DNA from: Nostoc sp. NMS4
Lineage (GTDB): Bacteria > Cyanobacteriota > Cyanobacteriia > Cyanobacteriales > Nostocaceae
NCBI RefSeq assembly: GCF_017115095.1
Contig: NZ_JABXKI010000165.1
Location: 1-64,000 of the forward strand
Length of the DNA stretch: 64,000 nucleotides
Reading direction: 5' to 3'
The notes under the pieces were generated by a model. The model did no database searches. It had not been told where the DNA came from and saw nothing but the letters and a program-made list of their open reading frames with translations. The position numbers were made by a program, and so were the translations under genes. The stretch's first letter is position 1, and each line of letters begins with the position of its first letter. Below are positions 1 through 64,000 of this stretch, one piece after another.

Positions 1-66
1 ACGTACTTATTGCATGAAAATTTACCACCTTAAAACCCTTAGAGTCAACACCCTAGCTGGTATCTG

Positions 67-1152
67 ATGCGTTATCAGGACGTTGCATTTGCAATGCAAG
101 ACAAACGGATTTCGGCTAAACGTCCGCCAATTAGCAAATTATCCCAATTAGAGCAACAGAATATATTTCCACTTTTGGAAAGTTTATCAAAGTGGATGCT
201 GTTTTGCGACCCCCCAGAACACACACGTCTACGCACGCTATTTAATAAAGCATTCACTCCTCATATTATTGGCAGTATGGCACCCAGTATTCACTCTTTA
301 GTAAACCAACTTATCGATAGTATTTATAAACGGGGTAACATAGATATTATTCATGATTTAGCTTACCCAATACCTGCAATCGTTATTGCACAAATGCTGG
401 GTGCAAATTCCGAAGACTACGAACAGTTTAAGAAATGGTCATCAGATTTAGCTAAATTTTTTGGACTGTTCCGTATGGACACAGAAATTTTGACTAATGC
501 TAAAAAAAGTATTCTGGAAATGAAACAATACTTCCACTTCATACTGGAAGAACGTCGTTGTCAACCCCAAGATGATCTCATAAGTAGCCTCATCTTTGCA
601 CAAGAGAAAGAAAATTCACTCTCAGACGAAGAAATTTTATCAAATTGTGTTTTCTTAACCTTTGCAGGCCATGAAACTACCACTAACTTAATTGCTAATG
701 GCTTACTTGCTTTACTCGCAAATCCCAGTCAGATGCAAAAGTTAAAGAATGACCCTTCCTTAATCACAACTGCTGTGGAGGAGTTTTTGCGCTACGATAG
801 CCCAGTACAACGGCAAGCCCGCATAGCACTTACCGATCTCGAAATCAATGGTCAACAAATTCGCCAAGGGCAGCGCCTATTTCTAGCGATTGGTGCTGCT
901 AACCGTGACCCTGAGCAATTCTTCAATCCCGACAAATTAGATATTACACGTTCACAAAACCCACATTTAGCTTTTGGCAAAGGAACCCACTTTTGCCTCG
1001 GCGCATCCCTCGGCAGACTTGAGGCACAAATAGCTATAAATACCATTGTCCAACGCTTGCCTAATCTGCGGTTAGATACAGATCAGATTGAATGGTATGA
1101 AAACCCTTCCTTGAGGGGCATGAAATCAATGCCTGTTGCTTTCAATTTTTGA
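67..1152 (+). CDS. Cytochrome P450, N-terminus damaged or out of frame
   Basis: A heme-thiolate monooxygenase of the soluble bacterial P450 type. The I-helix motif AGHETTT is near residue 200, the ExxR motif is EFLR, and the heme ligand motif FGKGTHFCLG has its Cys near residue 310. The ORF begins at MRYQDVAF, which in the family lies about 60 residues inside the protein. Upstream and in frame one can read TYLLHENLPP, then TAA and TAG stops, then SWYL running into the ORF. This looks like a normal P450 N-terminus broken by mutation or sequence error rather than an alternative start. The substrate is unknown. The next gene is a photolyase with a dinB fragment between them, so no operon is evident. 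Confidence 0.85.
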   Translation: MRYQDVAFAMQDKRISAKRPPISKLSQLEQQNIFPLLESLSKWMLFCDPPEHTRLRTLFNKAFTPHIIGSMAPSIHSLVNQLIDSIYKRGNIDIIHDLAYPIPAIVIAQMLGANSEDYEQFKKWSSDLAKFFGLFRMDTEILTNAKKSILEMKQYFHFILEERRCQPQDDLISSLIFAQEKENSLSDEEILSNCVFLTFAGHETTTNLIANGLLALLANPSQMQKLKNDPSLITTAVEEFLRYDSPVQRQARIALTDLEINGQQIRQGQRLFLAIGAANRDPEQFFNPDKLDITRSQNPHLAFGKGTHFCLGASLGRLEAQIAINTIVQRLPNLRLDTDQIEWYENPSLRGMKSMPVAFNF

Positions 1153-1218
1153 AATACTTCCCTTGAAGTGTAATAGATTTTTGTTTTAGGTAGACCCATA
1201 AAAATAGAACTAAGTCAA

Positions 1219-1401
1219 TCACTCCCAAGTGATATCTGCATTCTCAAATAACGGCAATTGAATCACTTGGGTCTGTTTGGCATTATCCAGATTAGATAAC
1301 GAAATCCCCAGCAACCTAATACTGCGATTCTCCAAGTCAATCGACTCAAACAGCGCTTTGGCTATCTCAAAAATTGTTTTTGAAGTATTACCATTTCTAC
1401 C
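1219..1401 (-). pseudogene. dinB: DNA polymerase IV (DinB) C-terminal remnant
   Basis: The minus strand translates to about 60 residues ending in a stop: a stretch with LFESIDLENRSIRLLGIS and SLSNLDNAKQ followed by QLPLF. This is the end of the little-finger domain plus the clamp-binding QLxLF motif of Y-family polymerase IV. Upstream the frame closes at a TAG. The preceding ~150 bases hold only a short open stretch I do not recognise, so the catalytic part is gone. It is a gene relic and cannot make an active polymerase. Confidence 0.75.
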
Positions 1402-1609
1402 AAGCGGCGAGAACGACTATTCTCTCTTTAATTTGTGATTCGATATATTTGAGAAATTTCTCACTCCAATAGTACATTAGCACTAGAGCGAGTTTTGGGC
1501 TTTCATCTGCTTTTTCATTGAGAAAGTTTTTGTAGCAATAAAGTTACACTTGATTGAGTAGCATTTTGTCATCACGTTGCCAACGCACGGTATCAGAGGG
1601 AGCAAAGGC

Positions 1610-3145
1610 ATGACTATTGGTGTTTGGGTTCTCGGAGATCAACTTTGGGCTGGGCAGTCAGCGCTAGAGAGTTGCCTACAACAACACCAACAGACTCCTG
1701 TGATTTTTATCGAATCTCTTGCCCATGCAGGGCAACTTCCTTATCACTTGCAAAAACTGGTATTGGTCTGGTCAGCCATGCGTCACTTTGCTGCCGAATT
1801 GCGATCGCTTGGCTTCCCAGTAACATACGCTCAAAGCCAAGACTTCAATACACCTTTACTCCAATGGATTGAGCAATACCAAATTACCGAACTGCGGGTG
1901 ATGACTCCAACAGATCGCCCTTTTGCTACATTAATTCAAAAGTTAAACTTGACAATTCAAGTCACTTTTACACCAAATAACCGTTTTATCTGGAGTGATC
2001 AGGAGTTCATTGACTGGGCAAGTGGACGCAAACGCCTAATCATGGAGGACTTTTACCGCCAGGGACGAAAGCGGTTCAACATTCTTATGTCCGGCAACCA
2101 ACCTGTTGGTGGTCGATGGAACTTTGACAAACAAAATCGCAAACCACCAAAAGGCAAACTGACCTTACCCGAAGCTTTATGGTTTGAACCAGACTCAATT
2201 ACACAAGATGTAATTGACTTCATTAAGCAATCAGAGGCATTCCAGGACAATCAAAGTTACTGGCTCCTTGAACCCTTCGGCTGGGGTGTAACGCGACAGC
2301 AAGCACTACAAGTAATGAAGTTTTTTATCGAAACACGTTTGTCTTCATTCGGGCCATACCAGGACGCGATGGTGACTGGCGAACAGACAATGTGGCACGC
2401 GATGCTTTCGCCTTATCTCAACATTGGATTGCTTCATCCCTTGGAAGTTGTTCAGGCGGCAGAACTTGCATATTTAAACAATAGCAGCGACTGGGAGCTA
2501 AACAGCATTGAAGGCTTTATCCGTCAGGTGCTTGGCTGGCGAGAGTATATGCACGGTGTTTATGTTTACCTAGATGATGACTATTCAGAACGTAACTGGT
2601 TTAACCACACTCATCCACTGCCTGCTTTTTATTGGACTGGCGATACACAGATGAATTGTCTGCACCAAATTCTTACTCAGGTTAAACAAATAGGTTATGC
2701 TCATCATATTCAACGGTTGATGGTGTTGAACAACTTTGCAATGATAGCAGGTATCTCCCCCCAAGAACTTGAAGACTGGTTTCATGCTGCTTTTATTGAT
2801 GGCTACGATTGGGTAATGCAAACCAATGTCATTGGCATGGGGCAGTTTGCTGATGGTGGAATGATTGCATCTAAGCCTTATGCTGCTTCTGCTAACTACA
2901 TCAACAATATGAGCGACTATTGTAAAAATTGTGCTTATAACCATCGCCAGCGCAGTACGGATAATGCTTGTCCTTTCAACTTTTTTTATTGGGACTTTCT
3001 GGCTCGTCATTATGACTTGCTTAAAAACCAGCCACGCATGACTCAAATCTTGCGTAACTTAGAGCGAATCTCTTTTGATGAGCTTCAAATAATCCGTTCT
3101 AAGGCTTCAGATTGGCACACCACACAATCAGAAACCGTTAATTAA
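1610..3145 (+). CDS. Cryptochrome/photolyase-related protein (FeS-BCP/CryPro type)
   Basis: A flavoprotein of the iron-sulfur bacterial cryptochrome and photolyase group (prokaryotic 6-4 photolyase-like), acting in DNA repair or blue-light sensing. The N-terminal Rossmann-like start is GVWVLGDQLW. The FAD-binding half contains GWREYMHGVYVY, and the C-terminal cysteine cluster YCKNCAYN...ACPF fits the 4Fe-4S ligands. The ORF track starts at a TTG (1577), but ATG 1610 follows a good ribosome site (GAGGGAG, about 8 bases before) and matches the usual N-terminus, giving 511 residues. It stands alone: the 5' neighbour is a dinB relic on the other strand. Whether it repairs (6-4) photoproducts or signals cannot be decided from sequence. 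Confidence 0.9.
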   Translation: MTIGVWVLGDQLWAGQSALESCLQQHQQTPVIFIESLAHAGQLPYHLQKLVLVWSAMRHFAAELRSLGFPVTYAQSQDFNTPLLQWIEQYQITELRVMTPTDRPFATLIQKLNLTIQVTFTPNNRFIWSDQEFIDWASGRKRLIMEDFYRQGRKRFNILMSGNQPVGGRWNFDKQNRKPPKGKLTLPEALWFEPDSITQDVIDFIKQSEAFQDNQSYWLLEPFGWGVTRQQALQVMKFFIETRLSSFGPYQDAMVTGEQTMWHAMLSPYLNIGLLHPLEVVQAAELAYLNNSSDWELNSIEGFIRQVLGWREYMHGVYVYLDDDYSERNWFNHTHPLPAFYWTGDTQMNCLHQILTQVKQIGYAHHIQRLMVLNNFAMIAGISPQELEDWFHAAFIDGYDWVMQTNVIGMGQFADGGMIASKPYAASANYINNMSDYCKNCAYNHRQRSTDNACPFNFFYWDFLARHYDLLKNQPRMTQILRNLERISFDELQIIRSKASDWHTTQSETVN

Positions 3146-3247
3146 TAGTGTAAAATAATATTCGCAATTATTCCAGGCTGGCAATCATAGGCTTTCGAGG
3201 GGTGGTTGTGGCAAGGGACAAGGAAGGCGATCGCATATACGCACTCA

Positions 3248-3439
3248 TCACCGTTCATCCCGCAACCACTCCAACCCCATCCGCAACGCTGCCTCCGCCG
3301 TGTAAAAAATCTTTTGTTCCCCGAATATGCCACCTGTCCGGCTGATAATCCGAAACTGCCAGCAATGCCCTGGCGTGTAAAAAACCATTAGGACACTGCT
3401 GTTGACACAGAGTACGGTATCAACTTTAACTTGGGACAT
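3248..3439 (-). CDS. Small protein of unknown function (63 aa)
   Basis: A short ORF starting with ATG. Its second half (GEQKIFYTAEAALRMGLEWL) has the amphipathic, charged make-up of a real small protein rather than a shadow frame. I do not recognise a named family. It lies alone between the photolyase and the glycosyltransferase operon, overlapped by two poorer ORFs on both strands, and has no strong ribosome site. It may be a small cyanobacterial protein. Confidence 0.4.
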   Translation of the reverse strand: MSQVKVDTVLCVNSSVLMVFYTPGHCWQFRIISRTGGIFGEQKIFYTAEAALRMGLEWLRDER

Positions 3440-3486
3440 TTACTGTTGTTGTGGGTGGGTGTGATGATTTAATTGTCTGCAATTTC

Positions 3487-4830
3487 TCACCCAATCAAAC
3501 CTAGATGGCGATGGAAAACTTCAACAGCATTCGCCACACCATCCTCATCCCTAATCTTCTGGCCTAACTCCTGGGCTTTACACCGCATGACCTCATCACC
3601 CAGTACTACTTCAATTGCTGCTGCTAAAGTTTTTTCTGACACCTTCTTGTACGGTATCGGCGCAGGGCTGACTCCCAACCGAGTTAGCTTTTCTCCCCAA
3701 ACTGGCTGATCTGCAAAAAAAGGTACGGTAACTGATGGTGTCCCAGCACGTAACACTGCCGCAGTTGTACTAGCTCCTCCGTGATGTACTACTGCTGGCA
3801 CTTGAGGAAATAACCAATCATGCGGAACTTCCTTGATCACAAACACTCGTAGCGAATCTTTTATATTCACCGTTCTTCCAACGTTACCCCAGCCTGATAA
3901 TATAATCCCGCCTTGATGGGTTTTCTTTAAGGCTTCCACGATGTAATGTGTGAGATATTCTGGATTCGGCATCGTCATGCTCCCAAATCCAAAACACAAA
4001 GGCAATTGCTTTCGTCCCAGAAAATCCTCTAGTTCCAGAGGTGGCTCGTATTCGGAGGCTTGGTCAATAAACCAAAAACCAGTTACATACACCCATGCAG
4101 GCCAGTCACGGGGTCTTGGGATGACGTGCGAACTAAACCCGTACAATACAGGGATTCGTGATACATTTGCCGGAGTCTTCTGTCTGAAGCGTCTGCCGAA
4201 ATATGGTAGAGGCGGCAATTTCAAAGTCTCTGTTCTGAAGTGATTGAGCAATTTTCGATATCTTTGCCAGTGCAAAAACTCTACTAGTAAGTAGCTGCCA
4301 TAGTTGATCGCTTTCTTTAGCGGGTTTTTAGTTATTTGAGCAAATCTCAAAAACCCAAACATCCCTGTAGGACTCAACGGCAAAACTGATGCAAAAAAGC
4401 AGGGTACGCCTAATTTCTCTGCGATGTGATATCCAAAGGTAGCTAACGGCGTGTAGATAATTACCTCACTTCCCTGACACGCACTCCAAGCTGATTCCAA
4501 CTGTTGAAGTAAAAGCTTATCTCCTTCTTCTTTTTTCAACTTTTCTCCCGCTATCAATCGCTGCCCTTGTTTCGATTGCAAAAACTCTTCCATATTGCCA
4601 GCGATCGCCGCAAACTTTAAATCGAACTTCCTCACAAATAACTCAAAGTTCTCATGGGTTGCTACGGTTACTTCATGTCCAGCACGTTTCAAGCCAATAG
4701 CCAAAGCGCAGTATGGTTGCAAGTCTCCCCTTGAACCTACTGTTAGGATCGTAATCTTCAGTTTCCGGCTTGGTGCTATAGGTAGACTTTGGCTCAAATG
4801 CTTTTTCCTGCTGAAAACGTAATGATTCAA
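3487..4830 (-). CDS. UGT-like glycosyltransferase (family 1, MGT/sterol-glucosyltransferase type)
   Basis: Transfers a sugar from a nucleotide donor to a small lipophilic acceptor. The N-terminal acceptor domain opens with TVGSRGDLQPY, the GxRGDxxP signature of GT1 enzymes. The donor-site block HHGGASTTAAVLRAGTPSV...PFFADQ near the C-terminus is the UGT/PSPG-like nucleotide-sugar motif. The ORF is 447 residues from a TTG start, normal for the family; no ATG is available in the N-terminal part, so the exact start is uncertain. It is the last gene of a minus-strand group Rieske oxygenase > SDR > glycosyltransferase, suggesting that an oxidised and reduced small molecule, perhaps a terpenoid or sterol-like compound, is glycosylated. 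Confidence 0.85.
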   Translation of the reverse strand: MNHYVFSRKKHLSQSLPIAPSRKLKITILTVGSRGDLQPYCALAIGLKRAGHEVTVATHENFELFVRKFDLKFAAIAGNMEEFLQSKQGQRLIAGEKLKKEEGDKLLLQQLESAWSACQGSEVIIYTPLATFGYHIAEKLGVPCFFASVLPLSPTGMFGFLRFAQITKNPLKKAINYGSYLLVEFLHWQRYRKLLNHFRTETLKLPPLPYFGRRFRQKTPANVSRIPVLYGFSSHVIPRPRDWPAWVYVTGFWFIDQASEYEPPLELEDFLGRKQLPLCFGFGSMTMPNPEYLTHYIVEALKKTHQGGIILSGWGNVGRTVNIKDSLRVFVIKEVPHDWLFPQVPAVVHHGGASTTAAVLRAGTPSVTVPFFADQPVWGEKLTRLGVSPAPIPYKKVSEKTLAAAIEVVLGDEVMRCKAQELGQKIRDEDGVANAVEVFHRHLGLIG

Positions 4831-4930
4831 AAATTGTACTAATTTCCTGTGCCTCTGGGCGATAAACCAATACAGTTTAGATCAGCCCGTTTTTTCGTAA
4901 CTGGTCAAAACAATTCACGCATGACCAATT

Positions 4931-5611
4931 TCATGAAATGGTCAAAGGAATCCCATTATCTTTGGGTTTTAAATTGAGAATAAACGGAACAGCTTTCAAT
5001 ACCCAATCGGACACAGGTGTATAATTAGCAGCTTCTTCTCCAAAGCTAATAGAAAGCATATCTGTATGAATAATCCCCGGATTGAGGGGTATAGCTGCCA
5101 TACCAGTTGGCAATTCTTGTGCCAAAGAACGAGTTAATCCTTCTATTGCCCACTTGGAAGCACAATATGGTGCAACTTGGGGTGAAGTCGAACGTCCCCA
5201 GCCAGAACTAAAGTTAACAATAATACCCCGTTTCTTTTTCACCATTGCTGGTACGAAATGGCGAATTATATTCGCTACTCCTTTGATATTGATATCTATC
5301 AGATCAGAAAATTCTTCAGATGGTATTTCCCACAAAGGTGCTGGATAATTGGTAATTGCCGCATTATTTATCACTATATCTGGCGGTGAATATTTTTGAA
5401 GTACGTCTTGGGCCCATTTTTTTACAAGCGGTTCATTTGCCACATCTACAGATGTGAAATCGTTGATAGCACTAAATTTCTGGCGTATTTTATCAATAGC
5501 ATCTGATGAACGGGCGCAACCAATAACAGTATGTCCCTGTTGAATAAAACCCTCAGCCATTGCATAACCTAGACCTTTACTTATGCCTGTAATTAAGATG
5601 AGCTTATTCAT
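4931..5611 (-). CDS. Short-chain dehydrogenase/reductase (SDR)
   Basis: A classical NAD(P)-dependent oxidoreductase of 226 residues. The cofactor motif TGISKGLGYAM is near the N-terminus, NNAA in the middle, then catalytic Ser (FSSGWG) and the YCASK motif at about residue 150. The C-terminus is slightly shorter than the usual 245-250 residues. It lies 22 bases downstream of the Rieske gene and 100 bases upstream of the glycosyltransferase, all on the minus strand, so the three are probably co-transcribed. The substrate is unknown; by context it would oxidise or reduce the Rieske product. Confidence 0.88.
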   Translation of the reverse strand: MNKLILITGISKGLGYAMAEGFIQQGHTVIGCARSSDAIDKIRQKFSAINDFTSVDVANEPLVKKWAQDVLQKYSPPDIVINNAAITNYPAPLWEIPSEEFSDLIDINIKGVANIIRHFVPAMVKKKRGIIVNFSSGWGRSTSPQVAPYCASKWAIEGLTRSLAQELPTGMAAIPLNPGIIHTDMLSISFGEEAANYTPVSDWVLKAVPFILNLKPKDNGIPLTIS

Positions 5612-5633
5612 ATTTTTCTGTTATTATTAGATT

Positions 5634-7037
5634 TCAGTTTTTTTCCGGTCGGTTTCGTGGAGGTATGGTTCGTCCATCATAAAACTGAATAACCAATTTA
5701 CTAAGTCCCATCCATGCTAGTGCAAAGATTAAGGGAGCTAGAGTTTCAATCACAACTACTACAACTGATGTTGTCTGAAAAAATAAAAAAAGCATTGGAA
5801 TCCAAGCCAAAGTAAATACTGTTGCAACTCCACTCCCAAATCTCAATCGCTCAATAATAGAAAGCGCCGAGCTACAACTGGCACATTTTTCTGTATGAGA
5901 ATGATATCTCTCCAGCAGCACGGACTTTGCCAATGGAGGAGAAAAAGTCTCTTTGCCAAACGGTTCAGCGTTATATTGGTTTACCCACTGACGCAACTCA
6001 AATACAAAACTATCTGCTTTGGTTGGAAGGTAAAAGGCTTTAGTAAAGTTCGCGCTACCTCCTTTAGCTTCAAGATACCTTTCTTGATAGTGGAGAAAAA
6101 TTTGATCGTCTTCTAAAACACCATTTTGTCCAATGTGGTAATACCAACGCGGTCTGAGCTTAATAAACCAACCTGGAAGTTTATCAGGAAACTTAAAAGG
6201 AAAACGTGCAAATACACGACATTCTCCTTTACGTATGGGTGTAGCATAAACAACGGTTAGAATTCTGCCGCGCTGGGAGTTGATGTCATGCCACATTAAA
6301 CTTGGAGCGACGAAGGTTGTAGATAACTCTCCTGATTGCCCTGGTTTCAAACCTTGTTTCCAAATCCCTTTGAATCCATGTTTTCCAGATTCAATCACTT
6401 CAAGCTCCAAAGGTGCCGCATTTGCCCTATTTCCTACCGTTTTATGGTGTGTAAAGGATATGTGGCTAGGATCTAGTATATTTTCTAGCAGTGTTAATGC
6501 ATCATAAGGTACATCTCTAAATGTATTAATTACAACCCATCCTTCTGGAGATTCTTCTAATGGTTCAATTATTGGAACTTCGGTTTTGGCAGCATTTTCA
6601 TATTCACCAACGTATACAAATAGCAGCCCTTGTTTTTCAATAGTTGGCAATGATACCACACAAGCTCGTTTTGATGTCTCTGCTGTTCCACCTTCGACCT
6701 GTTGAGGAATCCTTTGACAATTTCCATCGCCAGAAAAAGCCCAACCGTGATAGGGACATTCCAACAGCCCATCGTCACTAATCCTGCCTTCGGACAACGG
6801 TGCTAAACGATGAGGACACTGGTCTTCAAAGCTTCTCCAAGATTGGGCAAGTTTATCCCACCAAATTACAATATCTCTTCCCAACACTGTAAAAGGGGTT
6901 GGTTTTGATTTGTCTAAGTCCTCTAGGTAATGGATGGGATACCATGCCTCTTTACAATCAAAACTATTTGGATCGCTGCCGCCCCCAGGCTGTTTTGAGT
7001 GAAAACTATCTCTGACGTTCACTTCTTTCTCAAGCAT
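5634..7037 (-). CDS. Membrane-associated Rieske oxygenase, pheophorbide a oxygenase/Tic55-like
   Basis: A 467-residue mononuclear iron oxygenase. The Rieske [2Fe-2S] ligands are CPHRLAP and CPYHGW, 17 residues apart. The catalytic iron motif NILDPSHISFTHH follows at about residue 200. The C-terminal part has a CASCSS pair and two hydrophobic segments (TVFTLAWIPMLFLFF and a following Val/Leu-rich stretch). This layout, with a CxxC motif and C-terminal membrane anchor, is that of the plant and cyanobacterial PaO/Tic55/CAO-related group rather than soluble ring-hydroxylating dioxygenases. Known members oxidise chlorophyll breakdown products or other cyclic substrates. It leads the operon with the SDR and glycosyltransferase. 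A separate reductase is not seen nearby. Confidence 0.87.
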   Translation of the reverse strand: MLEKEVNVRDSFHSKQPGGGSDPNSFDCKEAWYPIHYLEDLDKSKPTPFTVLGRDIVIWWDKLAQSWRSFEDQCPHRLAPLSEGRISDDGLLECPYHGWAFSGDGNCQRIPQQVEGGTAETSKRACVVSLPTIEKQGLLFVYVGEYENAAKTEVPIIEPLEESPEGWVVINTFRDVPYDALTLLENILDPSHISFTHHKTVGNRANAAPLELEVIESGKHGFKGIWKQGLKPGQSGELSTTFVAPSLMWHDINSQRGRILTVVYATPIRKGECRVFARFPFKFPDKLPGWFIKLRPRWYYHIGQNGVLEDDQIFLHYQERYLEAKGGSANFTKAFYLPTKADSFVFELRQWVNQYNAEPFGKETFSPPLAKSVLLERYHSHTEKCASCSSALSIIERLRFGSGVATVFTLAWIPMLFLFFQTTSVVVVVIETLAPLIFALAWMGLSKLVIQFYDGRTIPPRNRPEKN

Positions 7038-7205
7038 TTTTGATGTTTATTAACTTTTATTGCCCACTCTCAGATTTATTTTAGCTAGTATGAACATTGG
7101 CTGTATGGCGATCGCATTTCCATTCTTGATTTTATGAATAGCCACTAAGACGGCAGATAATATGCTATTGGTAAACACTGACCGAACAATTCACAATTCG
7201 CAGTG

Positions 7206-7262
7206 ACGCTCCTTCTCTGCGAGACGCTACGCGAACGTCGCTAAGGCTGCGCTAACGCAATT
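7206..7262. repeat. Dispersed Nostocales repeat with inverted GC-rich motifs
   Basis: The stretch around GCGAGACGCTACGCGAACG is a sequence I know as a common dispersed intergenic repeat in Nostoc-type genomes. It is much more GC-rich than the flanking AT-rich spacer. No coding potential is evident. Confidence 0.6.
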
Positions 7263-7359
7263 GTAGACGTAATTGAAAATTGATTAATTGAGGTTACAGA
7301 GCAACTAAATTTATTGATGGCGTATAAATTTAAACACTGCATTTGGCTTTCACTGCCAT

Positions 7360-7434
7360 TACAGCACTTCCGGCAGCTATGATAGTCCAGGGGCAAGAGG
7401 AAAACTGTATTGCATAATAGCCGGAAGCGCTGTA
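7360..7434. mobile_element. MITE-like element, about 73 bp, TA-flanked
   Basis: Two imperfect inverted arms of 21 bp (ACAGCACTTCCGGC... and its reverse complement ending ...GCCGGAAGCGCTGT) enclose about 30 bp. The element sits between TA dinucleotides on both sides, as expected for IS630/Tc1-type insertions. It lies in the spacer upstream of the Rieske operon. It has no coding capacity, so it would depend on a transposase elsewhere. Confidence 0.6.
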
Positions 7435-7502
7435 TCCGCCGATATCAATATGGAATTAAACATCATAACTATAGTTAATCAGATAGCCAAAGCTTCGATC
7501 TG

Positions 7503-8159
7503 CTACTTATTAGAGTTTTTGTGCTTCGTAGAGTCAACTAACCTATATGATTGGTCAGGTTCACTCGTCGGAGGAAACGGATGCCCACTAATTGATGTTA
7601 CCTCTAGCCCTGTGCCTTTTCCATTAGAATTGATTACTTCGTACTGTCCGCTAACGGGAGTGCGTTCGCCTGGACTATGCAATGAAGATTGAGGCTCCTC
7701 TGATTGGCTTAACCCTGTAGTACCAGCAGTATAAATTAGATAAAACTGCCTCGTAATTTCAAAACCTGGAACATAACCACCGTGGAACGGTATTTCTAAT
7801 AGTTGACTGAGCGCCCCTTTAATTTCTGAGATTGGTTTAAGCAGTTTTTCGTTGTCCTGGCTCCATCTAATAATTTGTGCATCTAGCAATTCTTGAAACT
7901 CAAGAGCGTGTAACGTCGCCTCCGAAGAGGCAGTTTGGCTATCTATAACAATCGATAACTTGAGAGTGAACAAAAGTTTCGTTTGTATTTGTGAAGAATC
8001 ATCATTAGAGGTAACTTGCGTACAATACTCATCTACATGAAAACCAAACTGAGCCTTAAAATGGGAAAATCTCTGTGTTTGAAGTTGTTCGCTAAGATAT
8101 GGTATCAATCCACTATCGGGATCTAATAGGATTTGACGGACGATTGGTATTTGTATCAT
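7503..8159 (-). CDS. Protein of unknown function (218 aa)
   Basis: I do not recognise a family. The first two thirds read like a folded, acidic alpha/beta protein (start MIQIPIVRQILLDPDSG). The last ~65 residues are low in hydrophobics and rich in S, T, E, P and G, like a disordered tail. Part of the tail is encoded by a GC-rich stretch resembling dispersed repeats, so the original C-terminus may have been altered. It starts with an ATG and stands alone, with divergent spacing from the 97-residue ORF at 8455. Confidence 0.55.
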   Translation of the reverse strand: MIQIPIVRQILLDPDSGLIPYLSEQLQTQRFSHFKAQFGFHVDEYCTQVTSNDDSSQIQTKLLFTLKLSIVIDSQTASSEATLHALEFQELLDAQIIRWSQDNEKLLKPISEIKGALSQLLEIPFHGGYVPGFEITRQFYLIYTAGTTGLSQSEEPQSSLHSPGERTPVSGQYEVINSNGKGTGLEVTSISGHPFPPTSEPDQSYRLVDSTKHKNSNK

Positions 8160-8454
8160 AAATACTCTACAAGTTTTAAATTAAACGTTTTCTTGATTAA
8201 CAATTTCACCAGTTTCAGCACTTTAAGGCATCCATCAAACTGACGAGACTTAGCTCAATCGCTCTACCGATTTACTTAAAACATCTTTGGTGCTGCTTTT
8301 TTGCCAGATAATTGCTAAATTCCTAAGTAAGGGACTCGTATTTTCCATAAATTTGCTGTAGAGTGTTAATTCCGTACTTTTTATTAACACCCGAATTTCT
8401 ACAAATCTACTGTGTCATTCAAATTTTAAGCCAATGCCTTCGAGGGAACAGCCA

Positions 8455-8748
8455 ATGAAAACTTCTAATGATACAGATGCAAAAAAAATCATCAAAAAAT
8501 CCGACAAGCTTACCCTGAGACAGATGAAGTTAATCGAGGAGGCAGAAGACCAACTTCTTGAAGCTAATACTGACAATTCTACTGCCCCTGTAGTTGAGGT
8601 TGAGGAGAAACCAGTAGCAATTTCAGAGCCTAGAGTTCCTGACTATGTTCCATTCCTTGACAATCCTCCAGTACAATCGGTGGGAAATTCCGGCTGGCAA
8701 GTGTCTGATGTCTGGCGAGATATTCGGGTAGATGATTTTTGTAATTAA
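8455..8748 (+). CDS. Small acidic protein of unknown function (97 aa)
   Basis: The ATG at 8455 is preferred over 8434 because GAGGGA lies 7 bases before it. The protein has a Lys-rich start, a charged helix (LRQMKLIEEAEDQLLEA), an acidic Val/Glu/Pro linker and a C-terminal part with paired Trp (SGWQVSDVW) ending in a Cys. No family is recognised. No modifying enzyme is adjacent, so the precursor-peptide idea has no support beyond size and the Cys near the end. Confidence 0.5.
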   Translation: MKTSNDTDAKKIIKKSDKLTLRQMKLIEEAEDQLLEANTDNSTAPVVEVEEKPVAISEPRVPDYVPFLDNPPVQSVGNSGWQVSDVWRDIRVDDFCN

Positions 8749-9045
8749 AGCAGACAAATTGTATTCCCAGACGGTTCTGCATCAAGGCGGTTGCAGTTAT
8801 CCACGCAGTATTGCCGCCTGAGCAACTTTTGTAAACTATCTTTGCACTCAGTCAAAGCTATAGTTAATTGTGCCTATAATAAGTTACGGCTAATTATAAC
8901 TAGAAGTTAGCACTTCACCTGTATATTGCTTGACTTACGCATTACAAGCGATACCAGGGATAACCAAAATTCATCGGCAGCGCAATAGTTTCTATTCTCG
9001 TTGCCAATATGCTCAGTCAGCGATCGCATGTTGGAAAAGTAGTGA

Positions 9046-9084
9046 GCAGAGGGGCAGAGGGGCAGAGGGGCAGAGGGGCAGAGG
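9046..9084 (+). repeat. Tandem octamer array GGCAGAGG x5
   Basis: Five head-to-tail copies of the 8-mer GGCAGAGG (the first lacks one base) end two bases before the start codon of the four-helix-bundle gene. An inverted relative (CCTCTGCCCCTCTGC) follows that gene at 9486-9508, so the gene is bracketed by inverted arrays. The array also supplies the only AGAGG-like ribosome-site sequence. Confidence 0.85.
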
Positions 9085-9086
9085 AG

Positions 9087-9474
9087 ATGGAGAAAGAACC
9101 GATTAAAAGTCATAAAGACTTGAAAGTTTATCAAATGGCTTTCGATGCCGCCATGAAAATCTTTGAACTCTCCAAAAAGTTTCCTGTTGAGGAGCGTTAT
9201 TCATTAACCGATCAGATTCGCCGCTCGTCCCGTTCTGTGTGTGCAAATATGGCAGAGGCTTGGCGAAAACGTCGTTATGAGGCAGCAAATGTCAGCGAAA
9301 CTGAATGATTGCGAGTCCGAAGCTGCTGAAACTCAGACTTGGATTGAGTTCGCTGTTAAATGTAACTATCTCTCTGTCGAATCAGGTAGAGAACTATATG
9401 GAACTTACAACCAAATTTTAGGTGGTCTAGTAAATATGATTGCCAACCCAACACCTTGGTTAATGAAACGTTAG
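9087..9474 (+). pseudogene. Four-helix-bundle (S23/IVP-type) protein gene with a 1-base frameshift
   Basis: The gene starts MEKEPIKSHKDLKVYQMAF, typical of the 23S rRNA intervening-sequence (IVP/S23) four-helix-bundle family, followed by SLTDQIRRSSRSVCANMAEAW. The frame ends early at 9308. The rest, KLNDCESEAAETQTWIEF to WLMKR, continues in the next frame. The family reads ...VSKLNDCESEA; here AGCGAAACTG replaces AGCAAACTG, so one extra G near 9297 explains the shift. Unless it is a sequencing error, the gene is inactive. The role of the family is unknown; it is bracketed by inverted tandem arrays. Confidence 0.8.
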
Positions 9475-9485
9475 GATTCTTTCTC

Positions 9486-9508
9486 CTCTGCCCCTCTGCT
9501 CCCCTGCT
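9486..9508 (-). repeat. Inverted array behind the four-helix-bundle gene, cut by the Tn7-like element
   Basis: CCTCTGCCCCTCTGC followed by CCCCTGCT is the inverse of the array at 9046-9084. The Tn7-like transposon is inserted right here. The array continues on its far side from 14687 (CTGCTCCCCTGCCTC). Joining both sides restores one repeat-rich segment. Confidence 0.75.
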
Positions 9509-9519
9509 TGTGACTTACA

Positions 9520-9664
9520 CCATAAGCTGTCCGTTTTTGAAACCATAAGTTGTCCGCAGTAGAAGTCCAAAAGCGGATTATTACGTTTAGTAGCCGAACA
9601 GTAAAAGTAGTGTTTTGAAATGATAAAGTGACCGAAAGTTCATTATTCAAGCATAAACAGTCCG
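9520..9664 (+). promoter_or_regulatory. Left-end TnsB binding sites (four direct repeats)
   Basis: Four similar 12-14 bp motifs in the same orientation: CCATAAGCTGTCCG at 9520, CCATAAGTTGTCCG at 9543, ATAAAGTGACCG at 9623 and ATAAACAGTCCG at 9653. The outer two match the terminal repeat; the inner two are divergent. Such an array in the left end is usual for Tn7-like elements. The inner sites overlap the probable tnsAB promoter, so TnsAB may repress itself (inference). Confidence 0.7.
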
Positions 9665-9682
9665 AAAGTTACAGATTTCTGT

Positions 9683-12406
9683 ATGCTCAGTGACCAAGAA
9701 TTTGAACAATGGTGTCATCGGCTCGGTTTACCAGAGACGACAAAAGAATTTGTACAGCAAATCCGTTGTTCGGAGCCTGTAAGGAAAGTAGGTGGCGGGG
9801 CGAAAAATGTTTGTGGTAGCTACCCAAGCCACAAAATGGGAAAAACGATTCAGTTTGAGTCCCACAAAGTAGAATTGCCTGCGATCGTAGAGTACGAAAA
9901 CGACGAAGATGTTCTGGAGTACTATGATCAACCAGTTCGTCTAAGCATATCATTTGAGTCGAAAAGCGGGCGTAGGGTGGTGACGAGTCATATTCCTGAT
10001 TTCTTAGTGATTCGGCATAACTGTGCAGGGTTTGAAGAATGGAAAACTAGCGAACGTCTCAAAACACTCACTCACAAACAACCCACAAGGTATCAACAAA
10101 ACGAAAATGGTAAATGGCAGGCTCCACCGGTAGAAACTAAAGTTCAATCATTGGGGCTTTACTATCACCTTCGTACAGATCAGGAAATAAACTGGATTGC
10201 TTACCGAAACCATCAGTTTCTCAGAGTTTACTTGAGCCAAGAGAATATAGTTAATCCAGAAGCAAGGACAAAAATTATTGAATCTGTTACAGCTAATCCG
10301 GGGATGACCCTGAAACAATTACTCTCATCAACAAGTACCAGTTGGGTAGATGATATTTATGCCTTGATTGCAACAAAGCAGTTATATGTAGATTTGAAAG
10401 GCATAGAGTTGAGTGAACCAGAAAAAGTTCATCTGTTTAGTAGCCAGCAGGTAGCAGAAGCTTATAACTTAATCATGTCTAAAAAGGCTGCTGCCACCCT
10501 TGATAAGGGGCAACAGATTGATGTGGCGGTTGGTGCAACAGTGTTCTGGGATGGAAAAAGTTTATCTGTAATTCAGATTGGAGAGAAAAAAATTGTTTTG
10601 CAAGGTGAAAATCATCTAATTGGGTTAAGCCATACAGACTTTGAAACACTAATTTCACAAAAAGAAATTACTGGCATTGAAGCTCAAGGAGTAAAATCAA
10701 CTCAAATTTGGGAACAGCTAAAATGCGCTAGCCCAGAAGACTTAGCCGTAGCTAACTACCGCCAGAAAATCATTGAACCATATCTGCATAAAGATCCGCC
10801 AACCAATAGTCCTGTGTCTGAGCGAACAATTCGCAGATGGAAAGCAAAATATCATTCCGCAGAGGAAACCTATGGTTGGGGTTACATTGGTTTGTTGCCA
10901 AATCGTAAAGACAAAGGAAACCGTGTTGAGCGATTTTCAGATCAAACTTGGGAGTTCATCGATAAAATTATTGAGCAGCATTACGAGAATTTTAAACAGA
11001 GAAATAAACTGACAACTTACGGTATTCTGGCAAGAGAGTGGGAAAAAGCGGGAAAAACAGACCCTTGCCCCAGCCGTACTACGTTTTACAAGCGCATCAA
11101 CAGTAGAGCAGATCATAGACAAACTCGTAAGAGGCAAGGCAATCGGGCAGCTTACCAAAAAAGCTCGTTTTATCATGAATTAACGTTCTCGACACCTTGC
11201 CACGGAAGTCGTCCCTTTGAAATTTGTCACATTGACCATACCGAGTTAGATATTGAGTTAGTTTGCCAAAGGACAGGATGTTGTTTGGGTAGACCTTGGG
11301 CAACCGTTTTGATTGATGCTTTCTCCCGGCGTATTTTAGCTATCTATTTAACTTTTGACCCGCCGTCCTATCGCTCCTGCATGATGGTGTTACGAATTTG
11401 CGTGCAGAGACTAGGACGGTTACCAGAAACTTTGGTAGTAGATAACGGTGTAGAATTTGGCAGTATTTACTTTGAAACTCTTTTAGCAGCATTTGGTTGT
11501 ATAAAGAAACAACGCCCTGTTGCTAGTCCTAGATTTGGTTCAATAATTGAACGTTTTTTTGGCACCAGTCATACTGAATTCTTCTACAACCTGAAAGGAA
11601 ACACCCAAATTACAAAGCAAATTCGCTTAGTGAATAAGACGAATAATCCAAAAGCACAAGCTGTATGGACGTTACCGGAAATATATGAGTATTTTTGTGA
11701 ATATATTTATGTCATTTATGACCAGAGAGAACATCCTGCACTAGGACAATCACCATGTGTTGCATTTGAAAAGGGGCTAACTCAAAGTGGAATGCGCTTT
11801 GGTCAAAGAATTGTTAATGATGAAAATTTTCAGATTTTTACTTTGCCATCAACTCCAAAAGGAAGTGCCAAAGTTGTACCAAAGCTTGGGGTAAAAGTTA
11901 ATCATATTTACTACTGGTCAATAGATGATTCTTTTCTCCATCCTGAAGTTGAAGGAACCCAAGTACCTATTAGATATGATCCCTGGGATGTGGGTACGGC
12001 TTATGCCTATGTCAAAAATGCTTGGGTGCGTTGTATTTCACAACATTATTCATCGTTACAAGGACATTCCCAACGAGAAATTCGGCTTGCTAGCATTGAA
12101 ATACGTCAGCAGAAAAAGCAGTACAACCAGAAAGTCACAATTAAGGCTAAGGACTTAGCACAGTATCTAGAATCAGCCGAAGCTCAAGAGACTTTACAAA
12201 TACAACGATTACGAGATTTTGCAGCAACTGGAGTTCGTCAAATTGTGTCTTCTAAAATAGTGAAACAAGCACAATCTGTTGTTAAAGAAGATTTAGCCGA
12301 CATTAAAAATAATATTACAGAAGAACTAAGACTGCCAAATAAATTAGAGGCTCAAGAAATTAATCCCAGGCGAATCCAACCGTACTCTCAACAGGAGCTG
12401 TGGTAA
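9683..12406 (+). CDS. tnsAB: TnsA-TnsB fusion transposase
   Basis: A 907-residue fusion of the 5'-cleaving endonuclease and the DDE transposase of Tn7-like elements. The N-terminal TnsA-like part has the PD-(D/E)xK pattern: VEYENDEDVLEYYDQP, then HIPDFLV (Asp about 106) and EEWK (Lys about 121). The TnsB part has an RRWKAKY helix-turn-helix region and an rve/DDE core with Asp518 (HIDHTELD), Asp587 (VVDNGVEF) and Glu623 (SIIERFFGT), a DD35E spacing. Having both activities predicts cut-and-paste rather than replicative movement. TnsAB fusions are known from cyanobacterial type I-B and I-D CRISPR-associated and other Tn7-like elements. The gene overlaps tnsC by a TAATG. Confidence 0.95.
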   Translation: MLSDQEFEQWCHRLGLPETTKEFVQQIRCSEPVRKVGGGAKNVCGSYPSHKMGKTIQFESHKVELPAIVEYENDEDVLEYYDQPVRLSISFESKSGRRVVTSHIPDFLVIRHNCAGFEEWKTSERLKTLTHKQPTRYQQNENGKWQAPPVETKVQSLGLYYHLRTDQEINWIAYRNHQFLRVYLSQENIVNPEARTKIIESVTANPGMTLKQLLSSTSTSWVDDIYALIATKQLYVDLKGIELSEPEKVHLFSSQQVAEAYNLIMSKKAAATLDKGQQIDVAVGATVFWDGKSLSVIQIGEKKIVLQGENHLIGLSHTDFETLISQKEITGIEAQGVKSTQIWEQLKCASPEDLAVANYRQKIIEPYLHKDPPTNSPVSERTIRRWKAKYHSAEETYGWGYIGLLPNRKDKGNRVERFSDQTWEFIDKIIEQHYENFKQRNKLTTYGILAREWEKAGKTDPCPSRTTFYKRINSRADHRQTRKRQGNRAAYQKSSFYHELTFSTPCHGSRPFEICHIDHTELDIELVCQRTGCCLGRPWATVLIDAFSRRILAIYLTFDPPSYRSCMMVLRICVQRLGRLPETLVVDNGVEFGSIYFETLLAAFGCIKKQRPVASPRFGSIIERFFGTSHTEFFYNLKGNTQITKQIRLVNKTNNPKAQAVWTLPEIYEYFCEYIYVIYDQREHPALGQSPCVAFEKGLTQSGMRFGQRIVNDENFQIFTLPSTPKGSAKVVPKLGVKVNHIYYWSIDDSFLHPEVEGTQVPIRYDPWDVGTAYAYVKNAWVRCISQHYSSLQGHSQREIRLASIEIRQQKKQYNQKVTIKAKDLAQYLESAEAQETLQIQRLRDFAATGVRQIVSSKIVKQAQSVVKEDLADIKNNITEELRLPNKLEAQEINPRRIQPYSQQELW

Positions 12407-13536
12407 TGAATTTCCAACGTCCATTTCCACAAGAATTGCTAACAAAATCCTCAACAGAGCGGTTGGACTATTTTCATAACATTACAGTTGGGCATTTACG
12501 TTTAAGGCAAGCTTTAGATGCTTTATTAATCAATCTTCAACAACAAACAGATATTTGTGTTCTGTTTGTTGTTGGACCGGCAGGTGTGGGCAAAACGACT
12601 TTAAGGCTGCGAGCCGAAAAACTGTTATTGGAAGAGGCATTAACATCCATGAGTCACAATACCTGCCAAATTCCAGTTGCAGGAATAGAAGCAATTCCAG
12701 CAGAAGGTGGAAAGTTTAATTACAAGGATTACTACTTAAGGGTTTTAGAATCTTTGGAACAGCTTTCAGTAACTTTAAGCACTACGAACAGTAAACCTAA
12801 TTTCCAAAATCATGCAATTGCTTCTACCACATACTTTGCTTCCAAAAGTTCTGATATTGTACGTCGTGCTTTAGAACAAGCTATGCGGCATCATCAACTG
12901 ACAGCATTAATGGTAGACGAAGCTCAACACCTAGTAATGCTAGCTGGTGGGAAGCAAATGTTACACCAGATGAACTGGATAAAATCTATTGCCAATATTA
13001 CTGGTACTGTACATATTTTATTTGGTACTTATGATTTGCTGAACTGTTGCCGTCTTAGTGGTCAAGTCAGCCGACGCAGTGAGGACATTCATTTACCTCG
13101 TTATTGTTCAGATAGCAAAGAAGATGTAACTGAATTTATTCGGATACTTCAAACATTCCAAACGCATTTACCATTAATTGAAGAACCATCTCTGGTAGAA
13201 AAGTACGAGTATATTTTGGATTATTCGTTGGGTTGTATTGGTATCCTCAAAACTTGGTTAACAAGAGCTTTACGAACTGCGTTGGCAGACAATGCCCTGA
13301 CCTTAAGTTGGAAGCATATTCAACATAACGAGTACTCTTCTTCACGACGTGAACAAATTCAACAAGAGGCAAAAGCTGGAGAACAGCGTTGGCGTAACGA
13401 GGTAGGAAATCAAATACAAACTCAAATCGAAACTTTAGCACCTGAAGATTTAAGCCAGCCACCTGTGAAAAGGGGCCGTGTCGGAAAGCGTCTTGCTAAA
13501 AGAGATACTGTAGGCATTAATCTAGATGTTAGTTAA
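12406..13536 (+). CDS. tnsC: TnsC/TniB-like AAA+ ATPase
   Basis: The regulator ATPase that links target selection to the transposase. Walker A VVGPAGVGKTT is at about residues 55-65 and Walker B TALMVDEAQHL at about 170, as in TnsC/TniB. The C-terminal tail is basic (KRGRVGKRLAKR), plausible for DNA or TnsB contact. The start is ATG 12406, inside the TAATG overlap with tnsAB and 8 bases after AGGAG, rather than the track's GTG at 12400. It overlaps tniQ by 11 bases, so the three proteins are translationally coupled. Length (376 aa) is normal. Confidence 0.93.
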   Translation: MNFQRPFPQELLTKSSTERLDYFHNITVGHLRLRQALDALLINLQQQTDICVLFVVGPAGVGKTTLRLRAEKLLLEEALTSMSHNTCQIPVAGIEAIPAEGGKFNYKDYYLRVLESLEQLSVTLSTTNSKPNFQNHAIASTTYFASKSSDIVRRALEQAMRHHQLTALMVDEAQHLVMLAGGKQMLHQMNWIKSIANITGTVHILFGTYDLLNCCRLSGQVSRRSEDIHLPRYCSDSKEDVTEFIRILQTFQTHLPLIEEPSLVEKYEYILDYSLGCIGILKTWLTRALRTALADNALTLSWKHIQHNEYSSSRREQIQQEAKAGEQRWRNEVGNQIQTQIETLAPEDLSQPPVKRGRVGKRLAKRDTVGINLDVS

Positions 13537-14353
13537 TCATTATACTAATTACGAGTTGTGGAACTTAGAAAAACCAGTTATTCCACAACGTAGTCGGTTG
13601 TTCCCTTTAGAACCTATTGGCATTGGTACAATCTACGTAGAAAGCTTGAGCGGGTATGTAGCTCGTCTTGCTGAACATCATTCTACTACTACCGAACAAT
13701 TAATTTTGTCTCAGATTCTTCCCTTGATGGGGCAAAAAATGTCTCAGACAAGTCCCATAGACATCATTAATAATTTTTTTGGAATTCACCACTCTTTAGC
13801 AGCTGCAAATGAAATCAGAGGTATTTTTGCTAAAACTCTAATTCAGGTTCTTGAAGAGTTAACTTTACGTCGAGATTTAGCTAATTTGTCACCTCTAAAG
13901 TGGGCAAGTTTGACCTTTGAGTTTAGTTTTCTGCGCTTGTACCAAGCTTGGTGTCCATTGTGTTACACCAGTTGGCGTACCCAGAATCGAATCATCTACA
14001 ATCCACTGCTGTGGTTAGTCAACACAATCAAATTTTGCCCCCACCACGAACATCAAACTCTGATTGAGCAGTGTCCTCACTGTGACAAGCAATTTCCACC
14101 ATTGACTAGGTGTTCTCGCCCAGGATATTGCTCAAGCTGTCATTTATGGTTAGGTGGTTTTAGAATCAACCAAAACCTTGATGAACAGGTAGTGGCAGAA
14201 AACTCAGAAAATTCATGGCGGCATCTGTTGATAGGAGATGTTTCCTCTCATCGCAGAGACAGACTGACTTGGCAGTTTATGTGGTTCGATGATGTCGAGG
14301 ATCTGGTTGCTAAAGAACCGTCACAATTTTTGCCGCCTACAAACTTTGGATAA
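13526..14353 (+). CDS. tniQ: TniQ target-selection protein
   Basis: A 275-residue TniQ-family protein. The N-terminal region ESLSGYVARLAEHHSTT is the TniQ start block. The rest carries zinc-binding clusters: WCPLCYTSW, then FCPHHEHQTLIEQCPHCDKQF and CSRPGYCSSCHLW. It lacks the long C-terminal DNA-reading part of TnsD proteins, so it should act as an adaptor between TnsC and some other target cue. No guide RNA or Cas protein is encoded in the element, leaving the cue unknown. The stop codon TAA is part of the TAATT duplicated by the nested element, which therefore did not damage the gene. Confidence 0.92.
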   Translation: MLVNHYTNYELWNLEKPVIPQRSRLFPLEPIGIGTIYVESLSGYVARLAEHHSTTTEQLILSQILPLMGQKMSQTSPIDIINNFFGIHHSLAAANEIRGIFAKTLIQVLEELTLRRDLANLSPLKWASLTFEFSFLRLYQAWCPLCYTSWRTQNRIIYNPLLWLVNTIKFCPHHEHQTLIEQCPHCDKQFPPLTRCSRPGYCSSCHLWLGGFRINQNLDEQVVAENSENSWRHLLIGDVSSHRRDRLTWQFMWFDDVEDLVAKEPSQFLPPTNFG

Positions 14354-14355
14354 TT

Positions 14356-14634
14356 TGTGACTTAAAGGTACGTATTGCCGCACTAAAGGCTGAAAGCATT
14401 ATTATTTCGATTAATTCTAAATTATTGGTCGAATCTCATTAAAGAATAAGTTTGCCGCGAGTTTCACGCTAAATGTAGGCAATGTGAGCATTTTTGTGCT
14501 TTGCGATGGCGTAACCGCCTTTTTCGGTGGCGATCGCACTCTTGCAAAACGGGCATTTGACCACAAAAGCAGTCAGGCTCTAGGTTCGGCAAGCTTATCC
14601 TTTAATTTTCGGCAATATGTACCTTTAAGTCACA
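14356..14634. mobile_element. Nested 279-bp non-autonomous Tn7-like element (MITE), TSD TAATT
   Basis: Inverted ends begin TGTGACTTAAAGGTAC and match over 25 bp with one difference. The bases outside are TAATT on both sides (14351-14355 and 14635-14639), a 5-bp target duplication. Inside are three left-facing motifs (TTAAAGGTACGTATTGCCG at 14362, a weaker ACTAAAGGCTGAAAGC at 14382, TTAAAGAATAAGTTTGCCG at 14439) and two right-facing ones (14587 and 14610), the multi-site end layout of a Tn7-like element. It shares the outermost TGTGACTTA with its host transposon, but the binding motifs differ, so a different TnsB should mobilise it. Confidence 0.9.
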
Positions 14635-14644
14635 TAATTTTCAA

Positions 14645-14675
14645 CCATAAGCTGTCCGTAACGGACAACTTATGG
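14645..14675. repeat. 31-bp near-perfect palindrome at the transposon right end
   Basis: CCATAAGCTGTCCGT and its reverse complement (one mismatch) are separated by one base. The outer half is the terminal TnsB-like site. The inner half is the same site in the opposite direction, unlike the same-direction repeats usual in Tn7 right ends. In RNA it would fold into a strong hairpin behind tniQ and could serve as a terminator. Confidence 0.8.
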
Positions 14676-14790
14676 TGTAAGTCACACTGCTCCCCTGCCT
14701 CTTTGCTGGGGAAAGTAGTTTTTATCGTATTTTTAGTCGGATAAAAGATAAGGGTATCTTATTTTGTATCCGCGATCAGGTATTATGGTT

Positions 14791-14823
14791 GAAGTCGGAA
14801 GTCGGAAGTCGGAAGTCGGAAGT
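14791..14823 (+). repeat. Tandem heptamer array GAAGTCG (STRR)
   Basis: Nearly five head-to-tail copies of GAAGTCG lie ahead of the second four-helix-bundle gene. Heptanucleotide tandem repeats of this sort (STRR) are typical of heterocystous cyanobacteria. The inverse arrays (CTTCCGA units) are at 15309-15340 and 15492-15524. Confidence 0.9.
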
Positions 14824-14859
14824 AAGAATAAAGAAAGATAAAGTACATCGGGTATAAGT

Positions 14860-15261
14860 ATGGATAAAGACATTAGTATTACTGACAGGACTAAAGCGTT
14901 TGCGATCAGAATCATTAAGGCTTGTAGCTTTCTTGATGAAAAAGCGGGCGTTTGCCGCACATTATCAAAGCAACTGTTACGTTCTGGTACGAGCATTGGT
15001 GCTAACGTGCATGAATCTCGTTCGGCTCAGTCTGATAAAGATTTTTTGCATAAAATGGAAATTGCTTTGAAAGAAGCACGCGAAACTGAATACTGGTTAG
15101 AGATTTTAATTGAATCAGAAGTCGTTGAGAAATCTAAATTTGAGTCATTACTTAAAGAAGCAGATGAGATAGTGAAGATACTTGTAGCCTCTACGCGCAA
15201 AATTAAGAATAGATTAAATGAGAATAAATTTTCAAAGTTGGATGCCACAGAGCGCAACTAA
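14860..15261 (+). CDS. Four-helix-bundle (S23/IVP-type) protein, intact
   Basis: A 133-residue all-helical protein. Motifs of the S23/IVP family are visible: FAIRIIKACSFL, then LSKQLLRSGTSIGANVHES and EARETEYWLEIL, ending in a basic helix TRKIKNRLN. Family members were first found as intervening-sequence products in 23S rRNA genes, but here no rRNA is nearby; function is unknown. The gene sits between opposed heptamer arrays, and a second copy of its C-terminus lies just downstream (15347-15478). It has only a weak ribosome site. Confidence 0.9.
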   Translation: MDKDISITDRTKAFAIRIIKACSFLDEKAGVCRTLSKQLLRSGTSIGANVHESRSAQSDKDFLHKMEIALKEARETEYWLEILIESEVVEKSKFESLLKEADEIVKILVASTRKIKNRLNENKFSKLDATERN

Positions 15262-15308
15262 ACCTTAGTTATTTAACTCAAAAGCCAGTTCCTCATCACT
15301 ATTTTCTA

Positions 15309-15340
15309 CTTCCGACTTCCGACTTCCGACCTCCGACTTC
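15309..15340 (-). repeat. Inverted heptamer array behind the four-helix-bundle gene
   Basis: About four and a half units of CTTCCGA (one unit altered to CCTCCGA) lie in inverse orientation to the array at 14791. The array abuts, with no spacer, the tail of another four-helix-bundle gene. Confidence 0.9.
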
Positions 15341-15346
15341 AATTGA

Positions 15347-15478
15347 GTTGCTTCTACTCGCAAAATTAAAGAGAGATTAAATGGCAATAAACTTCGCAGT
15401 AAAAAGATAGTGGTTGCAAGAGATAAGGACTCAGAATTTACAAGTACTATGAACTCGAAAGCGATACCCCCTAGCTAG
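15347..15478 (+). pseudogene. C-terminal remnant of another four-helix-bundle gene
   Basis: The frame reads VASTRKIKERLNGNKL, nearly the same as VASTRKIKNRLNENKF of the intact gene upstream, then runs on for about 25 residues to a TAG. Everything before VAST has been replaced by the heptamer array. This shows recombination or insertion at the array between two gene copies. Confidence 0.75.
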
Positions 15479-15491
15479 GTTACACATTCTT

Positions 15492-15524
15492 ACTTCCGAC
15501 TTCCGACTTCCGACTTCCGACTTC
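15492..15524 (-). repeat. Third heptamer array CTTCCGA
   Basis: Nearly five CTTCCGA units follow the remnant gene tail. They run into GAAGACTTTT direct repeats, directly before the tyrosine recombinase gene. Confidence 0.88.
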
Positions 15525-15555
15525 TGAAGACTTTTGAAGACTTTTGAAGAAAAGA

Positions 15556-16566
15556 ATGAACTATAACGCAGATTCGTTGCCTCCGATTAAACTCATTCCT
15601 CTGAACGCTGAAACAGCATTGCTGACTGGGCGCACGGCTAGTACAAGACCACCAACCGATATTCGGTGGGTAAAAGTACTGGAATTTTTACGCAGCAACA
15701 ATCTCGCACCCAACAGCCGCAAGCTTTACGAACGCGAACTGAAGCGGTTTTTGGCGTGGAGTGAGCTGCACTATCATGAGCTACGCCCACGTCACCTTGC
15801 ACTATATAAAGAGTACCTGCGGGATGAACTGCGGACTGACGCAGGTAATCCCCTTTCAAAAAGCAGCATCAATGCCTCAATTGCGGCACTCAAAAGCTTT
15901 TTCAAATGGATGTGTTACACGTATCCTGAAATTATTACTGCTAATCCGACACTGGGGATCAAGCTGGAAAAAGTGCCCCTGCCACCAGCCCAGAGTTTAA
16001 CCCCAGAAGAGATGGAACAGGTTTGGTCAGCGTTGGAATTGCTGGGAGAAACAAAGCAACGGGATACAGCACTGCTTCACATTCTCAGTCATGGACTCCG
16101 GGCTGGGGAAGTTGTGCAGCTAAATGTTGGGTCATTTGATGGCAAGCTGCTGTTTTTACCGGACACCAAAACCAATGAACCACGCTTAGTGCCACTGCGA
16201 AAAGAAAGCCGAGAAGTCGTGGCAGATTATTTACAATTGCGCTCACAGCAAGGAGAGGTGTTGTCCAGCCTTAGCCCATTGATGATTTCACACCATGCTT
16301 CATACAAGGGTGAACGCTTGAGTTATCACGGCATTTACTTCGCTGTGGAAAAAATCGGTGAAATAGCTCACATTGAGGATTTACATCCTCACTCCTTTCG
16401 TCACACCTACGCTACTGATTTATTGCTATTGGGAGTTGACCCCAGCCATGCGCGTAAGCTAACGGGACATCAAAGTGAGAAAGCGTTTCGGCGCTATACT
16501 TTACGGAGTGAACAAGAGGCGGCGATCGCTGCTTACTATCGTGCGATTGGCGAAGAAGCGGAGTAA
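15556..16566 (+). CDS. Tyrosine recombinase (XerC/D-like integrase)
   Basis: A site-specific recombinase of 336 residues from ATG 15556 (the track's TTG at 15544 is less likely). The N-terminal SAM-like DNA-binding part (NSRKLYERELKRFLAWSE) is followed by the catalytic domain: Arg in LSHGLRAGEV, HxxR in HPHSFRHTYA, and the nucleophile Tyr in FRRYTLR. It is followed within 4 bases by an unknown gene and then another, forming a three-gene module. The module lies between heptamer arrays and may be a plasmid resolution or integration unit. No core sites could be assigned. Confidence 0.92.
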   Translation: MNYNADSLPPIKLIPLNAETALLTGRTASTRPPTDIRWVKVLEFLRSNNLAPNSRKLYERELKRFLAWSELHYHELRPRHLALYKEYLRDELRTDAGNPLSKSSINASIAALKSFFKWMCYTYPEIITANPTLGIKLEKVPLPPAQSLTPEEMEQVWSALELLGETKQRDTALLHILSHGLRAGEVVQLNVGSFDGKLLFLPDTKTNEPRLVPLRKESREVVADYLQLRSQQGEVLSSLSPLMISHHASYKGERLSYHGIYFAVEKIGEIAHIEDLHPHSFRHTYATDLLLLGVDPSHARKLTGHQSEKAFRRYTLRSEQEAAIAAYYRAIGEEAE

Positions 16567-16569
16567 GGT

Positions 16570-17037
16570 ATGCCCAAGCCACTTGATCCCAAATGTCAGT
16601 TATGCGCCAAGTTACCAACTGCCCAAGCTAAAGTTTTACATGGAACAGCAGGGGATGGATGTTGGAATCCTCTTGTATGCCACAATCGCCGCTCATTCTA
16701 TCGCCACCGCTCCCAGAATAATTCAGCAGAAATTGATGCGATCGCAGTCGAACCACCAGCAACATATTTTGCAGTGCTGTATTTGTATAAAGAACCAGGG
16801 GATAAACCATTACACGCTATGTCGGCAGAACTCTGGCTGGGGCAAAAACCTGTTTGTCGCCTGGAACCAATTCACTGCTTTGGACTAACGGCTGGCAAGA
16901 TCCGCGCCTATACAGATCAGGTGTTGCAGGCTTTTGCAAAACAATACAGTGTTTCACTGTATCAATATAAGGATATGTTTGAGATTGCCTCAAGCTACTG
17001 CCCAGTACGACCCTGCCCGTTACATCCAGAATCCTAG
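16570..17037 (+). CDS. Conserved-looking protein of unknown function (155 aa) linked to the recombinase
   Basis: It starts 4 bases after the recombinase stop. The N-terminus has CQLCAKLPTAQAKVLHG...CWNPLVCHNRRSFYRHR, a Cys/His pattern that could bind zinc. The C-terminal ~70 residues look like a compact alpha/beta domain ending SSYCPVRPCPLHPES with more Cys. The name of the family is not known to me. The tight spacing to the recombinase and the next gene argues for a functional module, perhaps a DNA-binding accessory factor. Confidence 0.7.
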   Translation: MPKPLDPKCQLCAKLPTAQAKVLHGTAGDGCWNPLVCHNRRSFYRHRSQNNSAEIDAIAVEPPATYFAVLYLYKEPGDKPLHAMSAELWLGQKPVCRLEPIHCFGLTAGKIRAYTDQVLQAFAKQYSVSLYQYKDMFEIASSYCPVRPCPLHPES

Positions 17038-17039
17038 AG

Positions 17040-17744
17040 ATGACCACATACCGCCAATTAACAATTTGGGATGTGCTTGATGAGTTGTCCGAATCTCCAG
17101 CGACATCAACACTAGCACCAATGTGGGAATGTTTAGATGCCGAGCTAGAAAAACTACCCTTAGAGGCACAGTTATTAACCGCAGCGCTTGCCTTCACTCA
17201 AATTGCGGATATTCTCAAGTCTCGTGCCGAAGTGCTGTTGCAAGATACCCGCGATCGCAATAGTCTTTTGGGGCCTGTTGTTAGCACCGATCTCTTTGCT
17301 GGTCTAGTGCGGACAACAATGCACCTAGATTTAGATGATTTGATTGAACCGCAAACACCACAAACCTTTAAACCACATGGTCCACACCAATTTTCATCTC
17401 CTAACCAGGAGGGTGATTCTGTAGCAGCACCTGTTGAAAAAGCAAATGTTTTGGCAATGCTTGATGAGGTGACAACTTTAGAAGATGTCCGCAATTTGGC
17501 ATCAGATGAGGATGTGGAAAAATGGCAGAGTGCGATCGCTAACTACCTGATAAATGTCAAAGATGAGATTTCTTTAGTTAAACTGCAACGTGTGTTGCAA
17601 ATGCCGATGGTAGAAGTCTGGTTGGGATTATTGCTGGGTGGGTTTACACTAGAACAGCGTGGTGATTTTTATCATAACCATAATGTCTGGGTGAAAAGCT
17701 CTCTAACTTCGGACATCTTCAACGGCATTGTACAGCATTTATAA
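17040..17744 (+). CDS. Unknown protein (234 aa), third gene of the recombinase module
   Basis: It begins with ATG two bases after the previous stop. The N-terminal half is helical (LEAQLLTAALAFTQIADILKSRAEVLL), a Pro/Gln-rich linker follows, and the C-terminal third (LVKLQRVLQMPMVEVWLGLLLGG...GDFYHNHNVWVK) resembles a winged-helix-like fold that could read DNA. I recognise no named family. Immediately after the stop comes another heptamer repeat (GTCGGAAGTCGGAGG). Confidence 0.7.
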   Translation: MTTYRQLTIWDVLDELSESPATSTLAPMWECLDAELEKLPLEAQLLTAALAFTQIADILKSRAEVLLQDTRDRNSLLGPVVSTDLFAGLVRTTMHLDLDDLIEPQTPQTFKPHGPHQFSSPNQEGDSVAAPVEKANVLAMLDEVTTLEDVRNLASDEDVEKWQSAIANYLINVKDEISLVKLQRVLQMPMVEVWLGLLLGGFTLEQRGDFYHNHNVWVKSSLTSDIFNGIVQHL

Positions 17745-17745
17745 G

Positions 17746-17905
17746 TCGGAAGTCGGAGGTAATTCACTTCCCAATACTACTCGGTTAAAAATTGGGTTTG
17801 AGCAAAAGGAGTAGAAGTCCCAATCTATAAGGTTTTTTTCCCTTTACCATGAGTCCCTTTCCCCTTTCCCCAAAAAGTATTGATTCACTTCCGACTTCCC
17901 AATTC
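17746..17905. repeat. Heptamer-bounded inverted-repeat segment
   Basis: GTCGGAAGTCGGAGG at the left and CACTTCCGACTTCCC at about 17884 are inverse to each other and enclose about 120 bases without coding sequence. It is like a small array-bounded cassette. The recombinase module therefore has such repeats on both sides. Confidence 0.6.
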
Positions 17906-18772
17906 CGAATTCTGACTTAATTTACAGTGAATATCTTTTTCTAAAACCTTTTGTATTATTTTGCGTGCAAGACGTTTTGTATAAGTCCTTTTTCTTCTCA
18001 CATAATCAAAGTCCTAATCGCAAATTGGCAAAGACTGGATCATATCACAAAAAACTTTTGCAAGAGTTCTTTCTTTAGGGTATGGAAGGTCGGTTGGATG
18101 CATTTGCCCTACTCGTTGATCTATGCCTTAAGATTGATATACATCTTCTAATTTATCAATAAAACTTATCCGTAAGATACTTTTATTTTCTATGTTAATA
18201 CGCCTATTTTAAATATAAATATGAATATGAAAAATTTTGGTATAAATCGTAATTCAGAAAAAATTGTGCTTCATTCCTGAAAATTTAAATAACTAAGCAA
18301 GTAAAACTAAGTCTTGAAATCTTGTTTTGAAGACTAATTATGTTATCAAAGTATTGCCTTTATCGAACACTATCTTGAAAAAATATGGCTAATATATCAG
18401 GAAAGCACATTTCTTACTGGATTGACTCGACACCCACAGCTAATTTTGCACAACTTAGCAATAATTTATCACCCGGATTTCTCACAAGCAAGAAATCTGG
18501 GCTTATGCACAGCTTGTCAACTCAGTTTTATATGTGATGGAGGGGAAATGTATCGTCAGAAGAACTGTCTCTATTTCAAGCGGGTATTTAAGAAATTTTC
18601 ATTGCCAAAATCTTCCTCCTCCCCAGCTTCTGAAATGGGCATCACTGATAACTGATTTACTGATCCGAGAACCATTAATTCTTCAAAGCTAAACTCCTAT
18701 CGAAGCATTGACAACAAGATGGACTGAGAAAAAGTTTCCACAAATTCCACCACAACTGTTTGCCATTCACTT
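17906..18772. other. AT-rich spacer upstream of the NRPS genes
   Basis: No convincing gene is present in this ~870-base stretch. A short open frame from 18384 reads ISYWIDSTPTANF, reminiscent of the start of FAD-dependent oxidoreductases, but it stops after about 50 residues; it may be a relic. The promoter of the NRPS operon must lie here, but I could not place -10/-35 boxes with confidence. Confidence 0.5.
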
Positions 18773-21700
18773 ATGAGCCAGTATATTTACAGTAGTCTCA
18801 CAGATGATGAAGAACTTAATTTTTCTGAGGAAGCAGAGGTTTTCGTTTTTCCCACTTCTTTTGCCCAGCAGCGATTGTGGTTTCTCGACCAGTTAGCACC
18901 GGGGAATCCATTTTACAACGTGTCAACAGCACTTCACCTGACAGGTTCCCTCAACTTCATCGCCTTAAAGCAGACATTCAACGAAATTGTACGTCGCCAC
19001 GAAACGTTACGTACTAGGTTTGTTATGGTAGAGCAGCAACCAGTACAAGCGATTGCACCTAGCTTAACCATACCTCTTCCCTTAATAGACCTACGCAATT
19101 TCGACAGCCCAGAACGCGACACACGAATGCAGCAAATCGTAACCCAAGAGGCTCAACATCCTTTTAATCTCACCATTGGGCCATTGCTGCGAGTAAAGCT
19201 GCTGCAACTGGATGAAGCAGAATATCTGCTGCTGCTAAATCTACATCACATAGTTGCCGATGGCTGGTCAATTGGAGTGCTAATTAAAGAATTGGGGGTA
19301 TTATACAAAGCCTTGGCAGGGGATAAGCGATGTCTGACGACTAGCTACTCCGTATCTATGCTCCTACCAGAACTACCCATTCAATATGCAGATTTCGCTC
19401 AATGGCAACGGGAGTGGCTACAAGGAGTGGCAGCAAACGGCACCTCGCTTCTACAAAGCCAGTTAGTTTATTGGCAAAAGCAATTAAACGGGATTTCGGT
19501 ATTGAATCTCCCCACCGACCGACTAAGACCAGCAGTTCCTAGCTACAGAGGTGCAAAACAATTTTTAGAGCTACCACACTCCTTAACTCAAGCGCTAGAG
19601 GCACTGAGTTACCAAGAAGGCGTTACCTTATTCATGACAATGCTGGCAGCGTTTCAGACTTTGCTTTATCGCTACACGCAGCAAGAGGATATTGCAGTTG
19701 GTTCACCTATTGCTAATCGCAATCGTAGCGAACTAGAAGGATTAATTGGTTTTTTTGTCAATACCTTAGTTTTACGTACAGATTTCTCAGCCAAGGCGAC
19801 GTTTCGAGAATTGTTGAATCGAGTGCGAGAGATAACTTTAGAAGCATACAGTCATCAGGACTTGCCTTTTGAAAAGTTGGTGGAGGAACTTCACCCAGAG
19901 CGAGATTTGAGCTATCATCCTTTTTTTCAGGTTGTATTTAGCCTACAAAACACTCCTATCGAAACTCTAGAGTTATCTGGGTTAACGCTTTCGCTATTTG
20001 AATTCGATAGTAAAACTGCAAAACTTGATTTAGAATTCCATTTGTGGCAAGACTTGGAAAGTTTGAAAGGACAAATGGTTTATAGCACCGATTTATTTGA
20101 TGACAAAACCATTACGCGAATGCTAGGACATTTCCAAACGCTGCTAGAAAGCATTGTTGTTAATCCTGAACAGCGGATTTCAGATTTGTCTTTGCTTACT
20201 GTGCAAGAACGACAAGAGTTATTAATTGATTGGAATGACACTAAACGAGACTATCCAGAGAACAAGTGTTTTCATCAGTTCTTTGAAGCGCAGGTAGAAA
20301 AAACTCCCGATGCGATAGCACTAGTTTTTGACAATGAACAACTCAGCTACAAAGAGTTAAATATACGTAGCAACCAACTTGCACATTATCTGAAAAAATT
20401 GGGGGTAGTCCCTGACGTTTTAGTAGGTATTTGCGTAGAGCGTTCCCCAGAAGCGATCGTCGCCCTATTAGGCATTCTCAAAGCAGGTGGAGCATACCTG
20501 CCTGTAGATCCGAGCCTACCTCAAGAACGTCTTAAGTTCATCCTAGAAGATGCACAAGTTTCAATATTGCTCACTCATTGCTCTTTAGCCCCCCTTAAAA
20601 AGGGGGATTGGGGGGATCTCTTGTCTATAGTTTACATAGATGAAGATTGGGCAACTATTACACAACACAGTCAAGAAAACCCAACTAGCTGCGTAACATT
20701 TGATAACCTAGCTTATGTTATCTACACCTCTGGCTCAACAGGAAAACCTAAAGGTGTTTTGCTTCAGCATCGAGGATTATCCAACTTATCGGCATCTCAG
20801 ATTGAAATTTTCAACTTACAACCGAGTAACCGAATTTTGCAATTCGCCTCATTAAGTTTCGATGCCTCAATTTTTGAGATTGTCATGGCACTGCAAACAG
20901 GAGCAACTCTTTATTTAGCAAACAAAGAATCCCTTTTACCCGGACAACCTTTGCTCCAATTATTGCGAGAAAAAGCTATTACTCACGTCACCCTTCCGCC
21001 AGCAGTATTAGCAGTCCTACCTACAGAATCACTTCCGGCATTACAAACTATTATATGTGCAGGCGAATATTGCACTGATGATATTGTAAGACGTTGGTGG
21101 AACTCTCAGCGTCGGTTTTTTAATGCTTACGGACTTACTGAAGCAACAGTTTGGTCAACCGTTGCAGAGATTAGTACTATGAGTGAAAAGCCGCCCATTG
21201 GTCGCCCTATTGCTAATACTCAAATTTATATATTAGATAAATATTTACAAGGTTTACCAATTGGAATTAGTGGTGAATTATACATAGCTGGTGAGGGATT
21301 AGCACAAGGCTATCTTAATCGCCCTGAATTAACTATTGAAAAGTTTATTCCCAATCCTTTTAGTGATAAAAAGGGAGCGCGACTTTACAAGACAGGTGAT
21401 TTAGCTCGGTATCGAACGGACGGTAATATTGAATTTTTAGGACGCATCGATAATCAAGTAAAAATCCGTGGATTCCGCATTGAGTTGTCAGAAATTGAAA
21501 CAGTCCTGAGTCAGCATCAGAGTGTGCAAAAAGCAGTAGTAATTGTTAAAGAAAACGTATCTGGTGATAAGTACTTGGTGGCTTATATTGTTCCCAATAT
21601 AGAGACGCAAAATTTTACGTCTCTACTACGTAAATTCTTAAAAGAAAAATTACCAGAATACATGATCCCAAAAGCTTTTGTAGTACTAGATCCTTTGCCG

Positions 21701-22921
21701 CTAACAGCTAGTGGTAAAGTGGATCGTTTGGCGCTAACAGAACTCGACAGTCCGGCTAGCGGCTTAATAGATAAAACATTTATAGCTCCTCGGACTCCAA
21801 CCGAATCAACCTTGGCAAAAATTTGGGCTGAAGTGCTTAATATTGAGCGTGTAGGTATTTACGATAACTTCTTCGATTTGGGAGGAGATTCGCTGTTAAC
21901 TGTACGCCTGATGAAGCAGATACACAAGCATTTTGAGCGTGAATTGCCGCTATCTAGCTTATTTTTAAATCCGACAATTGAAAGTTTATCAACTGCTCTA
22001 TCTTCAAAAGCAGATTCTCTCCCGTGGTCGCCCTTAGTTCCGATTCAACCTGCTGGTTCAAGTCCACCTTTTTTCTGCATACATCCGATTTTTGGTGTTG
22101 TCTTTCCTTATTACGAATTAGCTCAGAATTTGGGAAAAAATCAACCATTTTATGGGCTACAACCTATTGGACTTGACGGAAAAAGTTCTCCACTAACTCG
22201 GATTGAAGATATGGCTACCCACTACATTGAAGCATTGCGGAGAGTGCAGCCTAAAGGCCCTTATTTTTTAGGAGGTTGGTCTTTTGGAGGTTGGGTTGCT
22301 TTTGAAATGGCTCAACAACTCCAAAAGTCTGGGGAAGAAGTGGCTCTACTCGCTTTGCTTGACACTTTAGCACCAATTCCAGGCAATATACCTTCTTTAG
22401 GTAGTGGTTTCAAGTTTATGCTGACGACAGTGGCGCGATATATATGGCCTTTTTTTCTCGATTATTTTTATCTAATCATCGCGATCGCTAAGAATCAAAT
22501 TAACAGTTTAACTTCTCAGTTGACTAATTTTAATAAAATTGTACAGTTCCAAGCAAATCTGTTCTCTCACTTCATCCTAAAAGAGGATGCCACAGTCAAC
22601 ATTATACCTGAAGAATCCAAGTTAAGACTTTTAAGCGAGTTAGCAATTCGCCCAATGCTTCGTGTTTTTTATGCCAATAGCCAAGCAGTCCTTAACTACG
22701 TTCCGAAAGCCTACCCTAAACGAATTAATCTTTTCAGAACAAACGTTCAATCAAGCATTGCCAAGGAAGATCCGAGTATGGGTTGGGATCAGCTAACTGT
22801 AGGACGAACGGAAATTCATCATATTCCTGGCAATCACCTAACTATGCTGAGAAAACCCCATATCCAAATTCTCGCCGCACAGCTAAGAGCTTGTATTGAG
22901 AAAGCACAGAATTTAAAATAA
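18773..22921 (+). CDS. Nonribosomal peptide synthetase, terminating module C-A-T-TE
   Basis: A 1382-residue cytoplasmic megasynthase module. The condensation domain has HHIVADG (His158/159). The adenylation domain spans about 480-985 with YTSGSTGKPKG, FNAYGLTEATVW, YKTGDLARY and SGKVDR. The carrier domain has LGGDSL with Ser near 1040. The type I thioesterase has GGWSFGG (Ser about 1170) and GNHLTM as the His region. My manual GrsA alignment gives the pocket code D-A-F-T-I-A-A-V-W-K, closest to aromatic (Phe/Tyr-type) codes; this is tentative. Two stretches encoded by dispersed repeats interrupt it in frame. The TE makes this the last-acting module although it is the first gene. The next NRPS gene follows after 8 bases. 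Confidence 0.95.
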   Translation: MSQYIYSSLTDDEELNFSEEAEVFVFPTSFAQQRLWFLDQLAPGNPFYNVSTALHLTGSLNFIALKQTFNEIVRRHETLRTRFVMVEQQPVQAIAPSLTIPLPLIDLRNFDSPERDTRMQQIVTQEAQHPFNLTIGPLLRVKLLQLDEAEYLLLLNLHHIVADGWSIGVLIKELGVLYKALAGDKRCLTTSYSVSMLLPELPIQYADFAQWQREWLQGVAANGTSLLQSQLVYWQKQLNGISVLNLPTDRLRPAVPSYRGAKQFLELPHSLTQALEALSYQEGVTLFMTMLAAFQTLLYRYTQQEDIAVGSPIANRNRSELEGLIGFFVNTLVLRTDFSAKATFRELLNRVREITLEAYSHQDLPFEKLVEELHPERDLSYHPFFQVVFSLQNTPIETLELSGLTLSLFEFDSKTAKLDLEFHLWQDLESLKGQMVYSTDLFDDKTITRMLGHFQTLLESIVVNPEQRISDLSLLTVQERQELLIDWNDTKRDYPENKCFHQFFEAQVEKTPDAIALVFDNEQLSYKELNIRSNQLAHYLKKLGVVPDVLVGICVERSPEAIVALLGILKAGGAYLPVDPSLPQERLKFILEDAQVSILLTHCSLAPLKKGDWGDLLSIVYIDEDWATITQHSQENPTSCVTFDNLAYVIYTSGSTGKPKGVLLQHRGLSNLSASQIEIFNLQPSNRILQFASLSFDASIFEIVMALQTGATLYLANKESLLPGQPLLQLLREKAITHVTLPPAVLAVLPTESLPALQTIICAGEYCTDDIVRRWWNSQRRFFNAYGLTEATVWSTVAEISTMSEKPPIGRPIANTQIYILDKYLQGLPIGISGELYIAGEGLAQGYLNRPELTIEKFIPNPFSDKKGARLYKTGDLARYRTDGNIEFLGRIDNQVKIRGFRIELSEIETVLSQHQSVQKAVVIVKENVSGDKYLVAYIVPNIETQNFTSLLRKFLKEKLPEYMIPKAFVVLDPLPLTASGKVDRLALTELDSPASGLIDKTFIAPRTPTESTLAKIWAEVLNIERVGIYDNFFDLGGDSLLTVRLMKQIHKHFERELPLSSLFLNPTIESLSTALSSKADSLPWSPLVPIQPAGSSPPFFCIHPIFGVVFPYYELAQNLGKNQPFYGLQPIGLDGKSSPLTRIEDMATHYIEALRRVQPKGPYFLGGWSFGGWVAFEMAQQLQKSGEEVALLALLDTLAPIPGNIPSLGSGFKFMLTTVARYIWPFFLDYFYLIIAIAKNQINSLTSQLTNFNKIVQFQANLFSHFILKEDATVNIIPEESKLRLLSELAIRPMLRVFYANSQAVLNYVPKAYPKRINLFRTNVQSSIAKEDPSMGWDQLTVGRTEIHHIPGNHLTMLRKPHIQILAAQLRACIEKAQNLK
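20586..20619 (+). repeat. Dispersed intergenic-type repeat inside the NRPS adenylation domain
   Basis: TAGCCCCCCTTAAAAAGGGG and the GGATTGGGGGG that follows is a well-known Nostocales spacer repeat. Here it is read in frame as LAPLKKGDWGDL, in a surface loop before the A3 motif where the other two A domains carry unrelated residues of similar length. Confidence 0.7.
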
Positions 22922-22929
22922 GGATCAAT

Positions 22930-25900
22930 ATGTCTTCTGAAGAAGTCTTCGTTTTTCCAGCATCTTTTGCTCAACAACGGCTATGGTTTCTCGACCAGTT
23001 GATCCCCGACAATGGTATCTACAATGTGCCGACAGTAATTCGTTTGACCGGTTCGCTGAAATTAGCCGCACTAGAACAGACTTTTAACGAAATCGTGCGT
23101 CGCCACGAAACCTTACGCACAACATTTATTGTGTCGGATGGGCAACCCCTACAGGCGATTGCACCCAGCTTAACAATACCTCTTTCTGTATTAGACCTCC
23201 AGCAATTGCCAGATGATGAACAAGAGGTTAAAGCAAAGTCCATTATTACCGCAGAGATAGAACATCCCTTCGATTTATCCTCCGGGCCATTACTGCGAGT
23301 AATACTCCTCGTCCTTTCTGAGACAGAACATATTCTATTACTGAATATGCACCACATTATCTGCGACGATTGGTCTATGGGGGTACTGATTCGGGAATTG
23401 GGAACGCTGTACGCAGCTTTTGCACAAAACCAGCCTTCTCCTCTATTAGAACTGCCTCTTCAGTACGCCGATTTTGCTCACTGGCAGCGCGAGTGGCTGC
23501 AAGGAGAAGTACTGCAAACCCAGTTAGCTTACTGGCGGGAGCAACTAAACGGTATTTCCATATTGCATTTACCTACTGACAAACCAAGACCAGCTATACA
23601 AAGCTATCAAGGAGCAACACAATTTCTAGAGTTACCACTCAAGCTAATTGACGCATTAGAAAAGCTGTCACAGCAAGAAGGTGTTACCCTATTTATGACA
23701 TTGGTGGCAGCATTTAAAACATTACTTTACCGCTATACACACCAAGAAAATATCGCGCTAGGTTCACCAATTGCTAACCGCAATCGCAGCGAAATCGAAG
23801 GGATAATTGGGTTTTTTGTCAATAGTTTGGTGCTACGTAGCAACTTATCTGAAAATCCCACTTTTCGGGAACTACTAGGCAGAGTACGGGAGGTAACTTT
23901 AGGAGCATACAGCCACCAAGATTTGCCGTTTGAAAAGTTAGTTGAAGAACTACATCCAGAGCGAAACTTGAGCCACCATCCTTTATTTCAAGTAGTATTT
24001 GGTTTCCAGAATGCGCCAATGTCAGCGCTAGAACTGCCTGGATTAGTACCCAGCTTTATGAATATTGATTTGAAAAAAACACGTTTTGATTTGGAACTGC
24101 ATCTGTGGAAGTGTTCTGAGGATTTTAGGAGCTTATGGGGCGGAAACTGGGAGTCTTCTGAAGGTCTCCGAGGCGTAATGGTTTACAACACAGATTTATT
24201 TGATAAAGCTACTATTAGCCGGATGGTGGAACATTTTAAAGCTCTGTTGTCAGCTATTGTTGCAAATCCAGAAGAACGAATTGCAAATTTACAGTTATTA
24301 AGTGAAGCGGAGTTACATCAGGTATTGGTGGAATGGAATAATACCCAAGCAGATTATCCTCAATATAAGTCTATCCATCAATTGTTTGAAGAAAAGGTAC
24401 AGCAGTATCCTGATTCTATAGCAGTCAACTTTGCTAACAAACAACTTACTTATCAAGAGTTGAATACTTGTAGCAATAAACTAGCGCACCACTTACAAAA
24501 AATAGGAGTAGGTACAGAAGTTTTAGTTGGCATTTGTATTTCACAGTCTATAGAAATGATAATTGGGTTATTGGGAATTCTTAAAGCAGGGGGAGCGTAT
24601 GTTCCATTAGACCCCAGCTATCCCGAAGAACGCCTAAATTTTATGCTTGAAGATGCACAAGTTTCAGTGTTGTTAACACAAGAAAACTTGCTCAAGCATT
24701 TTAAAGGTTTCTCAAAACTAATTATTTTTATAGATAAAGACTGGGAAATTATTACCCAAGAAAAGCAAGACAATCCCAAAAGCGATTTAAATAGTGATAA
24801 TTTAGCATATATTATTTACACCTCTGGTTCTACAGGAAAACCCAAGGGAGTTGCTGTACCTCACAAAGCTGTAAATCGGTTAGTGTGCAATACGAATTAT
24901 ATAAAGTTTTCACCATCTGATAAAATTGCCCAAGCCTCAAACACTTCTTTTGATGCTGCGACATTCGAGATTTGGGGAGCGCTACTTAACGGCGCTCAAC
25001 TTGTAGGGATTAGTAAAGATGTAACCATTTCGCCTCATAAATTGGCATTACAAGTACGAGAAAAAGGTATCAACATTCTATTTTTGACCACCGCCTTATT
25101 TCAACAGATTGTTAGAGATGTTCCGCAAGCTTTTGCGACCTTGAAATATTTACTGTTTGGTGGCGAAACTGTTGATAAGAGATGGATTAAGAAGATTCTC
25201 CAATCTGGTGCGCCAAAGCACTTAATTCATGTTTATGGACCTACAGAAAATACAACATTCTCCTCTTATTACTGCGTAGAAGAGTTACCATCAGCCGCAT
25301 CTTTACCTATTGGTATCCCCATTACAAACACGCAGATTTATATATTAGATACCCATTTACAACCTGTGCCTATTGGTGTTACTGGTGAATTATATATGGG
25401 TGGGGAGGGGCTGGCACGAGAATATCTCAATCACACTGAATTAACTGCTAAACACTTTATTGCTCATCCTTTTAGTAATAAACCAAAAACACGTCTTTAT
25501 AAAACGGGTGATTTAGCCCGCTATTTACCAGATGGGAATATTGAATTTTTAGGTCGCGTTGACAATCAAGTAAAAATTCGCGGCTTCCGCATTGAGTTGT
25601 CAGAGATTGAAGCGGTGTTGAATCAACATTCAGCAGTCAAAGAAACAGTGGTCATTACTGCTGAGGATGTACCTGATGATAAGTACTTGGTGGCTTATAT
25701 TGTTCCCAACCTGGAACAGATGCCGACGCAAGACGTGCAAAGCTTTGCATCCTTACTTCGTCAATTTCTCAAAGAAAAGTTACCAGAATATATGATGCCA
25801 AGAGCTTATATGTTACTGGAATCTCTACCTCTAACACCTAATGGCAAAGTGGATCGCCGTGCTTTACCCACGCCTGATACAATTACTTTTAATAATCTTG

Positions 25901-26205
25901 ATTATGTGGCACCCCGATCGCAAGTTGAAAAGTTACTTGCAGAAATTTGGGCTAAAGTCTTGGGAAAAGAGCAAGTAGGTATCAACGACAATTTCTTTGA
26001 ATTAGGTGGTCATTCTCTCTTGGCGACTCAGTTAATTTCTCGAATCCGCGATACCTTCCAAATAGATGTACCTGTACGCAATTTGTTTGCAGCACCAACT
26101 GTTGAACAACTTACTAAATACATTGAAACAACTTTTTGGGCGGCAAAAGGTTTAGATAAAGTTGGAACTACGGGTCAGGAGCGAGAAGAGGTAGAATTTT
26201 ACTAG
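22930..26205 (+). CDS. Nonribosomal peptide synthetase module C-A-T
   Basis: A 1091-residue module starting at ATG with AAGGA 6 bases before it. The condensation motif reads HHIICDDWS, so the usual DG is DD; the catalytic second His and the Asp are kept. The adenylation domain has YTSGSTGKPKG, VYGPTENTTF and NGKVDRRAL. The carrier motif is LGGHSLL (Ser about 1029). The aligned pocket code is D-A-F-F-L-G-V-T-F-K, which I associate with Ile/Val in cyanobacterial synthetases. There is no thioesterase, so the chain must pass to another protein. It is co-transcribed with the gene before it; the C-terminal tail is short and charged. Confidence 0.95.
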   Translation: MSSEEVFVFPASFAQQRLWFLDQLIPDNGIYNVPTVIRLTGSLKLAALEQTFNEIVRRHETLRTTFIVSDGQPLQAIAPSLTIPLSVLDLQQLPDDEQEVKAKSIITAEIEHPFDLSSGPLLRVILLVLSETEHILLLNMHHIICDDWSMGVLIRELGTLYAAFAQNQPSPLLELPLQYADFAHWQREWLQGEVLQTQLAYWREQLNGISILHLPTDKPRPAIQSYQGATQFLELPLKLIDALEKLSQQEGVTLFMTLVAAFKTLLYRYTHQENIALGSPIANRNRSEIEGIIGFFVNSLVLRSNLSENPTFRELLGRVREVTLGAYSHQDLPFEKLVEELHPERNLSHHPLFQVVFGFQNAPMSALELPGLVPSFMNIDLKKTRFDLELHLWKCSEDFRSLWGGNWESSEGLRGVMVYNTDLFDKATISRMVEHFKALLSAIVANPEERIANLQLLSEAELHQVLVEWNNTQADYPQYKSIHQLFEEKVQQYPDSIAVNFANKQLTYQELNTCSNKLAHHLQKIGVGTEVLVGICISQSIEMIIGLLGILKAGGAYVPLDPSYPEERLNFMLEDAQVSVLLTQENLLKHFKGFSKLIIFIDKDWEIITQEKQDNPKSDLNSDNLAYIIYTSGSTGKPKGVAVPHKAVNRLVCNTNYIKFSPSDKIAQASNTSFDAATFEIWGALLNGAQLVGISKDVTISPHKLALQVREKGINILFLTTALFQQIVRDVPQAFATLKYLLFGGETVDKRWIKKILQSGAPKHLIHVYGPTENTTFSSYYCVEELPSAASLPIGIPITNTQIYILDTHLQPVPIGVTGELYMGGEGLAREYLNHTELTAKHFIAHPFSNKPKTRLYKTGDLARYLPDGNIEFLGRVDNQVKIRGFRIELSEIEAVLNQHSAVKETVVITAEDVPDDKYLVAYIVPNLEQMPTQDVQSFASLLRQFLKEKLPEYMMPRAYMLLESLPLTPNGKVDRRALPTPDTITFNNLDYVAPRSQVEKLLAEIWAKVLGKEQVGINDNFFELGGHSLLATQLISRIRDTFQIDVPVRNLFAAPTVEQLTKYIETTFWAAKGLDKVGTTGQEREEVEFY

Positions 26206-26336
26206 TGTGGCAAAGCTAGCTAGAGCAAAAACTTAAACCCAGTAAATTCGTTATTATTGAAAATTTTGGTTTACCTATTTACGCCTATTTCAATCATTAA
26301 AAATCTACTCTAGCAAGTTTTACTGCTCTAGGAATT

Positions 26337-27491
26337 TTAAGGAGAAACACTTGAGTTTGAGCAGCCTGCACAAAATGCGCTAACCGCTTCGGCAAACTGC
26401 TGGTTTTGCTCCATTAATGCCATGTGTCCGCCTGGGTTAATGGTAACTCGTTGAGAGTTCGGTAGTTCAGCTCTCATGCGATCGCTCGCCACAGGTTTAG
26501 TTGCTATATCTGAATCACCACAAACAACCAACACAGGTACGTTAATAGTTGCAAGTGTGTCTGTTTCATCAAAGTTGAACATTGCCAGTGTGCCACGAGC
26601 CAGAACACCAGGTGAACCCAATGCTGATAATAAACCTGCAAAACTTAGTTGACCCCGTGTTTCAGCACCCGTAAATCCAGATAGTTCGACGGTGATGTAC
26701 AGCGAACCATTGAAATACGAGAGCCAAGTCATCAACCAAAAAATTGGCCACAACACGATAGTCAGGTACAACACAGGTTCGAGTAACGGTTTCTGCAATT
26801 TGCGTACCAAATTGCTAAAGATACAAGTTTTAACCGGATTGGTGTAAGTAGTATCTACAAGAATTAAGCCAGCCACCCGACTCCCTAATTGCTCTGGAAA
26901 CAGGCGACAGAATGTTAAATTAATCATTCCACCCATGCTGTGGCCTACTAGGATAACAGGTTTATCCCCGGCGATACTCCCTTTGGCTGAGGCTGTCACC
27001 AACGCAACCACAGCTTCTAAGTCACGGGCATATTTTTCTATAGAGTGATCGTTGTTTTTCGGTTTAGAGGATTTTCCTAACCCTGGTAAATCCCAAACTA
27101 TTACTCGAAAGCGATCGCTCAATTGTCGCTTGGCATAATACCATACAGTACTGTTTGGACCCCAACCGTGTGACAAGATAATTGGTTGACCATCTTCAGG
27201 GCCAAAAAACTCTACTTGCAGTACACTACCATCAGGTCGTGGCAAACGTTGCACAGTTTTGCTACGCATAAACTTAGGTTCATCGGCTCCAGGACGGCGC
27301 AGCAGTGGCAAACTGATAAAACGACCGCCAAAAGTCCACAGAACCATTACTAGCCCAGCCACTAAGTAAAATGTTCCTACAAGTTCTCCTTCGTACCACT
27401 CATAGAGAATATAGCTCCCCCCGCCAATTACCGCAATCGACAGCAGTTGAACCAGCCATATAAGCAGAAAATTATGAGGCATTAATATCAT
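26337..27491 (-). CDS. Membrane-anchored alpha/beta hydrolase
   Basis: A serine hydrolase of 384 residues. Two hydrophobic N-terminal segments (LLIWLVQLLSIAVIGGGSYI and FYLVAGLVMVLWTF) anchor it. The catalytic domain has the oxyanion region HGWGPNST, nucleophile elbow GHSMGG and a terminal GGHMAL histidine. A cap with hydrophobic helices lies between. It is encoded against the NRPS genes, between the second and third, and diverges from the latter. It could release or edit the peptide or be an unrelated lipase or esterase; the sequence does not decide. Confidence 0.88.
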   Translation of the reverse strand: MILMPHNFLLIWLVQLLSIAVIGGGSYILYEWYEGELVGTFYLVAGLVMVLWTFGGRFISLPLLRRPGADEPKFMRSKTVQRLPRPDGSVLQVEFFGPEDGQPIILSHGWGPNSTVWYYAKRQLSDRFRVIVWDLPGLGKSSKPKNNDHSIEKYARDLEAVVALVTASAKGSIAGDKPVILVGHSMGGMINLTFCRLFPEQLGSRVAGLILVDTTYTNPVKTCIFSNLVRKLQKPLLEPVLYLTIVLWPIFWLMTWLSYFNGSLYITVELSGFTGAETRGQLSFAGLLSALGSPGVLARGTLAMFNFDETDTLATINVPVLVVCGDSDIATKPVASDRMRAELPNSQRVTINPGGHMALMEQNQQFAEAVSAFCAGCSNSSVSP

Positions 27492-27758
27492 GAGCCTAAA
27501 CCTTGCGATACCTTGTTCACTGCCTTGTCTTTTAGCTTCATACCATAGTTATAATCATCCAAGTTTCATTCCCAGGAATGATTTATACAGTCTTAGAAGT
27601 GTGATAAAAATGCTGGGTTAGGTTATAAGCAGTGCAGCTTGGCAAAAAGAACTATCCAGTTGAGAAATGTTAAAAAGCTGATGACACAAGCAATATTCCT
27701 CCAGCATAGCTGCCTACTAACTTCTAATAAATAACAATACTTGCGAAGGGGTTTAATT

Positions 27759-30700
27759 TTGAATACGGTTGAGTTTTTAACTTATCTTCACAGCTTAGAT
27801 ATTCAATTTTTTATTGATGGTGAAAAGTTTCGCGCTAACGCCCCTGATGGAATTCTTACACCAGAACTGCGTGCAGAGATTCAAGAGCGGAAAGCAGAAA
27901 TTATTGAATTTTTAGAAGTATCTAATCGTACTAATAACCACAGCTTTAGACCTCTTGTACCTATTTCGCGGTCAGAAAATCTTCCTCTCTCTTTTGCTCA
28001 ACAACGATTGTGGTTTCTTGACCAATTAATCCCTAATAATCCTTTCTATAACATTCCACTAGCACTACATTTAACAGGTTCGCTGAAATTAGCCGCGCTA
28101 GAGCAAACTTTTAACGAAATCGTGCAACGACATGAAGCTTTACGCACTACTATTATCGTACAGACAGGGCAACCAATTCAGGTAATTAATCCTACCCTAA
28201 CAATACCTTTACCAATAATAGATTTACGGCAACTGCCACAAGCCGAACGAGAAATACAAGCACGACGACTCACTACGCAAGAAGCTCAACGTCCTTTCAA
28301 TTTATCAACTGATTCGTTGCTGCAAGTAAAACTGCTGTGGCTGGATGAAACACAATACATCCTGCTGCTGACTATGCACCACATTGTCTCCGATGGTTGG
28401 TCTATTGGGGTGCTGATTCAAGAGATAGCAGCACTCTACACAGCCTTTGCCAGCAATCAGCCTTCTCCTCTACCGAAACTTACAATCCAATATGCAGACT
28501 TTGCATACTGGCAACGCCAATGGTTGCAAGGGGGAGTATTAAAAAAACAACTGAGTTACTGGCAGAACCAATTAGACGGCATTTCTATGCTAAACCTGCC
28601 AACCGACAGACCAAGACTAGCTGTTCAAACTTATCAGGGTGCAAGGCAACCTCTGCAATTATCAAAAAGTTTGAGCAAAGCACTTTTAGCTCTCGGACAA
28701 CAAGAAGGAGTAACTTTATTCATAACCCTACTAGCAGCATTCCAAGCTTTACTTTACCGCTACACACAACAAGAAGATATTGCTATTGGTTCACCTATTG
28801 CCAATCGCAACCGTAGTGAAATTGAGGGATTAATTGGTTTTTTTGTCAATAGCTTAGTACTGCGTACCGATGTATCAGGAAACCCAACTTTTCGGAAACT
28901 ATTGAGTCGAGTTAAAGAGGTAGCTTTAGGAGCATATAGCCATCAAGATTTACCTTTTGAGAAACTTGTAGAAGAACTGCATCCAGAGCGTAATTTGAAT
29001 CAAAATCCGCTATTTCAAGTTGTTTTTGCGCTCCAAAATGCGCCGATGAAAGCCTTAGAGTTACCTAATTTAACTTTAAGTCCGCTACCATTTGAAACGG
29101 AAACAACACGCTTTGATTTGGAGTTCCACTTGTGGGAGCCAAATACTCAAAATGGGTTATGGGCAGATAGCTCAGAAGGAATTAGTGGTTTTGTAATTTA
29201 CAGCACTGATTTATTCGATGACACTACTATCTCCAGGATGCTAGGACACTTCCAAATATTACTGGAGGGTATAGTTGCAAATCCAGAAGACCGAATTACA
29301 AATTTACCAATTTTAAGCGAATCTGAGCTACACAATTTATTAGTTGAATGGAACAATACCCAGGCAATTTATTCTCAAGATAAGTGTATTCATCAGTTAA
29401 TTGAGAGCGTAGCAGAGCAGAATGGTGAGGCAACTGCACTAGTATTTGGCGATGAGCAACTTAGCTACAAAGAGTTAAATATACGCAGTAATAAACTTGC
29501 ACATTATCTCAAAAAATTAGGAGTTAAAAGTGAAGTTTTAGTAGGACTTTGTGTAGAACGCTCTTTTAATATGATAATCGGGATGTTGGGCATACTGAAA
29601 ACAGGTGGAGCTTATGTACCTTTAGATCCAAGCTATCCATCTGAACGTTTAAACTTTATGCTTGAAGATGCTCAAGTCTCAGTTTTATTAACTCACGAGC
29701 GATGGCTTGAACGCCTGAAAAACTATAATTCACAAATAATCTGTTTAGATAAGGATTGGGAGATTCTTTCTCAAGAGATTGAAGATAATCTTACTAGTAA
29801 AGTTACAGTAGATAACCTCGCTTATGTCATTTATACCTCTGGGTCAACTGGAAAACCTAAAGGGGTTAAAATTGAACATAGAGGATTGTTAAATTTAGTA
29901 TTTTGGCATCAAAAAGCGTTTGCAGTTTCACCCCTTGATCGAGCAACGCAGATTTCTGGAGTTGCCTTTGACGCTTGCGGTTGGGAAATTTGGCCTTATC
30001 TGAGTACTGGAGCAAACATTTATTTTGTAGATGATGAAACTAGGCGATCGCCTGACTATCTCCGAGATTGGCTAGTATCAAAAGCAATAACAATTTCTTT
30101 CATCCCAACACCTTTAGCAGAGAAAATTCTGTTATTAGATTTTCCTCAGAGCGCAGCTTTACGAATATTACTCACAGGTGGAGGCAAACTAAATCAATAT
30201 CCTTTAGCTTCTCACTCTTTCCAAGTATTTAACAATTACGGGCCAACTGAGAATACAGTTGTAACAACTTCTGGTCATATTTCTGTTAATAATAAAGGTA
30301 ATTTAGCACCTGCAATTGGTCATGCGATCGCCAATACAAAAGTTTACATATTAGATAAACATTTACAACCAGTACCTATTGGCGTTCCGGGGGAGTTGTA
30401 CATAAGTGGTGATGGGTTAGCACGAGGTTATTTAAACCATCCTGACTTAACTGCTGAATCTTTCATCTATCATTCTTTTACTAATAAGTTAAAAGCGCGA
30501 CTTTATAAAACAGGTGATTTAGTTCGCTATCGAGTAGATGGCAACATTGAATTTTTAGGCCGCCTCGACGATCAGGTAAAAATTCGTGGCTATCGTATTG
30601 AGTTGGGAGAAATTGAAGCGGTACTGAGTCAGCATCCAGCAGTGCAGCAAACTGTAGTAATAACTAGTGAGGATGAACAGGAAAAGCGCCTAGTAGCTTA

Positions 30701-32465
30701 TGTAGTACCAAAAACTGAATACAGTAACGAACAGAAGAATTTGCAATTAATGCAATTGCAGAATGAGCAGGTTTTGCAATGGCAGATGCTGTATAACGAA
30801 ACTTATAATCAATCTACTGATTCAGATCCTACATTCAATTTTGTCGGCTGGAATAGTAGTTACACAAATCAGCCTATTCCAGCAGAGCAGATGCGTGAGT
30901 GGGTGGATAACCAAGTCGAGCAGATTTTGGCTTTGCAACCCAAACGAGTGTTAGAAATTGGTTGTGGGACAGGTTTGATTCTATTTAGAATTGCACCTCA
31001 CTGCACTAAATATTGGGGAACAGACTTTTCCTCAGTTTCACTTAACTGCATTCAGCAACAGCTACAAAAACAAGAAATGCCGCAGGTAACACTGTATCAG
31101 CAAATGGCTACTGACTTCGATAAAGTAGAAACAGCAGCTTTTGATGTAGTAATTCTGAACTCAGTTGTACAATATTTCCCTACTATTGATTATCTGATTA
31201 GTGTATTAGAAGGTGCTGTGCAGGCAACTGCTCCAGGTGGCTTTATCTTCATAGGGGATGTGCGTAGTTTGACACTCTTGCAAGCTTTCCATGCGTCAGT
31301 CCAACTGTATCAAGCTGAACCTTCCCTTACCTGCTTCGAGTTGCAACAACGGGTACAAAGGCAAATATTTCAAGAAACAGAGTTAGTTATTGACCCAGAT
31401 TTTTTTACTGCAATCAAGCAACGCTTTTCGCAAATTAATCATGTACAAATCCAACTGATGCGAGGTAAATATCACAATGAGTTAACTGAGTTTCGTTACA
31501 ATGTGATTCTTCATATTAGTGCCGAAATTGTTAGTAATTCTGAAAATTATTCAGTGCTGAACTGGTCTGAAGATAATTTAACAGTCTCAGCAGTGCGCCA
31601 GTTATTAATTGAGAATCAACCAGAAATATTAAGCATTATCAATATACCTAATGCGCGGCTGATGTCAGCAATTAAAACAGTAGAATGGCTATCAGATGTA
31701 AAAAGTTTTAAAACTGTAGGTCAAATACGTAAAGCTTTGCAAGAACTAGAAAATTTCGGAGTAGATCCAGAAGATTTCTATGCGCTCAACGTACCTTATA
31801 GCGTTGATATTACTTGGTCACATTCAAGTACTCAAGGACATTATGATGTAGTTTTTGTACGGCAAGATGAAGTAGGTAAAAGAACTATTTTTCCCCATAG
31901 CACGACTCTCTCTCGGCCTTGGCAGTCTTACGGCAATAATCCCCTACAAACCAAAGCAGCGCGTAAGTTAGTGCCGCAATTGCAGAATTACATAGCACAA
32001 AAACTGCCTGAGTACATGATGCCATCAGGTTTTGTAGTATTGGAGTCTTTACCTCTAACAGCTAATGGTAAAGTCAATCGCCGCGCCTTAAGAGCATTCC
32101 ATAATGCAATCAAGCCCCAATTGCCTGAAAATTACATCGCACCTCGAACTCCTGTTGAACAAGTGCTGGTGAAAATTTTTGTCGAGATTTTGGGACTTAA
32201 GAGCGTAGGAATTTATGATAATTTCTTTGAATTAGGGGGTCATTCATTACTGGCAACTCAGCTTGTCTCTAGAGTGCGCGACGCCTTACACGTGGAGTTG
32301 CCTTTGCGTAGCGTATTTGAGGCATCGACAATTGCAGAATTATCTACGGTGGTGGAAAGCTTTAAAGAAAGCAATGCTCAAAGTCTTGCCCCAGTTTTAG
32401 TACCACTATCGCGTGAAAGTCGGCGGATTAAGTTATCTTCCTTAAACGAACAGAGCAAGGGCTGA
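27759..32465 (+). CDS. NRPS module with TubC docking domain and N-methyltransferase (TubC-C-A-NMT-T)
   Basis: A TTG start at 27759 with GAAGGGG 7 bases before it gives 1568 residues; the track's TTG at 27741 is upstream of that ribosome site. The first ~50 residues (TVEFLTYLHSLDIQFF) are a TubC-type docking domain, so it accepts a chain from another synthetase. The C domain has HHIVSDG. In the A domain the pocket reads D-A-W-F-L-G-N-V-V-K, a code I know for Leu in cyanobacterial NRPSs. An N-methyltransferase (VLEIGCGTG, about residue 1065) is inserted before A10, then a carrier with Ser near 1496. The product unit is probably N-methyl-Leu. The tail LVPLSRESRRIKLSSL resembles cyanobacterial NRPS C-termini. 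Confidence 0.95.
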   Translation: MNTVEFLTYLHSLDIQFFIDGEKFRANAPDGILTPELRAEIQERKAEIIEFLEVSNRTNNHSFRPLVPISRSENLPLSFAQQRLWFLDQLIPNNPFYNIPLALHLTGSLKLAALEQTFNEIVQRHEALRTTIIVQTGQPIQVINPTLTIPLPIIDLRQLPQAEREIQARRLTTQEAQRPFNLSTDSLLQVKLLWLDETQYILLLTMHHIVSDGWSIGVLIQEIAALYTAFASNQPSPLPKLTIQYADFAYWQRQWLQGGVLKKQLSYWQNQLDGISMLNLPTDRPRLAVQTYQGARQPLQLSKSLSKALLALGQQEGVTLFITLLAAFQALLYRYTQQEDIAIGSPIANRNRSEIEGLIGFFVNSLVLRTDVSGNPTFRKLLSRVKEVALGAYSHQDLPFEKLVEELHPERNLNQNPLFQVVFALQNAPMKALELPNLTLSPLPFETETTRFDLEFHLWEPNTQNGLWADSSEGISGFVIYSTDLFDDTTISRMLGHFQILLEGIVANPEDRITNLPILSESELHNLLVEWNNTQAIYSQDKCIHQLIESVAEQNGEATALVFGDEQLSYKELNIRSNKLAHYLKKLGVKSEVLVGLCVERSFNMIIGMLGILKTGGAYVPLDPSYPSERLNFMLEDAQVSVLLTHERWLERLKNYNSQIICLDKDWEILSQEIEDNLTSKVTVDNLAYVIYTSGSTGKPKGVKIEHRGLLNLVFWHQKAFAVSPLDRATQISGVAFDACGWEIWPYLSTGANIYFVDDETRRSPDYLRDWLVSKAITISFIPTPLAEKILLLDFPQSAALRILLTGGGKLNQYPLASHSFQVFNNYGPTENTVVTTSGHISVNNKGNLAPAIGHAIANTKVYILDKHLQPVPIGVPGELYISGDGLARGYLNHPDLTAESFIYHSFTNKLKARLYKTGDLVRYRVDGNIEFLGRLDDQVKIRGYRIELGEIEAVLSQHPAVQQTVVITSEDEQEKRLVAYVVPKTEYSNEQKNLQLMQLQNEQVLQWQMLYNETYNQSTDSDPTFNFVGWNSSYTNQPIPAEQMREWVDNQVEQILALQPKRVLEIGCGTGLILFRIAPHCTKYWGTDFSSVSLNCIQQQLQKQEMPQVTLYQQMATDFDKVETAAFDVVILNSVVQYFPTIDYLISVLEGAVQATAPGGFIFIGDVRSLTLLQAFHASVQLYQAEPSLTCFELQQRVQRQIFQETELVIDPDFFTAIKQRFSQINHVQIQLMRGKYHNELTEFRYNVILHISAEIVSNSENYSVLNWSEDNLTVSAVRQLLIENQPEILSIINIPNARLMSAIKTVEWLSDVKSFKTVGQIRKALQELENFGVDPEDFYALNVPYSVDITWSHSSTQGHYDVVFVRQDEVGKRTIFPHSTTLSRPWQSYGNNPLQTKAARKLVPQLQNYIAQKLPEYMMPSGFVVLESLPLTANGKVNRRALRAFHNAIKPQLPENYIAPRTPVEQVLVKIFVEILGLKSVGIYDNFFELGGHSLLATQLVSRVRDALHVELPLRSVFEASTIAELSTVVESFKESNAQSLAPVLVPLSRESRRIKLSSLNEQSKG

Positions 32466-32481
32466 AAAATTTGGTTGTGAT

Positions 32482-32592
32482 TTAATCGTTAGAGCTTCCT
32501 TTAATTCCAGCACGTCTTGCCAAAACTGCCCAAGATTCCTTTGCTTTAAACAAAAGAAGCACAATGGCTAGATACAACCAAAAAAATACATA
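32482..32592 (-). pseudogene. C-terminal remnant of a membrane protein gene
   Basis: The minus strand encodes FFWLYLAIVLLLFKAKESW followed by a basic tail to a TAA; upstream the frame is closed. It looks like the last membrane helix plus tail of a lost gene. Next to it (32589-32619) is a sequence shared with 40946-40976. Family unknown. Confidence 0.4.
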
Positions 32593-32966
32593 ACTAGACC
32601 CAATACGCAATCAGCCCTTAAACAGAGATAGGCGATCGCTACAAATACTCTCACGCTAGAGGTGATTCATCAAGTGTCTTCCTAAGATGAAATAGCATCG
32701 TTAATAAATGTTAAATGTCATAACCCAGGCTTAACTACACCAAGTAAATCCATAGATGCAGCAGTTTATTCAAACTTACTTAGATTGTCATAGTAACTGC
32801 TTGAACATGATTACCTATTGCTTCCAGAGCAACCAACTAGCCTAACGTTACACATAAACTCTTTGGCATGAGAGCCTTGGTTAATAAGGCAAAGCAGGAA
32901 ACTAGTGAAACGGCGGCCGGACTGCGCTCGATATTTGATCGATAAGCCCCTAATGAGACAATTGTT
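32593..32966. other. Spacer without recognisable genes
   Basis: AT-rich spacer between the NRPS gene and the SRPBCC gene. It starts with a short repeat (CTAGACCCAATACGCAATCA) that recurs near 40947. The minus ORF at 32811-33113 overlaps the SRPBCC start and has no family look. Confidence 0.4.
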
Positions 32967-33449
32967 ATGAATCAACGCATTAAGGTTGAAAAAACTGTCA
33001 CGATCAACAAGCCAGCAGAAGAACTTTACCGCTTTTGGCATAACTTTGAGAACTTGCCCAGTTTTACAAAGCATATCAAAGACGTGAAAGTATATAACGA
33101 CAAGCAATCGCACTGGATAACTAGCGCACCGTTAGGCAAAAGTGTTGAATGGGATGCAAATATTGTTGAAGATCGTGAAAACCAATTGATTAGTTGGACT
33201 TCAGTTGAAGGCGCAGATATTGCAAACTCTGGTTCTGTCCACTTCAAGCCAGCACTGAACGATCGCGGTACTGAGGTGAAAGTCGTCACTGAATACAATC
33301 CACCTGGTGGATTGATCGGAGATGCGATCGCCAAACTCTTTGGTGAATCACCCGAACAGCAGCTAGGAGATGATTTACACCGCTTCAAAATGCTGATGGA
33401 AACGGGGGAGATTGCGACAACAGAAGGTCAACCAAAGGGGAAAGGATAA
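32967..33449 (+). CDS. SRPBCC (START/Bet v1-like) family protein
   Basis: A 160-residue ligand-pocket protein of the polyketide cyclase/dehydrase group. The start KVEKTVTINKPAEELYRFWHNF, then LPSFTKHIKDV and the closing helix QLGDDLHRFKMLME are the normal SRPBCC elements. A disordered TTEGQPKGKG tail follows. It precedes a zinc-dependent alcohol dehydrogenase by 68 bases on the same strand, a pairing I have seen often in stress-related bacterial operons. The ligand is unknown. Confidence 0.9.
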   Translation: MNQRIKVEKTVTINKPAEELYRFWHNFENLPSFTKHIKDVKVYNDKQSHWITSAPLGKSVEWDANIVEDRENQLISWTSVEGADIANSGSVHFKPALNDRGTEVKVVTEYNPPGGLIGDAIAKLFGESPEQQLGDDLHRFKMLMETGEIATTEGQPKGKG

Positions 33450-33517
33450 ATATTCAACCCAACTCCGTAAATAGATTTCACATTTGACGAACAACTTAAC
33501 TTTAGGAAACTCAAGCA

Positions 33518-34723
33518 ATGAAAGCAGTTTGTTGGCAAGGTACAAACAAGGTTGAGGTTGAAACCGTACCCGATCCTAAAATCATTAATCCGCGTGATGC
33601 GATTGTGAAAATCACGTCAACGGCGATCTGTGGTTCTGATTTACATTTGTATAACGGTTTCAACCCGGCGATGAAACCAGGCGACATCTTGGGACATGAA
33701 TTCATGGGAGAGATCGTTGAACTAGGGAGTGCTTTTAAAAATGGAAATATCCATAACAAAGGCAAAGACCTTGCCATGGGCGATCGCGTCGTTGTTCCCT
33801 TTACAATTTCCTGCGGCTCGTGTTTCTTCTGCAATCGGGATTTATGGTCGTTGTGCGATAATTCTAACCCCAACGCTTGGATGGCAGAAAAAATGATGGG
33901 TCATTCCCCATCGGGTCTTTTTGGCTACTCCCATTTGACCGGGGGTTACGCAGGAGGTCAAGCGGAATATGCCCGCGTTCCCTTTGCCGATGTTGGGTTA
34001 TTCAAGATTCCCGATGGACTAGCAGATGAACAAGTCCTGTTTTTCACTGATATTTTCCCTACTGGTTATATGGCAGCCGAAAATTGCAACATCGAACCAG
34101 GGGATACGGTGGCAATTTGGGGTTGCGGCCCAGTTGGGCAGTTTGCCATTAGAAGTGCCTTCATGCTGGGTGCTGGACGTGTAATTGCCATTGATCGCGT
34201 TCCCGAAAGGCTCCAGATGGCAAAAGATGGGGGAGCAGAAATTCTGAACTATGAAGAAATCGAGGTGGGTGAAGCTCTCAAAGAAATGACTGGGGGAATG
34301 GGGCCTGATTCGGTCATGGATGCGGTAGGAATGGAAGCTCACGGCATGGGTTTAGAAGGCTTTTATGACAAAGCGATGCAAGCGGTGCGACTGGAAACCG
34401 ATCGCCCCAATGTATTGCGTCAAGCGATCGTTGCCTGTCGTAAAGGCGGCACGGTGTCGGTTCCCGGTGTTTACACAGGCTTTGTAGACAAGATACCAAT
34501 GGGTGCTTTTATGAACAAAGGCTTAACCATGAAAACAGGACAGACGCACGTACATCGATATTTAGAAAGGCTACTCGATCGCGTTCAAAACGGCGATATT
34601 GATCCCTCGTTTGTAATTACCCACCGTTTGCCGCTAGAGCAAGCTCCCCACGGCTACGAAATCTTCAAAGACAAGAAAGACAATTGCATTAAGATTGTCC
34701 TCAAACCAGGTCAGGCTGCATAA
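33518..34723 (+). CDS. Zinc-dependent alcohol dehydrogenase (formaldehyde dehydrogenase-like MDR)
   Basis: A medium-chain dehydrogenase/reductase of 401 residues. The catalytic zinc site includes CGSDLH and GHEFMG. The structural zinc loop is [15 protein letters not shown]. The NAD(P) fold has GCGPVGQFA and the cofactor Asp in AIDRVPERL. The length and the insertion after the structural zinc match the S-(hydroxymethyl)glutathione/threonine-type dehydrogenases that lack a known glutathione requirement. A ribosome site AGGAAACT precedes the ATG. It probably acts with the SRPBCC protein ahead of it. Confidence 0.92.
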
Positions 34724-34886
34724 AATCGGCAGCAAGGCTCTGAGGCTACCTTTGAGTTTTGATGCGATCGCTCAACATCGTTTCTGGATGCGGCAAGAAA
34801 AAGATCAAGTTCCAGCATAAAAGGCTTCCAAAGAATAAAGTACTCATCCTACTAGTGGTCTGTGCCATTAATTTTGCCAGGCTGCG

Positions 34887-34920
34887 AGATCCCCGACAAC
34901 TTCCGCGAAGTCGGGGATCT
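34887..34920. repeat. Palindromic repeat AGATCCCCGAC...
   Basis: AGATCCCCGAC and GTCGGGGATCT are inverted around a short GC-rich loop. This is a familiar dispersed palindrome in Nostocales spacers. It may also end transcription of the dehydrogenase gene, but there is no T-run. Confidence 0.75.
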
Positions 34921-35105
34921 GAACACCACGAACCTCTGAAAGAGAATTTTACTTTCTACAGTTGTCCTACGCTAAAAAATAATTTATGCATACAATAATC
35001 TCCCTTTTGTGGAGTATATAATCAGACAAAAGATAGAGATGCTAACCGATTTAATTTAATTACTATTAACAAGATATAAAGAAATATTACAGAAAGGAGT
35101 CGGCT

Positions 35106-36314
35106 ATTAGCATCCAATTATTAAAGAATACCGTCATTCCCAAATGGTATGGTTCTAACATTGCTCTGGATCTAAAACATGCCACAGAAATTGCGGATTA
35201 TTGTTTAAACAATGCCACTGCAATAGATTGCAATACTGCTTTTCCTAAGCAAGAGTTTGAGCTAATTGCTAAGGCTGGGTTATTGACTGCACCATTGGCG
35301 AAAGAATTAGGCGGATGGGGTGCAGGAATTGATGCTAATGTTACCTACGAGCTTTTAATGCTATTAAAGCAGATAGGGCATGGCAATCTGGCAGTTGGGC
35401 GAATTTATGAAGGACATATCAATGCCCTACAACTGATTCAGACTTTTGGTTCTATAGAACAAATCACAAGCTGCGCCCGTGATGCCCGCGATCGCCAGAA
35501 AATATTTGGCGTTTGGAATGCTGAAGCCTCTGATGGTGTGAAGATAATTCCTTGTGAAAATGGGCGTTATCGCCTGGAAGGTTCTAAAACATTTTGTACT
35601 GGTACTGGCTATGTTGAACGTCCTTTTGTGAATGGAGTATTGCCAGAAGGCGGTTGGCAAATGTGCATTGTGCCAATGGACGAAGTGACAACAGTTAGCG
35701 ATCCCGCTTGGTGGCAACCTTCTGGGATGCGAGCTACTGCTAGTTACAAAGTGGATTTTAGCGGTGTCGAGTTGGATCAGAGCTATTTAATCGGCCAGCC
35801 AGGAGATTACTATCGACAGCCTTGGTTATCTGTTGGAGTGATTCGGTTTGCTGCTGTACAACTAGGTGGGGCAGAAGCACTGTTTAACCTAACTCGTCAG
35901 TATCTCCAAAAGTTGGAATATACAAACGATCCATATCAACAGGAACGGCTTGGCAGAATGGCGATCGCCATTGAAAGTGGTAATCTCTGGCTGCGGGGGG
36001 CTGCGGATCGAGTAGCAGCCTATGCGCCAGTGTTTGGTGGCGATCCTACTGTTCTCCACCCGCAAGCAAACCAACTTGTTGCCTATGCAAACATGGTCAG
36101 GACAGCAATTGAACAAATTTGCATTGATGTGATGCATTTATGTCAGCGTTCTGTTGGAACTCGCGGCTTACTACCACCAAACCCGATGGAACGCATTATC
36201 CGAGATTTGACTCTATATCTGCGTCAACCTGCCTTTGATGCGGCTTTGGCAAATGTCGGGCAATATGTCTTGCATGAAAGTAATCCGGCTTCAATGCTTT
36301 GGAATGATGAATGA
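35106..36314 (+). CDS. Acyl-CoA dehydrogenase family protein, probable ATT start
   Basis: A flavin-dependent dehydrogenase-like protein. The track begins at TTG 35283, which cuts off the first helix. In frame upstream the sequence runs without stop through SIQLLKNTVIPKWYGSN and EIADYCLNNATA to an ATT at 35106, 6 bases after a strong AAAGGAG; no NTG codon is better placed. That gives 402 residues, normal for the family. The FAD-region motif is GSKTFCTGTGYV; the C-terminus is helical. It overlaps the PIG-L start and heads a cluster with PIG-L, a NodS-like methyltransferase and a GT2. The substrate is unlikely to be a standard fatty acyl-CoA in this context. Confidence 0.85.
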   Translation: MSIQLLKNTVIPKWYGSNIALDLKHATEIADYCLNNATAIDCNTAFPKQEFELIAKAGLLTAPLAKELGGWGAGIDANVTYELLMLLKQIGHGNLAVGRIYEGHINALQLIQTFGSIEQITSCARDARDRQKIFGVWNAEASDGVKIIPCENGRYRLEGSKTFCTGTGYVERPFVNGVLPEGGWQMCIVPMDEVTTVSDPAWWQPSGMRATASYKVDFSGVELDQSYLIGQPGDYYRQPWLSVGVIRFAAVQLGGAEALFNLTRQYLQKLEYTNDPYQQERLGRMAIAIESGNLWLRGAADRVAAYAPVFGGDPTVLHPQANQLVAYANMVRTAIEQICIDVMHLCQRSVGTRGLLPPNPMERIIRDLTLYLRQPAFDAALANVGQYVLHESNPASMLWNDE

Positions 36315-37053
36315 ATTCGGCTTGATTGCATTACCACTAGACAATCCTAATGTTTTGCCCTGGGGTTCAGTTAACGAGATCGCTTGTAGTCCGGCACTGA
36401 TTGTCGCCCCCCATCCTGATGACGAGACATTAGGTTGTGGGGGGGCGATCGCTCTGTTACGGTCTTTAAATTGTCATGTGCAAGTGTTAGTCATCAGTGA
36501 TGGTACTCTTTCACACCCTCGTTCCCAGAAATATCCACCAGATAAACTGCGAACTCTGCGGGAAGCGGAAACGCTATCAGCATTAAAATTACTGGGTGTA
36601 GAGGTTAATGATGTCACCTTCTGTAGAATGCAGGATGGGTCAATACCAACACAGTATCAAACTGCAATAGCTAGTTGTCGTGCTTACATCACAGAAATCG
36701 CCCCACAAATTATCTTTTTACCCTGGCGATATGATCCTCATGCAGACCACCGAGGGACGTGGAAGTTAATTCACACAGTGCTGGATGACTTGCCCTTATC
36801 CCCCCGATTGATTGAGTATCCGATTTGGGATTGGGACTGTGACCAACGAAAGAGTCTGCCAGGATCTCTTGAGGTGACAACCTGGCGGTTGAATATTAGC
36901 ACAGTGGTGGAGTTAAAACAGCAAGCGATCGCTGCTTATCGTTCCCAAACTACAGACTTAATTGATGATGATCCAGAAGGCTTTCGCCTAACTCCCGAAA
37001 TGTTAGCAAACTTTACTCATCCTTGGGAAGTTTATATAGAGGAAAACCGATGA
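36304..37053 (+). CDS. PIG-L family (LmbE-like) deacetylase
   Basis: A zinc-dependent N-deacetylase acting on N-acetylglucosaminyl-type or related compounds. The metal motif is APHPDDETLGCGG at about residue 35-45, and the third ligand region DPHADHRGTW follows. The start at 36304 (ATGATG) overlaps the dehydrogenase stop; the track's earlier start lies inside that gene. It ends in ATGA, overlapping the next start, so translation is coupled. The 249 residues are normal. It is part of the acyl-CoA dehydrogenase/PIG-L/methyltransferase/GT2 set. Confidence 0.92.
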   Translation: MMNEFGLIALPLDNPNVLPWGSVNEIACSPALIVAPHPDDETLGCGGAIALLRSLNCHVQVLVISDGTLSHPRSQKYPPDKLRTLREAETLSALKLLGVEVNDVTFCRMQDGSIPTQYQTAIASCRAYITEIAPQIIFLPWRYDPHADHRGTWKLIHTVLDDLPLSPRLIEYPIWDWDCDQRKSLPGSLEVTTWRLNISTVVELKQQAIAAYRSQTTDLIDDDPEGFRLTPEMLANFTHPWEVYIEENR

Positions 37054-37640
37054 ACCCGTTACAATCTAATTCGCTACCACCTAGCTACTTTGATAAACTC
37101 TACAGCGAAAATCCTGACCCGTGGAAGTTTGAGACAAGTGTTTACGAAGCTAACAAATATGCTGCCACAATCGCAGCTTTACCCAAAGAGCGCTATCGGT
37201 CTGCCTTTGAAATCGGTGGTTCCATTGGCGTTTTGACTGAAAAACTGCAAGAACGTTGTGACTCACTACTCTCAGTTGATGTATCAGAACTGGCGCAGGA
37301 TAGAGCAAAAGAGCGCTGTCAGCATCTCTCCAATATCAAGTTCCAGATTATGCGTGTCCCAGAGCAATATCCTGATGAGATGTTTGATTTGACCCTAGTC
37401 TCGGAAGTTGGCTATTACTGGTGCTGGGAAGACCTGAAAAAATCCCAAGAGTACATTTTGGAACACCTGGAACCTGGAGGACATCTACTTTTAGTTCATT
37501 GGACACTCTATGCTCGTGATTATCCATTGAGTGGGGATGAAGTTCATGACTCGTTTTTTGAATTGACCCCAAATAAACTGCGGCATTTAAAAGGTCAACG
37601 GGATGAAGAATATCGACTTGATTTATTCGAGCGAGTGTAA
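37050..37640 (+). CDS. Class I SAM-dependent methyltransferase, NodS-like
   Basis: A 196-residue methyltransferase. The start (SYFDKLYSENPDPWKFETSV) is characteristic of the NodS branch, whose founding member N-methylates a deacetylated chitooligosaccharide. The SAM loop is FEIGGSIGVLTE; motif II region is SVDVSE. The ATG at 37050 follows GAGG and overlaps the PIG-L stop (ATGA). Deacetylation followed by N-methylation of an amino sugar is a reasonable guess from the pairing; the actual substrate is unknown. Confidence 0.9.
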   Translation: MNPLQSNSLPPSYFDKLYSENPDPWKFETSVYEANKYAATIAALPKERYRSAFEIGGSIGVLTEKLQERCDSLLSVDVSELAQDRAKERCQHLSNIKFQIMRVPEQYPDEMFDLTLVSEVGYYWCWEDLKKSQEYILEHLEPGGHLLLVHWTLYARDYPLSGDEVHDSFFELTPNKLRHLKGQRDEEYRLDLFERV

Positions 37641-37756
37641 ACTACCCGATGCTGACGCTATCGCGTACAACGTGGGCTTTCAGTAGCCCTCCAGTTGTCT
37701 GGCAAGATAACCAGGAACGAATGGCACTAAGAAAAGCCTAAAGGCTTGTGTAGCCT

Positions 37757-37782
37757 CGTTCCCAGCGTGTAGGCTGGGAACG
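37757..37782. terminator. Hairpin between convergent genes
   Basis: CGTTCCCAGC-GTGTAG-GCTGGGAACG forms a 10-bp stem. A second GC-rich inverted pair (AGGCTCTGCCTC / GAGGCGGAGCCTC) follows. These hairpins recur in Nostocales spacers and here could stop transcription from both sides. There is no clear T-run. Confidence 0.55.
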
Positions 37783-37869
37783 GATTCCCAGAGGCTCTGC
37801 CTCTGCTCAAGAAAGAGGAGGCGGAGCCTCCAGGCTGGGAAGCAGTTAGGGTAAGGGCTGTATGTTAAC

Positions 37870-39201
37870 TTAGTGCCATTCGATCAAGGGTTTAAGACCC
37901 CCATTTTCTAGGCTTTTCGTAGGGTAAAGCTCTTTACGTGGTTCCAAATCATCCGGGGTCGAATTTCTTTGGAGTTTGCTCCGACTGAGCCGTAAACTCT
38001 CAAGACACAAGCGCAAGTCTCCAATTGCTTGTTCAATTTCCACAAATTTCCAGCGCGAAGCCCAAATTTGTTCTGACTGCTGGCGTTCTTCGACTTGTTC
38101 AAACAAGTGACCAAAGGTATAAGGTTGGGTCAATTTTTCTATAAGCCATTGGACTGAAACTCCCAGCATCTCTGCCAAGGATACGACGCTCTTATGATCT
38201 GGCTGATACCCATCAAGAACGCACCACCACATCACTCGTAATTGGCGGCGGGCAACAAAACGAGTTTCGATCGCCCCTGCTGGCTCGACTACAAATGATT
38301 GCTGTTGCCGTCCCATTTCTATCCATTCATTCAGCTGATTTGCTAAACCAACATTGGTACGTCCAAATTGTCTTGCCGAAGTTACTACTCGCACTAGAGA
38401 ACTGTGGCGAAAACGGGCATTTACCCGTACCAAAGCACGGTAAAAAGCTACATCTTCAGGAGTCCGCACTGGTGGTAAGCCTCCAGCCAGTGCATACATT
38501 TCTGCTGTTACTGCTAAACTTGCTCCATAGTGTTGATAATGTCCGGGAAATCTGTCATAGGGGTCGGGATCGAGATAAGTTTCTAACTCGGTAATTAAAT
38601 AGCGGTAGCCGACTTCATGCAGATAGCAAGCTCTGGCGTAAGGGTGTAGATCCGCACGGCCAGAGCGCTCAACAAGAATTCGCCCACCTACAGCATCAGC
38701 ACCACAGTTAATTTCATACAGATTAGCAGCAATCCAACTTGGGCTTACCTGCGAGTCTCCATCAGTTGAAGCAATTACCCCCCTTGTGCGTCCTAAGCTA
38801 CACAAACGGCGGTAGGCTTCATCCATTAAAATCTGACGCACTCGACCAATATAGGCTTGTTCAGGAGGCAGAGTTTTTTCCACTACATGCAGTGCTATAT
38901 CTGGATGTTGTCCTGCGAAACTCCGGGCTATAGCTGCTGAATCATCGGTACAATTATTTGCCAACAAAATTATTTCGTAGCGTCTGGGATCTAAAAGCTG
39001 TCCTTGTAGATCAACTTGATTTATCAAGGCAGTAAGGGTTGCTGCCAACGTCTGAGCTTCATTGCGAACTGGAACGATTACACAAACTTCACAATGCGGT
39101 GACGGTGGTATTTGGACTAAAGTTTGAGAAAATTCTTTACCCTGCTGTACAGATGGAAAGTCAGCAACGGAGAGCAAGCGTTTACTTTCCATAAAAACCA
39201 T
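37870..39201 (-). CDS. Glycosyltransferase family 2
   Basis: A nucleotide-sugar-dependent GT-A enzyme. The fold begins at VCVIVPVRNEAQTLAATL; the donor Asp lies in LLANNCTDDS and the metal motif is STDGDSQV. The C-terminal ~150 residues are helical and do not match a known domain. The start at 39201 (MVFMESKRLL) follows GGAGATGG; the track start 36 bases upstream has only a weak site. It faces the dehydrogenase/PIG-L/methyltransferase operon. In many bacteria these four functions are clustered, so they likely build one glycan or glycolipid. Confidence 0.88.
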   Translation of the reverse strand: MVFMESKRLLSVADFPSVQQGKEFSQTLVQIPPSPHCEVCVIVPVRNEAQTLAATLTALINQVDLQGQLLDPRRYEIILLANNCTDDSAAIARSFAGQHPDIALHVVEKTLPPEQAYIGRVRQILMDEAYRRLCSLGRTRGVIASTDGDSQVSPSWIAANLYEINCGADAVGGRILVERSGRADLHPYARACYLHEVGYRYLITELETYLDPDPYDRFPGHYQHYGASLAVTAEMYALAGGLPPVRTPEDVAFYRALVRVNARFRHSSLVRVVTSARQFGRTNVGLANQLNEWIEMGRQQQSFVVEPAGAIETRFVARRQLRVMWWCVLDGYQPDHKSVVSLAEMLGVSVQWLIEKLTQPYTFGHLFEQVEERQQSEQIWASRWKFVEIEQAIGDLRLCLESLRLSRSKLQRNSTPDDLEPRKELYPTKSLENGGLKPLIEWH

Positions 39202-39571
39202 TTTTCCATCTCCAGGAGCAGCTACACAAGATTTCATCCACGATCAGAAATTATTAATATTTGTAACTCTATTTTGGATATTCTCTCATTTGTTTTGGCT
39301 CTACCTACAGTATGATTAGTGTTGATTAAAACTCTCCAAACATCAGCTATCAAAAACTCAAGTCTGTCTACTCTCATTAAAAGCTTTACTAATCAAGGAA
39401 TATTCTTTATATATTTTTGCTAACGTCAAATTTCAGACTAGAAAATCATACTTAAATCATCTATCTTAGTTAATTTTTTTACTAATAATCAGTCTTAAGA
39501 ATGAGATAAATAATATGACATATTATTAAGATTTATATTTTAATAGTAACTAATCAGACCAAAGCAGATTT
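39202..39571. other. AT-rich divergent promoter region
   Basis: About 370 AT-rich bases between the divergent GT2 and MFS genes. No gene or clear repeat is seen. Promoters for both genes should lie here; I could not assign boxes reliably. Confidence 0.4.
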
Positions 39572-40950
39572 ATGCAAAAACTTAAACGTAAGATTAATAA
39601 CCTGCTTTTTGGTCGTTATAAACATTCCTTGAGTAATTCTAAAACCACATCTGTTCGTAGTTTGGATCGGCTCAACCTTTCTTTGGGCGATGTGCGAGAT
39701 GTTTTTGAACCTTACTTGGCAATTTTCTTAGCATCAGATCGTCATTGGAATCCAGCCCAAGTAGGTATTGCTCTATCGACCACTAGCATTGCTGGAATTC
39801 TGGCACAAACACCAACGGGGGCGCTAGTTGATGCCTCACGTCATAAACGGTTAATGATTGCAACAGCTACTCTAGCTGTTGCAATTAGCTATATGGTGAT
39901 TGTCAACTTTTCGGCTTTGCCTGCTGTGGTGGCAGCTCAGGCTGTCATTGGTATATCAGCAGTAATCGTTGTCCCAACAGTTTCAGCTATCTCGCTGGGA
40001 GTGGTAGGAAAAGACCGTTTAAACAAGCGGGTAGGGCGCAACGAAGTATTTAACCATACAGGCAACGTGTGTGCAGCAATTGTTGCTGGTTTGTTAGGAC
40101 AATTTGCTGGACGAATTTGGATTTTTTACTTTTTAGTAGTTTTGTGTGTTGTTACCATTTTTTCAGTCTTTCAGATTCGCAATCAAGATATTGACAATAC
40201 AAAGGCTCGCGGTGATGAGCCAGAAAATGACAATAAAGAACGTGCTACGGTTAAGGATTTGTTGGGTAATCGCACGTTGATCATCTTTGCTTTGTCTGTA
40301 GTTATGTTCTATCTGGCGAATGGGGCGCTACTACCTTTAGTTAGTCAAGAGTTAACCGCAGGACAGCAAAACACTCCCTCACTCTACATTTCTGCTGCCA
40401 TTGTGGTGACACAGTTAACGATGATTCCCGTAGCTGGTTGGGCAGGAACGGCCGCCAACCGTTGGGGCAGAAAACCATTACTACTAATTGCTTTTACTGC
40501 TGTTTTAGTTCGGACTGGGCTTTATACTAAGCTAATCGTCATTCATTTTTCCAGAATGATTCGCTTGTAGTAAGGGCTTCAGCCCTGCTTTTATGCAACT
40601 TAAATGCCGATTAGCTTATAAGCCACAACCCTTGGTTTTTAGTTTCAGTACAAGTGTTAGACGGCATTGCATCGGGTATTTTTACAGTACTAGTTGTAAT
40701 TATTGTTGCAGATTTAACCCAAGGAACCGGGCGATTTAATCTGGCACAAGGAGCAATCAATACGATGATTGGCATCGGTGCTGCTATTAGCAACCTAGCA
40801 AGCGGTTTTTTGGTCAAAGCAGCAGGTTATAAAGTTGGTTTTATCACATTAGGCGTTATCGCTGCGATCGGACTTCTTTGGTTGTGGCTGAAAATGCCGG
40901 AAACGAAAGAATCACAATCGCAAGATACGACCAAAACAGAACACAACTAG
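39572..40950 (+). pseudogene. MFS transporter gene split by a ~90-bp insertion
   Basis: The first part (332 codons) has MFS helices and the cytoplasmic loop DASRHKR in GALVDASRHKRLM. It continues to RTGLYT, then enters the inserted element and stops. The second part (from about 40618) restarts in another frame as SHNPWFLVSVQVLDGI and completes the remaining helices to the charged tail KMPETKESQSQ. Removing about 89-92 bases restores one 12-helix transporter of about 430 residues. As it stands, it should be inactive unless the two halves assemble. The substrate is unknown; the GT2 is divergent to it. Confidence 0.87.
40527..40618. mobile_element. MITE (~90 bp) inserted in the MFS gene
   Basis: The ends are inverted: TAAGCTAATCGTCATTCA on the left and the reverse complement of TAAGCTAATCGGCATTTA on the right. 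An inner GGGCTTCAGCCC palindrome is present. A relative occurs at 55729-55826. The exact border cannot be fixed by sequence alone; the reading frame of the host gene requires loss of 89 or 92 bases to restore it. Confidence 0.75.
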
Positions 40951-40952
40951 AC

Positions 40953-41415
40953 CTAATAAGCAATCAGCCCTTCCCCTAAAGCTTCAATTTTGGTTGCCAC
41001 TATAGAGTTACCAATGAGTTTCATTGATGCGCTTTTGCCAGTATCACCCAGGTAATGGATCGTTTCGCTTACCGCTTTCATACAACGAGTTATTTATTGC
41101 ACTGTTGCATTGTGGATTTGTTGGATTAACCTCTTGTTTACTAGCTGTATCGTCACTTTTGCTGTCTCCAAACAAGGTTGTACTCTCTCTCAACTGCTGG
41201 CAGCTTTGCCTGCAAGGATGACAGATACGGTTTAGCAAAATCCTCAACCCCTGCAACTGCAAAATGCTTGAAACCCTTGATTTATCGTTACAATAGTATT
41301 AGTAGTTAATAACCCCCAGAGGGTTAGTCTGAGCGCTATTGAGCTTACTCGTCGTCAGAAGATTCCTTATCTTCTTCGTCATCCTTGTCAAAATTTGTAT
41401 TGCTGAGGGGGACTT
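40953..41415. other. Spacer holding several gene relics
   Basis: Minus-strand short frames end here: LIGNSIVATKIEALGEG to a TAG at 40953 (resembling the GNS motif near the end of C5 DNA methyltransferases, uncertain), the NERQ-protein tail at 41155-41264 and an acidic tail FDKDDEEDKESSDDE near 41350. All lack their 5' portions. The region looks like a junction where genes have been cut repeatedly. Confidence 0.45.
41155..41264 (-). pseudogene. C-terminal relic of a NERQ-motif plasmid protein
   Basis: Reads FAKPYLSSLQAKLPAVERE and VWRQQK to a stop, matching the end of the complete gene at 41826-42767 (AKPYLSSLQAKLLAAVERE...EWRQQK). The DNA is also closely similar. It is a duplicated 3' end about 570 bases from the intact copy. 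Confidence 0.8.
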
Positions 41416-41787
41416 ATGGGTGAATCGAAACGCCGAAAGGCAATATTAGGCAATCACTATGGTTTGCCTAATATTTTCAATGAAGTCCAATCAATGTGGA
41501 CGCAGATTAATTTCTCAATCAAGCGAGTCAAAGATTCTGATAGTGGATGTTTACTTGTTCAGTGTTCTAACAACGACCGAGGATTCCATCAAGACACTAT
41601 TGCCCAACTTCAAAAAGAAATAGAAGATTGGAAATGTGATTTGGATATTCCTATCTTGATCCAAGTTCTTCCGAGGGGAGTTAAAAATTCAGAAATTAAA
41701 CTTTTTGATGGGTTCGTTACCCTTTGGTGCAATTGTCCAGAATTTGAATTGTGGCGAGAAATATTTGAAAGTGAACTCGTTAAGTAA
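41416..41787 (+). CDS. Unknown protein with MGESKRRK N-terminus (123 aa)
   Basis: The start MGESKRRKAILGNHYG is a short motif known from the N-terminus of several cyanobacterial proteins of unknown role. The remaining ~100 residues form an alpha/beta-like domain with conserved-looking Trp and Cys (VTLWCNCPEFELW). GAGGGGG lies 8 bases before the ATG. It faces the NERQ-motif gene, its stop lying 38 bases from that gene's stop. Confidence 0.65.
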   Translation: MGESKRRKAILGNHYGLPNIFNEVQSMWTQINFSIKRVKDSDSGCLLVQCSNNDRGFHQDTIAQLQKEIEDWKCDLDIPILIQVLPRGVKNSEIKLFDGFVTLWCNCPEFELWREIFESELVK

Positions 41788-41825
41788 ACTTTGTTGCATT
41801 AAATTATTGTTTCCTCGCTGCACCA

Positions 41826-42767
41826 TCATTTCTGTTGCCTCCACTCGATTTTGTACTCCCGTTCCACAGCAGCCAGCAGCTTTGCCTGCAAGGATGACAG
41901 ATACGGTTTAGCTTGTTTCCCCAACCCCTGCAACAGCCAATCCACAGCTTCTTCACGGCTGGCCACTTGATGCAACTGCCGTAACCTCACACATAGCTGC
42001 TGCATGAATTGGCAATCTTCATCAAGCAATTCCAGTGATTTCAGGTGTTCAATCTTCACGGTATAATCGCCGTCCCATGTCTGGACTGTACAACTATATT
42101 CGCCAACATGAGTTACCACGCCCCAATAACCCGCTTTACCCCTTAAGTCTGGGTCATCTTTAGGCAGAAGAATGCATATTTCACCAATATGGTAAGGATT
42201 GGGTACTTTCGTCCTTTCACGTATCCTATCCACAACATCTTTCACTATGCGACCGGATGGAATCTTATTGCCAGCTTGCTCTACTGCCTGCTGCCAGACA
42301 TCCGCTTGCACAGCCGGTTCCAACTCTGCTTTCGCCAAAAACCGCAATTGTCGTTCGTTGGTCGGCATTGGAATTTGCCGACCATTGGTCGGCAAAAACT
42401 TTTGAAGATTCTCATAAACCACAGTTGCCGAAATCTTCAAGTACGCCGCGTCACGACTATAATTGAAGCGTTCGCGGCAATACTCCTCGAAAGTCCGGTG
42501 CGTGGAACGGTACAGCCGTCTGTCCCGCAACTCCATCAGCGCCTGACCTGCTGACAAAAATGCCCTTTCTACCTGACGTTCCAATTGCAAGCGTAAGCTT
42601 TGTTCTTCCTCGGTCAACTCTCTTATTTCAACAGCAGTCACCGTAATCGTTGCTGAGGCTAGGTTGTCTTGGCCAGAAGTATTTTCGGGAGCAGAGTCGG
42701 TTGCTGGCTTTGGTTCACCAGATGCCAGAGGGATAACTTTCTTGCGTCTAGATGGTGGTTTGTTCAT
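41826..42767 (-). CDS. NERQ-motif plasmid maintenance protein (ParB-like DNA-binding N-terminus)
   Basis: 313 residues from ATG 42767, which has GAGGTGG before it; the longer track start adds an implausible N-terminus. The first part is disordered and basic. A helical DNA-binding-like region follows with TFEEYCRERFNYSRDAAYLKI and PTNERQLRFLAKAELEP. A beta-rich SH3/KOW-like domain (GYWGVVTHVGEYSCTVQTWDG) precedes a helical tail. The same order (FEKYC, NERQ, beta domain) occurs in the protein at 54310, next to the replication gene. I infer a plasmid partition or copy-control role. A 19-bp palindrome lies inside the NERQ-coding part. Confidence 0.75.
   Translation of the reverse strand: MNKPPSRRKKVIPLASGEPKPATDSAPENTSGQDNLASATITVTAVEIRELTEEEQSLRLQLERQVERAFLSAGQALMELRDRRLYRSTHRTFEEYCRERFNYSRDAAYLKISATVVYENLQKFLPTNGRQIPMPTNERQLRFLAKAELEPAVQADVWQQAVEQAGNKIPSGRIVKDVVDRIRERTKVPNPYHIGEICILLPKDDPDLRGKAGYWGVVTHVGEYSCTVQTWDGDYTVKIEHLKSLELLDEDCQFMQQLCVRLRQLHQVASREEAVDWLLQGLGKQAKPYLSSLQAKLLAAVEREYKIEWRQQK
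42388..42406. repeat. Intragenic palindrome TGCCGACCATTGGTCGGCA
   Basis: A perfect 9-bp-arm palindrome around one base, with a partial third copy GTTGGTCGGCATTGG at about 42358. It lies in the codons just before the NERQ motif. The CCATTGG core recurs in the doubled GGAACCATTGGTTCC inside the related gene at 54757-54804. Confidence 0.7.
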
Positions 42768-43126
42768 TGCCCCACCTCTAGGCTGACAGCAGTCGAACAA
42801 ATATTGAATTGTGTGATCATGAAATATAGTGTTTTTATTTATGCCCCCATCCTTTAAACAGGTTGGGGTTTTCATTGCTTTTTATATTTTGCACCGATGG
42901 AAGAATACTTTGACGAAAATCAGTCCAATACCACAGTTAACAAGAAAGACTTCAGTTGTCAGGAGCCTGAATTCAATTCTGATTTCTGACTTCTGCCAAC
43001 TGAATTCAATTTCAGCTTATTCTAGAAAATACCCTCTTCAGCACATGGGTAAAACAACGGCTAATGATTGATTATTTAACAGCGAGTATTACATTTGGGG
43101 TAACTATATAAATCTCATCTAGGTTG

Positions 43127-43154
43127 AAACCCGTAGTTTTTCCGTATCGGGTTT
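43127..43154. terminator. Hairpin downstream of the methyltransferase gene
   Basis: AAACCCG and CGGGTTT are inverted around 14 bases, extended outward by TCTCATC/GAGATGA. It lies about 60 bases past the stop of the minus-strand methyltransferase. It probably ends that transcript. Confidence 0.55.
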
Positions 43155-43211
43155 GAGATGAGTTGTAACCCACACTCGATATTGAGTTTTATTTAGAATG
43201 AAAGGGCTTAT

Positions 43212-43991
43212 TTAAATTTTTTGAGCAAAGAAAAGAACCGATAAATAGGGTTTAGTAACATATCCACCGTGAGCATTTAATATCTGTATAATAGCATCAG
43301 AAAAATCCTGCTTTTCAGTTTCAGTAAATTCTTGATAAGCAGTTTGAGTTTTCAGAAGACCTAGATATCGCTCTGCATCATAATCAATAGACCAAGGATA
43401 TTGTTTGACCACTAGGTTTTTGAAACAAAAACTATTTAATATCCAGTTTTCTCTTTTTTTTATTAGTGATTCAACTGAGGATGGTTTAGCATTAGATATT
43501 GTTGTAGATACATATTTTTTAAACGTTTCTTTGAGCGCCTGAAATATTGAAGTATCGGGTAAAATAGAGAAATTCCAAAAAAACGCAATATAACCTTTTT
43601 CTTTTAAAGCTTGTGCAACTTTTGGATACCCTTTTTCACGATTTACCCAATGAAAGGCTTGAGCAGATATTGCTAAATCAAAGGCTTTTGGGCGTAAGTT
43701 CCAATCCTCTAAAGTCACTGTCTCAAATGTCACCTTTGGATATAAACGCATATTTTGAGATGCTATTGCAATCAGTCTTTCACCTGGCTCTAAACAGGAG
43801 ATAGCATAGCCCTTTTCAGCAAATGGAACAGTTCCCTTACCTGTCCCTGTTCCAATATCTAAAATTGAAGCTGAATCTGGAAGATTAGCCATCTCAATTA
43901 CATCTTCAATCAATTGAGATGGATAGCTAGGGCGTGCTGCATCATAGATTTCTGCAACTTCATTAAAGGACTCACTACGTTTTCTGTTCAT
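43212..43991 (-). CDS. Class I SAM-dependent methyltransferase
   Basis: A 259-residue methyltransferase from ATG 43991 (the track's TTG 15 bases earlier is less likely). It opens FNEVAEIYDAARPSYP, the standard start of UbiE/TRM9-like small-molecule methyltransferases. The SAM loop is ILDIGTGTGKGTVPFAEKG; the acidic end of strand 2 is CLEPGE; AISAQAFHWV marks motif post-I. It stands alone; the substrate is unknown. It is divergent from the FHA gene at 44215. Confidence 0.9.
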   Translation of the reverse strand: MNRKRSESFNEVAEIYDAARPSYPSQLIEDVIEMANLPDSASILDIGTGTGKGTVPFAEKGYAISCLEPGERLIAIASQNMRLYPKVTFETVTLEDWNLRPKAFDLAISAQAFHWVNREKGYPKVAQALKEKGYIAFFWNFSILPDTSIFQALKETFKKYVSTTISNAKPSSVESLIKKRENWILNSFCFKNLVVKQYPWSIDYDAERYLGLLKTQTAYQEFTETEKQDFSDAIIQILNAHGGYVTKPYLSVLFFAQKI

Positions 43992-44214
43992 CACTGATAA
44001 ATCCACAAACGTATTTTACTCCCGATCACTTTCGCTCGGATTTTAGAAAATATTAACAGTTTTACCACTAGAGAAAAAGCCTCTGTCTCCAATCCAATTT
44101 GACAAGACGCTACCGCTACTATTAATCTGTATGATTGGTAATCATTCGGGTGCAGGGTGCAAGTCTGTACTAAAAATAATTCAGAAACCAACCGAGAAAC
44201 TTTTACTATGATTT

Positions 44215-46467
44215 ATGACAAAAGCTTTATCCTGGCTTATTAAGGGCAGCACTTTGTTTTGTTTATTGCCTTGGGAGCCAATTGCGGCACAAATTGTTCC
44301 AGATGCAACCCTAAGAGTCAACTCCAGCGTCACAATAGAGGGTAATAATACCAGTGCGATAACTGGAGGAACCCAAGCCGGAAGCAATTTGTTCCATAGC
44401 TTTGAACAGTTTTCTGTACCCACAGGAAGCGCAGTCTATTTCAAAAATGCCCCAGACATCCAAAACATTTTGACAAGAGTGACGGGTAGCTCAGTATCTA
44501 ATATTGATGGTTTAATTCGAGCTAACGGCATAGCCAACGTATTTCTTATTAATCCCAATGGGATTATTTTTGGGCTGAATGCTTCACTGAACATTGGCGG
44601 CTCGTTTTTCGGCACTACTGCCAGTAATATTAAATTTGCTGATGGCATCTCCTTCGATGCTAAACCCCTTAGTGGTGCAGAACCTCTGTTGACAGTGAGC
44701 GTGCCTGTGGGATTAGGATTTGGGACAAATGCTGGAAATATTCGCGTCTTTGGAGACGGACAAGGTATAAGAAAAACTTCAAACCTCATAGATACTAGTT
44801 CTGGTCTGCGCGTGCAGCCAAATCAAACCTTAGCTTTGGTGGGTGGTAATATATTACTCTCAAGTGGAACGCTTAAAACAACAGGGGGACAGATTGAATT
44901 AGGCAGCGTGGCTGGAGCGGGTTTGGTCAATCTGATTCCTACAGATAAAGGCTGGACGTTGGGATATTCAGGCATCTCAGCCTTTGGAGAGATCCAGTTA
45001 TCTGGAGCAGCAGCAGTTGATGCCAGTGGGAATGGTGGTGGCAATATTCAAATACAAGCCATGAAGCTAATGCTAGACGGTGGTTCTCAGATTGAGTCCA
45101 GCACATTAGGAGCAGGAACGGGAGGAACATTGAAAATTAATGCTTCAGATTCAGTGAACCTGGTGGGATTACCAGAAGTTGATTCGTTTTTCAACACTGG
45201 TATATCGAGCCTAGTTTACCCAAGAGCTACCGGATCGGGTGGCAACATCAATATTGAAACTGGGCGGTTAAATGTCCGGGATGGAGCAGGGATCGCTGCT
45301 GGTACGTATGGCTTTGGAAATGCTGGTTCCATAAAGGTCTTAGCTCATGATTCAGTGGAAGTGCTGCGAAAACCAACAGCGAATGCAGGCAGTTCCATAA
45401 CAAGTTTGGCCCAACGAGGATCTACCGGTTCTGGCGGTAACATCAAGATTGAAACTGCGCGGTTAAGTCTACGCTCTGGAGGAGTGATATCATCAGGCAC
45501 ATTTGGGCAGGGTTCGGGAGGCAACGTATCTATAACTGCTCACGAAGAAGTGCAAGTAACCGGAAAGTCATTAACTGGTAATTCTCCTAGCAGAATATCA
45601 GCTCGAACTGGAGGAACTGGAAAGGCCGGAAATCTGACAATCGAAGCAGAACGATTAACTGTCACTGATGGTGGGAGAGTAAATATTGGTGGTGAAAAAA
45701 TTCCAAAAAATCTCAACTTTCAGCCAGGACAAGGAAATGCAGGAACCCTCCGAATCAACGCAGACAGTATCAATCTAGACAGAGGTACTATCACAGCTGG
45801 CACAGAGGGCGGCACAAAGGGCGAAGGAGGCGACATTTTCTTACACTCTGGTGACTTACAATTACGTGACAGTATCATTACTGCAACTGCTGGGGGTAAT
45901 GGTGACGGCGGCAACATCACTATCAACACAGATATCCTAGTTGCAATAAAAAATAGCAGAATCACCGCAAATGCCTTTGAGGGTCGTGGTGGGAATATCA
46001 CAATTAATGCTAAGGGACTATTCCTTTCCCTTAATAGCTTAATAACAGCTAGTTCCAAGTATGGAATTAACGGTACGGTTAAATACAACATCGCTGATAC
46101 TAACATTTACTCTACTCAACTAAAAGCAGAAGTAATTCCAATAACTCCTCAAATCACCCCAGTTTGTCAGTCACCAGCAGGCACAGAAGTAAGTAGTTTT
46201 CGAGTTAGTAGTACTCGCAATCTCCAATCTAAGCCTAACAACCTGATGTCTAACAATGTTGAGCAAAGTAACTCTGTTCCAGTTCCAGTTTTTAATAATT
46301 CACATAATCCTAAATCATTAATAAGTAACCAAGCTACACAAATCATAGAAGCCAACGTTTTGATTCGGGATTCTCAAGGGAATTTAGTTTTGACGACAGA
46401 CCAAGCAAATCCAACCTGGGATAATGCTTCACTGTCTGCAAGTTCTTGTTTTTCAGGATCTCAGTGA
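44215..46467 (+). CDS. FHA N-terminal domain exoprotein (TpsA-like, two-partner secretion)
   Basis: A secreted or surface protein of 750 residues. A signal peptide (WLIKGSTLFCLLPWEPIAAQ) leads into the TPS domain: GSNLFHSFEQFSVP and VFLINPNGIIFG are the hallmark motifs. The rest is a right-handed beta-helix of repeats such as GSGGNINIETGRL and GSGGNIKIETARL. No TpsB (FhaC-like) pore gene is adjacent, so export would use one elsewhere. The CHAT protease gene follows after 15 bases, a pairing frequent in cyanobacteria. The C-terminal ~120 residues are unordered. Confidence 0.93.
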   Translation: MTKALSWLIKGSTLFCLLPWEPIAAQIVPDATLRVNSSVTIEGNNTSAITGGTQAGSNLFHSFEQFSVPTGSAVYFKNAPDIQNILTRVTGSSVSNIDGLIRANGIANVFLINPNGIIFGLNASLNIGGSFFGTTASNIKFADGISFDAKPLSGAEPLLTVSVPVGLGFGTNAGNIRVFGDGQGIRKTSNLIDTSSGLRVQPNQTLALVGGNILLSSGTLKTTGGQIELGSVAGAGLVNLIPTDKGWTLGYSGISAFGEIQLSGAAAVDASGNGGGNIQIQAMKLMLDGGSQIESSTLGAGTGGTLKINASDSVNLVGLPEVDSFFNTGISSLVYPRATGSGGNINIETGRLNVRDGAGIAAGTYGFGNAGSIKVLAHDSVEVLRKPTANAGSSITSLAQRGSTGSGGNIKIETARLSLRSGGVISSGTFGQGSGGNVSITAHEEVQVTGKSLTGNSPSRISARTGGTGKAGNLTIEAERLTVTDGGRVNIGGEKIPKNLNFQPGQGNAGTLRINADSINLDRGTITAGTEGGTKGEGGDIFLHSGDLQLRDSIITATAGGNGDGGNITINTDILVAIKNSRITANAFEGRGGNITINAKGLFLSLNSLITASSKYGINGTVKYNIADTNIYSTQLKAEVIPITPQITPVCQSPAGTEVSSFRVSSTRNLQSKPNNLMSNNVEQSNSVPVPVFNNSHNPKSLISNQATQIIEANVLIRDSQGNLVLTTDQANPTWDNASLSASSCFSGSQ

Positions 46468-46482
46468 TCAAAAGATATAAAA

Positions 46483-48987
46483 ATGATCTCACCTCAATGT
46501 TGCTTTAAATATCTTTTCTCAGGCATTCTAGGGCTGTCTCTAATTTTAATTCAATCATCTTCCCCTGCCCAGACTGTAAAAAAAGAAGAAGAATTTCTCA
46601 AAAATCAAGCGGTATCCCTGACTTCTTCAGGTCACGAACAATTAGCTCTAGATCAGGCGAATGAAGCTTTAAAAATTTGGCAGGAATCTACCAAAATTTA
46701 TCGCCAACTAAACGACCAAGAGGGAGTTACGGAAAGCCTAATTAATCAAAACCTTGCTTTCCAAGCATTAGGATTACATAAACAAGCTTGCAATACTCTT
46801 TTAGAAGCTTTAAAGTTGAATACAATTCTAGATATTTGCGATCCGACTTTGCAGCAACCCGCTCTTGCTCAAAAAGAGCAACTGACGGCAGTAATCGGTA
46901 AGCAGAAACCAACATCAGTTAACTTGCTTGGATTACAGAATCTAGGAGAAGTCTTGCGGATTTTGGGGAAGTTTACTGAATCGGAAACAGTTCTACAAGA
47001 AACATTAACGCTGGCAAAACTTGTATCCTCATCAAAGATTAGTGGGATTTATCTGTCTCTGGGTAATATCGAACAGTCAATTTATCAGCAATTGCAAGAT
47101 AAATCTTCTTGGATAGAGGAACCACTTTTTCGAGAGCAGATTGCTAATATTATTCCACAAAAGGCGCAAAAATCACTCTTGTATTACCAAATACTAGAAA
47201 ACATACCAAATATCTCGAAATCAGCGAAACTGCAAGCTCAGTTGAATCATTTGACTTTACTGATAAGTTGGGAAAAATGGCTAAGTCATCAACCAAATCA
47301 AGCAAACCTCCATCTGAAAGTTAATCAACAAATTCGAGTATTGGTGAATCAAATAGATGAAAATTCTTCTGCCTTTTTGGAGTTATCACCTGAGCCATCT
47401 ATTCATGCTCGGTTGAATTTTGCTAATAACCTCAGCCAGATTCCAGATGAACAATTGAAATCAGTAGCGATTCGATATACTAAATTAGCCTTAAAAATGG
47501 CTGAAACTATTAATAGTATCCGATGGTTATCCTATAGTTTTGGTACTTTGGGTAAATTATCAACTCAAACAGAACAAAAACAGGCATATTTTCAGAAGGC
47601 TCTAGGATTTGCTCAATCAATTCGGGCTTCGGATATCGCCTACCAATGGCAGCAGCAGTTAGGACTAATTTACCAAAAGCAGGGAAAAACTGAGTTAGCG
47701 ATTCAGAACTATAATGCTGCGATCGCAAACATGACTCAAGTTCGTGATAGTCTTTTGTCAAGTAACGGAGATTTACAGTTATCGTTTCAGGAGGAAATGG
47801 AGCCGACCTATCGCAATTATATGCGATTACTCTTAGCATCTCCTAGTCCTGATTTAAAAAAAGTAATAGAGATAAATGAAGGATTGCAGATAGCACGCTT
47901 AGAAAACTTTCTTCGATGTGGCAAGCTTGACCTTGTTGCTTTGAATCAGCTTCAGAACCTCAATAGCGCCCCAACAGTTATTCACATTATTGATTTAGGG
48001 GATACTATAGAAGTAATTACTCAGTCAACAGATGGCTCACTTCACCACCATTCTATTGAATCTAAACTAGTTCGATTCCAGATAGATCATCTTTTAGAAG
48101 CTTTACAAAATGAAAATTTTTCTGAAGTAGGCGAAAGTAGCATTACTACTTCTTCTCAAGGAATTTATGAAAAGCTAATTGCACCAATTAAAACATATCT
48201 ACCCCCATCAGGAACACTCGTATTCACTTTAGATAAATCTTTCCAAAGCATACCAATGGCATTGTTATATGATGGAAAACATTATCTAATAGAGCGTTAC
48301 AGTATTGCAGAAACTTTAGGTTCCAGAATTAGACAGCCTAGAGTCTTGCATGAAAACCAGATGATAGCTTTAATAGCTGGACTATCAAAACTAAGCCCCA
48401 GTTCTATAGATCCAAATGCACCTAAAAATATGGAGAATTTGCTCCCATCTAAACAAGAAATAGAAAATGTAGAAAAACAAACCTTATCGTCAGTTGCCTT
48501 GTTAGACAAGAAGTTTACCCTTAAAAGGTTCAAAGAAGAACTAACTCAAAATAATTTTCCTATTGTACATATTACTACCCACGGTCAATTTAGTTCTGAC
48601 CCACTCAAAACAGTACTGGTTGCCTATGACAAGCTAATTAATATTAGAGACTTTGACAGCTTAATCAGAGGTAAAACTGAAAATAGTCAAGATGCAATTG
48701 AGTTACTTGTTCTCAGCGCCTGCGAAACTGCTAAAGGCAACAAGCAGTCAGCAATGGGTATTGCGGGAATAGCTGCTACCGCAGGTGCGCGTAGTACTGT
48801 TGCTACTTTGTGGCGCGTGGATGCCAATTCTACCGCTTTGCTTATGCAAGAATTTTATAAAGGTTTGAACAATGGCTTGCCAAAAGCAGAAGCACTACGT
48901 CAGGCGCAATTGAGTTTACTGTCAAATCCTAAATATAAAAAGCCTTATTATTGGGGTGGGTTCCTACTGGTTGGAAGCTGGTTGTAA
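46483..48987 (+). CDS. CHAT domain protease with TPR-like repeats, secreted
   Basis: A caspase-HetF/TPR protein of 834 residues. The N-terminus carries a signal-peptide-like segment (YLFSGILGLSLILIQSSSPAQT). Helical TPR-type repeats fill about 40-470. The C-terminal CHAT peptidase domain has the His/Cys dyad: HITTHGQF (His about 700) and VLSACETAKG (Cys about 747), then GARSTVATLWRVD. CHAT domains are caspase-like cysteine proteases. It follows the FHA gene closely and its 3' end overlaps the convergent Fn3/FecR-like gene by 40 bases. With a signal peptide, it is predicted to work in the periplasm or outside, perhaps on the FHA protein. Confidence 0.93.
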   Translation: MISPQCCFKYLFSGILGLSLILIQSSSPAQTVKKEEEFLKNQAVSLTSSGHEQLALDQANEALKIWQESTKIYRQLNDQEGVTESLINQNLAFQALGLHKQACNTLLEALKLNTILDICDPTLQQPALAQKEQLTAVIGKQKPTSVNLLGLQNLGEVLRILGKFTESETVLQETLTLAKLVSSSKISGIYLSLGNIEQSIYQQLQDKSSWIEEPLFREQIANIIPQKAQKSLLYYQILENIPNISKSAKLQAQLNHLTLLISWEKWLSHQPNQANLHLKVNQQIRVLVNQIDENSSAFLELSPEPSIHARLNFANNLSQIPDEQLKSVAIRYTKLALKMAETINSIRWLSYSFGTLGKLSTQTEQKQAYFQKALGFAQSIRASDIAYQWQQQLGLIYQKQGKTELAIQNYNAAIANMTQVRDSLLSSNGDLQLSFQEEMEPTYRNYMRLLLASPSPDLKKVIEINEGLQIARLENFLRCGKLDLVALNQLQNLNSAPTVIHIIDLGDTIEVITQSTDGSLHHHSIESKLVRFQIDHLLEALQNENFSEVGESSITTSSQGIYEKLIAPIKTYLPPSGTLVFTLDKSFQSIPMALLYDGKHYLIERYSIAETLGSRIRQPRVLHENQMIALIAGLSKLSPSSIDPNAPKNMENLLPSKQEIENVEKQTLSSVALLDKKFTLKRFKEELTQNNFPIVHITTHGQFSSDPLKTVLVAYDKLINIRDFDSLIRGKTENSQDAIELLVLSACETAKGNKQSAMGIAGIAATAGARSTVATLWRVDANSTALLMQEFYKGLNNGLPKAEALRQAQLSLLSNPKYKKPYYWGGFLLVGSWL

Positions 48988-49952
48988 AATTCCACTAATT
49001 TTAGCCCTGATTGGGCTTTTTCTAACTCTTTGGAATTCTTACTGCTTTTGGCTAACTCAGCTGCGGTCAGGTATTCGGGTTTCGCCTCCTTTGGTAACTT
49101 GGACTTGAGATAGCGATCGCCCAGTACTCTGTAAAGAGTCGGATTTTGGCTATTAGTTGCTGTTGCCGTTTTTAACATCTCAATTGTTTCATTTAAAAGA
49201 TTTTCTGCCGTATAGATAACATCTATGTCAAGAATAGTTTCATCTGGAGGTAGCCCTAAGTCTTTGATGCGTTTAATCTTTTGTGCAATTTGTTCTTGCT
49301 TTGCTACAGACAATACGTCCACAAACGTTTCATCATAGCTAAAAGCTTGACCATCAATATATGCAAAAACATCTATTGTATATGGAGTACCTGGTTGAAA
49401 TTCCTTTTCATCACTTGGGTAGGCAAGCCGAGTTTGATTTACAACTTTCTCCCACCCAAACTCGTAACTTTTTACTTTGACTTTGTAAGAAGTAGCACCC
49501 TTAACAGCAGTCCAAATTATTTCGGGACGAGAATTCAATGTTGATGTGCTATAAGGAGAAATGATTGTTGGCTCATCGCTCCCTTCTGTGCCACCTTTTT
49601 GTATGCGACATCCATCAGTGTTGCTTGGATTGCAAGGAGATGAGGCTTGTTCAGATTCTGCACATTTATCAAGAGGAATAGTCCCACTAGGTAAATTTAA
49701 AAATTTTCCAGAACTAAAACATAAGAATTGTACAGAACCACCATTTAAAACCTCTAATTCATCTCCCTTACAAATTAAACTTCCTACTTCAAATCGTTTG
49801 TCGCCTTTGCTTACTATCCTTCCTAACTGTGGCTCACAACGAGCCTGATTTCTTCTTACTCTTATGAGCGGTACATTGGCTAGCAATGGTAGGTGAATTA
49901 GTATTAGAGAAGTTAAACAGCACATTCCCCCCAAAAAAATCAGCTTTTTCAT
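48948..49952 (-). CDS. Secreted FecR/Fn3-like protein with helical C-terminus
   Basis: 334 residues. A signal peptide (LIFLGGMCCLTSLILIHLPLLAN) precedes a FecR-like beta region (SLICKGDELEVLNGGSVQFLCF) with four Cys. A fibronectin-type-III-like domain follows (PEIIWTAVKGATSYKVKVK). The C-terminal ~110 residues are TPR-like helices. I know similar proteins only as companions of CHAT/FHA genes in cyanobacteria. It is the last gene of the minus-strand operon behind the kinase (33-base gap) and overlaps the end of the CHAT gene. A periplasmic sensor or adaptor is likely; function unproven. Confidence 0.75.
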   Translation of the reverse strand: MKKLIFLGGMCCLTSLILIHLPLLANVPLIRVRRNQARCEPQLGRIVSKGDKRFEVGSLICKGDELEVLNGGSVQFLCFSSGKFLNLPSGTIPLDKCAESEQASSPCNPSNTDGCRIQKGGTEGSDEPTIISPYSTSTLNSRPEIIWTAVKGATSYKVKVKSYEFGWEKVVNQTRLAYPSDEKEFQPGTPYTIDVFAYIDGQAFSYDETFVDVLSVAKQEQIAQKIKRIKDLGLPPDETILDIDVIYTAENLLNETIEMLKTATATNSQNPTLYRVLGDRYLKSKLPKEAKPEYLTAAELAKSSKNSKELEKAQSGLKLVEFYNQLPTSRNPPQ

Positions 49953-49985
49953 TGTTTGACAAACATAAATTGTCTTAGCATCTTA

Positions 49986-51944
49986 TCATTTGTCAAGTAT
50001 GCGATCTAGTAATTCTTCTCTCCAGACAAACACTTCTGGTAGGCTAGATTTAGTCAATATACAAGCATCTATATAAGCTCTGGCGTAATTAAGTTGGCCT
50101 AATGATTCTTCTATTTGAGATAGTAAACAATATGCATCTGTTCTTTCACTGTCTAACTTTGTTGCTTTTTCTAAATATTTTTGTGCTTCATTTAACTTAT
50201 TTTGCATTAACCTTGCCCATCCTAAATCTTTATACAACGATGCTTGCAACTCTTTATTATTAGTTTTTTTTAACCCGCTTAACGCTAAAGTAGCTGCGGC
50301 GTTGTAATCCCCTTTTTTATTTTTCAATCTTGCTAAACCTGCAACAGCAAATATTGCTTGATCGCTACTTCTGATAGCGATTTCATATTGCTTTTGTGCT
50401 AAATCATATTCTCCCTGTCTATCATAAAAATCACCTAATCCGTAATGTGATTCCCATTTATTAGGTTTTAATTTAAAAATTATCTCGTAAGTTTTGTTAA
50501 CACAATTGTAGTCATGTAACTGCTGACATGCAATTGCTAAATTATTATAAGCACTATCATCTTTAGGATTATATTTTATAGCTAGTTCGTAATTATTTCT
50601 AGCAATCTTAGGCTCATTTTGATGCTGTAAACCCTTCTCAAAGTAAAAAAATGAGACTGAGTTAGTTAAATTATGTCCATACTTTATTGCTCTTTGAAAG
50701 TCTTTCTCCGCATCGGCATTCCTATTTTCTTTATAAGCTTCTTTACCTTGATTAAAAAAATAATCTGCTACTGTGTATTTTAAGCTATTATTCAAATTCA
50801 CTGCTTTTTGAAAATCGTTCTCAGCTTGGTCAAATTGATTTTCTGCATAAGCTTTTTTACCGGAATCTAAATAATATTTTGCTACTAGAGGTAAAGATGC
50901 ATATATCAAACCAACAATACTCATTAAGCCTAATACAAACGCACTAATTTGAAATGGCTTTGATTTAATTACTCGATTAAGCTTTGATTTACTAGGTAAG
51001 CGCTCCAAACGCTGTATTATTATTTGAGTACTTTGTGGGCGCTGCCCTACAAAAGGAGCCATCATATCATCAAGTAAATCAGCCAAAAATTTATCTATGT
51101 GAAGTGCTTTATCTCTCCAAATTAGTCTTCCTGTGTGCTCGTCCATTTTGATTTCAATTAAAGAAATACCTGTGACTAAGTAAACAAAAGTTCTACCTAA
51201 AGCGTAAAAGTCTGACTGTGGTACAGCTTGTCCATGAATTTGCTCTAAGGGAGAGTAACAAGCTGTCCTAACAGCAGTTATTTCGTAACCATTACCGAAT
51301 CCTGTAGTAGTTCCTCCACTGGTACTAACTTTCGCAAAGTAGGTTCTACTAAGCTGTCTTGCTCCACCAAAGTCAACAAGTGCTAAATTCCCATCGGGTT
51401 GATGAACAATGTTTTCTGGTTTGATATCTCTGTGGAAGAAACCAGACCGATGAACTAAATCAAGAATCTCCATCAACTGCAATAACCATTCATAAGCCGT
51501 ATCTTGGCTAATTCGTCCGTAAGATTGTACCCACTGAGTTAAGTTCTCTCCTTCAAACTTATGCATAACTAGACAATGTAGTTCTAGAAGATTATCATTC
51601 AGTCTAAATGTGAAATAATCTTCCCTATTAGACTTGGGAATCCCAGGATGGTCTAGGATTTGTAATATGAGTGATTCTCTTTTAAGTAGCTCAACTAACT
51701 TAGAATCATCAATCCATCTTAATACTTTCATTACTCTTATCTGAGGCTGAGGATGTTCTTCTGTGCCAGTATCCTCTATCTCAAAGACATCTGTGTAAGT
51801 ATATGGATTTTGCTCTAAAGAACGCAACGGGCGCAGCAAACGAATACGCCCGTTTATTATCAATGGATTTCCACATGCTAAACAATTTTCAGCGCTATCA
51901 GGATTATGACGCTGGGTGCAAAGAGGATTTATGCAGTAGCCCAC
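49986..51944 (-). CDS. Serine/threonine protein kinase with zinc ribbon, membrane helix and TPR repeats
   Basis: 652 residues from a GTG with AAGGGAAG 7 bases before it. An N-terminal zinc ribbon (CINPLCTQRHNPDSAENCLACG) is followed by a Hanks-type kinase domain with HRDIKPENIV and DFGGARQL. Then comes one membrane segment (FVLGLMSIVGLIYASLPLVA, about residue 340) and about eight TPR-like repeats to the C-terminus. Topology would put the kinase inside and the repeats in the periplasm. It overlaps the NB-ARC gene by 16 bases, so the two are translationally linked. Confidence 0.93.
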   Translation of the reverse strand: MGYCINPLCTQRHNPDSAENCLACGNPLIINGRIRLLRPLRSLEQNPYTYTDVFEIEDTGTEEHPQPQIRVMKVLRWIDDSKLVELLKRESLILQILDHPGIPKSNREDYFTFRLNDNLLELHCLVMHKFEGENLTQWVQSYGRISQDTAYEWLLQLMEILDLVHRSGFFHRDIKPENIVHQPDGNLALVDFGGARQLSRTYFAKVSTSGGTTTGFGNGYEITAVRTACYSPLEQIHGQAVPQSDFYALGRTFVYLVTGISLIEIKMDEHTGRLIWRDKALHIDKFLADLLDDMMAPFVGQRPQSTQIIIQRLERLPSKSKLNRVIKSKPFQISAFVLGLMSIVGLIYASLPLVAKYYLDSGKKAYAENQFDQAENDFQKAVNLNNSLKYTVADYFFNQGKEAYKENRNADAEKDFQRAIKYGHNLTNSVSFFYFEKGLQHQNEPKIARNNYELAIKYNPKDDSAYNNLAIACQQLHDYNCVNKTYEIIFKLKPNKWESHYGLGDFYDRQGEYDLAQKQYEIAIRSSDQAIFAVAGLARLKNKKGDYNAAATLALSGLKKTNNKELQASLYKDLGWARLMQNKLNEAQKYLEKATKLDSERTDAYCLLSQIEESLGQLNYARAYIDACILTKSSLPEVFVWREELLDRILDK

Positions 51945-53365
51945 AAGGTAACTTCCCTTGTTTGTATTGTATCTGGTATTTTATGCACTAATCCCAATGG
52001 ATCAACTAAAATATACTTCTTAATAGATGCTTGTAAACTATAACTAGCTTCTCGTTTGTTTGATTTCCCAGCAATTTCAATTAACGAGCGTTGTTCTAAA
52101 ACTTCTATTGCTGTTATTAGTTCAAAAACTGACAACTTTAAATCTACTCGCTCTTTTAAATTATCAATGAGTTTAGAGAATTGAATGGGAGTCGAATTTT
52201 GTGACATTTCTTCTGCTAAATAAATCATTATTTGCCTTTGAAGATTACTTAAAAGTCCAACTTGTCCAAATTGCTGATGTAGCATTGTTTCAAGTTGAGG
52301 ATCAATCATAGTAGTTTGATATCTAAAAAACGTTTTAACACTCCCTTCAAAAAAACGATTAATTCTGTCAGCCAACGCTTCTAAACTTGATGGATTACCA
52401 TGATAATTTTCAATTAATCGCTTACATTCCTGCCCAGTTAAACCTTTTTCTTGTAATATTTGCATTCCTGTATTTACATCTAAACCTTCTAATTTGAAAG
52501 AGCGAATAGGTAGTTTTGTAGTCACAGAAGCAAATTCTTTTAAAGGCAACTGACTTGTTATAATAATGCAGCTTTGATGCTTTCCTTCTGTAAGTCTTAA
52601 AAGGAATTTTTCATATTGTAATCTTTTTCCAAAATCATCTGCTAACAATAGCTTTTCAAATCCATCAATTACTAGCAGACAACGATGTAAATGAAGCTGT
52701 TTTGATAGTAAAGATATGCTATCTATAAAAGAATTTTCATTTGCTTCTATGTCAAAATTTTTATTTAAATCAATGACTAACTCATCAATTGATAACGAAT
52801 GATTAATTGTTTTCCAGATTACACATTCATATATACTGTTTAAAGAATCAAAAAGTATTTCTTCAACCAATCTAGCGGCTAATAAAGTTTTTCCTATTCC
52901 TCCAACTCCAGTAAAAACTATACAGCGCTCTTTAAATAGAGTAATTTGTTTCTTAAAATAGTTAATTTCATCTTTTCGTCCATAAAAAGATTTGATTTTA
53001 GGCAGCTCCCCATAAATTCTAATATTCCCAACGAAACTATCGTTATCCAGTCTGGATGCCTCTTCCTTCAGATAATCGCTCTTTGCTAGTTTAAGCAAAA
53101 TAGATTTCAACGATATTTTTGTTACTTTCACTCCATCACCAATAATTCCTGAAAGCATACTCCATAGTGGTGGAGCTACTTTCTGCTGCAAATAGTATGC
53201 GTTATACCCCGAATCACTTGCCATCTCTTTATAATCTTTACTATCCCAAACTCCCTTAATAAGAACTTTTTCTACTTCTGTTAAATACCTTCCCGTAGAT
53301 TGAAACACTTGTTCTTCTAATACAGCTAATACTCTTTTTACGTCTAAAACTTGGCTTGAATTCAT
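51929..53365 (-). CDS. NB-ARC (STAND) ATPase with N-terminal vMAP-type HTH
   Basis: A 478-residue signal-transduction ATPase. The N-terminal ~90 residues (FQSTGRYLTEVEKVLIKGVW...) match the helix-turn-helix at the head of many cyanobacterial NB-ARC proteins. The nucleotide site has FTGVGGIGKTLLA, and Walker B is LLVIDGFEKLL. A winged-helix region follows and the protein ends without WD40 or TPR repeats, so it is a short form. It starts the minus-strand operon with the kinase and FecR/Fn3-like genes. STAND ATPases switch between closed and oligomeric states on sensing a signal; the trigger is unknown. Confidence 0.9.
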   Translation of the reverse strand: MNSSQVLDVKRVLAVLEEQVFQSTGRYLTEVEKVLIKGVWDSKDYKEMASDSGYNAYYLQQKVAPPLWSMLSGIIGDGVKVTKISLKSILLKLAKSDYLKEEASRLDNDSFVGNIRIYGELPKIKSFYGRKDEINYFKKQITLFKERCIVFTGVGGIGKTLLAARLVEEILFDSLNSIYECVIWKTINHSLSIDELVIDLNKNFDIEANENSFIDSISLLSKQLHLHRCLLVIDGFEKLLLADDFGKRLQYEKFLLRLTEGKHQSCIIITSQLPLKEFASVTTKLPIRSFKLEGLDVNTGMQILQEKGLTGQECKRLIENYHGNPSSLEALADRINRFFEGSVKTFFRYQTTMIDPQLETMLHQQFGQVGLLSNLQRQIMIYLAEEMSQNSTPIQFSKLIDNLKERVDLKLSVFELITAIEVLEQRSLIEIAGKSNKREASYSLQASIKKYILVDPLGLVHKIPDTIQTREVTLWATA

Positions 53366-53785
53366 GCCGACTTTTCCTTACGTAAGTAGGTATACATACA
53401 GTTACATTTTACTCATTAGTACTTAAAATGTCTACAAAATTCACAATTATTAACTGAAGCTAGGTTCTCAAATTACCTTTCTAGGCTATATGATTTAAAT
53501 GCTACATCTTAATAGGGAGATTTAACGCATCTCTAGTACATTATCCGGTCTAGCTTGAGCATAAAACTGTGAAAGAAGTTGACCAGCGTCAACCAAGGAA
53601 CACCGCATGCGGGTATTTTTGATCACTGATTAACTCAATGGGTTTGTTTTGAAAAGCTTGTGTCTAGGTATCTTAACCTAAACCAAATATCTTCTACTAA
53701 TACATTTGAGTGAAAGCTCTTAGCTCAACTGAGTAAAACGACCAGAACTTCTGTAAAATCAAGCTAATTGAAAGGAGGCATGGAG

Positions 53786-53869
53786 GTGAAGATACAACAG
53801 TACGACAACCTAACGCAGAAAGCGCCACTAAGGAGTCGCGCTTTCTGCGTATTGCAAATTTCATATTGA
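53786..53869 (+). CDS. Possible leader peptide ORF (27 aa) across the hairpin
   Basis: GTG at 53786, 7 bases after AAAGGAGG, reads VKIQQYDNLTQKAPLRSRAF and ends at a TGA. The codons for TQKAPLRSRAFC cover the hairpin, so ribosome movement could change its folding. The strength of the ribosome site is the main argument. No homology claim is made. Confidence 0.35.
   Translation: MKIQQYDNLTQKAPLRSRAFCVLQISY
53813..53850. promoter_or_regulatory. Perfect 13-bp inverted repeat (hairpin)
   Basis: ACGCAGAAAGCGC and GCGCTTTCTGCGT are separated by CACTAAGGAGTC. The loop contains AAGGAG, a ribosome-site-like sequence that folding would present or hide. No T-run follows, so it is not an ordinary terminator. 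Confidence 0.75.
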
Positions 53870-54208
53870 TCTAGAGCGGGTTTGATCTCGAAGGAACAAA
53901 AGAAGTTGTCGCTAAAGTTTGGCCACTGGTGCGACTACTAAAATTGTCCGAGAGTTTTTACCGCGCTGCCAGATCCATTATAGGGTCTGCCGCTTGGAAA
54001 GTCCATTCCTTGCGGGATGTTTTTGCTGTCAAAATTCATAAATTTTAGGTAAAGTTAAGTTTGGTTAAGAAAGATTCCGAATTTTGTAGTTAAAAGATGT
54101 AGCAGCGCGAATAACAGTTACCACTTATCAGTCAGAGTCTTTGATAACTGATAACTGATACAACCCCCGAGTAAAAGCTTGTCAACCAAGTTATCAGGGA
54201 AAAATATC

Positions 54209-54316
54209 GTGAAAAATGACATAAGGCCAATACAACAGGGTGTCCGGGTTAAGGCTACATCAAAAATTTTTTCAAACACCTCTCCTAGTGATCACGACAG
54301 GAGAGAAACATGCTGA
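54209..54316 (+). CDS. Small protein (35 aa) coupled to the NERQ-motif gene
   Basis: GTG at 54209 follows AGGGA by 8 bases. It encodes VKNDIRPIQQGVRVKATSKI and ends ...HDRRETC. Its stop overlaps the start of the next gene (ATGCTGA), the usual sign of translational coupling. The peptide is basic and has real-protein composition. It is too short for the ORF track. Function is unknown. Confidence 0.5.
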   Translation: MKNDIRPIQQGVRVKATSKIFSNTSPSDHDRRETC

Positions 54317-55731
54317 CAGTAGATAGAGAAACCAAATCAGAACTTCATTACGATGATCTCAACAGTAGTATCAAAGACACCTTCGCTGCTCTTGACCAAT
54401 TTGAGTTGCAAGCAGTAGAACAGGTTCGCATCATGCATGACGAGCAGATGTACAGAATCGCTGGATACAAAAACTTTGAAAAATATTGCCAAGGCGAATT
54501 GCATATATATGGCGGCTATCGGCGTATAAATCAACTCTTAGGGGCATCAAAAGTTATTGTTGCAGCAGGGGAGTTGGGGTCACAGATTAAAAATGAGCGC
54601 CAAGCCCGTCCTCTTTTGAGGTTAGCCAAAGAACCAGAAAAACTTATTGCTGCGATCACACTGGCTCTTGAATCAAACCCAGACCCTAGTGAATCAGATT
54701 TCGCAGCTGCGGCTAATATTGTTGCCCCAATGCCTTTAGGCAGAAAGCCATTCCATCAGGAACCATTGGTTCCCAAAAATCAGGAACCATTGGTTCCCAA
54801 AAACATGAAAGTCACAATTTCATCACCAGAACATCCCCGTTATGGAGAATCGGGAGTAATTGAGGCTTCGGCTCCGAATAATTCGCAGCAGATTGTCACC
54901 TTCTCTGATGGTGAAAGGCTGCTGGTAAACAACACTGATTTGGATGCCGCAATTGTGTCCCAATCGACTGAGCGTACATATCCTAAAGTTTATGCCGAAG
55001 CGATCGCAGCACTCAAAGAGCAACACAAACTTGAGTTAGAGCGCCTAGAGCAGGAATTGAGGATTGGACTACAAGCAGAAGCGGGGGCTAGAGCCGAAGC
55101 CCAAGTAAGTGAGCAAATCCAATCTCTGCAAGACCTGTACAAGCAGCAGAGGGAGCAAAATATCCAGTTGCAGCAGCGATTGGATGAAATGGAGGGGTTG
55201 AGAAAGCTCGATATTGAGAATCAGCAACTCCACCAACGTATCCAGGAACTAGAAAACGCACTACTTGAACGCCCTCAACAGCAGTGGGGAAATACTATGA
55301 CGCAACAGGCGACTATTGTGTTGAACAAGCAAGTCAAAGAGGCGTTAGAAAAAACCATTGATTTGCGAACTCTTGCAGCCGAACCCCCCAAAGAAAATGC
55401 CCAAGAATGTCTACGGCTCATGGGCATGGCACTGAAAAACCTAAGCGTTGCCATGAACAACACCCAAGCTCTCAAGGCGGCAGCGATAATTTTGGGGAGT
55501 GAACCCACAAAAGAAGCGATCGCAACAAGGACGGAGCAATTACAACTATTACCTGTGGCTATTAGGGAAATTAGGCAAGTACTTGCTCGTCTTGAGTTTA
55601 CATGGCAGGAATTTTGGGCTGTGGCTGAAAAATACGAGGTGATCAAAGCAGACTACTGGGCTGAACTTACCACCCAGGAGACTGATTTAATCACAAAAGA
55701 AAAGGAAAAACAGTTAACAGTTAACAGTTAA
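54310..55731 (+). CDS. NERQ-motif plasmid protein with coiled coil, upstream of the replication gene
   Basis: 473 residues; AGGAGAG lies just before the ATG. The N-terminal region (NFEKYCQGELHIYGGYRRINQLL, then KNERQARPLLRLAKEPEKL) matches the pattern of the protein at 41826 and recalls ParB-type DNA-binding proteins. A beta domain follows (MKVTISSPEHPRYGESGVIE). Then comes a long coiled coil (about 230-330) and a helical C-terminus. A 24-bp tandem duplication adds a second QEPLVPKN to the linker. Partition or replication control is the likely role. A MITE begins at its stop codon. Confidence 0.78.
   Translation: MLTVDRETKSELHYDDLNSSIKDTFAALDQFELQAVEQVRIMHDEQMYRIAGYKNFEKYCQGELHIYGGYRRINQLLGASKVIVAAGELGSQIKNERQARPLLRLAKEPEKLIAAITLALESNPDPSESDFAAAANIVAPMPLGRKPFHQEPLVPKNQEPLVPKNMKVTISSPEHPRYGESGVIEASAPNNSQQIVTFSDGERLLVNNTDLDAAIVSQSTERTYPKVYAEAIAALKEQHKLELERLEQELRIGLQAEAGARAEAQVSEQIQSLQDLYKQQREQNIQLQQRLDEMEGLRKLDIENQQLHQRIQELENALLERPQQQWGNTMTQQATIVLNKQVKEALEKTIDLRTLAAEPPKENAQECLRLMGMALKNLSVAMNNTQALKAAAIILGSEPTKEAIATRTEQLQLLPVAIREIRQVLARLEFTWQEFWAVAEKYEVIKADYWAELTTQETDLITKEKEKQLTVNS
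54757..54804 (+). repeat. 24-bp tandem duplication containing GGAACCATTGGTTCC palindromes
   Basis: Two head-to-tail copies of a 24-bp unit, each with the interrupted palindrome GGAACCATTGGTTCC. They are in frame and encode QEPLVPKN twice. The CCATTGG centre is the same as in the intragenic palindrome at 42388. Confidence 0.85.
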
Positions 55732-55826
55732 GCTGATCGTCATTCATTTTTCGAGGTTGATTCGCTGTAAGGATAACCCTACGGGTTCTGCTCCCGCAGT
55801 ACAGAGGGAGATTTTATGCAACTTAC
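55729..55826. mobile_element. Relative of the MITE in the MFS gene
   Basis: TAAGCTGATCGTCATTCATT is nearly the same as the left end at 40528, and TTTTATGCAACTTA matches its right part; the middle differs. The right inverted end is not preserved. The element supplies the stop codon (TAA) of the NERQ-motif gene. Confidence 0.6.
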
Positions 55827-56028
55827 AGCAGTTTTCGAGCAAACCCGCCACAAAAATAAATCCTAAAACAAAGCCCAGTATTGCTTTTAGTTGTGGCACA
55901 TTTGATTGCAATTCGCTGTAAATAAATGCTCCGTCCTTATCGCTGATAATGCGGATACTTGATGACTGATGAATGCGGCATAGGTGCAATGTCGCTCAGA
56001 TTGTCATGGAAAAATAAAGGTATTGAAT

Positions 56029-59000
56029 GTGAATACAAATAAAAATGCAATTAAGAGTGGCAACAAAGAGCCATTCGAGCCGAAACCAGATTGCAAGGTA
56101 TCAATTGAGCAGATATTACACCCAATTGAATACCCAAACAATCTCAAGGCTGCTGAATACCATGAGTTATATGTTGGTAGTGCCATTCATCCAGCCCTGA
56201 TTGAGAGCTGCTTCTTCCACATCGAAGGAGAATCAATTTACGATTACCTGTTTATCTCCAACAAAATCCCTCGAAAAAATGCAGGTCGAGTCACAGATGC
56301 ATACATAAGGCAATATCAGCATCTATTGCTGGGAGGAACATGGATTCAATCTCTTGACCCGTTTAAAAACTGGCAACCAATGGAGTGGGGGCGGATTAAG
56401 CCCAACTTCCCGCGCATTGATTGGGAGAAAGGTAAACCCGTCAAATACGAGTCACCCCCCAAAACCCCCAACCGCGTTACCTACTTTGATGTTGCTAACC
56501 CCATCTGGGACAAAGTAGCAAAACGTTATTTAATTAAGCGCTATCATTCCCTTTTGGCCCTGCGCTTACTGGATAAACTCAATCCACTAATATTTTGGGA
56601 GTGGGTGAAACAGCATCCAGAGATTCCGATAATATTATGCGAAGGGGAGAAGAAAGCCGCTTGCTTGCTGAGTCTGGGGTTTGTAGCGATCGCACTTCCG
56701 GGAATTTGGAACGGGCGCGTGGGCAAACAAGATTTTGATGAACGGTTGCATCCTGACTTAGTACCAATGGCTCAGGCGGGGCGCAAGTTCATTATTTTAT
56801 TCGACTACGAAACTTCTTCTAAAACCAGGTGGTCGGTGTTTCAAGCCACTGTTCGCACTGCAAAAGCAATCGAATCGGCAGGTTGCTTTTGTGAAGTTGC
56901 ATTACTGCCGGGGCCAGAAAAAGGCGTTGATGATTTTGTAGTTAGTCGCAGTGAAGATGCCAATGCACTACTAACTGCAATTATAGACGATGCCAAATCA
57001 CTTGCCGATTACCAGCGCTCGTATCGGGCTAAGAAATGGGGACTTAGCAAATACAAACCAGATGTCACTATTAATATCAAGTATCTCTCTGAGGCTTTGT
57101 GCATTCCTGAACTTGAAGAAAAATGCTTGAGAGTGCCTGAGCTTTATGAGCTTGAAAAGGAACAACTTTTCACGCCATCTATAAAAGGACATCAAAGAAA
57201 CAAGGAGTCTACCAATTCTGGCGAAGTTGATTCATCCAAATCGAAGAAATCCCCTACCTTCAATTTCCCAAAATCAGGACTGGTTGTACTCTGGAGCGAC
57301 ATGGGTACAGGCAAAACTGAACTTATGCGCTGGTGGCGTAACCAAAACCCCGACGCGCGGTTCCTCAACAATGGGCATCGCGTAAATTTGCTGAAAAATC
57401 TTGCCGAACGACTCAAAACCGCCATGTACTCTGATTTGGGTTACACAGGTTTAGCTCAAGCCCAAGCCCTTAGTATTACTATTGACAGCTTGCATAAGCT
57501 GAATACTCAGTCTCTCACCTACGGCTGCATATTTATAGATGAAGCCTGCCAATACCTTACCCACCTACTACACAGTAATACTTGCAAACAACACCGTGCA
57601 GCAATACTTGAAGTACTGGAATATATAGTATACAATGCGCCACTGGTCGTCATCGCTGATGCACACATGGATGATTTAACGGTAGACTTCTTTCTTGCAA
57701 TGCGACCAAAAGGTGAAGTCCCGTACATTATCAAAAACGAGTGGCGAAACGGTTCACGCACAATTTATTGGTACGAGGGGGATAATTCAAGCGCCCTAGT
57801 CGCCCAAATCTCGGCAGCGCTGATGCTTGGTGAGAAAATCATGGTTGCAAGTGACAGTAAGCGTTTCATCAAGAAACTCGACAAATCCTTTACTATCAAG
57901 TACGAAGAATCTAACTCCGAAAAATCACATACACCACAAAAATGGCGCATTTGGTCGGTTCATTCCGATAATTCTGGCAGCGATGAAAATGTCGCTTTCA
58001 TCAAAGATATCACCAACGCCGTCAAAAACTTTGATGCCTTGTTCACCTCTCCCAGTCTCGGTACTGGTGTCGATATTTCTGAGTATCATTTTGATGTTGT
58101 ATTCGGTGTCTTTCACGGTGTTTCCCAAACCGCTACTGAGTGCGCTCAACAACTGTACCGCTATCGTCCAAAAGTCCCGTTTCATATTTGGGTGGCCCCA
58201 CGTCCTCCCTTTGGTTACAAGGATACCAATGCTACCAAGATTAAAGAGCGCTTGCTCCAAACCAATGAAATGACCGCTTTTCTGTTGCGGATTGACCGTC
58301 AAACAGGTAAGCGCGGAGCCGAGAAAGATTGGGCGCTTGAGGCTTACTGCCAAATTCTTGCCAACCGCCACTATTCTCTCAATAATCTGCGCGATGATTT
58401 GCGATCGCTGCTCACCGAAATGGGCAATACATTTATATGTGTGGGCAGTGATGATGATACTCAATCCCGTGAAAGTTTAAAAGCAGCAGCAGAAGCTTTG
58501 GATCATGCCCACAATTCTCATGTTGCCAAGGCTAAGAATATTACTTTGAGTGAGTACCGTGCCCGTCAGAGCAAAGATTACCTTGACCCTAGCGAAATTT
58601 TTGAATGTGAAAAGTTCCGCATTTCTGATTCTTACGGCATCGAAGTAACCGAATCACTCGTAGAAATGGATAAAGGTGGCCGCTTAATTAGAGCAATTGC
58701 TGGACTTGAAGCCATTTTAGCCCCACCCGAAGAATCGTTTACTGACCCCAAAACTGGGCAAACTTATCCTACACCACCAACAATTGTCACCCAAAAAGAC
58801 CGCACCGAGCGCGACAATCTACCTTTGTGCATCGACTGGGGCAATTATTCGGCGCGGTGGCTGGCTAGATTTAACCTGGGGCTGCATCAGATTCTCACTT
58901 CTTTAGTTGCAGGTGAGGAAGTTACCGCCTCGGATTCCACCTTACTCAAGATGAGGGACATCGCTATACATTGTGCTGCTCACGTCAAAGCAATTCTTGG

Positions 59001-59565
59001 GTTTACTATCCCCAGCGACTGTAAGCCTATTTGGTTGCTAGGAACTTTAGTAGAGCAGCTGGGGCTAAAGTTGACTTTCCGTAAGCAAGGTAAACGCGGT
59101 CAACAGGTGAAACTTTTCTCTTTATCTAAAGAGCAATTGGAATTTGCTCTCCAGGTAATTGCTCATCGCGTGGAAAAGCGTAATCAAAAAGAAAATCGAA
59201 CCTATTACGCTGCTCAAACCCCTGCTGTGTATAGTGTAAACCCTAATCAGCAGCCCGTATCCATCCCCCCCCTTGATGCTATAGGGAACTCCCATTGCCA
59301 AGGGGAGGATACTACCGAATTTGAGTCGCCCCCAACCGATCGCATTACGCTACTCCACTGCGTAGAAATACTTCGCTCTGGTATTTCTCGTGGAGTAGAC
59401 GCAATTAAAGGCATTCTCAAGCGATGGCAGAGTGATTTGCGCTGGGAGACGGTGCTGGAACTTGAAGCGATCGCGGCAAATGAACTGCGACTTGTGGAAT
59501 CTCAAGTTCCTGAATTTTATGAATGGCTCTCGGAAGAAGTGTTACCTATGGAGGGGGCTGGCTAG
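56029..59565 (+). CDS. CyRepA1-family plasmid replication protein (primase-helicase)
   Basis: A large replication initiator of cyanobacterial plasmids. GTG 56029 has AAAGG 8 bases before it and is preferred to the track's GTG at 55984, giving 1178 residues. The N-terminal half holds a TOPRIM-like DUF3854 region: IILCEGEKKAA and FIILFDYET. The helicase/ATPase part has Walker A WSDMGTGKTELMR and Walker B CIFIDEACQYL. The C-terminal third includes LGFTIPSDCKPIWLLGTLVE, of which a degraded second copy is found at 63396. It is the strongest evidence that this region is, or was, a plasmid. It lies behind a NERQ-motif gene and before a tyrosine recombinase. Confidence 0.92.
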   Translation: MNTNKNAIKSGNKEPFEPKPDCKVSIEQILHPIEYPNNLKAAEYHELYVGSAIHPALIESCFFHIEGESIYDYLFISNKIPRKNAGRVTDAYIRQYQHLLLGGTWIQSLDPFKNWQPMEWGRIKPNFPRIDWEKGKPVKYESPPKTPNRVTYFDVANPIWDKVAKRYLIKRYHSLLALRLLDKLNPLIFWEWVKQHPEIPIILCEGEKKAACLLSLGFVAIALPGIWNGRVGKQDFDERLHPDLVPMAQAGRKFIILFDYETSSKTRWSVFQATVRTAKAIESAGCFCEVALLPGPEKGVDDFVVSRSEDANALLTAIIDDAKSLADYQRSYRAKKWGLSKYKPDVTINIKYLSEALCIPELEEKCLRVPELYELEKEQLFTPSIKGHQRNKESTNSGEVDSSKSKKSPTFNFPKSGLVVLWSDMGTGKTELMRWWRNQNPDARFLNNGHRVNLLKNLAERLKTAMYSDLGYTGLAQAQALSITIDSLHKLNTQSLTYGCIFIDEACQYLTHLLHSNTCKQHRAAILEVLEYIVYNAPLVVIADAHMDDLTVDFFLAMRPKGEVPYIIKNEWRNGSRTIYWYEGDNSSALVAQISAALMLGEKIMVASDSKRFIKKLDKSFTIKYEESNSEKSHTPQKWRIWSVHSDNSGSDENVAFIKDITNAVKNFDALFTSPSLGTGVDISEYHFDVVFGVFHGVSQTATECAQQLYRYRPKVPFHIWVAPRPPFGYKDTNATKIKERLLQTNEMTAFLLRIDRQTGKRGAEKDWALEAYCQILANRHYSLNNLRDDLRSLLTEMGNTFICVGSDDDTQSRESLKAAAEALDHAHNSHVAKAKNITLSEYRARQSKDYLDPSEIFECEKFRISDSYGIEVTESLVEMDKGGRLIRAIAGLEAILAPPEESFTDPKTGQTYPTPPTIVTQKDRTERDNLPLCIDWGNYSARWLARFNLGLHQILTSLVAGEEVTASDSTLLKMRDIAIHCAAHVKAILGFTIPSDCKPIWLLGTLVEQLGLKLTFRKQGKRGQQVKLFSLSKEQLEFALQVIAHRVEKRNQKENRTYYAAQTPAVYSVNPNQQPVSIPPLDAIGNSHCQGEDTTEFESPPTDRITLLHCVEILRSGISRGVDAIKGILKRWQSDLRWETVLELEAIAANELRLVESQVPEFYEWLSEEVLPMEGAG

Positions 59566-59671
59566 AGAAAAATCCCTTTGGCATTTGAAAGCTGTTTTTT
59601 GTTTCGTTCCCGGTAGCAATTGATGCCACTGGTTCCAATTTGTGCTGCATTTTCACAAGTCATGCAAAATG

Positions 59672-60601
59672 TTAAAGATCCATCAAGTTTAAAGCGCTAC
59701 TGTCATTGGGTCTAGCTTTCAAATAGCGATCGGTGATGGCTAAATTGGCATGACCCAAAGTTTCTTTCACCAGCACTGGATTAGTCCCGCGCTCAATCGC
59801 GTGAGAACCGTGGGCATGACGTAACCAGTGAGCAGAAACCAGTTCGCTTAATCCAGCTTCTTGTGCAATTGCTTTGACAATCGGGTGCAAGTTTTGACGG
59901 TCGAGATGTCCCCCTTTTTGACTTCGGAAAACTGCGTCTGTAGGTAAAGCTTGACCTTTGAACTCCATTAGTTCCGCCCACAGTTTCGGCTTAATGAGAA
60001 TTGTGCGATTTTTGCTCCCCTTGGCTTTTCTCACGTACACCTGTCCACTATCACTGCGGGGTGTCAAATCTACCCAAGTTAAATTACAGATTTCACTTGC
60101 CCGTAACCCTGCCTGATACAAGAGTTTGATAATTAACAAATTACGTAGGGCTGTGTACTGTCGTTTGGAAGTTTTCGCATCAGCTAAATGCTTATTGGCT
60201 GCCCGTATCAACAATTTAATATCAGCTTCATCGAGATAGCGTTCGTTGATTACATCTGGCAATTCACCCAGTTTTAGTGCCATACCCACATTAAAAGGGA
60301 GATATCCAATTTTATGAGCGAAACTAATCAAGCTTTTAGCACAAGCTATGTATATCCGCTTTGTGCTTTCGGCATTGCCCCCAAAGTCAGCGGCGTATTC
60401 TACCAAGTCTTCATAAGTCACTTTTTTGAGCGGCTTGTCCAGAAAATCCAGAAATCGCCTAGTGTATCGCTGGTAAGCCCGAATAGAAGACGACGCTTTT
60501 CCCTCCAGCCACAGCGCAATCAACTTCGCCTCCGCCTGCGCTACTGGCAAGGAAGCAAGAGCCTTTCTATGCGCTGTTATGTGGACAAGAGAGAGCGTCA
60601 T
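59672..60601 (-). CDS. Tyrosine recombinase (XerC/D-like)
   Basis: 309 residues from ATG 60601, which has AAGGGAG 8 bases before it; the track's start 30 bases earlier is inside the control region. The N-terminal core-binding part (RAYQRYTRRFLDFLDKPL) precedes the catalytic residues: Arg in QAGLRASEICNL, HxxR in SAHWLRHAHGSH and Tyr in ITDRYLKARP. It probably resolves plasmid multimers or integrates the plasmid. It faces the replication gene. It differs from the recombinase at 15556 in length and sequence. Confidence 0.92.
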   Translation of the reverse strand: MTLSLVHITAHRKALASLPVAQAEAKLIALWLEGKASSSIRAYQRYTRRFLDFLDKPLKKVTYEDLVEYAADFGGNAESTKRIYIACAKSLISFAHKIGYLPFNVGMALKLGELPDVINERYLDEADIKLLIRAANKHLADAKTSKRQYTALRNLLIIKLLYQAGLRASEICNLTWVDLTPRSDSGQVYVRKAKGSKNRTILIKPKLWAELMEFKGQALPTDAVFRSQKGGHLDRQNLHPIVKAIAQEAGLSELVSAHWLRHAHGSHAIERGTNPVLVKETLGHANLAITDRYLKARPNDSSALNLMDL

Positions 60602-60616
60602 TTTTATTACTCCCTT

Positions 60617-60667
60617 AAAAATCAGACACAATCACAGTTTCGTCTGGTTTTATAGTGTCTGATTTTT
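60617..60667. promoter_or_regulatory. Perfect 13-bp inverted repeat upstream of the recombinase gene
   Basis: AAAAATCAGACAC and GTGTCTGATTTTT are 25 bases apart, overlapping the region where the recombinase promoter and ribosome site must lie. It could be an operator, or a recombination site bound by the recombinase. The spacing is larger than the 6-8 bases of ordinary Xer sites, so an operator is more likely. Confidence 0.65.
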
Positions 60668-60828
60668 ATTGTCCTTTAAAATGGGCGTTTCAACTCACCC
60701 TCAAGCGAATGAAAATTTCTCGATTTTTGCGTATAGTACACCTCTAATACTGAGGAGCGTGACAAACACAATACTGTTATGCAATTGTTCAGCAGGGTAT
60801 TTATTTTGAAAAGCCTAAAAGTAGGTGA

Positions 60829-60974
60829 AAAAAATAAACTAAAAATGACTTTATAGTTAATAAATGATATAAGAGGTCAAAGAGCGGACTCCAAAGTTTA
60901 TTTACGCCGCAGTGTACTGCTTTTTAAGCGCTATCACGCCATAAAACTATAGAGTCATTTTTAGTTTATTTTTT
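60829..60974. mobile_element. 146-bp inverted-repeat element (MITE-like)
   Basis: Arms of 30 bp match with one difference (AAAAAATAAACTAAAAATGA... and its inverse), enclosing about 86 bases. It has no ORF. The flanks show no convincing target duplication. It lies in the spacer between the recombinase and the helicase genes; the rest of that 560-base spacer holds nothing I can identify. Confidence 0.65.
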
Positions 60975-61197
60975 GAGAGTGGTTTGATTGCTTTGTGTTT
61001 AAGACACTTTTTTTCTAGAACCGCAAACGGGAGCTAGAGAAGTAGTTTCTCAAGAATTGCCAAGGCACTTACCAGTAATGAAATGCCCCGCCGTCGCTTA
61101 CCAGACAGGGGGCGAAAGCACAGCTAGCTACTTCTTTTCTCACTCTTGATTGAGAGCAACAACCGCAAGCCGGGTGAAATTGTTAAGTTGAACATTT

Positions 61198-63324
61198 CTA
61201 AATTGCAATCGTCGGGTGCAAAAAAGCGCTTTCCAACCGCTGCTGTAATCGCGTATATCGCAGTTGGCCGTCACTAGAACGCAAAGCCTTGGATATCGCT
61301 TTCTTGGAACCAACGACAATCGCTAACTGCTTGGCACAAGTTAATGCTGTGTACAACTGTTTACGAGACAACATCATATAAGGCTGCGTATAAATTGGCA
61401 GAATCACTACCGGATATTCTGAACCCTGGCTTTGATGAATGGTGAGGCTCCAGGCGAGGGCAATTTGATTTAAGTCTGCTCTGGTCCTAACGACAGTATG
61501 CTTACGATACTGCACAGTAACTTCCATCTCTTCAGGATCAATGACCTTGATAATTCCGAAGTCGCCATTAAAAATTTCGTGATTATAATCATTAGTCAGT
61601 TGAATGATCCGATCGCCTTCTCGTAATAAATTCCCGCCCCTGGTAATCTCTACTTTGTCGGGACTGGGCGGATTAATCAACTGCTGCAATACGGTATTGA
61701 GGTTACGAGTCCCAAGCAAACCGCGCGACGTGGGGCAAAGCACTTGCACATCCGTAGCTCGATTGTAACCCAGGCGGGGAATCAAGTCTGTAATGATTTC
61801 GGATATTGCTTTAACACCATGTTTGGGGTGATGACCGCCGCCGTGCCACAGACACTCAGACACGGGATTATCGGAAATCGGTTCAATTGTGGGAAACTGG
61901 CTTCGGTTAATTTGGTGAGCAGAGGTGATAATTGCGCTCTGTTGGGCTTGCCTAAATACCTTGGTCAACCGCACCACCGGAACGTGACCAGAATTAATCA
62001 AGTCAGCAAAGATTTGACCGGGACCGACAGAGGGTAACTGGTCAATGTCACCCACTAGCAGTAGTTGGGAACCGTATTGTATCGCCTTTACCAAAGAAGA
62101 TGCCAGAAACAAATCAAGCATACTAGCTTCTAGCGCGACAATTGCGGTATGGGGTAAAGGGTTTTGATTATCGCGTAAGAAGGCCATTGTCTTTGGGTCA
62201 AATTCCAACAAGCAGTGTATGGTCTTGGCTTCGAGTTGTGTGATTTGACTCAGGCGTTGAGCAGCGCGTCCAGTTGGCGCAGCTAAGGCGATAGATTTGC
62301 CCATTGCTTTCCACAGAGAGACTATGGTCTGGGTGGTGAAAGTTTTACCGCAACCGGGGCCACCAGTAAGAATCATTACCCTTGAATATGCAGCCATTTC
62401 TACCGCTAGCCGTTGCTGTGGTGAAAGTTTGATTTTACGACTCTTGGTGAAGCGCTCAATCCAGGCGCGAACACGAGGCATATCTTGTGCAACTGGTTGG
62501 CAAAATCTAGATTGTATTAATTGAGCAAGGTTCTGTTCGGTGTGAAAGTACGTTGGTAGATAACATAGCAGCGTTTGGTCTTCGCTTTTCTCGCGGATTA
62601 AGTCATCCTTGAGTGCCATGTCTTTGATAATATCAGCGAGGGCATCTTCTTCGGGTGTGTGATCTGCTGTAGTCAGCAGTTTGATAACATTCTCAATGAG
62701 TTTTGGCTGGGGTAAATAGCAATGCCCATCGGCAGCAGCTTCGTTCAAAACATGAATTAAACCAGCACGGTAACGGAACTGACTATCAGGCGCAACTCCT
62801 AAATTAAAGGCAATTTTATCAGTTCTCAGAAAACCAATACGGTAGATGTCAGCAGCTAACTGGTAGGGATTGCTGGTGAGAGTAGCGAGTGCTTCATCCT
62901 TGTACTGCCTGTAAATTTTGACTGCATAAGTAGTAGAAACGCCATGACTGTGGAGAAATAGCATTAAATAGATGTAAGAGATGTAAGAAAATAAAATAAA
63001 AATAAGTTGATAGCTAAATAAAGATATTTTGAATTGAAGCAGAGACTTCATATTTGGGTTATGCCATCGGCGACGGCGACCCGGACGCGAACAATCCCAC
63101 AAACTATCGAGTTTGCCCCAGTACCAGCGATGAATTGTGTCGCGTACAGTCTGTGGATGCCATTTTAAGTATTGTGCGATCTTTAGCACTGTCCATCCAG
63201 CGGCTGATAAGCGTAGTACAGTGGCACGACTTTGAGTTCTTGGTGGTATACCTTTTGCTTGAGTGAGTGCTAGTAGGGCTTGATCTTCTATTGGTGACAG
63301 GTCAACTTTTAAAGGCGCTGGCAT
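61198..63324 (-). CDS. RecD2-like helicase fused in frame to an IS630-type transposase N-terminus
   Basis: 708 codons of two origins. Residues 1 to about 95 are an IS630-type HTH head (TVLKIAQYLKWHPQTVRDTIHRW). Residues about 96-120 are AT-rich DNA translated into a hydrophobic stretch. From about 122 the sequence is RecD2: HGVSTTYAVKIYRQYKDEAL, GGPGCGKTFTT (Walker A), VGDIDQLPSVGPG and, near the end, SLTIHQSQGSEYPVV. RecD2 normally starts about 190 residues earlier with an OB-like domain, missing here. The helicase motors are complete, but the fused protein may be non-functional or poorly expressed. Confidence 0.85.
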   Translation of the reverse strand: MPAPLKVDLSPIEDQALLALTQAKGIPPRTQSRATVLRLSAAGWTVLKIAQYLKWHPQTVRDTIHRWYWGKLDSLWDCSRPGRRRRWHNPNMKSLLQFKISLFSYQLIFILFSYISYIYLMLFLHSHGVSTTYAVKIYRQYKDEALATLTSNPYQLAADIYRIGFLRTDKIAFNLGVAPDSQFRYRAGLIHVLNEAAADGHCYLPQPKLIENVIKLLTTADHTPEEDALADIIKDMALKDDLIREKSEDQTLLCYLPTYFHTEQNLAQLIQSRFCQPVAQDMPRVRAWIERFTKSRKIKLSPQQRLAVEMAAYSRVMILTGGPGCGKTFTTQTIVSLWKAMGKSIALAAPTGRAAQRLSQITQLEAKTIHCLLEFDPKTMAFLRDNQNPLPHTAIVALEASMLDLFLASSLVKAIQYGSQLLLVGDIDQLPSVGPGQIFADLINSGHVPVVRLTKVFRQAQQSAIITSAHQINRSQFPTIEPISDNPVSECLWHGGGHHPKHGVKAISEIITDLIPRLGYNRATDVQVLCPTSRGLLGTRNLNTVLQQLINPPSPDKVEITRGGNLLREGDRIIQLTNDYNHEIFNGDFGIIKVIDPEEMEVTVQYRKHTVVRTRADLNQIALAWSLTIHQSQGSEYPVVILPIYTQPYMMLSRKQLYTALTCAKQLAIVVGSKKAISKALRSSDGQLRYTRLQQRLESAFLHPTIAI
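63040..63324 (-). mobile_element. IS630-family transposase 5' fragment
   Basis: About 95 codons from ATG 63324, with the winged/HTH head of IS630-type transposases, ending near RPGRRRRWHNPNM. The DDE catalytic part is absent: the reading frame continues into AT-rich DNA with a GATGTAAGA direct repeat and then recD2. It marks a deletion or partial insertion. Confidence 0.7.
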
Positions 63325-63395
63325 CTTGGTCAGGGGTAAAATATTTACGACTAAAAGAGATTATCCCAATTTGATGTGCCATTATTCTCTCTCGA

Positions 63396-63715
63396 CTCGT
63401 CGCTGGTAAGGAAATCACTGCTGACGGCGATCGCTGTTGACTGCGCTGCTCACATCAAAAATTTTGGGTTTCACTGTTCCCTCTGACCCCAAACCGATTT
63501 GGCTGTTGGGGTTGTTGTTAGACCAACAGGGGTTAAAGTTAACTTACCGCAAGCAGAGGACAAGGGGTCAACAAGTTAAATTATTTTCTTTATCTAAGAA
63601 AGAATTAGACTTGAATTGGGTTGGTTGGTTGTGGTGGAGATGGAGGAAGTCGCCGCGACGGAACTGCGATCCAAGGAAGGAAGCGACTGTGCCTGATTTT
63701 TACGATTGCGTCTTC
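63396..63715 (+). pseudogene. Frameshifted C-terminal remnant of a second CyRepA1 gene
   Basis: Segments in changing frames follow the intact protein: LVAGKEITAD, then AVDCAAHIK, then ILGFTVPSDPKPIWLLGLLL to VKLFSLSKKELDL, then EMEEVAATELR and VPDFYD. Compared with the complete gene, a short piece after ITAD is deleted and at least two shifts occur. So the island once had another replicon, or the gene was duplicated. Confidence 0.85.
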
Positions 63716-64000
63716 TTCCATTCTTCGAGAGTCAAGCAAGTTTTCCCAGTGGGTATTAATGCTGTGGTTGCTGACACACCGAAATTTGTCAGCGCATAAT
63801 TTTCTACTTCTGCGTCCTTGAAGGCAAGTTCTACTACTGTTTGCTTTTCCTGCTTTGACAGAGCTTCAACCTTCACGTTTGCTGCGGTAGGAACAGCATT
63901 CGTTTTATCTCTGGTGAAATTTTTTACATTATAAAATTGCTCTTGTTCTGGCTTACCTGAGTTCAAGCATCCTTTAGACTTGACAAACAATCCTGTAGCC
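63700..64000 (-). CDS. Unknown protein, 5' end beyond the window
   Basis: The minus frame stays open to the window edge; the track's TTG at 63990 is probably internal. Visible residues include KGCLNSGKPEQEQFYNVKNF and VEALSKQEKQTVVELAF, ending PTGKTCLTLEEWKKTQS. Two Cys are present. No family is recognised. The last codons overlap the CyRepA1 remnant, so the original C-terminus may have been replaced. Confidence 0.5.
   Translation of the reverse strand, partial: ATGLFVKSKGCLNSGKPEQEQFYNVKNFTRDKTNAVPTAANVKVEALSKQEKQTVVELAFKDAEVENYALTNFGVSATTALIPTGKTCLTLEEWKKTQS

Follow-up and report, generated by a model that had tools for sequence, protein, structure and literature searches.

Large cyanobacterial plasmids coexist in numbers within a single cell, and how their distinctness and the control of their transfer arise is poorly known. 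Plasmid entry or surface exclusion and self-sensing control of transfer are known from TraT/TraS, pCF10 and pLS20. In composition, the closest described relatives of the locus reported here are the two-partner secretion/CDI system CdiA-CdiB-CdiI, the VMAP ternary conflict systems (PMC7159879), the PD-T4-6 defence kinases modelled in PADLOC, and HetF, a chromosomal divisome/heterocyst protein, together with other cyanobacterial CHAT-TPR proteins (PMC8406250). Information on the replication proteins of large cyanobacterial plasmids is limited (PMC10899382). We analyzed a 64,000-nucleotide stretch of Nostoc sp. NMS4 (the window), in which five genes joining a surface exoprotein, a protease, a periplasmic protein, a kinase and a STAND ATPase lie beside a plasmid replication (rep) gene. 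A search of the open-access literature, with subscription journals and preprints outside its scope, returned no description of such a five-part combination, and on the basis of composition and this search the module appears to be new.

Locus organization and conservation

The module and its surroundings in the window comprise the following features, with the five open reading frames and the 40-nt convergent overlap positioned just as the earlier note on this DNA had placed them:

41826..42875, minus strand: left-flank backbone protein of no known family (W41; 349 aa), in 27 of 80 neighbourhoods
44215..46467, plus strand: FHA/TpsA-type exoprotein (750 aa; TPS secretion domain 25-280; NPNG motif)
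46483..48987, plus strand: TPR-CHAT caspase-like protease (834 aa; signal-peptide-like N-terminus; catalytic His700/Cys747)
48948..48987: convergent 3' overlap of the CHAT and P3 genes (40 nt)
48948..49952, minus strand: P3, predicted periplasmic Cys-rich Fn3/TPR-like protein (334 aa)
49986..51944, minus strand: 4-Cys-prefix Ser/Thr kinase (652 aa; one TM segment at about 335-355; C-terminal TPRs)
51929..53365, minus strand: NB-ARC STAND ATPase (478 aa), without sensor repeats
54310..55731, plus strand: coiled-coil backbone protein of no known family between NB-ARC and rep (W54), in some loci only
55984..59565, plus strand: CyRepA1-family plasmid replication protein (NF042913, 1.9e-98)
59672..60631, minus strand: Xer-type tyrosine recombinase downstream of rep (PF00589, 7.5e-30)
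61198..63324, minus strand: RecD2-like helicase, backbone context (PF13245, PF14490)

The convergent order of FHA and CHAT against P3 and kinase, with NB-ARC beside the kinase, is kept in 89 of the 93 homologous loci having enough flanking sequence to judge, and in distant cousins the kinase, P3 and CHAT genes form a single colinear operon; the two convergent operons therefore belong together, in an association that is far from chance. The members are not scattered independently across loci. Such kinase-P3-CHAT cousins also occur without FHA. More divergent versions of the module have six genes, with a TpsB exporter gene inserted between FHA and CHAT. Across 77 loci, the CHAT/P3 overlap measures 40 nt in 41, 43 nt in 18 and 28 nt in 5, a length that is probably constrained because the P3 stop codon lies antisense to a conserved C-terminal CHAT motif, YYWGGF.

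A CyRepA1 gene adjoins the module in 80 of the 86 loci with room for it, leaving six with no rep nearby. In PLSDB, 43 plasmids with the P3 marker gene hold 43 P3 places, one each, and within Nostoc P3 is present in 42/43 genomes having a close CyRepA1 vs. 0/10 without it (Fisher 5.6e-10). The same module order recurs on Trichormus and Acaryochloris plasmids with CyRepA1 nearby (in Trichormus variabilis ATCC 29413 as genes AVA_RS26035-26055 of plasmid A), and Leptolyngbya plasmids carry the same five genes, again near CyRepA1. The island is thus part of the plasmid backbone, a module next to CyRepA1 with, as a rule, a single set on each plasmid. Two Nostocales plasmids, AP018309 and AP018209, have CyRepA1 at 67-69% with no P3 among the matches listed, and the rep region of AP018309 contains no annotated module. 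Of 32 Nostocales module plasmids, at least 26 carry a T4SS-type ATPase gene; because such genes are also present on plasmids lacking the module, we rejected T4SS as its main correlate.

Judging from where most homologues begin, the CyRepA1 protein of the window probably starts near codon 48. Pfam and NCBIfam give no match for the W54 coiled-coil protein. Integrases adjoin rep on other plasmids too, and Nostoc C057 p057_K likewise has a RecD-like helicase close to rep. What looked like a small conserved gene at 63437-63799 turned out to be a rep-related fragment.

Domain architecture of the module proteins

The FHA exoprotein has the N-terminal TPS domain of a TpsA protein (PF05860, 1.4e-64; TIGR01901, 1.9e-26, by profile search), with an NPNG motif largely conserved among homologues. 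Pfam and NCBIfam profiles matched this domain alone, with no C-terminal toxin domain, and profile searches recognised no CDI-type immunity gene beside FHA. The version in the window lacks a cognate TpsB gene next to FHA; in divergent modules TpsB is encoded as a ShlB + POTRA_2 gene. Three POTRA_2 genes are located elsewhere in the same genome.

The second protein belongs to the CHAT family (PF12770, 1.1e-51) and is a predicted protease with catalytic His and Cys, the equivalents of His700 and Cys747 being present in 94/94 homologues; the catalytic residues agree with the earlier note. No solved structure resembles this protein by sequence. P3 combines a signal-peptide-like N-terminus, a region of six cysteines (invariant in 124/124 homologues), an Fn3 domain and a helical tail resembling TPRs. 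Its AF2 model (pLDDT 81) matches Fn3 and TPR folds in Foldseek, and we describe P3 as a Cys-rich Fn3/TPR protein. A FecR/Fn3-like label had been proposed for it, the FecR half of which we rejected, as 0/26 homologues matched a FecR model at E 0.1.

The kinase consists of a 4-Cys prefix, a protein kinase domain, one TM segment and TPRs (matching NF045510, PF00069 and TPR models), and its catalytic Lys, HRD, DFG Asp and four cysteines are conserved in 129/129 homologues. It also matches the PADLOC PD-T4-6 model over residues 2-375 (7.6e-90, a profile match only). The NB-ARC protein has the features of the STAND/NB-ARC family, namely an NB-ARC/NACHT domain (PF00931, matched in 28/28 homologues), Walker motifs (with invariant Walker A glycines and Lys) and a C-terminal winged helix, preceded by a helical, HTH-like N-terminal domain; the AF2 model of the protein (pLDDT 82) has CED-4/Apaf-1/NLR proteins as its Foldseek matches (E to 1e-12). 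None of the five proteins matched a toxin or pore domain in a Pfam profile search. These architectures fit the topology originally suggested for the set, with exoprotein and protease secreted, a TM kinase with outside TPRs, and a cytoplasmic STAND protein.

Module diversity, co-variation and co-residence

Between Nostoc genomes, module proteins have median identities of 0.40-0.57, compared with 0.88 for W41, 0.83 for W54 and 0.88 for Rep in the flanks. Pairwise identities are coupled between CHAT and P3 (rho 0.81) and between kinase and NB-ARC (rho 0.69), and reach at most rho 0.15 between any module gene and Rep, all being comparisons across one genus and so non-independent observations. By sequence identity, then, CHAT evolves with P3 and the kinase with NB-ARC, and none tracks Rep; part of the coupling between CHAT and P3 may be a mechanical effect of their gene overlap. 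FHA is the most variable neighbour of CHAT and swaps against it, falling below 60% in 45% of pairs with CHAT at >=85%. Single linkage at 70% places 71 kinase loci in one group, so that type counts are uninformative for the kinase.

Taken together, the 89/93 intact loci, the CHAT-P3 coupling and the cousin operon strongly support the earlier note in treating both operons as one envelope signalling/protease set; the plasmid-backbone setting beside CyRepA1, the usual single set on each plasmid, the allelic variability and the TpsB of divergent versions had escaped it.

Co-resident plasmids have nearly the same Rep and almost never the same module. Pairs at least 70% identical within one cell numbered 0/67 for CHAT (expected 5.1; P = 0.003), 0/67 for FHA (expected 3.7; P = 0.011) and 0/144 for NB-ARC (expected 6.4; P < 0.001), with the NB-ARC deficit gone at a looser threshold (8 observed vs. 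10.1 expected). The sole near-identical co-resident module pair that we found has one copy broken through the protease. Rep, by contrast, is more alike inside one genome than across genomes (15/32 in the top 7%, vs. 2.5 expected). The region upstream of rep was considered as a possible determinant of co-residence; in its alignment (900 nt, with the true rep start uncertain) every block is more similar within than between genomes.

Since a plasmid usually carries a single set, and one cell hardly ever contains two of the same version, the module may let plasmids sense or distinguish their carriers. We did not accept the co-residence pattern as proof of function, as separate lineage descent can yield the same pattern; the scarcity of same-type co-residents could instead reflect plasmid-lineage descent or an incompatibility set elsewhere.

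Proposed signalling and alternative readings

The reading we favour, tentatively and at somewhat less than an even chance, is that of plasmid-type-specific signalling from envelope to cytoplasm, whose likeliest purpose would be plasmid-type recognition at cell contact. In the order of steps suggested by topology and co-variation, FHA would be exported through a TpsB pore and serve at the surface as a variable ligand or factor for recognition. In the periplasm CHAT would act together with P3, which co-evolves with it and may hold the protease, activate it or be one of its substrates. The state of CHAT and P3 would be read by the kinase through its TPR ectodomain, and the kinase would control the co-evolving, CED-4-like STAND protein in the cytoplasm. 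This protein, which has an HTH-like N-terminus, might switch genes on the plasmid (those of the module, rep or transfer functions) or else trigger a response to a mismatched partner. Recognition of this kind could serve regulated transfer, surface/entry exclusion, or the keeping of co-resident plasmids distinct. Kin recognition, which the earlier note had raised, is possible; its defence and programmed-death roles found no specific support.

It is also conceivable, if doubtful, that the module determines self and non-self among plasmids. Exoprotein, protease and kinase-STAND relay would then detect the same plasmid type in a neighbouring or incoming cell, selection would maintain many alleles, and a cell with two modules of the same type would not keep both functional.

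A position beside rep, usually one per plasmid, together with a STAND fold like CED-4/Apaf-1 and a caspase-type protease, would suit a maintenance guard, with kinase and STAND (with CHAT) killing or arresting any cell that loses the plasmid or disturbs it, and with the surface part arising as a by-product or as a route of delivery. We consider this unlikely: the protease and the exoprotein appear to be secreted and hence distant from the STAND protein, the five proteins include no toxin/pore domain and no antitoxin-like pair, and addiction needs no surface exoprotein with its own exporter.

Little credence is given to a plasmid-carried system of defence against phages or plasmids. Known defence systems include both STAND ATPases and CHAT proteases, and the kinase scores 7.6e-90 against PD-T4-6; however, many Ser/Thr kinases score against the kinase models of PADLOC, FHA, CHAT and P3 have no PADLOC match, and the module sits in plasmid backbones rather than changing defence islands, with a surface export unusual for defence. 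Similarly improbable is a role in adhesion or mating-pair stabilisation, with FHA a plasmid adhesin varying to match recipient surfaces, CHAT trimming it and kinase-STAND controlling its expression. TPS exoproteins are typical adhesins, most module plasmids carry T4SS-type ATPase genes, and FHA varies and swaps relative to CHAT, but this leaves unexplained the equal variability of the cytoplasmic kinase and STAND protein, and the link of the module to T4SS is looser than that to the Rep clade. Most improbable is a cassette for general envelope-stress or environmental signalling fixed beside rep and drifting with plasmid lineages, which would accommodate the FHA-less cousins and divergent co-residents arising by descent alone, but not the strict link to one Rep family across three orders, a diversity far above the flanks or the low rho with Rep.

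As a hypervariable surface-to-cytoplasm module beside rep, the locus is a concrete, testable candidate for how plasmid distinctness and transfer control arise, and it unites in a plasmid-borne envelope system a caspase-like protease, a kinase and a CED-4-like STAND protein, relatives of the eukaryotic cell-fate toolkit.

Comparison with known systems

The HTH-like N-terminus of the NB-ARC protein presumably recalls the HTH domains of VMAP ternary systems, which are likewise cyanobacterial, regulated, multi-component sets with NTPases. Identity with these systems found no specific support: they are defined by MoxR, vWA and VMAP together, none of which occurs among the five proteins or scanned neighbours; the main text describing them mentions neither CHAT nor hemagglutinin (PMC7159879). 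HetF and other CHAT-TPR proteins share a CHAT protease domain with TPRs and a putative protease active site (PMC8406250), whereas the module CHAT is plasmid-borne and predicted to be secreted. The module kinase resembles the PD-T4-6 kinases in its 4-Cys-prefix kinase region, but is always in an operon with P3 and has a TM segment and outside TPRs. With CdiA-CdiB-CdiI the module shares a variable TpsA-type surface exoprotein and, in divergent versions, a TpsB (ShlB) gene; unlike CDI, it has no recognised C-terminal toxin domain or immunity gene, adds CHAT, P3, kinase and STAND proteins, and in the window version is without TpsB. Finally, the rarity of same-type co-residents is only an indirect hint of plasmid entry exclusion, and by analogy a role similar to those of TraT/TraS, pCF10 and pLS20 would explain both the type specificity and the single module on each plasmid.

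Gene content, conserved residues and exporter

Five genes, arranged in two convergent operons, make up the module, and their open reading frames (ORFs) agree in position with those reported in an earlier note on this DNA.

Genes of the module, with coordinates, strand and basis of assignment
44215-46467, + strand: FHA/TpsA exoprotein (ORF and domain match)
46483-48987, + strand: TPR-CHAT protease (ORF and domain match)
48948-49952, - strand: P3 (ORF; Fn3 fold, TPR-like tail)
49986-51944, - strand: 4-Cys-prefix kinase with one membrane segment and TPRs (ORF and domain match)
51929-53365, - strand: NB-ARC STAND protein (ORF and domain match)

The domain assignments of that note also hold for every protein except P3, whose description as FecR-like we rejected because 0/26 homologues match any FecR model. 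P3 has a hydrophobic N-terminus, folds as Fn3 with a TPR-like helical tail, and carries six cysteines that are invariant in 124/124 homologues. Catalytic residues and the kinase cysteines are likewise invariant, with His700 and Cys747 of CHAT kept in 94/94 homologues and the HRD motif, DFG Asp, catalytic Lys and four N-terminal cysteines of the kinase in 129/129. The NBD-winged-helix core of the STAND protein resembles CED-4, Apaf-1 and plant NLRs in fold; its N-terminus is a helical, HTH-like domain, and sensor repeats are absent.

More divergent modules carry a full ShlB/FhaC exporter gene (POTRA_2 + ShlB) between FHA and CHAT, with TpsB copies that are shortened in one locus (L234) and split in another (L241). 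The window-type module has no TpsB gene; the host genome holds three other POTRA_2 genes, and FHA of the window could possibly be exported via one of these proteins.

Conserved gene order and overlap

The earlier note had proposed conserved-neighborhood statistics as a check, and among homologous loci from Nostoc and related genera all five genes are in place in 89/93 loci with sufficient sequence on either side. P3 and the kinase share a strand in 80/80 loci; the NB-ARC gene is transcribed codirectionally in 39 and divergently in 40. The 40-nt 3'-end overlap between the operons was confirmed: the CHAT-P3 overlap measures 40 nt in 41/77 loci, 43 nt in 18/77 and 28 nt in 5/77. Outside Nostoc, Trichormus and Leptolyngbya also have 40 nt, and Acaryochloris has 37 nt. 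Since the P3 stop codon lies antisense to the C-terminal YYWGGF motif of CHAT, the overlap length is probably set by protein constraint on CHAT.

In five distant cousin loci (L271, L275, L276, L277 and L278), kinase, P3 and CHAT are colinear in a single operon without FHA, joined by NB-ARC in L275; domain scans of P3 from two of the cousins gave an Fn3 match for one protein and matches to TPR models for the other. The same partners in two different arrangements argue that CHAT, P3 and kinase function jointly, and the cousins may represent a related signaling set sharing a common ancestor with the plasmid module.

Plasmid linkage

The five-gene set is a plasmid module. In the window, the CyRepA1 replication protein gene (rep, 55984-59565, + strand) lies on the NB-ARC side with one small gene between, and CyRepA1 occurs within 14 kb on that side in 80/86 loci with room, on the strand opposite P3/kinase in all loci listed except one. 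Across 53 Nostoc genomes, 42 have both P3 and a close CyRepA1, 10 neither, 1 rep only (a genome 85% complete) and 0 P3 only (Fisher 5.6e-10). PLSDB contains 43 plasmids with a P3 homologue, and the homologues occupy 43 places, one per plasmid; strains including Nostoc C052, C057, ATCC 53789 and UHCC 0302 each have three or four plasmids with one apiece. This rule has exceptions, as an 807-kb record among the whole genomes (G002:C2) holds three copies. Trichormus variabilis ATCC 29413 plasmid A and Acaryochloris marina pREC1 keep the window's order up to CyRepA1, and Leptolyngbya boryana plasmid p1 has the five genes plus an ShlB gene, with CyRepA1 on the FHA side. A T4SS-type ATPase gene is present on at least 26/32 Nostocales module plasmids.

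The window covers most of a 64.9-kb contig. In keeping with a plasmid of this kind, the contig carries an integrase, a RecD-like helicase, an NRPS cluster and a Tn7-like element. The NRPS cluster (18773-32465) has condensation, adenylation, methyltransferase and thioesterase domains and a TubC_N docking domain; MFS transporter and P450 genes lie in other parts of the window. In the Tn7-like element (9683-14353), a single protein combining a TnsA-like N-terminus with an rve/Mu-type transposase is followed by a TniB-like ATPase. Past the helicase, a piece at 63437-63799 resembles part of rep. On a separate contig of >4.5 Mb (G023:C1, ~2868484-2872358), a 99% identical N-terminal part of FHA adjoins a fragment of rep; the two probably remain from a plasmid that integrated there.

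Diversity, coupling and co-residence

Median pairwise identities in Nostoc are low within the module (FHA 0.42, CHAT 0.54, P3 0.41, kinase 0.57, NB-ARC 0.40) and high around it (Rep 0.88; between genomes, 0.88 for the left-flank backbone protein encoded at 42 kb and 0.83 for the coiled-coil protein encoded between NB-ARC and rep), revealing a diverse module between conserved flanks. Identities are strongly correlated for CHAT-P3 (rho 0.81) and kinase-NB-ARC (0.69), more weakly for FHA-CHAT (0.51) and P3-kinase (0.38), and barely for module proteins with Rep (0.01-0.15). This pattern points to two sets of partners, CHAT with P3 in the periplasm and the kinase with the STAND protein in the cytoplasm, while FHA and the kinase/STAND half would be subject to exchange; the gene overlap may contribute to CHAT-P3 coupling.

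We also compared within-genome pairs at ≥70% identity with shuffled genome labels, and found fewer than expected for CHAT (0/67, expected 5.1, P=0.003), FHA (0/67, 3.7, P=0.011), P3 (2/134, 9.5, P=0.003), kinase (5/147, 13.0, P=0.004) and NB-ARC (0/144, 6.4, P<0.001; at a looser cut, 8 vs. 10.1, not significant). Rep behaves oppositely, with 15/32 within-genome pairs in the top 7% (2.5 expected) and median CyRepA1 identity of 0.93 within vs. 0.88 between genomes, as if rep genes of co-resident plasmids were homogenized in the cell. Because shuffling ignores plasmid-lineage descent, the pattern is evidence for, though no proof of, a rule against same-type modules in one genome.

The clearest single case, from outside this genus-level test, is a pair of Nostoc UHCC 0870 plasmids (L292, L293) with near-identical kinase (99.6%), P3 (97%), CHAT (99.6%) and FHA/TpsB DNA (99.8%), and NB-ARC proteins only 46% identical. 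A deletion of ~960 bp has removed the CHAT/P3 junction of one copy together with the catalytic His and Cys, and in the same copy TpsB is interrupted by a transposase. Two functional copies may be incompatible, or a redundant copy may simply have been lost; the damage agrees with both readings.

Proposed role and comparison with known systems

Of the roles considered, type-specific recognition when cells touch, with consequences for transfer, entry or co-residence, is the most likely; the module may alternatively guard the plasmid, serve in defense or act in adhesion. The analysis established the module's gene content, plasmid linkage, diversity, coupling, topology signals and invariant catalytic residues. 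In the proposed mechanism, FHA, CHAT and P3 would be exported, CHAT/P3 would form a protease-partner unit sensed by the kinase ectodomain, and the kinase would control the STAND protein, with plasmid genes controlled via its putative HTH. Neither the toxin and immunity parts that define CDI nor the defining parts of VMAP ternary systems were recognized in the module, and no description of the five-gene set was found in the open-access literature searched. Its individual domains are already known; by composition and that literature, their combination would be new.
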